Assembly (NCBI GenBank): GCA_002429165.1
Contig: DIYV01000050.1
Span: forward strand, 3,676-25,168
Direction of reading: 5' to 3'
Length of the DNA stretch: 21,493 nucleotides
Source of the DNA: Gallionella sp. UBA6045
GTDB lineage: Bacteria; Pseudomonadota; Gammaproteobacteria; Burkholderiales; Gallionellaceae
The notes beneath the pieces are model-generated. The model ran no database searches. It was given only the letters and a program-made list of their open reading frames with translations, and was not told the DNA's origin. Position numbers and translations under genes: made by a program. Numbering within the stretch: position 1 is the stretch's first letter; each line of letters begins with the position of its first letter. This document shows positions 1-21,493 of this stretch, one piece after another.

Positions 1-1193
1 GGTTCCAGACCAAGACGCAGGATGTTGGTGTCATCCGCCGAGTGAATCCCAACCGAATGGCCGGCGCCCTGAAAGTCATAGATATCGCTAACCAGTTGAC
101 ATGCGGCATCGAAATCCTTCGCACGGTAAACCGTCAGCACCGGTGAAAGCTTTTCGCCCGAAAAGGGGTACGCAGGACCGGTGCCGTTTTCCTCGACCAT
201 CAGAAAGCGAACCTTGGCAAAGCGTTCATCGGTCAGCCCTGCAAGTTGGGCGATCTTCGTGGCCTTCTGCGCAGTGATGGCACCGGACAACTTTCCGCTC
301 GGCCACATGGCCTCTTGGAGCGTGATTTTTTCATCGGCTGTCAGCAGGATTCCGCCAGCCGCTTGCAGGGCCGCTATCGCATCCGCGTAGACGCCATCGA
401 GAATGACCACGCTGTTCTCGGAAGAACAACTGGTTGCATTATCGAAAGTCTTCGAGGCAGCGATCGCCTCGGCGGCTTCCGCAAGATTGGCGCTGAGGTC
501 GATGATCGAGGCAACGTTGCCGGCACCCACGCCGAAGGCTGGCGTGCCGCAGGTGTAGGCAGCGCGGATATTGTTTTGCGAACCGGTAGCGACGACGAGA
601 TCGGCCTGCTTCATCAGTTCCTGCGTCGATTCCTTGGTGACCGGCGCCGGCAGGCACTGAACGAGATCCGTCGGCAGACCGAGTTTCTTTAGTTCTGTAT
701 GGATATAACCCACCAGAGTTTCAGCAGACGACAGGCCCTTCGGTGAGGGGGCGACGATGACGGCATTGCGGCACTTGAGTGCATTGATCACTTTGTTGGC
801 CGGCGTCGCCGCCGGGTTGGTCGAGGGCGTAATGGCGGCCACCACGCCGACTGGGCGTGCGATCTCGACCAGGCCGAGCTCCGGATACTCAGCGACGATA
901 CCGACCGTTTTTACGCCCTTGAGGTCACGCAGCAGGCCAAGCGTCTTGCGGTAATTCTTGGTGATTTTGTCCTCGACATCGCCGAGGCCGGTATCGCGCA
1001 CCGCCATATCAGCGAGCAGGCGGTTACGCCCCGGCTCCATGATGGCCCATCCGGCTGCGAGTACCGCCTCGTCGACTTCTGCCTGAGAGCATCGCTCGAA
1101 AGCGCGTTGTGCCACCCGGGCGCGGTTGATCAACGCCGCCACAGTGACTTGGGCTGCAGAAAGTGGTACGGTTGCGGTTTGTTCATTTGCCAC
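1..1193 (-). CDS. sauS: CoA-acylating aldehyde dehydrogenase, probable sulfoacetaldehyde dehydrogenase (3' end beyond window)
   Basis: The minus strand is open from a GTG at 1191-1193 to the window edge, giving 397 residues of a family usually about 460-480 long, so the C-terminus is missing. The GTG has a GAGGGG Shine-Dalgarno about 8 nt upstream. The protein is of the EutE/SauS acylating type: a proline/threonine-rich cofactor stretch ITPSTNPAATP (121-131), ATGSQNN (202-208), and the catalytic cysteine in NATSCSSEN (C256). Family knowledge: SauS reduces sulfoacetyl-CoA to sulfoacetaldehyde with NADPH in the cytoplasm. I prefer this substrate because xsc, which consumes sulfoacetaldehyde, lies 6 kb away and the adjacent divergent regulator is closely similar to the regulator beside xsc. 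The acylating dehydrogenase fold is secure; the substrate is inferred, and acetaldehyde, succinate semialdehyde or another aldehyde remains possible. Confidence 0.75.
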   Translation of the reverse strand, partial: MANEQTATVPLSAAQVTVAALINRARVAQRAFERCSQAEVDEAVLAAGWAIMEPGRNRLLADMAVRDTGLGDVEDKITKNYRKTLGLLRDLKGVKTVGIVAEYPELGLVEIARPVGVVAAITPSTNPAATPANKVINALKCRNAVIVAPSPKGLSSAETLVGYIHTELKKLGLPTDLVQCLPAPVTKESTQELMKQADLVVATGSQNNIRAAYTCGTPAFGVGAGNVASIIDLSANLAEAAEAIAASKTFDNATSCSSENSVVILDGVYADAIAALQAAGGILLTADEKITLQEAMWPSGKLSGAITAQKATKIAQLAGLTDERFAKVRFLMVEENGTGPAYPFSGEKLSPVLTVYRAKDFDAACQLVSDIYDFQGAGHSVGIHSADDTNILRLGLE

Positions 1194-1319
1194 GACTTGC
1201 CCCTCTTTACGACTAAACGATGCCACATGGCATTAATTATTTATGGAAATAATCTTTTCGATTTTAGAACTCTAATCGAGTTTCGAGCGCCACGTCAACA
1301 TAAAACTCAAAAAATGGAA

Positions 1320-1338
1320 TATATATTTTCAATATATA
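1320..1338. promoter_or_regulatory. AT-rich inverted repeat in the sauS-like/iclR1 divergent region
   Basis: TATATATT and AATATATA form perfect 8-bp arms around a 3-nt spacer (TTC). The repeat sits between two divergent genes (GTG at 1193, ATG at 1415), where an IclR protein would be expected to bind. The same intergenic stretch also holds TGGAAATAATCTTTT near 1251-1265, whose left half resembles the classical IclR box. The repeat is directly visible; its role as an operator is inferred, and AT-rich palindromes arise easily by chance. Confidence 0.35.
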
Positions 1339-1414
1339 GATATTAGACGGGTTTCAATTGCGGGTGGGTATGTGTATGCTTCAGTCTAATTTCATTGCAT
1401 AGTCGGAAAGTCTC

Positions 1415-2188
1415 ATGAGCGACCATTCCTTACCATCATCAGCTGCGGCACTGCGTGCCTTTGCCATTACGGATGTGGTCGTGCGGGCTGCGCGACCTGT
1501 GCCGCTATCCGAAATTGCCGAGCAATGCGGGCTGCCGGCTCCCACCGTATTCCGGATTTTGTCGATGCTTGAAGGCGCCGGCCTCGTGCTGCGCGAACCC
1601 ACCGGGAAAACCTATAGCGTTGGCCATCGACTGGCACGCTTCGGCCTCGAAATCATGACTAATAATTCGGTGCGCGCCGAGCGCCGCGTCATCCTGCGCA
1701 AGGTGGTCGACGAAATCGGCGAGACCTGCAACCTTGCCATGCTCAATGGCGACGAGATCGTCTACATCGACCGCGTCGAGACCGACTGGTCGCTCAAGGC
1801 TGAACTCAAGCCCGGTTCGCGCGTGCCCCTGCACTGCACATCGAGCGGCAAGCTGTTCCTCAGCCAGATGCCCAAGGCCAAGCGGCGCAGGATGCTGGAG
1901 TCACTGAGCCTCAAGCGCTATACCGACAACACGATTACTGACATGAACATGCTGGAGTCCCAACTCGAACGCATTGCTGTGACTAAGGTCGGACTGAACA
2001 ACGAGGAGTTTCAGGCTGGCGTGATTGGTGTTTCCGTCCCAGTCATGGATGACAAGGGCCACATGATCGCTAGCGTAGCCCTGCAAACTCCGGTGGCACG
2101 CCTGCCAATGAGCCGTGCCATGGAATGTGTGCCCCGCTTGCAACAGGCCGCTGCCGCCATGGCCGCGACTTTCTTCGAGGAGCAATAA
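1415..2188 (+). CDS. IclR-family transcriptional regulator 1
   Basis: The protein has 257 residues, a normal IclR length. An N-terminal winged helix-turn-helix (about 31-52, LSEIAEQCGLPAPTVFRILS) is followed by the C-terminal effector-binding domain. That domain carries GETCN (102-106), DRVET (119-123), PGSRVPLHCTSSGKLFL (133-149) and a later NNEEF. GGAAAG 4 nt upstream supports the ATG at 1415. The gene is divergent from the acylating aldehyde dehydrogenase, the usual layout for an IclR protein and its target. It is clearly a paralogue of the two other IclR proteins here (6079-6900 and 10685-11539), sharing the effector-pocket motifs, so related small acids or sulfonates are plausible effectors. 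The effector and the sign of regulation cannot be read from sequence. Confidence 0.92.
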   Translation: MSDHSLPSSAAALRAFAITDVVVRAARPVPLSEIAEQCGLPAPTVFRILSMLEGAGLVLREPTGKTYSVGHRLARFGLEIMTNNSVRAERRVILRKVVDEIGETCNLAMLNGDEIVYIDRVETDWSLKAELKPGSRVPLHCTSSGKLFLSQMPKAKRRRMLESLSLKRYTDNTITDMNMLESQLERIAVTKVGLNNEEFQAGVIGVSVPVMDDKGHMIASVALQTPVARLPMSRAMECVPRLQQAAAAMAATFFEEQ

Positions 2189-2283
2189 GTCCACCTTAGT
2201 ACTGTCGCGAGCAGAACAACCCTTGCAGCAACTTCCACCGAACAAGTCGGTGCTGGCGGGACGGCGCCGCTTCGGGCTTCAGT

Positions 2284-2664
2284 TCAGACTGTGTCGCATA
2301 GTTTCCACTCCGCTGTATCGATTGGCACGTAAGCCTCCACAGCCGCAGTTGCAACGACATGCGTGGTGCCCAGTTCGGGATCATGCACATTCAGCCCGCC
2401 CCGTACGGCGGTGACTTGCGCATAACCGCGTGGCAGTTCGGCGGCGACCACTGCGGTATCGACCTTGTCCGGTTCCTTCACGCCGATGGTGACCTGTACG
2501 CGCATCGCGCGATGGTCTATTTCCAGAGTACGGAACAGGACGATGGATGAATGATGCAGGGCGTCCTGCACGGCGCGGCAAGCAGCCTTGGTGTAGTCCT
2601 CGCCGTAAAGATCGTTGCCGCTGCCGGTTTCGAGAATAATTCTTTTTTCAGTCGCTGAAGTCAT
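2284..2664 (-). CDS. Lin0512-family protein, copy A (last gene of the cobST-like operon)
   Basis: This 126-residue soluble protein has no signal peptide or membrane segment. It matches the small uncharacterised Lin0512 family: SGNDLYGEDYTKAACRAVQDAL (about 15-36), IGVKEPDKVD (60-69), and RGGLNV followed by THVVATAAVEAYV near the C-terminus. Its ATG overlaps the stop of the upstream copy by 4 nt (ATGA), so the two are translationally coupled and probably work as a heteromeric pair. It diverges from copy B in the otherwise conserved GQGHSIRR region, which reads GSGNDLYG here, so the copies are specialised rather than a recent duplication. The family has no activity I can name with confidence. 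It ends tail to tail with iclR1. Confidence 0.8.
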   Translation of the reverse strand: MTSATEKRIILETGSGNDLYGEDYTKAACRAVQDALHHSSIVLFRTLEIDHRAMRVQVTIGVKEPDKVDTAVVAAELPRGYAQVTAVRGGLNVHDPELGTTHVVATAAVEAYVPIDTAEWKLCDTV

Positions 2665-3011
2665 TTGACCACCTCCATGTCAAAGGAAACGATGACCGCC
2701 GCGTTGGCGATAATATTAAGGCCATCACGATGCGGCTTGGGGATGTCCAATCCGCCATGCACCACCCGAATGGACAGCTGACCATAGGGAAAAACCTTGA
2801 GAATCTGTTTGACATCCACTTCTTCAGGTTTCTGCACGCCGATTTCCACATCGATGATCATGGCTGCCTTGGGAAAGCCGAAGGCCTCGGCAACAGTCAG
2901 CGAATTGTGCCAGAGCGCATCACGCACCGCCCGTTCGGCGGCTGCGGTGTAATCCTTGCGTCGTATCGAGTGCCCCTGGCCGAACTGCACTACCATGCGT
3001 TTTTTTGCCAT
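2661..3011 (-). CDS. Lin0512-family protein, copy B
   Basis: This 116-residue protein is the more canonical Lin0512 member: FGQGHSIRRKDYTAAAERAV (10-29), IGVQKPEEVD (57-66), VVHGGLDIPKPHRDG (83-97) and an alanine/valine-rich C-terminal strand region. AAGGAG lies just upstream of the ATG at 3009-3011, only 14 nt after the end of the CobT-like gene, so it is cotranscribed with it. Its stop overlaps the start of copy A. The function is unknown. Being in one transcript with an AAA+/VWA pair suggests these proteins are either the client of that machine or accessory subunits; that is inference from context only. Confidence 0.82.
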   Translation of the reverse strand: MAKKRMVVQFGQGHSIRRKDYTAAAERAVRDALWHNSLTVAEAFGFPKAAMIIDVEIGVQKPEEVDVKQILKVFPYGQLSIRVVHGGLDIPKPHRDGLNIIANAAVIVSFDMEVVK

Positions 3012-3025
3012 ACCTGCTCCTTAAT

Positions 3026-4765
3026 TTAGCGTCGGTGTTTTCTGCCGATCAACCGCACGATTTCATCAAACAGCGCGTTGTCCAGCGCTTGTGTCATGTC
3101 AGTCGCCAGATTATTCAGGTAAAAGGGGCTTAGGTCGAGGCCAACCCCGAGGCCCATGATTTCAACTGCACCTTCCCGCTCGCGCTGGGCCACCACGTCC
3201 TTGAGATGGTTGTCGAGGTAGAAAGTATCGTTGGCGCGTCCAGTCGCTGCGTCGTTTGGGCAGCCGTCGGATACTACGATCAGGATGCGGCGTGGTTCGC
3301 TACGTGAAAGCATGCGCTGGCAGGCCCAGTCAACCGCCTCGCCGTCGATGCCTTCGCGAAACAGGTCGGCCTTTAGCAAGGCGGCAACGCCGGTGCGCGA
3401 ACGTCGCCAGCTGCGACCTGCATGCTTGAACACCATGTGGCGAACTTCGTTGAGTCGGCCCGGATGCGCGGGTTCGCCCGCCCGTCGCCAGTCCTTCCAG
3501 GCGCGCCCGCCGTTCCACGTGCCCGTGGTAAAGCCCAGCAATTCGGAACTCACACCGGCCATGTCCAGTGCGCGTAGCAGGATATCGACCAGCGTTGCCA
3601 CCGGCTCGATGTGCGCCTTCATCGAGCCAGAGCAGTCCACCAAAATACTCACCAGACAATTGGATATCGGAGTGAAGCGATCCTGCCTGAATACCCGGCG
3701 TTCAGCCGGAGAGCTGATCAGTTGCGCCAACCGGCCGCCATCGACGATGCCCTCCTCTTCGCCGAACAGGCATCCGTCGTTGGCGGGCTCGGCCAACATT
3801 GCGCGCAGCAGGCGGGCCAGCCGCGGTACATTGATGCCTTGCGCGGCCACCCGCTTGTCGAGTATTTCGCGATATTCGCGCAGCATGGTCTGTCGCACCA
3901 GCGTCTGCGCCTCGACTTCGATGTCGTAGCAGGTGGTGTAAGCCTGATAGGTTTGCGACGCTTCGGCAAACACCTTGCTCTCGCCACTGAGGGCAAGCGC
4001 GGGGGCGTCGCCTTCGCCCTCTTCGAAATCGAGCAGCAGCGCAAATCGGCTGGCGGCTTCTCCAACCTCGTGATCTACCAGCGAAGTGTTCCAGTTACCG
4101 CCCCCTCCCTGCTCACCTTTAGTCATATCGCTGATTGTCCGGGCGATTTCCAGGGCGTAGGGAGCGAACTGCCGCTGGTCATGGCGAAAACGGCGCAGAC
4201 CAGCCAACGGGCTGCCGATACTCGAAGCCAGATTGAAGCGCGTGCTTTCGATGTAGTCCTCGGTTTCTTCCAGCACATGCTGGGCTGTCAGCCGCGACCA
4301 GCACACTTGCGCCACCGTATAGAACAAGATGCCCAACCGTCCTTTAGCAAGTCCAGCGCGATAAAAATCCCGCGACCAGTGCTCAAAGCGTTGCAGAACG
4401 TTGTGACGCATGCCCGGCATGTCATCGCGCACCAGCGTTTCGACACGCATCTGTTCGAGCCACTCGAACATCAGGCGGGCGATGGGATCCTCAACTCCCG
4501 GACAGAATTCGCGCTGAATCGCCGGATCGGAATACAGCAGGCGCAGTGCCGTGGCGTCGGTCGCGCCGCGGCACTCGGCAAAGTCGTCCTCGTCGGTATC
4601 GACGCGCAAATGCGGCGCATGCAGCGGAACCCGTCGCGCCCCCTGATGCAGTTGCCGACCGCGATAGTGCAGGTCGACGTCACCGGTGAGGGCGCGCAGG
4701 GTGGCGGCACAAAGTTCCTCGACTCGTTGCTGCCGCTTGGCGCGTTGTTGAGCACTGGCGGTCAC
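3026..4765 (-). CDS. cobT: CobT-like VWA-domain protein (cobaltochelatase CobT family)
   Basis: I place the start at GTG 4763-4765, preceded by CGGAG with 8 nt spacing, giving 579 residues; a TTG 42 nt further upstream also keeps the frame open but has no ribosome site. The N-terminal region (RVEELCAATLRALTG and beyond) resembles CobT. There is only a short acidic linker (FEEGEGD), and the C-terminal von Willebrand A domain has the metal-ion-adhesion motif DCSGS (377-381) and a later VVSDG. Family knowledge: CobT partners the AAA+ ATPase CobS and, with CobN, inserts cobalt in aerobic cobalamin synthesis. No CobN or cobalamin gene is visible, and the neighbours are sulfonate genes, so another client is likely. 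It is separated from the cobS-like gene by a broken remnant, and the Lin0512 genes follow closely. Confidence 0.85.
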   Translation of the reverse strand: MTASAQQRAKRQQRVEELCAATLRALTGDVDLHYRGRQLHQGARRVPLHAPHLRVDTDEDDFAECRGATDATALRLLYSDPAIQREFCPGVEDPIARLMFEWLEQMRVETLVRDDMPGMRHNVLQRFEHWSRDFYRAGLAKGRLGILFYTVAQVCWSRLTAQHVLEETEDYIESTRFNLASSIGSPLAGLRRFRHDQRQFAPYALEIARTISDMTKGEQGGGGNWNTSLVDHEVGEAASRFALLLDFEEGEGDAPALALSGESKVFAEASQTYQAYTTCYDIEVEAQTLVRQTMLREYREILDKRVAAQGINVPRLARLLRAMLAEPANDGCLFGEEEGIVDGGRLAQLISSPAERRVFRQDRFTPISNCLVSILVDCSGSMKAHIEPVATLVDILLRALDMAGVSSELLGFTTGTWNGGRAWKDWRRAGEPAHPGRLNEVRHMVFKHAGRSWRRSRTGVAALLKADLFREGIDGEAVDWACQRMLSRSEPRRILIVVSDGCPNDAATGRANDTFYLDNHLKDVVAQREREGAVEIMGLGVGLDLSPFYLNNLATDMTQALDNALFDEIVRLIGRKHRR

Positions 4766-4853
4766 GATTTGCGCTCCGACGTGTGATATACCAAAACCAT
4801 ACAACAAAAATACGGCTCCGGCAGGACGGCGGCATTTACCCTGAAAAAATCTC

Positions 4854-5070
4854 TCATCGCATCAGGCCATGCCGGATAACGACGTCCAGCGGCACGGCCC
4901 AACCGACCGCAATAAATTTTCTGACGGGACGAAAGAGCAGAATCCAGCCCGCGTAGCCGATCAGATAAAATCAGGAACGTGGCACCAAATCCAGTCAACC
5001 CGCATAACGTATAGGCCACAGTGGTGATCATGACTAGGCTGATCAGAAGCTGGTGAGAAGGCAGGTCCAT
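4854..5070 (-). pseudogene. Remnant of a membrane protein, possibly TauE/SafE-type permease
   Basis: This 217-nt stretch fills the gap between the CobS- and CobT-like genes. From ATG 5068-5070 one frame reads a hydrophobic N-terminus with TLCGLTGFGATFLIL, recalling the first helix of TauE/SafE sulfite exporters. The frame then degenerates, and a frame offset by one base (4964 to 4854) reads LIGYAGWILLFRPVRKF and further to a TGA, which looks like the last helix and tail of a permease. The join lies at a repeated CTGAT, as expected for an internal deletion through short homology. No ribosome site precedes the ATG. The remnant state is fairly clear; the TauE identity is tentative and rests mostly on the GLTGFG motif. 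Confidence 0.5.
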
Positions 5071-5101
5071 TATAATATATGAGCATTTCAAGCCCAAAAG
5101 C

Positions 5102-6082
5102 TCAGGATCGCCCGGCCTCTTTCATCCAGGATTCATCGAGTTCTTCGTTGAAACAGCGCTGGTAATACTCGGCGACGATGGGACGCTCGCTTTCGTCGCA
5201 CTTGTTGAGGAAGGAAAGACGGAAGGCCAATGCCGAATTGAGGAATATCTCGCAATTCTCTGCCCAAGTGATGACTGTGCGCGGCGACATCAGCAGCGAA
5301 AGATCGCCCACCGCAAAGCCCTTGCGCGTCAGTTCCGCCACCGCCACCATCGAGCGGATCAGTCTGCGACCATGATCGTTGTCCTTGCCTGGCACTCGCG
5401 CCAATACGATGGCAACCTCTTCTTCGGCCGGCAGGTAGTTCAGCGTGGCGACGATGTTCCAGCGGTCGATTTGCGCCTGGTTCAACATCTGCGTGCCGTG
5501 ATACATGCCGGACAGGTTGCCCAAGCCGACTGTATTCGACGTGGCGAACAATCGGAAACTGGGATGTGGGCGGATCACGCGGTTCTGGTCGAGCAGGGTG
5601 AACTTGCCATCGCGTTCGAGGATGCGCTGGATGACGAACATCACGTCCGGCCGGCCGGCATCGTATTCGTCGAAAATCAGCGCCACCGGCCGTTGCAATG
5701 CCCAGGGCACGATGCCCTCCTGAAATTCGGTGACCTGCTGTCCATCGCGCAGCACGATCGCATCCTTGCCTACCAGGTCCAGGCGGCTGATGTGGCCATC
5801 AAGATTCACTCTTACGCAGGGCCAATTGAGGCGTGCCGCGACCTGCTCCAGGTGGGTTGATTTTCCCGTGCCGTGCAGGCCCTGTACCATGACCCGACGA
5901 TTGTGGGTAAAGCCGGCGAGTATCGCCAAGGTGACGTCCGGATTGAAGCGATAGACCGTATCCACCTCGGGCACATGATCGTCACGCTCGCTGAAAGCCG
6001 GCACCAACATGTCAGAATCGATGCCGAACACGTCGCGCACCGAAACCTGCTGATCGGGTTGAATCTGGCTGATGTTGGTCAT
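5102..6082 (-). CDS. cobS: CobS-like AAA+ ATPase (cobaltochelatase CobS family)
   Basis: The protein has 326 residues, the usual CobS length. The N-terminus (VSVRDVFGIDSDMLVPAFSE, 13-32) is highly CobS-like. Walker A is GLHGTGKST (68-76), Walker B ALIFDEYD (134-141), and sensor 1 lies in FATSNT (179-184). As in MoxR/CobS ATPases, it should form a hexameric ring that works with a VWA partner, here the CobT-like gene downstream. Its ATG overlaps the stop of IclR regulator 2 by 4 nt (ATGA), so it is translationally coupled to the regulator and belongs to the same leftward operon. All nucleotide-binding residues are intact. Cobalt as the metal is not supported by the neighbourhood; a dedicated role in maturing an enzyme of the sulfonate pathway is inferred. 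Confidence 0.88.
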   Translation of the reverse strand: MTNISQIQPDQQVSVRDVFGIDSDMLVPAFSERDDHVPEVDTVYRFNPDVTLAILAGFTHNRRVMVQGLHGTGKSTHLEQVAARLNWPCVRVNLDGHISRLDLVGKDAIVLRDGQQVTEFQEGIVPWALQRPVALIFDEYDAGRPDVMFVIQRILERDGKFTLLDQNRVIRPHPSFRLFATSNTVGLGNLSGMYHGTQMLNQAQIDRWNIVATLNYLPAEEEVAIVLARVPGKDNDHGRRLIRSMVAVAELTRKGFAVGDLSLLMSPRTVITWAENCEIFLNSALAFRLSFLNKCDESERPIVAEYYQRCFNEELDESWMKEAGRS

Positions 6083-6900
6083 GTGCCGGTCCGGTCCGCC
6101 GAGATCGCTTCGGCGTCGATTGCAGCGATGGCATTCGCCGCGCGTTGCAGGGCAGGAAGAAGCTGGATTGCCTTATCAGGGGAAAGACGCATCACAGGGG
6201 CCTGGATCGCGATGCCGATGTTCGAGCGACCACCCGCTCGGGGCACCAACATGGCGATGCAGAACAGCCCGGGTAGAAACTCCTCGTTGTCGATCGCATA
6301 TCCGTCGCGATTGATCTTTTCGATCTCACGCTCCAATGCTTCGAGGTCGGTCAGAGTGCGCGGTGTGTATTGTTCCAGCGGTGCGTGTTCAAGCAGGCGC
6401 CGCCGCTGGCCAGGAGACATCTGGCCGAGGAAAAGCTTGCCGCTGGCCGAGCAGTGTGCCGGTACGCGCGATCCCGGGTGCAAATAGAAGCGCAGCGGCG
6501 CCGAGGTCTCCACCCGGTCGAGATAGAGCACTTCGCTGCCGGACAAGGCCGTGATATTGCAGTTTTCGCCGACCTCCTCGACCAGTTTGCGTAGTACCGC
6601 ATGGCGCGCGCCATGTACGGTGTTGTTGAGCAGCAAGGCTTCGGCTAGACGGCGTAATCGCAAACCGGTGCCGTAATGGCGGCCATCGCTTTCCCTTTGC
6701 AGCATGCCGGCGCTCTCCAGTTGCTGGAGCATGCGGTGCAGAGTCGGCTTGGGCAGGCCGGTTTCCTCGACCAGGCCTTGCAACGTAAAGAACTGGTTCT
6801 TGCCGGCGATCACTTCCAGCAACGCAAATAGACGCAATGCCGGCGTGTGGCCGTCAATACGTTCCGGTTCAGAGAACCGCGTACGATCTGTTTTATTCAT
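6079..6900 (-). CDS. IclR-family transcriptional regulator 2 (first gene of the cobST-like operon)
   Basis: The protein has 273 residues with a winged helix-turn-helix at about 39-61 (TLQGLVEETGLPKPTLHRML) and an effector domain with GENCN (111-115), DRVET (128-132), PGSRVPAHCSASGKLFL (142-158) and DNEEF. It is divergent from xsc across a 160-nt region containing several inverted repeats, and its stop overlaps the cobS-like start. It is therefore well placed to control both xsc-pta and its own operon. The ATG at 6898-6900 lacks a strong Shine-Dalgarno sequence, so the start is less certain than for the other regulators, although the next plausible start would cut into the DNA-binding domain. 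A C2 sulfonate or sulfoacetaldehyde-related effector is inferred from position. Confidence 0.9.
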   Translation of the reverse strand: MNKTDRTRFSEPERIDGHTPALRLFALLEVIAGKNQFFTLQGLVEETGLPKPTLHRMLQQLESAGMLQRESDGRHYGTGLRLRRLAEALLLNNTVHGARHAVLRKLVEEVGENCNITALSGSEVLYLDRVETSAPLRFYLHPGSRVPAHCSASGKLFLGQMSPGQRRRLLEHAPLEQYTPRTLTDLEALEREIEKINRDGYAIDNEEFLPGLFCIAMLVPRAGGRSNIGIAIQAPVMRLSPDKAIQLLPALQRAANAIAAIDAEAISADRTGT

Positions 6901-6929
6901 GATTCATGGCAACCGGAATTTTCAATAGT

Positions 6930-6944
6930 GAGACAACATGTCTC
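6930..6944. promoter_or_regulatory. 15-bp IclR-type operator candidate in the iclR2/xsc divergent region
   Basis: GAGACAACATGTCTC has perfect outer arms (GAGAC/GTCTC) and lies 29 nt before the iclR2 start codon. Its size and geometry match the 15-bp palindromes bound by several IclR proteins, and match GAAACACAACGTTTC upstream of the third regulator. TATAAT follows at 6949-6954. Binding is inferred. Confidence 0.5.
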
Positions 6945-6962
6945 GCATTATAATACTATTTC

Positions 6963-6991
6963 TTGACAATTAGTATTTTCGACTCTAGAGT
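6963..6991 (+). promoter_or_regulatory. Probable sigma-70 promoter of xsc-pta
   Basis: A perfect -35 box TTGACA (6963-6968) is followed after 17 nt by TAGAGT (6986-6991), a moderate -10 box, about 70 nt before the xsc ATG. Two inverted repeats immediately downstream would overlap the transcription start and allow repression. The box sequences and spacing are visible; promoter use is inferred. Confidence 0.5.
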
Positions 6992-6994
6992 ATA

Positions 6995-7026
6995 CGATAT
7001 TCTATATATCGGAATTTATAGTTCCG
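6995..7026. promoter_or_regulatory. Two adjacent inverted repeats between the xsc promoter and its start
   Basis: CGATAT-TCTAT-ATATCG (6995-7011) has perfect 6-bp arms, and CGGAA-TTTATAG-TTCCG (7010-7026) has perfect 5-bp arms; they overlap by two bases. The second resembles the general IclR box shape (GGAA...TTCC). They sit 35-66 nt upstream of the xsc ATG, over the expected start of transcription. They are likely regulator sites, but this is inferred. Confidence 0.4.
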
Positions 7027-7060
7027 TTTATTATGATTTAAATTTCGAGGAGATTTTTTG

Positions 7061-8872
7061 ATGAGCAAGTCTGACAATCGCACCGTGCCGGTAGGTCCAA
7101 CCCGCATGACCCCTTCTGAAGCTTTCGTTGAAACCTTGGTCGCCAACGGCGTCACCGATATGTTCGGCATCATGGGTTCGGCCTTCATGGATGCCATGGA
7201 CATCTTCGCGCCGGCGGGCATCCGACTGGTCCCGGTGGTCCATGAACAGGGCGCCGGTCACATGGCCGACGGCTATTCGCGCGTCTCCGGTCGCCACGGC
7301 GTGGTCATCGGCCAGAACGGTCCCGGCATCAGCAATTGTGTGACTGCCATCGCCGCAGCCTACTGGGCACATTCGCCCGTGGTCATCATCACGCCGGAAA
7401 CCGGTACCATGGGCATGGGCCTCGGCGGCTTCCAGGAAGCCAACCAGCTGCCCATGTTCCAAGAATTTACCAAGTACCAGGGTCATGTGAACAATCCCAA
7501 GCGCATGGCCGAATTCACCGGCCGATGCTTCGACCGCGCCATGAGCGAGATGGGCCCTACCCAGCTCAACATTCCGCGCGACTACTTCTATGGCGACATC
7601 ACTTGCGAAATTCCCAAGCCCTCGCGTCTCGATCGCGGCCCCGGCGGCGAAAACAGCCTCAACGAAGCGGTCGAGCTGCTCGCCACCGCCAAGTTTCCGG
7701 TAATCATTTCCGGCGGCGGCGTGGTGATGGCCGATGGTGTTGAGGAATGCAAGGCACTGGCCGAGCGTCTGGGCGCACCGGTGGTGAACAGCTATCTGCA
7801 CAATGATTCCTTTCCGGCGAGCCATCCGCTGTGGTGCGGCCCGCTGGGCTACCAAGGTTCGAAAGCGGCGATGAAGCTGATGGCTCAAGCCGACGTGGTG
7901 ATTGCGCTGGGCTCGCGCCTCGGACCCTTCGGCACGCTGCCACAGCACGGTATGGACTACTGGCCGACCAAGGCCAAAATCATCCAGATCGATGCGGACC
8001 ACAAGATGCTTGGGCTGGTGAAAAAGATTTCCGTCGGCATCTGCGGCGACGCCAAGGCTGCGGCAGTGGCGCTGACGCAGCGCCTGGCCGGACGCACGTT
8101 AATCTGCGACGCCACCAAAACCTCTCGCTTCGAGACGATCAAGGCAGAGAAAGCGGCTTGGGAAAAGGAGCTCGATGAGTGGACCCATGAGCGCGACCCC
8201 TACAGCCTCGACATGATAGAAGAGAACGCCAAGGAGAAGACCTTCTCCGGTGGCGAATATCTGCATCCGCGTCAGGTGTTGCGCGAACTGGAAAAGGCCA
8301 TGCCACCGGATGTAATGGTGTCTACCGACATCGGCAACATCAATTCGGTGGCCAACAGCTACCTGCGTTTCGAAAAACCGCGCAGTTTCTTTGCCGCCAT
8401 GAGTTTCGGCAACTGCGGCTACGCCTTTCCGACCATCATCGGCGCGAAGGCAGCCGCACCGCATCGCCCGGCGGTCTCCTATGCCGGCGACGGCGCTTGG
8501 GGCATGAGCCTGATGGAAACCATGACCTGCGTGCGCCACAACATTCCGGTCACCGCCGTTGTGTTCCACAATCGCCAGTGGGGTGCGGAAAAGAAAAATC
8601 AGGTCGACTTCTACAACCGCCGTTTCGTCGCCGGCGAGCTCGACAACCAGAGCTTTGCCGATATTGGACGCGCGATGGGCGCCGAGGGCATCACGGTGGA
8701 CAAACTCGAAGACGTTGGCCCTGCGCTCAAAAAGGCCATCGACATGCAGATGAACGAAGGCAAGACCTGCATCCTGGAGATCATGTGTACCCGGGAACTG
8801 GGCGATCCGTTCCGTCGTGATGCATTGTCCAAGCCTGTTCGGCTCCTCGAAAAGTACAAGGATTACGTCTGA
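7061..8872 (+). CDS. xsc: Sulfoacetaldehyde acetyltransferase (Xsc)
   Basis: The protein has 603 residues, the normal Xsc length. It is a cytoplasmic thiamine-diphosphate enzyme that converts sulfoacetaldehyde and phosphate to acetyl phosphate and sulfite. The catalytic glutamate is E62 in VVHEQGAGHMADGY, and the ThDP/Mg motif runs from GDGAWGMS (476-483) to VVFHN (about 500-504), followed by the Xsc-typical stretch RQWGAEKKNQVDFYNRRFV. ATG 7061 is preferred over a TTG 3 nt upstream because GAGGAG lies 8 nt before it. pta follows 146 nt downstream, and iclR2 with the cobST-like operon is divergent. This is the desulfonation step on which taurine, isethionate and sulfoacetate pathways converge. 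The assignment is secure from the motif set and the xsc-pta pairing. Confidence 0.96.
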   Translation: MSKSDNRTVPVGPTRMTPSEAFVETLVANGVTDMFGIMGSAFMDAMDIFAPAGIRLVPVVHEQGAGHMADGYSRVSGRHGVVIGQNGPGISNCVTAIAAAYWAHSPVVIITPETGTMGMGLGGFQEANQLPMFQEFTKYQGHVNNPKRMAEFTGRCFDRAMSEMGPTQLNIPRDYFYGDITCEIPKPSRLDRGPGGENSLNEAVELLATAKFPVIISGGGVVMADGVEECKALAERLGAPVVNSYLHNDSFPASHPLWCGPLGYQGSKAAMKLMAQADVVIALGSRLGPFGTLPQHGMDYWPTKAKIIQIDADHKMLGLVKKISVGICGDAKAAAVALTQRLAGRTLICDATKTSRFETIKAEKAAWEKELDEWTHERDPYSLDMIEENAKEKTFSGGEYLHPRQVLRELEKAMPPDVMVSTDIGNINSVANSYLRFEKPRSFFAAMSFGNCGYAFPTIIGAKAAAPHRPAVSYAGDGAWGMSLMETMTCVRHNIPVTAVVFHNRQWGAEKKNQVDFYNRRFVAGELDNQSFADIGRAMGAEGITVDKLEDVGPALKKAIDMQMNEGKTCILEIMCTRELGDPFRRDALSKPVRLLEKYKDYV

Positions 8873-9018
8873 ACGGCTTGTCATCCGGGTATTTGTAGCG
8901 AGCACCCTCGGCGCGGTTGATCCATGACTCTCGACTGGGTCGGTCGGTAATTTACCACAGCGACGGCATGGTGGGTCACGTTCACCATGTTTCCAGGAAA
9001 GGATTTACGAGGTCAGCA

Positions 9019-9954
9019 ATGAACAAGCATCACCATCTCGACAAGCTCATCGGCGACGCGCTTTCGCTTCCATCGCCCCGCGTCGCCGTATGTTTTCCAT
9101 GCAGCGCAAGCTCGATCGAAGCGGCAGTCTCGGCTCAGCAAATGGGGCTGATTCAAGCCATCATGATCGGACCTCGCAAACGGATCGAAGCGATTGCCGC
9201 CAAGAGCGCCATCGACATCACCGGAGTCGAATTCGTCGAAACAGGCGACGATCCCGTAGCGGCAGCACAGAAGTCGGCCGAGCTGTGCCGTGCCGGAAGT
9301 GCCAACGTCATCATGAAGGGAAGCCTGCATACCGATGAATTGCTCGGCACCGTTGTCAGCAAGGAAGGCGGCTTGCGGACCAGTCGCCGCATGAGCCACG
9401 TATTTGTGTTCGACCTCCCGGATCAGCCAAAACTATTGCTGATGGCGGATTGCGTCATCAACATCAACCCGGGTCTGATGGAAAAGCGCGACATCATTCA
9501 AAACGCGATTGACGTGGCGCATGCGTTGAGTATCGACCTCCCCTATGTCGCCATCTTGTCGGCGGTGGAGATGATCAATCCGGCAATTCCGGGAACCATC
9601 GATGCGGCGGCGCTGTGCAAAATGGCGGAAAGAGGGCAAATTACAGGCGCGGTTGTCGACGGCCCGCTGAGTTATGACATTGCTATTTCCATAGAGGCGG
9701 CGCGCATCAAGGGCATCAACTGGCCCCAAGCCGAACGGCCGGACATACTGATCATGCCGAACCTGGAAGCCGGAAACATGCTCTACAAGCAGATGGTTTA
9801 TGTCGCGAAAGCGGAGTGCGCAGGTATCGTGCTGGGCACGAAAGTTCCGATCGTGCTTACTAGTCGCACCGACTCGCCCAAAGCCCGGGTCGCCTCCTGC
9901 GCGCTTGCGATCATTCATGCAAACGCGATGGAGCGGAACAAATTGGCGGACTAG
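9019..9954 (+). CDS. pta: Phosphate acetyltransferase (short Pta type)
   Basis: ATG 9019, preceded by GAGG at 9009-9012, gives 311 residues. The frame is open upstream to 8917, but that part resembles nothing in the family. It is the short phosphate acetyl/butyryltransferase type without the N-terminal regulatory domain of enterobacterial Pta. Visible family features are VAVCFPCSASSIEAAVSAQ near the N-terminus, VIMKGSLHTDELLGTVV in the middle, RRMSHVFVFD, the DGPLSYDIAI stretch and MPNLEAGNMLYKQM near the C-terminus. It converts the acetyl phosphate made by Xsc into acetyl-CoA. It lies directly downstream of xsc on the same strand, the standard arrangement in sulfonate-degrading bacteria, and probably shares its transcript. 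Confidence 0.92.
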   Translation: MNKHHHLDKLIGDALSLPSPRVAVCFPCSASSIEAAVSAQQMGLIQAIMIGPRKRIEAIAAKSAIDITGVEFVETGDDPVAAAQKSAELCRAGSANVIMKGSLHTDELLGTVVSKEGGLRTSRRMSHVFVFDLPDQPKLLLMADCVININPGLMEKRDIIQNAIDVAHALSIDLPYVAILSAVEMINPAIPGTIDAAALCKMAERGQITGAVVDGPLSYDIAISIEAARIKGINWPQAERPDILIMPNLEAGNMLYKQMVYVAKAECAGIVLGTKVPIVLTSRTDSPKARVASCALAIIHANAMERNKLAD

Positions 9955-10017
9955 GTTTCGGCAGCGCTTACAGTTTGGCGACGCCAATCCTATGGCATAT
10001 ATACAGGGAGTGATTTG

Positions 10018-10260
10018 ATGAAGCCCAATGTGACCCAATTGAACTTCGTCTATCTTGGTGGCAGCGCGACTGCCAAGATATATGGACCCACTCCGGCAAA
10101 CGCTTTTGATCGCCGTCCGCACTTGGCCATTCATATCAGTTTCACGGTGCACAGCGATCGGCCGAATTTCGAGCAGGCGACTCAGGATCTGGTATCGCTC
10201 CCAATCGCTAACGCGATACCCTACTTGCGCGTGGAATTTCTTTCGGATTCGCCGATGTAA
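10018..10260 (+). CDS. Small hypothetical protein downstream of pta
   Basis: An 80-residue frame begins at ATG 10018 with GGGAG 7 nt upstream and lies 63 nt after pta, so it could be the third gene of the xsc operon. I do not recognise it. It shows alternating hydrophobic strands (NFVYLGG, HLAIHISFTVHS, YLRVEFLS), suggesting a small beta-rich fold, with no signal peptide, membrane helix or cysteine motif. The good ribosome site and position support a real gene; lack of any recognisable family and the short length count against it. Confidence 0.4.
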   Translation: MKPNVTQLNFVYLGGSATAKIYGPTPANAFDRRPHLAIHISFTVHSDRPNFEQATQDLVSLPIANAIPYLRVEFLSDSPM

Positions 10261-10684
10261 ACGAGTCGCGACCTGAACTAGCTACATCCAAGTGAGTATC
10301 GGGACAAGCTGACCAAAACAATAGCGAAAATGGTCACCGTAGCCTTGGAAACAAATGATGCTGGCTGTTGAAGCCTACGTTAACTTCGCTACGCGGTAAT
10401 TGCGGAAAAAAGCCATCGCGGTGAAACAACCGGTTGTGTAGTTTCAGGCATTGGCATTCAAGTTGCCAACCAAGCCTCTCGCCACAAAGTCACGGGATGT
10501 GTCGGCCGACGCAACCGTGGTTCGATCACAGCCTTAAGCCAGGTGAGCGGCACCCGCGAAAACCGGCGAGAGTCGTGGAATGAATCAAGACATGCTTCTA
10601 GCGACTCCGTTCTCTGCGCGATGAGACGCAAACCCTTGCGGACGAAAAGCAAATGCGAATGCCCATGTCCCACCGCGGCGAAGG
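10261..10684. other. 424-bp region with no convincing gene
   Basis: This stretch separates the small ORF after pta from the end of IclR regulator 3. Short frames exist on both strands (for example a 71-codon minus-strand frame ending at 10458 with a GTG start), but none has a convincing start or recognisable product. I see no clear terminator with a T-tract, repeat or tRNA. It may hold decayed sequence. Confidence 0.5.
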
Positions 10685-11539
10685 TCAGGCGCTTGCCGGA
10701 AACAGAACCTGTCTCATCGCGTCGGCCGCAACACGCAGGTCGGGCACGCCGGCCAAAAGTTCATCCAGAGACATGCGCGCGGTAGGCGCATGGCAGGCGA
10801 TGGCAGCCACCAACTTGTTATCACTACCTCGTACCGGCACTGCCACGGCAACCATGCCGCGGACGAACTCCTCATTATCTATGCCGACATTCCGTTTGCC
10901 TATCTTTTCCAACTCGATCTCGAGTTCCTGGCGGTCAATAATCGTATGTGGCGAGGAGCGGGTCAATGGCAGATGGGTGAGGACGCTTCGCCTTTCCAGA
11001 AGAGACATGGACGCAAGAAACAGTTTACCGCTTGCCGTGCAATGCATCGGCACCCAGGTGCCGGGCTGTAGGTGCATTCTCAGGGGCGCAGTCGTGTCTA
11101 TACGCTCGACATAGAGTACGCGTCCGGCATCAGGCACCGTCAGATTGCAGGTCTCGCCGAGCTTCCTTACCAGACCGCGAAGCACCGCTCGACATTCGCG
11201 TCGTATATTTGCGCCGCGCAGCGTTCTAAGCGCAAGCGTAGTTGATCGGACACCCGGTACAAAGCCGCGCTCGGCCGGCATGTGCATCACATAGCCGTGC
11301 AATTCCATGGAGCGCAGCAATCGCATCATAGTACTTTTTGGTACGCGCATAAGGCTGCTCAACTGCGCGAGCGTTAACGGTTGTGATGCTTCACTCAGAT
11401 ACTTAAGAACCGTCAGCGGTCGCAGGCAGCGAACATCGTCGCTTGAGTCCGCACGTTCCGGCTCGCGATTGTCGTTTGGTTCGGGTTCTGCCCGTGCTGC
11501 AGTGCGATATTGATCTGTCTGTCCGCTATTTCGTTTCAT
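10685..11539 (-). CDS. IclR-family transcriptional regulator 3 (IseR-like by context)
   Basis: ATG 11537-11539 is chosen because AGGAGG lies about 7 nt upstream; a start 18 nt earlier is possible but has no such site. The 284-residue protein has an N-terminal polar extension of about 35 residues, a winged helix-turn-helix at about 55-78, and an effector domain with GETCN (128-132) and VPMHCTASGKLFL (163-175), ending with DNEEF and an alanine-rich tail. The pocket motif PGTWVP replaces the PGSRVP of the other two paralogues, suggesting a different ligand. It is divergent from the GMC oxidoreductase. An IclR regulator beside a GMC enzyme matches my recollection of the isethionate (ise) gene clusters, so control of isethionate oxidation is the favoured inference. 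Confidence 0.9.
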   Translation of the reverse strand: MKRNSGQTDQYRTAARAEPEPNDNREPERADSSDDVRCLRPLTVLKYLSEASQPLTLAQLSSLMRVPKSTMMRLLRSMELHGYVMHMPAERGFVPGVRSTTLALRTLRGANIRRECRAVLRGLVRKLGETCNLTVPDAGRVLYVERIDTTAPLRMHLQPGTWVPMHCTASGKLFLASMSLLERRSVLTHLPLTRSSPHTIIDRQELEIELEKIGKRNVGIDNEEFVRGMVAVAVPVRGSDNKLVAAIACHAPTARMSLDELLAGVPDLRVAADAMRQVLFPASA

Positions 11540-11609
11540 TTTTAGCCTCCTACGCAAATTCTTCTTGGCTTATTTTATTGGATGGCCAATAGTCAGCCTC
11601 GCTGCATAT

Positions 11610-11626
11610 TGAAACACAACGTTTCA
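11610..11626. promoter_or_regulatory. Palindromic operator candidate between iclR3 and the GMC gene
   Basis: TGAAACACAACGTTTCA has perfect 6-bp arms around a 5-nt centre and lies midway between the two divergent starts. Its 15-bp core has the same outline as the site found in front of iclR2. TTGAAA (11609-11614) at its left end could also serve as a -35 box for the GMC gene. Binding by IclR regulator 3 is inferred. Confidence 0.5.
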
Positions 11627-11698
11627 TTCTATGAATAAGTTTCGGCGACTGCATACTAGATTATTCGTGTCGACCGGCACATGAAGGAGATAGGCACC

Positions 11699-13300
11699 AT
11701 GTCATTGGAAGTTGACTACATTGTGGTCGGTGCGGGTTCAGCAGGTTGCGTTCTGGCCAATCGGCTGTCTGAAAATCCTGGCAACCGCGTCCTGCTTCTC
11801 GAGGCTGGCGGCCCTGACACCAACCCGTGGATTCATGTTCCGGTTGGTTACTTCAAGACGATGCACAATCCAAAAACTGATTGGTGCTATGTCACGGAGC
11901 CGGATGCAGGCATTGCCAACCGTCAGTTGCAATGGCCACGCGGAAAAGTACTGGGTGGATCGAGCTCGATCAACGGCCTACTTTACGTGCGCGGACAGCG
12001 CGAGGACTACGACCGCTGGGTTGAACTGGGAAACGAGGGCTGGAGCTATGCCGAGGTTCTGCCCTATTTCAAGAAATCCGAAGATCAGGAACGTGGCGCC
12101 AGTGAGTACCACGGTGTAGGTGGTCCTCTTAAGGTCTCCGATCTTCGGTTGCGCCGACCGATTGCCGATCATTTCATCGCTGGTGCCAAAGATATCGGTA
12201 TCCCCTTTAACGAAGACTGTAACGGCGCAGTCCAGGAGGGCGTCGGATACTTCCAGCAGAACGCTTACAACGGATTACGCTGGAGCACCGCCAAGGGTTT
12301 TCTTCGCCCAGCCAAAAATCGCCCAAACCTGATTGTTAAAACAAGAGCACAGGCTACGCGCGTACTGTTTGAAGGCAAGCGTGCGGTCGGCGTCGAATAC
12401 CGGCAGGGTGAGCAACTCCACCAAGTCCGTGCAGTTGCAGAGGTGATTCTTTCCGCCGGAGCCATCGGATCACCACAGATATTGCAATGTTCCGGCATCG
12501 GCCCGAGCGCGCTTCTTGATAAAGTTGGCATTCCGGTGGTCCACCAATTGCCAGGCGTCGGCAAGAACCTGCAAGATCATCTTCAGATACGCTTGGTCTT
12601 CAAGACCCGCGAGCGTACTCTGAACGATGAGGTCAACAATCCGATCAACAAGATGTTGATCGGATTGCAGTACATGCTGTTCCGCACCGGACCGCTGACA
12701 TTGGCGGCAAGTCAGGTGTTGATATTTACCCGATCCAGCACTGAGGTGGCTCGTCCCGATATCCAGTTTCACATGCAACCTTTGAGCGCCGACAAGCCCG
12801 GCGATGGTCCGCATCGATTCTCGGCATTCACCTCATCGGTCTGCCAGCTGCGCCCGTACAGTCGCGGTAGCATTGAGATCAAGTCGGCAGATGCCCTGCA
12901 GTATCCCGCGATCCAGCCCAACTACTTGTCTGACGAGCGTGACCACGCGGTGGCGATAGGCGGCATCAAAGTGGCCCGGCGCATCGCCCAGTCACCCTCG
13001 CTTGCTCCCCACATCCTTTCCGAGTTCGTGCCCGGTAGTCAATTTCAGTCTGACGCCGAACTCCTCGATGTCGCCCGTCGCTATAGCCAGACGATCTACC
13101 ACCCGGCCGGAACCTGCAAGATGGGCGTCGATGATCAGGCCGTGGTCGATCCCCGCCTCAAGGTGCATGGCGTCGAGCGTCTGCGCGTCGTCGATTGTTC
13201 GATCATGCCGGAGATCGTTTCCGGCAACACCAATGCACCCACAATCATGATTGCCGAGAAGGCCGCCGACATGATCAAGCAGGATCGCGCCACACTGTAA
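11699..13300 (+). CDS. GMC-family FAD oxidoreductase, possible isethionate dehydrogenase (IseJ-like)
   Basis: ATG 11699 follows AAGGAG with 9 nt spacing, giving 533 residues; an in-frame ATG 18 nt earlier contains that ribosome site and is unlikely to be used. The choline-dehydrogenase-like layout is complete: FAD fold VVGAGSAG (9-16), GMC signature [18 protein letters not shown] (about 82-99), second signature [16 protein letters not shown], and the C-terminal active-site stretch [10 protein letters not shown] (about 467-476) with [16 protein letters not shown]. No signal peptide or membrane helix is seen. Family knowledge: GMC enzymes oxidise primary alcohols, and isethionate dehydrogenase IseJ belongs to this family. 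Near xsc and divergent from an IclR regulator, oxidation of isethionate to sulfoacetaldehyde is the favoured role. Choline or another alcohol cannot be excluded from sequence alone. Confidence 0.85.
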
Positions 13301-13436
13301 GCATCCATGTAGCCGTTCTGGCCTCCTGCAAGCGCCTATTCGTAACCGGGCCTGTACACGTTTCGGTCATCATGAATTTTGAATTGAGGGCGGTAATGTT
13401 CAATTTTCTGGAGCAAGCCCTGCAAACAGATAACAG

Positions 13437-15068
13437 TCATCGTATTGTAGATTGGGAAATTGCGATGGTCGGGTTTACATCCTTGCGCAGGATTTTCCCA
13501 TTTTTAGTGCGCGGGAAATCGTTTGCGAGATAGATTGTTTTTGGAGTCTTGTAGGCCGCCAGGTGCGCGCGGCCGAAGACCAACAGTTCATCTGCTGTCG
13601 TGGTGCTGCCGGGTCGCATGATCACGTAGGCCACGACCAGCACCTTGTCTTTTTCGATCTCCTCCCCGACCGAGGCGCAGTCTGCTACAGCCGGGTGCGA
13701 TTTCAGCACTCGTTCTATCTCATAGGGAGAAACGCGATAGCCGAAGCTTTTGATGATGTCGTCCTTGCGTCCCAGGAACCAGATGTAGCCATCCGTATCG
13801 TAACGCGCGTAGTCGCCGGTAAAGAACCAACCGTCATGCCTGAGTTTGGCGGTTTCCTCGGGCCTGTTCCAGTATTTCAGGAACAGACCGGGGTCATCAT
13901 CCGGCACGCAGATCATGCCCTCTTCGCCTGCGGTCACCGGCTTCAAGGTTTCAGGATCGAGAAGTTGTATCTGGTGTCCGGGCTGCGGAAAACCCGCCGA
14001 TCCGGGACGTATCGGCCGGGATCTGGTCTGGCACAGGTAGTAGGAAAACTCGGACATGCCGACCGCCTCATAGATATCCACGCCAAAACGCTCGCGCCAT
14101 TGGGTCAGCACTTCATCCGAGAGGTGCTCGCCCGCACTCATGCAGTGGCGCAGGCTGGGAACATCTGCGCTGGTGAGTTCGCTCTTCTGCACGATCTGGC
14201 GATAGATGGTCGGTACACCGACAAAGATGGTGGCGGAATGTTTTTTGATCAAGCGCGGCCAGGTGTTGGCGTCGTTCTTGCCTTCATGAACGATCACGGT
14301 CTTGCCCAGATACAACGGGTCCATCAGGCCGGAGCCCAGCACATAGGTCCAGTTGAACTTGCCCGAATGCATGATGCGATCGCCGTCACCGGCAAAATCG
14401 AACCAGTAGGTCGAAGCGGGCGTGCGGCCGATCATGGCACGGTGCGCGTGCAACACACCCTTGGGATAGCCGGTGGTACCGGAGGTATAGACCAGGTAGG
14501 CCGGATCGATCGATTTCGTCCAGTGCGGAGCTTGCCACTGCGTGATTCCTGACAAGGCAGTCTCCATATCCTGCACGTTCAACCCGGCGACTGCGGATAC
14601 TTCACCCGGACCGGAAAGCAGCACATGGCGCAGATTGACCGCGTCCTGCAACTGGTCCTTGAGCGTCGCCCAGGCTGCCTTGTCTGTAACCAGCACCGAT
14701 GCGCCGGAATCCTGCGCGAGATAAACCACTTCCTCGGCGGTCAGCAAGGTGGAGGTTGGCACGGAAACGGCGCCGCGCTTCATCGCACCGAGGAATGCGG
14801 TGGGATAGTCCAGTGAGTTAGGTAAGCGGATCAGGATACGCTCGCCGGCTCCGACACCAAGGTCGCGCAACAACTGGGCGAAGCGGCTGGTACGCTCGGA
14901 CAATTGCGCGAAGGTAATCTGCGACGTACCCAGTTTGTCGTCTTCCACGATCATCGCGATATTGTCCGCGGCGGGTGTGTCCAGGTGTGCGTCGGTACAG
15001 GCGACACCGATATTGAAATTCTCGGGCACTTGCCATATCCAGGGTGCGAACGGTTTGAAGTTGGACAT
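13437..15068 (-). CDS. AMP-forming acyl-CoA synthetase
   Basis: The protein has 543 residues with an intact ANL-superfamily set: ATP-binding loop YTSGTTGYPKG (194-204), GWFFTGD (413-419), hinge GRKDDIIKSFGYRVSPYEIE (433-452) and the C-terminal catalytic lysine K525 in RTKNGKILRKD. It resembles aryl/short-chain acid-CoA ligases rather than acetyl-CoA synthetase. GGAG lies 6 nt before the ATG. The gene begins 8 nt after the end of the upstream CitE-like lyase gene, so the two form an operon and the ligase probably makes the CoA ester that the lyase or the MaoC hydratase uses, such as a mesaconyl-, citramalyl- or malyl-type ester. A sulfoacetate-CoA ligase feeding the SauS-like enzyme is an alternative. 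It converges on the GMC gene. Confidence 0.88.
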   Translation of the reverse strand: MSNFKPFAPWIWQVPENFNIGVACTDAHLDTPAADNIAMIVEDDKLGTSQITFAQLSERTSRFAQLLRDLGVGAGERILIRLPNSLDYPTAFLGAMKRGAVSVPTSTLLTAEEVVYLAQDSGASVLVTDKAAWATLKDQLQDAVNLRHVLLSGPGEVSAVAGLNVQDMETALSGITQWQAPHWTKSIDPAYLVYTSGTTGYPKGVLHAHRAMIGRTPASTYWFDFAGDGDRIMHSGKFNWTYVLGSGLMDPLYLGKTVIVHEGKNDANTWPRLIKKHSATIFVGVPTIYRQIVQKSELTSADVPSLRHCMSAGEHLSDEVLTQWRERFGVDIYEAVGMSEFSYYLCQTRSRPIRPGSAGFPQPGHQIQLLDPETLKPVTAGEEGMICVPDDDPGLFLKYWNRPEETAKLRHDGWFFTGDYARYDTDGYIWFLGRKDDIIKSFGYRVSPYEIERVLKSHPAVADCASVGEEIEKDKVLVVAYVIMRPGSTTTADELLVFGRAHLAAYKTPKTIYLANDFPRTKNGKILRKDVNPTIAISQSTIR

Positions 15069-15076
15069 GGTTGCTC

Positions 15077-16231
15077 CTACAGAATGACGCCGTACGGCCA
15101 GTTTTCACGAATGACCTGGGCAGGCATCAGTTGCAATACTGTCATGGCGAATTCGGTATCTTCCGGTGTGAGAGCGCGCAGGGCATGCGCCCGCAGCAAA
15201 GTCTGCAATGCCTTGCCGAACATGGGCGGATCGAGCATCTCCCCCTCGAACTTGATCGCACCGCCCAGCAGCGCATCCGCCTCGATGGCGGCTTTCAATA
15301 CCCGGATCTTTTGCGAGACTTCAGTGGGGGACGGGGTATACGCCACCTTGCACAGATGGATATGAGCCGGATGGATGACCTGCTTTCCGGTCAACCCGTT
15401 TGCCGATTCCTGGCAGGCATGCTTGTAAACGATGTGCGATTCATTTTCGCCGTGCAGATCCAGCCAGCGGCGCACATCATGCGGCTCGACAAAGTTCTCC
15501 GGCATGCTGCTGGAGCCGATCAATGTTTCCACGCCGCCGATGACACCTTTTCCGGCGATGCGCGCCTCGAACATGATCTGGTTGAGATAATATTTGAGCT
15601 CTTCGGTCCAGTGCTCCGGCGTGATCTGGATACCCATCGCTTTCGAAAAGTCATGAATGCCGAACACGACATGCTTGACCGTGCTGTATTGCATCAGGTC
15701 CGGCGCGATCTTCAGTGATTTGGGGTGCTCGATGATGGGCTGGATAGTGATCGGGTGATCCAGGCCCACCAGAAAATTGGACAGGTCCCTGACTTCGGGT
15801 GCGCCATATGCTTCGCCCGCCTTGGCCAGCATCACCACGTCGATATGCGCGGCCATGTCCCTGACCAGCTTCATGTCCAGCTCGTACTCTTCGGTACGGA
15901 ACGGATTCACCCTGATCGCGATCGCGACCTCGTGTCTGCGCTTGAACTTGGGCAGCTCCTGCCTGAGCAAGGTCCTGCTCAATTCCTTCTGGCGGCAGCC
16001 GTCTTCCAGATCAAAGATCAGTGTGTGCGCGTGGGTCGCGTGCGCATGTTTCTTCATGCGCTGGGCCGCCGCTTCCAGATCCTCGTATATCCCCAGCGCG
16101 GGCGCATATTTGACCGGCGGATAATACAACTGGATCCCCGGCCAGTATCCGCCCAACACCCCGGTGGCTGCACTGCCGGAGAGTTCCTTGCCGTGGCTGC
16201 GACCGTCCTTTTGCTTTTCACTGTTCTTCAT
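15077..16231 (-). CDS. CitE-like (HpcH/HpaI family) CoA-ester lyase, long form
   Basis: ATG 16229-16231 has GGAGG 6 nt upstream and gives 384 residues; the frame extends 11 codons further without a ribosome site. It is longer than typical CitE proteins (about 290). The family core is present: FDLEDG (73-78), an arginine in AIRVNP, the metal-ligand glutamate in PIIEHP (165-170), GIHDFSKAMG (191-200) and the late GKQVIHP. Additional sequence is a polar N-terminal 25 residues and a C-terminal extension (GGAIKFEGEMLDPPMF and beyond), as seen in malyl-CoA and beta-methylmalyl-CoA lyases. It would reversibly cleave a 3-hydroxyacyl-CoA to a 2-oxoacid or glyoxylate and an acyl-CoA. It forms an operon with the acyl-CoA synthetase. 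Exact substrate unknown. Confidence 0.82.
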   Translation of the reverse strand: MKNSEKQKDGRSHGKELSGSAATGVLGGYWPGIQLYYPPVKYAPALGIYEDLEAAAQRMKKHAHATHAHTLIFDLEDGCRQKELSRTLLRQELPKFKRRHEVAIAIRVNPFRTEEYELDMKLVRDMAAHIDVVMLAKAGEAYGAPEVRDLSNFLVGLDHPITIQPIIEHPKSLKIAPDLMQYSTVKHVVFGIHDFSKAMGIQITPEHWTEELKYYLNQIMFEARIAGKGVIGGVETLIGSSSMPENFVEPHDVRRWLDLHGENESHIVYKHACQESANGLTGKQVIHPAHIHLCKVAYTPSPTEVSQKIRVLKAAIEADALLGGAIKFEGEMLDPPMFGKALQTLLRAHALRALTPEDTEFAMTVLQLMPAQVIRENWPYGVIL

Positions 16232-16284
16232 GCTGTCCTCCTCGATCCTATTTCGCTTCACCAAATATCCGAACCCAGATGCAC

Positions 16285-17007
16285 CTATTCAAGATGATTC
16301 AGGTAATGATGATCATCCGTCAGGCACAGACCCAAACGCCATTCCATCGGTTTGTCGCCATAGGTGTAAGACACGCGCTCGATGCTCAGCAGCGGCGTGC
16401 CAGTCTTGAGATTAAGGACTGCGGCGACTTTTGCATCCGCGCCCACCGCGGTCAGCCGTTCCTCCGACCGCACCATGTGTACGCCCAGCAGCTTTTCATA
16501 CATCCGGTACATCGAGCCATTGAAAGTCTCGATCCGTTCCGTCGTCACACCCTTGAAAGAGGCGACCGGCAAAATGATGTGATCCAGGATCTGCGGCTTT
16601 TTTGCGAACAACAGCAGACGTTTGATTTCTATCACTGCACTACTGGCTTTTATATCCAGCAGGGATGCGATCTCGGCGCTGGCTTTTGAGCGTTCGCAGC
16701 TCAGCAATTTGTTATCCAGCAATTCCTTGCTGCCGTCGGCGGCAACCAGGCGCAGGAACCTGAGCTTGCCAGTTTCTTCAAAGTGGGTTGCCACGTAGGT
16801 GCCCTTGCCCTGGCGTCGCACCACGATGTTTTCCGCAGCCAGTTCATCTATGGCTTTCCTGACCGTGCCCTGGCTTACCCCGTAGCGCGAGGCCAGTGCC
16901 ATTTCGCTTGGAATGGCCGCGCCCGGGGCCCATTCCCCCGAGATCAGGTTTTCCGTGATGAGTGCCTTGATCTGCCGGTAAAGCGGTTGAAATACTGGAG
17001 AACCCAT
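16285..17007 (-). CDS. GntR-family (HutC/UTRA type) transcriptional regulator
   Basis: ATG 17005-17007 with an AAGG/AGGGG ribosome region upstream gives 240 residues, the usual HutC-type length; an in-frame start 54 nt earlier is unlikely. The N-terminal winged helix contains PLYRQIKALI (8-17), IPSEMALASRYGVSQGTVRK (32-51) and the wing VVRRQGKGTYVA (62-73). The rest is a UTRA effector domain with the late motif LLSIERVSYTYGDKPMEWRLG. It lies between the leftward lyase/ligase pair and the rightward lyase-hydratase-lyase operon, next to a 20-bp palindrome that overlaps the region of the divergent promoters. It probably controls both arms in response to a pathway acid or CoA ester, by inference from position. 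Confidence 0.92.
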   Translation of the reverse strand: MGSPVFQPLYRQIKALITENLISGEWAPGAAIPSEMALASRYGVSQGTVRKAIDELAAENIVVRRQGKGTYVATHFEETGKLRFLRLVAADGSKELLDNKLLSCERSKASAEIASLLDIKASSAVIEIKRLLLFAKKPQILDHIILPVASFKGVTTERIETFNGSMYRMYEKLLGVHMVRSEERLTAVGADAKVAAVLNLKTGTPLLSIERVSYTYGDKPMEWRLGLCLTDDHHYLNHLE

Positions 17008-17086
17008 TGCCTTGCCCCTGTCGTTGAGATCATCATGAATGACGTGCAGCGAATCTATCACGCAATTTTTGCTGAATCAAGTATTA

Positions 17087-17106
17087 TATATCTTATATAA
17101 GATATA
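17087..17106. promoter_or_regulatory. 20-bp perfect palindrome, probable GntR operator
   Basis: TATATCTTATATAAGATATA is a perfect palindrome ending 8 nt before the -35 box of the rightward promoter and 80 nt from the GntR start codon. Its size and symmetry fit a HutC-type dimer site. The palindrome is directly visible; regulator binding is inferred. Confidence 0.6.
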
Positions 17107-17114
17107 AGAATTAG

Positions 17115-17143
17115 TTGACACTGCATTTTGCCGTCTATAGAAT
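17115..17143 (+). promoter_or_regulatory. Strong sigma-70 promoter of the lyase-hydratase-lyase operon
   Basis: TTGACA (17115-17120), 17-nt spacer, TAGAAT (17138-17143). The -35 is a perfect match and the -10 matches five of six consensus bases, about 57 nt before the ATG at 17201. It lies beside the 20-bp palindrome, consistent with regulator control. Confidence 0.65.
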
Positions 17144-17200
17144 CGCCTGACTGTATTCTGATCACAATCAAAACGGCCTATCCGTTCGACAGGGGGATTC

Positions 17201-18082
17201 ATGAACAAGCATTTTCGACCTCGCCGCTCAATGCTCTACGTGCCGGGGTGCAACACGCGCTATCTGGAGAAGGCGCGAAGCTTGCCGGCCGATTCAGTCA
17301 TCCTGGATCTGGGCGACCCCATCTTGTTTGACGCCAAGGAAGAATCACGCCGAAATGTCATAGAGGCTGTCGAAAAAGGCGGATACGGCCCACGAGAAGT
17401 GGTCATCCGCGTCAACGATCTTGATTCACCCTGGGGTCATGAAGACATCCGAGCTGTTGCCAGGCTGGGCGCAGACGCGATCCTGTTCACCAATATCGAA
17501 GGCAGGGCTGATGTGTTGGCCGCGCTTGATGCACTGGATCGGGCGGGCGGGCAGGACACCCCGGTGATGGTGATGATAGAAAGTCCCATGGCCGTGCTTC
17601 ATGCCGAGGAGATCGCCAATGCATCAGACCGCATCGCCTGTTTGATCATGGCCACGTCCGACCTGATCTCGCAGATGCATGCCCACAGCACCAAAGAACG
17701 TATCCCCCTGCTGGCCAGTCTTTCGATGGTAATACTCGCGGCAAGGGCTTATGACCGTGCCGTGGTGGATGGGGTCAACAGCCATCTCAAGAATATGGAG
17801 ACTTTCGAGTATGCCTGCCGTCTGGGGCGCGATCTGGGTTTTGACGGCAAGTCGCTGGTGCATCCTTTGCAACTTGCTTATGCCAACGATGCCTACACTC
17901 CCAAACAAGCCGAAGTGAATACCGCCAGGGAGATCATCAGCGCATTGTCCGCGGCCAACGCTGCCGGACGCGGCACGGTGGTCGTGAACGACAGTCTGGT
18001 CGAGCATCACCACGTTGAGGCGGCCAAGCGATTGTTGAGCCTGAGCGAAATGATCGAAAAACTGGAAAACTTTCATGTCTAA
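17201..18082 (+). CDS. CitE-like (HpcH/HpaI family) CoA-ester lyase, short form
   Basis: The protein has 293 residues, the usual CitE length, with GGGGGA just before the ATG. It has RRSMLYVPGCNTRYLEKA at the N-terminus, the conserved arginine in VVIRVN (67-72), the metal-ligand glutamate in MIESPMAV (125-132), the aspartate in ATSDLI (151-156) and DGKSLVHPLQL. The usual LDLEDAV motif reads LDLGDPI (35-41), so a normally conserved acidic residue is replaced by glycine; this could change substrate or activity. It is the first gene of the rightward operon and overlaps the MaoC hydratase gene by 8 nt, so the products are likely sequential enzymes. Citramalyl-CoA or malyl-CoA cleavage is plausible but not demonstrated. 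Confidence 0.82.
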   Translation: MNKHFRPRRSMLYVPGCNTRYLEKARSLPADSVILDLGDPILFDAKEESRRNVIEAVEKGGYGPREVVIRVNDLDSPWGHEDIRAVARLGADAILFTNIEGRADVLAALDALDRAGGQDTPVMVMIESPMAVLHAEEIANASDRIACLIMATSDLISQMHAHSTKERIPLLASLSMVILAARAYDRAVVDGVNSHLKNMETFEYACRLGRDLGFDGKSLVHPLQLAYANDAYTPKQAEVNTAREIISALSAANAAGRGTVVVNDSLVEHHHVEAAKRLLSLSEMIEKLENFHV

Positions 18083-19157
18083 AAAAATCAAAATTCCGGA
18101 ACCCGGCTGCGGCAACTTCTTTGAGGATTTCAAAGTGGGGCAAGTGTTCAAGCATGCCACGCCAAGAACCATTACCGACGGTGATTGCGCGTTCTACATC
18201 GCGCTTACCGGCAGCCGGCACATCCTGCACTGTGCACAACCGGTGGCGCATGCGATGGGTTATCACAACCATACTGTGGACGATCTGCTGGCATTCCATA
18301 TCGCCTTTGGCAAGACCGTGCCGGATATTTCGGTCAATGCCGTTGCCAACCTCGGCTATGCCGATGGGCGTTTCCTGTCACCCGTTTACCCGGGAGATAC
18401 CCTGACCACTTCATCAACGGTTATCGGACTCAAACAGAATTCCAGTGGCAGCAACGGTGTGGTGTATGTGCATTCCGTATCGCGCAACCAGAATCTTGAG
18501 CCGGTGCTCGAATGGAAACGTTGGGTCATGGTTCACAAACATGACCTCACCCTCCCCGCGCCGGCCACCGTCATTCCCGAACTGCCCGCGGCAGTTCCGG
18601 TCGAGCGCCTGCAAGGCCCAGCATTCACCGATTTCAGCCAGTTCGAAACGGAATTGACCGGCGGGCAAAGGCTATGGGATGACTACCAGCCGGGCGAACG
18701 TATCAACCACCCGGCCGGCATGACCGTGGACGACAGCGACCATACGCTGGCGACAAAACTCTACCAGAACAACGCCCGCCTGCATTTCGACGCGCAGATG
18801 ATGAAGGACTCGCCATTCGGTCGCCGTCTCATATACGGCGGTCACGTCATCTCGATCTGCCGCGCGTTGTCGTACGACGGTTTGGAGAACGCCCTGTGCA
18901 TCGCTGCCATCAATGCGGGTACCCACAGCAATCCCGCTTACGGTGGCGATACTTTCTATACCTGGACGGAAGTGCTGGAGCGATGGGAATTGCCAGATAG
19001 AAAAGATCTGGGCGCGCTGCGCCTGAGGATGGTTGGCCTGAAGAATCTGCCCGCCAAAGAATTGCCTCATACCCACATCGAAAAAAACGGCAAGCAGCTC
19101 TATCACCCCAATGTCGTGCTTGATCTTGATTACACCATCTTAATGCCGCGCAGATAA
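18075..19157 (+). CDS. MaoC-type double-hotdog hydratase, mesaconyl-CoA hydratase-like
   Basis: The protein has 360 residues containing two MaoC-like hotdog halves, near the length of mesaconyl-CoA hydratases (beta-methylmalyl-CoA dehydratases, about 345). The N-terminal half has NFFEDFKVGQVFKHATPRTI (14-33) and GYADGRFLSPVYPGDTL (94-110); the C-terminal half has DDSDHTLATKLYQNNARLHF and GRRLIYGGHVISICRALSYDG, containing the histidine/aspartate-rich hydratase region. Expected reaction: reversible hydration of mesaconyl-CoA (or a related enoyl-CoA) to a hydroxyacyl-CoA that CitE-like lyases cleave. Its start overlaps the preceding lyase gene by 8 nt, and the second lyase follows 10 nt after its stop, so the three form one transcription unit. 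Confidence 0.85.
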   Translation: MSKKIKIPEPGCGNFFEDFKVGQVFKHATPRTITDGDCAFYIALTGSRHILHCAQPVAHAMGYHNHTVDDLLAFHIAFGKTVPDISVNAVANLGYADGRFLSPVYPGDTLTTSSTVIGLKQNSSGSNGVVYVHSVSRNQNLEPVLEWKRWVMVHKHDLTLPAPATVIPELPAAVPVERLQGPAFTDFSQFETELTGGQRLWDDYQPGERINHPAGMTVDDSDHTLATKLYQNNARLHFDAQMMKDSPFGRRLIYGGHVISICRALSYDGLENALCIAAINAGTHSNPAYGGDTFYTWTEVLERWELPDRKDLGALRLRMVGLKNLPAKELPHTHIEKNGKQLYHPNVVLDLDYTILMPRR

Positions 19158-19167
19158 GGAAAATATC

Positions 19168-20160
19168 ATGTCACCAGCCGTACATCCCGATCAGGCCCTT
19201 TTCGGCGGAGAAAAACCGTTTCCGGTCATTCCCAGCTGCGAGCATTTTGCGGGCAGCGAAAAACTCATTTTCAAGGCGCTTGCGCTGCAGGACACCCTCG
19301 GCACGATCTTCGACATCACCTGCGATTGCGAAGACGGTGCGGCGGCGGGGCAGGAACGCGAACATGCCGAGATGATCGTGCGTGTGTTGAATTCTGCTGC
19401 CAACAAGCATCGCATGGCCGGCGCACGCATCCACGATTTTACCCACTCGTCATGGAAACAGGATGTGGACATCCTCGTCAGGGGTGCGGGAGAAGTGCTG
19501 GCCTATATCACCATCCCCAAATCCACCAGTGCTATACAGGCCGCGGAGATGATCGGCTACATCCAGACCGTGGCGGCCCTGAATAACATTTCCCGTGAGA
19601 TCCCCATCCATGTGCTGATTGAGACACACGGTGCATTGCACGATGTCTACGCAATCGCCGCGCTGCCCTGGTTGCAGGTACTGGATTTTGGCCTGATGGA
19701 TTTCGTCAGCGGACACCACGGTGCCATTCCGGCTTCTGCAATGCGCAGTCCCGGCCAGTTCGAACACCGTCTGCTGGCCCGTGCCAAGGCAGAGGTAGTC
19801 TCTGCCGCCCTGGCACATGGGGTGGTGCCCGCCCACAACGTCACGCTCGACCTGAAGAATACTCAGACCACTTTTGAAGATGCCAGCCGTGCCCGGAACG
19901 AATTCGGTTTTATGCGCATGTGGAGCATTTACCCGACGCAAATCCAGGCCATCGTGGACGCAATGAAACCGGATTACGGTGAGGTAGCAGTTGCAAGCAA
20001 TATCCTTTTGGCTGCCCAGGCTGCCGATTGGGGTCCCATCCAATATGAAGGCGAGCTTCATGACCGCGCCACCTACCGGTATTTTTGGGAAGTGCTGCAA
20101 AAAGCCAAGCTTACCGGCATCCAGATTCCGGACAATGCGGCGGCTGCGTTTTTTGGATAG
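19168..20160 (+). CDS. CitE-like CoA-ester lyase with C-terminal extension (malyl/beta-methylmalyl-CoA lyase-like)
   Basis: The protein has 330 residues with AAGGAA 6 nt upstream of the ATG. It is a divergent HpcH/HpaI member: DCEDG (53-57) in place of LEDAV, metal-ligand glutamate in VLIETHG (149-155), and FGLMDFVSG (174-182). The C-terminal part (FMRMWSIYPTQIQAIVDAM, then IQYEGELHDRATYRYFWEVL) resembles the lid of malyl-CoA/beta-methylmalyl-CoA lyases. The region equivalent to the usual RVN strand reads GARIHDF (85-91), which is unusual. It is the last gene of the rightward operon. It probably cleaves or forms a hydroxyacyl-CoA made by the hydratase; the direction in the cell is unknown. 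A hairpin without a T-tract follows at 20182-20199. Confidence 0.8.
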   Translation: MSPAVHPDQALFGGEKPFPVIPSCEHFAGSEKLIFKALALQDTLGTIFDITCDCEDGAAAGQEREHAEMIVRVLNSAANKHRMAGARIHDFTHSSWKQDVDILVRGAGEVLAYITIPKSTSAIQAAEMIGYIQTVAALNNISREIPIHVLIETHGALHDVYAIAALPWLQVLDFGLMDFVSGHHGAIPASAMRSPGQFEHRLLARAKAEVVSAALAHGVVPAHNVTLDLKNTQTTFEDASRARNEFGFMRMWSIYPTQIQAIVDAMKPDYGEVAVASNILLAAQAADWGPIQYEGELHDRATYRYFWEVLQKAKLTGIQIPDNAAAAFFG

Positions 20161-20181
20161 CGGTTTATGACTTCATCCGCA

Positions 20182-20199
20182 GGCACGTGTTTCCGTGCC
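20182..20199 (+). other. Hairpin downstream of the last lyase gene
   Basis: GGCACG-TGTTTC-CGTGCC forms a perfect 6-bp stem 22 nt after the stop codon at 20160. There is no following run of T, so it is not a clear intrinsic terminator; it could stabilise the 3' end of the transcript or be a chance structure. Confidence 0.3.
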
Positions 20200-20263
20200 G
20201 TGCCGACAACTGGGATGTCGCTGCAATCTAGGCGCAATCATGCTTTGAGAGTGTCCGGAAACA

Positions 20264-20281
20264 ATTAGCAGCGCTGCTAAT
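20264..20281. repeat. 18-bp perfect palindrome
   Basis: ATTAGCAGCGCTGCTAAT is a perfect inverted repeat in the non-coding strip between the last lyase gene and the IS30-type remnant. It could be an operator or the edge of a decayed mobile element; there is no adjacent gene to assign it to. Confidence 0.35.
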
Positions 20282-20336
20282 GAGTTTTGCAGGATGAGTA
20301 TCGAATAGTATTTAACAGTTGTTGAACTACGCGGAT

Positions 20337-20471
20337 TCAAGTTTGAAGTGCAACGCCTGAATTAAAGAATACCTGATTGTGTGTCTGGTATCCAAGTCGC
20401 TTTCTGGGTCTGTTATTCAATCTATCCATCGCCGTATCTATTTCGTGTTGTGTGATCGTTGTGAAGTCCAC
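20337..20471 (-). mobile_element. IS30-family transposase C-terminal remnant
   Basis: A 44-codon minus-strand frame ending in TGA at 20337-20339 reads the typical IS30-family transposase tail: TTITQHEIDTAMDRLNNRPR, then KRLGYQTHNQVFFNSGVALQT. The NxRPRKxLGYxTPxxVF block is characteristic of these DDE transposases, although the usual proline after T is histidine here. Upstream the frame stops at once (TGA at 20472-20474) and the sequence changes to a different gene remnant, so at least 250 residues of the transposase and its left end are missing. The element's right end probably lies close to 20330, but I cannot define the inverted repeat because the partner end is gone. Confidence 0.75.
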
Positions 20472-20472
20472 T

Positions 20473-20949
20473 CAGGTCATCGAGCGCATTTCGAGTAAAG
20501 ATGCCGCTTGTATGCTTTTGCAGTGTATCTTCGTATGTTCTTTTGGCCGCGGGAAACTCAGACAGAAAGTGCCGGACATCAGTCACGACCACGGGCAAAT
20601 TCCCACTTCGGGACGCATCATTTGAAAACGGAAAGTAGCGGCTAATTAACGTGACCTTAAGTTGAGAAGCTGCAATCTTTAAATTTGGCGTGGCATTTGG
20701 ATTGGAACCAACACGATCACAAAGCTCATATATGACCTGATACTATTGGCTAGGACTGAAAGACCTGAGATTCTCGAACAATGCAGTTTTCTGGTTGGCC
20801 GCCGTGAAGGGATATGCCGCGTGTGGAATATCGACGTCGAAGTCGACTGCAAAAGCAGTTGTAATACTAACGTTTTGGGAACCCGAAAGTGCCTCTGAGA
20901 GTAACTCAGCGGCGCGTTGTATAAATGCGGTGCTAATTCCGTTCTGCAC
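20473..20949 (-). pseudogene. Stop-interrupted remnant of a probable abortive-infection (AbiJ-like) gene
   Basis: From GTG 20947-20949 the frame reads 68 residues (QNGISTAFIQRAAELLSEAL at the start) to an amber stop at 20743-20745. It then stays open in the same frame for about 90 more codons of protein-like sequence: YQVIYELCDRVGSNPNATP just after the stop, RHFLSEFPAAKRTYEDTLQK further on, and TRNALDDL at the end, where it abuts the IS30 remnant. A CAG-to-TAG change would explain the stop. The ELCD and RNxLDxL motifs recall AbiJ-type phage-defence proteins, whose C-terminal half would have been lost at the junction. The pseudogene state is well supported; the family name is tentative. No clear ribosome site precedes the GTG. 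Confidence 0.55.
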
Positions 20950-21098
20950 GAGGATTTTGAGATAATTCTTGATATATTAAGAAGTGTAAGCTTAATGTAT
21001 TACCTTCTTAGTTTTGAAAGATATGCGGCAACCGTTCCATGCTACGCCGCAAAAGCGAAATTCGCCAACAACTGTGATTAATCAGCCCAATATGATCT

Positions 21099-21121
21099 AA
21101 CCGCCTGAGGGCGGTTTTTTT
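21099..21121 (+). terminator. Rho-independent terminator with no visible gene in front
   Basis: AACCGCC-TGAG-GGCGGTT followed by T7 is a textbook intrinsic terminator for rightward transcription. The nearest upstream rightward gene ends at 20160, so it most likely belonged to a lost gene or a small RNA. A short in-frame tail MLRRKSEIRQQL ends at 21077, just upstream, and may be the end of that lost gene. Confidence 0.75.
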
Positions 21122-21244
21122 ATGCCTGAACGGCTAATTTGCGTTTAGCAAATTTCACAGTAAATGCCGGAGAATTTGGAAAACCTATTCTAGACACGTC
21201 GCGTTTTTCGTTCTACGATTCATGCCTAACTACTTGATTTTGTT

Positions 21245-21320
21245 TGGCGTCCCCAACGAGATTCGAACTCGTGTTACCGCCGTGAAAGGGCGATGTCCTA
21301 GGCCTCTAGACGATGGGGAC
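21245..21320 (-). tRNA. tRNA-Glu (anticodon TTC)
   Basis: The complement of this 76-nt stretch folds as a full cloverleaf: acceptor GTCCCCA paired with TGGGGAC, D arm TCTAGAGGCCTAGGA, anticodon arm CCGCC/CGCCC-type stem with loop CTTTCAC (anticodon TTC), T arm with GTTCGAATC, discriminator G and encoded CCA. It is very close to the E. coli tRNA-Glu. It lies downstream of tRNA-Ala on the same strand, 22 nt away, and shares its promoter. Its 3' end points into the decayed strip, a common integration site for mobile elements. Confidence 0.97.
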
Positions 21321-21342
21321 TTTGACTATTAAAAAGCTCTTT

Positions 21343-21418
<76 letters not shown>

Positions 21419-21438
21419 GGTACCTCGAAAGAGCGCGC

Positions 21439-21467
21439 ATTATAGTGATGCGGCCTATGCTTGTAAA
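21439..21467 (-). promoter_or_regulatory. Promoter of the tRNA-Ala/tRNA-Glu unit
   Basis: On the minus strand TTTACA (21462-21467), 17-nt spacer, TATAAT (21439-21444; perfect -10). The -10 is followed directly by GCGCGC, a GC-rich discriminator typical of stable-RNA promoters under stringent control. The expected transcription start is about 15 nt before the tRNA-Ala 5' end. Confidence 0.75.
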
Positions 21468-21493
21468 GCCGAAGCCTCTTCCAATATGAAATG

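Follow-up and report, generated by a model that had tools for sequence, protein, structure and literature searches.

The window, that is, the whole stretch of Gallionella sp. UBA6045 DNA analysed here (21,493 nucleotides), carries a leftward operon encoding an IclR-family regulator, a CobS-like AAA+ ATPase, a CobT-like VWA protein and two Lin0512-family proteins, back to back with xsc-pta (Table 1). The first-pass annotation had described this arrangement, and we found every gene in its place. Xsc scored well above the TIGR03457 cut-off of 676.4 bits, and the truncated SauS ORF also passed its model (NF047625, 614.7 bits against a cut-off of 600). The sauS ORF lies to the left of the span covered by the first-pass annotation and is an addition to it. 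IclR1, which we take from its position to be SauR-like, has a relative (76% identity) between linB and sauS in another locus (L010), while relatives of IclR2 are present in 20 of 43 CobS/CobT loci. The linA and linB genes overlap by 4 bp, as do those of IclR2 and CobS. The GMC oxidoreductase, a candidate isethionate dehydrogenase, has relatives at 77-83% identity in four loci (L016, L079, L095 and L124), each of which contains xsc.

Table 1. Features of the window, with coordinates counted from its first nucleotide
Feature	Coordinates	Strand	Remarks
SauS, acylating sulfoacetaldehyde dehydrogenase	3..1226	-	ORF open at the left end of the window
IclR1, IclR-family regulator	1415..2188	+	PF01614 and PF09339; divergent from sauS
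LinB, second Lin0512-family protein	2284..2664	-	PF09585, 109.9 bits
LinA, first Lin0512-family protein	2661..3011	-	PF09585, 113 bits
CobT-like VWA protein	3026..4765	-	PF11775, 152.1 bits; PF06213, 74.3 bits; probable start
cobS-cobT spacer	4766..5101	-	About 336 bp, given the probable cobT start; unlike other measured loci
CobS-like AAA+ ATPase	5102..6082	-	TIGR01650, 547.6 bits; Walker A and B intact
IclR2, IclR-family regulator	6079..6900	-	PF01614 and PF09339; first gene of the operon
xsc, sulfoacetaldehyde acetyltransferase	7058..8872	+	Close type (type A); TIGR03457, 1068.2 bits
pta, phosphate acetyltransferase (PTA/PTB family)	8917..9954	+	PF01515, 145.8 bits; 8917 is the ORF start, which may precede the true one
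IclR3, IclR-family regulator	10685..11557	-	NCBIfam IclR-type models, every score below cut-off
GMC oxidoreductase	11681..13300	+	PF00732 and PF05199

The cobT ORF spans positions 3026-4807 on the minus strand, reaching back to a TTG at 4807, although the gene probably starts at the GTG at 4765. With the latter start, about 336 bp separate cobS from cobT, whereas elsewhere this distance ranges from -15 to 92 bp (extrapolated alignments; 43 other stretches, representing 41 distinct loci). The spacer contained no convincing inverted repeats that would mark the ends of a transposable element, and its ORF, considered as a possible sulfite-exporter fragment, had no Pfam match.

The CobS translation reads intact for what we take to be Walker A (GLHGTGKST) and Walker B (LIFDEYD), and the presumed MIDAS residues of CobT are intact in translation and alignment (DCSGS, the T of GFTT and the D of SDG), as expected of a MoxR-type AAA+/VWA remodelling pair. 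The two proteins belong to the same two families as the CobS and CobT of the CobNST cobaltochelatase, whose subunits are their best PDB relatives by sequence; the VWA domain with MIDAS is common to both CobT types. CobS shares 68-71% identity with its counterparts in seven alphaproteobacterial genomes whose CobT is cobalamin-type, and it narrowly missed the TIGR01650 equivalog cut-off of 558.55 bits, while CobT fell far short of that of TIGR01651 (270.5 against 759.05 bits). The window CobT also lacks the long acidic middle region of cobalamin-type CobT. In the phylogeny, it falls inside a separate 33-row clade (support 100/100), apart from eight cobalamin-type CobT proteins. The deepest row of this clade (L097) sits on a long branch and its placement is unsure, and ten loci of the same type (L012, L029, L032, L049, L072, L085, L093, L094, L124 and L128), uncollected by the frame filter, are absent from the tree. 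The divergence is strongest in the N-terminal domain, with 19.9% identity to cobalamin-type CobT against 56.0% inside the clade, compared with 38.3% against 65.2% in the VWA domain. The grouping with cobalamin genes that would have spoken against the first-pass annotation was, thus, not observed, and on these comparisons the window CobS/CobT differ from the cobalamin pair.

We assessed the association of the pair with xsc in two samples. Among 201 genomes of the family of Halomonas elongata (G391), the window-type CobT was found in 28 of the 29 with xsc and in 2 of the 172 without it, xsc being called at an E-value of at most 1e-110 (28 of the 29 exceed the curated cut-off) and the counts ignoring kinship. 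Two genomes have CobT without a full xsc: G380 carries xsc fragments at both ends of a contig, and in G383 the contig starts about 0.3 kb before cobS. Among 72,556 plasmid or chromid records, seven carried a CobT with at least 47% identity over 95-96% of its length among the matches listed, which are the best 40 of 702 matching records. All seven hold xsc (at least 86% identity) within 4 kb of CobT, and they are the same proteobacterial records that carry such a close xsc; the only other plasmid records with xsc above 60% identity are three from Rhodococcus.

Xsc was likewise encoded within about 11 kb in 36 of 43 CobS/CobT loci, several of which were picked since both genes were known there. 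Stretches L001-L009 had been left out of this set beforehand as short, as were the duplicates L108 and L109 and the loci with other CobT types (L100-L106, L117, L118 and L121), while the remnant L116 was retained. The clusters contain two types of Pta. In the Xsc phylogeny, ten acetolactate-synthase-like rows that had entered at a low threshold were later left out; its cob/nocob labels follow the collected CobT rows and several nocob rows possess CobS/CobT, so the label counts were not used. The pair is conserved near xsc in relatives, so that the absence of conservation which would have spoken against the first-pass annotation was not observed either, and the assignment of the pair to C2-sulfonate catabolism in the first-pass annotation is borne out by both samples.

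In favour of a tie to the close Xsc type, CobS/CobT are absent from two TauXY-Pta clusters with a distant Xsc (44-45% identity), one from Cereibacter and one from Paracoccus. The association has exceptions. On one Rhodococcus plasmid, the 24 kb surrounding an 85% identical Xsc, which is found in two further Rhodococcus records, gave no CobS/CobT match. Genome G602 keeps xsc and TauXY but had no CobT match genome-wide, and the 19 kb surrounding its xsc lacked CobS. The Rhodococcus plasmid and G602 indicate that CobS/CobT are not strictly required. Furthermore, co-occurrence alone cannot tell Xsc from another constant function of the cluster, such as sulfite handling.

We tentatively propose, with a probability of about 0.42, that CobS/CobT form a MoxR-type AAA+ ATPase with its VWA adaptor, no longer part of cobalamin synthesis but dedicated to one Xsc type, Xsc itself being the likeliest client.

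Four other assignments were weighed. The pair might serve another protein or cofactor of the cluster, for instance a CobW-like GTPase with an Amidohydro_3 protein, sulfite handling or thiamine synthesis. A CobW-like (COG0523-type) GTPase is encoded beside cobT in Caballeronia and has a relative in L072, an Amidohydro_3 protein occurs in 5 of the 43 loci and a thiamine gene (ThiO, ThiG or ThiC) in 13. The excerpted text of a regulon study places COG523 and COG1574 proteins in the TauR regulons of Comamonadaceae and thiG in actinobacterial ones (PMC5320631). The GTPase, however, reaches only 2 of the 43 loci at a 38% threshold, and ThiO adjoins TauX, so the thiamine genes may reflect a demand for thiamine diphosphate (ThDP) only. 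With none of these genes as constant as xsc, we regard this assignment as rather unlikely.

The Lin0512 pair was one partner suggested by the first-pass annotation: CobS/CobT would metallate or remodel a Lin0512 heteromer that performs or supports a C2-sulfonate step. LinA and LinB, which are 32% identical, both exceed the PF09585 threshold of 23.4 bits, while the TIGR02058 cut-off (56.85 bits) is passed by LinA (57.9) and missed by LinB (50.3). The AlphaFold model of LinA (pLDDT 89.8) has its best PDB match in 3c8l (Foldseek E-value 3.1e-11, TM about 0.8), the Nostoc protein Npun_R1471, which shares the family by both profile and fold. The title of that entry gives its function as unknown, whereas the window holds two diverged copies as an overlapping gene pair. 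A candidate metal site in LinA, D31xxxH35, was weakened as D31 is replaced by N in 3c8l. Kinship with RidA or chorismate mutase was discarded on weak fold matches (query TM below about 0.45). A role as a cobalamin gene, guessed from gene lengths in Ruegeria, was abandoned when the neighbours, on reading of their sequences, resembled AddA/AddB, thioredoxin, HslV and HslU. Two plasmid regions of Azospirillum also carry distant Lin0512 genes, with no sulfonate context around them.

In favour of a Lin0512 client, beyond the shared operon of the window, the two members stand side by side in 80 out of 80 fetched Lin0512 loci, xsc exceeds the cut-off in 37 of 50 genomes with the pair, and the window-type CobT occurs in 25 of 28 Lin0512 genomes of the 201-genome family against 5 of 173 without Lin0512. 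A single Lin0512 gene also directly follows cobT in L097. Nevertheless, five whole genomes with CobT and xsc (G424, G520, G555, G586 and G594) had no Lin0512 match, and none was found on the seven plasmids that carry both genes, in a search of the plasmid records at an E-value of 1e-5. Conversely, CobS/CobT were not in the stretch at 60 of the 80 fetched loci; in 31 of these, trxA-like and hslV-like genes flank the pair, and Lin0512 occurs without CobS/CobT in housekeeping regions of the Roseobacter group. In two Halomonas genomes (G376 and G385), the Lin0512 pair is retained while CobT and a true xsc are both missing. As 20 of the 43 loci entered through the Lin0512 scan, and hence contain Lin0512, and most others were fetched for a known CobT, the 20 of 43 loci without Lin0512 cannot serve as a rate. 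The absences count against the Lin0512 pair as a general partner, and we consider it an improbable client.

An oxidoreductase upstream of sulfoacetaldehyde (TauXY, the GMC enzyme or SauS), also suggested earlier as the partner, fits still less well. TauX/TauY adjoin CobS/CobT in many loci, and TauY (at least 55% identity) occurs in 43 of 46 CobT-like genomes out of 80 hand-picked ones. Yet TauY was unmatched in the genome of the window (83% complete), in G143 (99% complete) and in G369, for which reason TauXY was dropped as the partner, and the Cereibacter and Paracoccus clusters have TauXY without the pair. No such enzyme occurs in all of the 43 loci, where TauY is found in 24, a GMC enzyme in 5 and SauS in 4. 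Because the module differs among loci and TauY is missing from three genomes while xsc is kept, an upstream client is not supported and appears quite unlikely. CobS/CobT are independent of any single upstream module and of Lin0512.

CobN was counted in 50 genomes, each behind one of the 80 fetched Lin0512 loci, and 26 of these genomes are CobT-like. The first-pass annotation had reported no CobN, and the genome of the window indeed yielded no PF02514 match (2.81 Mb MAG, 83% complete). It had also proposed comparing the co-occurrence of the pair with xsc and with cobN: CobT does follow xsc, and CobN is present in 9 of the 26 CobT-like genomes; as these nine lack a second CobT, their pair may serve CobN. 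That the pair is generally a cobaltochelatase motor for a CobN encoded elsewhere, its xsc neighbourhood being incidental, is nonetheless highly improbable despite the close CobS identities, given the 17 CobT-like genomes without a CobN match, the separate CobT clade with its diverged N-terminal domain and the tracking of xsc in two samples.

We, thus, return to Xsc as the client. Beyond what is directly established, namely the gene identities, the separate CobT clade and the strong xsc co-occurrence, we infer contact with Xsc, its remodelling and a target in its cofactor. By analogy with CbbQO and NorQD, CobS would be the ring motor and CobT the client carrier, and the machine would pull on an inhibited or cofactor-damaged Xsc until its ThDP site is emptied and then reloaded. 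The divergence of the CobT N-terminal domain counts in favour of this reading, as do the thiamine genes in 13 of the 43 loci and thiG in the actinobacterial TauR regulons (PMC5320631). The Lin0512 pair would have been added to the operon as an accessory, in certain lineages only. The NorQ/NorD system likewise joins a MoxR AAA+ protein to a VWA partner, with NorQD inserting FeB into nitric oxide reductase; in the portion of the source available, the target of NorD is proposed to be set by its variable N-terminal domain (PMC9976466). The CbbQ/CbbO Rubisco activase also combines an AAA+ with a VWA protein and is linked to its known or proposed client enzyme, with a different client and a different AAA+ subfamily. 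We know of no metal site in Xsc beyond the Mg-ThDP site.

A more specific and considerably less certain form of the Xsc reading is that the CobS/CobT of this clade are a putative Xsc activase, in which an AAA+ machine would repair a ThDP enzyme by opening and refilling a sulfite-damaged site. Sulfite can cleave thiamine (a narrow phrase search found no paper on this), and the sulfite released by Xsc would put the cofactor of each active site at risk. The activase would open the damaged site so that fragments leave and new ThDP enters, and the thiamine-synthesis genes and sulfite exporters of the clusters would supply the resulting demand. Against this, Xsc is described as a conventional ThDP enzyme and remains active when purified, and its tail is also found in Rhodococcus, whose stretch showed no CobS/CobT. 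To our knowledge, no AAA+ machine repairing a ThDP enzyme has been known before, and we are aware of no activase assay for Xsc.

In the open PMC papers that we searched, a CobS/CobT helper tied to xsc was not described, titles and abstract openings gave no CobS/CobT-xsc link, and no paper was found for lin0512. Xsc is one of the central enzymes in the desulfonation of taurine, isethionate and sulfoacetate. If the proposal is correct, an ATP-driven helper of one Xsc type would be an unrecognised step in sulfonate breakdown, and the motor of the cobalamin chelatase would have been re-used for a new client. It may also account for genes annotated as "cobalt chelatase" that track xsc rather than CobN, as in Caballeronia.

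The window, from contig C171 of a 2.81-Mb MAG (completeness 83%), carries, from left to right, sauS (cut, reverse strand), an IclR gene (forward), linB, linA, cobT, cobS and a second IclR gene (all reverse), followed by xsc and pta (forward), a third IclR gene (reverse) and a GMC oxidoreductase gene (forward). We read this region as a sulfoacetaldehyde regulon, because SauS, which channels sulfoacetate carbon to sulfoacetaldehyde, and possibly the GMC enzyme, acting on isethionate carbon, lead to this compound. Both cobS and cobT have open reading frames with the expected ATPase and MIDAS residues; relative to the curated equivalog cut-offs, CobS falls just short and CobT far below. The first-pass annotation saw no CobN, and a search of the window's own genome (83% complete MAG) likewise returned no match. 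The spacer between cobS and cobT has no counterpart of its size among 41 other distinct loci measured, where spacing is at most 92 bp. From its gene content, the right-hand part of the window looks like a CoA-ester C–C lyase pathway.

Coordinates of features in the window and in other fetched loci (L, locus; G, genome)
Locus	Position	Feature
Window	4766–5101	cobS–cobT spacer, about 336 bp; G+C 0.50 vs 0.56; ORF without Pfam match
Window	13437–20160	AMP-dependent acyl-CoA ligase, three CitE/RipC-type lyase-like genes, RipB/Ich-like hydratase, GntR regulator; all profile scores under curated cut-offs
L098 (Paracoccaceae MAG)	5758–10209	IclR gene, diverged CobT-like gene (618 aa; PF11775, 247 bits), GMC oxidoreductase gene, consecutive
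L116 (G486)	9371–11352	Remnant matches to CobT (79 residues) and Pta (32 residues)
L117 (G540)	8756	Third-class CobT
L118 (G489)	7974	Third-class CobT
L124 (Caballeronia sp. NK8)	16104–18721	CobW-like GTPase and Amidohydro_3 protein genes, convergent with cobT

In a CobT tree of 44 rows, which omits ten further loci of the window type that were not collected, 33 window-type proteins, including the window's own, formed a single branch with 100/100 support. Eight cobalamin-type CobT from alphaproteobacterial genomes and three other rows fell outside; the deepest row of the branch, L097, is of unsure placement. Against cobalamin-type CobT, the window CobT shows identities of 19.9% in the N-terminal, 21.7% in the middle and 38.3% in the VWA domain, compared with 56.0, 48.1 and 65.2% within its own clade; it lacks the long acidic middle stretch of the cobalamin type. 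Its CobS is less changed, with 68–71% identity to CobS of seven genomes carrying cobalamin-type CobT. The motor (CobS) was retained and the adaptor (CobT) altered. For NorD, a variable N-terminal domain has been proposed to determine the target (PMC9976466). Counting against a non-cobalamin role, 9 of 26 genomes with a CobT-like gene have CobN and no other CobT. We put the probability that the pair represents a non-cobalamin clade linked to xsc at about 0.9. Among openly licensed PMC papers, searches brought up none that connects CobS/CobT with xsc.

Co-occurrence with xsc, proposed earlier as a check, was examined in 201 genomes from the family of Halomonas elongata (G391), with xsc called at E 1e-110 or better. 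Window-type CobT (129–171 bits, one split) was present in 30 genomes and xsc in 29 (28 above the curated cut-off), with both in 28 (Fisher 9e-31, uncorrected for kinship). The exceptions were G602, with xsc and no CobT match, and two genomes with CobT and no scored xsc: G380, with pieces of xsc at both contig ends, and G383, whose contig starts about 0.3 kb ahead of cobS. A third CobT class (196–206 bits) occurred in ten genomes of this family, none with xsc, and three genomes had weak CobT matches only. A plasmid collection of 72,556 records agrees with this link. CobT matched 702 records, and among the 40 listed, seven (Paraburkholderia, Burkholderia, Caballeronia, Cupriavidus and Photobacterium) reach at least 47% identity over 95–96% of its length; these same seven make up all proteobacterial records with xsc of at least 86% identity, at most 4 kb from cobT. 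An xsc at 85% occurs in three Rhodococcus records; in 145 records the only xsc is below 60%.

Among 43 CobS/CobT loci read, several of which were fetched since both genes were already known there, xsc lies no more than about 11 kb away in 36. Of the remaining seven, three stop near cobS, one has xsc 19 kb off along its contig, two have the gene on a different contig, and the last is the G486 remnant, in whose genome xsc was not found; there, CobT appears to have decayed along with xsc. In L021 and L043 (Halomonas), cobST-linAB is bracketed by two almost identical copies of xsc, as is pta-cobTS in L125 (P. phymatum); such duplication may account for contig breaks at xsc. In L098, with no CobS match within 19 kb, the CobT-like gene is possibly another re-use of CobT.

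The Lin0512 pair had been suggested as partner of CobS/CobT, which does not hold in general. LinA adjoins LinB in all 80 loci kept as the best of at least 550 candidates, with CobS/CobT beside the pair in 20 and absent in 60; in 31 of these 60, from the Roseobacter group, the pair lies between trxA-like and hslV-like genes (names by reading). Conversely, 20 of the 43 CobS/CobT stretches have no Lin0512 match: in eight genomes the pair is located elsewhere (G382, G384, G386, G389, G392, G396, G469 and G486), five lack it (G424, G520, G555, G586 and G594) and seven are plasmid records without a match at E 1e-5 in a search of the plasmid sequence. In the 201-genome family, the pair is found in 23 of 29 xsc genomes vs 5 of 172 others, and G258 has it with neither xsc nor CobS/CobT within 19 kb. 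Given such loci and genomes, Lin0512 is associated with the sulfoacetaldehyde regulon, neither required by it nor confined to it. Exactly two Lin0512 copies are present in 49 of the 50 genomes searched and three in the other; xsc exceeds the cut-off in 37 of the 50, and several others have contig-end pieces of it only. Within the window's class Lin0512 is uncommon, with a match in 4 of 369 genomes (three above cut-off), the window's own among them. The predicted LinA model has a fold like 3c8l (Nostoc Npun_R1471), itself a protein of unknown function; of its alignment-invariant charged or histidine positions, H35 is conserved in 3c8l and D31 is not.

An enzyme upstream of sulfoacetaldehyde, the other suggested partner, fares no better, as TauY, SauS and the GMC enzyme vary among the 43 loci (24, 4 and 5, respectively), TauY (at least 55% identity) has no match in G143, in G369 or in the genome of the window, and one Cereibacter and one Paracoccus plasmid, in which TauR, TauXY, Pta and an Xsc of the distant type are arranged alike, have no CobS, CobT or Lin0512 match within the 14–18 kb read. 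Among 80 genomes tested, TauY was present in 43 of 46 with CobT-like genes. We assume the names TauX and TauY from gene order in TauR-TauXY-xsc clusters; profile matches identify TauX as SnoaL-like and TauY as a DAO-type FAD oxidoreductase.

Because AAA+/VWA pairs are often encoded next to their client, as for cbbQO and norQD, Xsc, the constant neighbour, would be the first client candidate for CobS/CobT, a role that we consider possible at somewhat below even odds. CbbQO takes inhibitors off Rubisco, acting via its C terminus (PMC4660213), and NorQD powers metal insertion (PMC13036017). The Xsc type found with CobS/CobT has a conserved terminal tail, L[ED]KY[KQ]D[YF]V, missing from three distant-type Xsc; since it also occurs in Rhodococcus Xsc, it is a possible handle rather than proof. 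To judge from G602 and the Rhodococcus stretch, this close Xsc type seems able to function without the pair.

Thiamine genes occur in 13 of the 43 loci: ThiO adjoins TauX in 11, ThiG is present in two and ThiC in one. In Halomonas urumqiensis, ThiC stands ahead of linA. A published reconstruction places thiG in actinobacterial TauR regulons, and COG523 and COG1574 proteins in those of Comamonadaceae (PMC5320631); L124 encodes a CobW-like GTPase together with a protein of the Amidohydro_3 type. Repair of the ThDP of Xsc by CobS/CobT, a stronger claim than that Xsc is the client, seems unlikely. Xsc uses ThDP as cofactor and produces sulfite, which cleaves thiamine; damage to the cofactor could thus plausibly call for an ATP-driven helper, but the thiamine genes may only meet ThDP demand.
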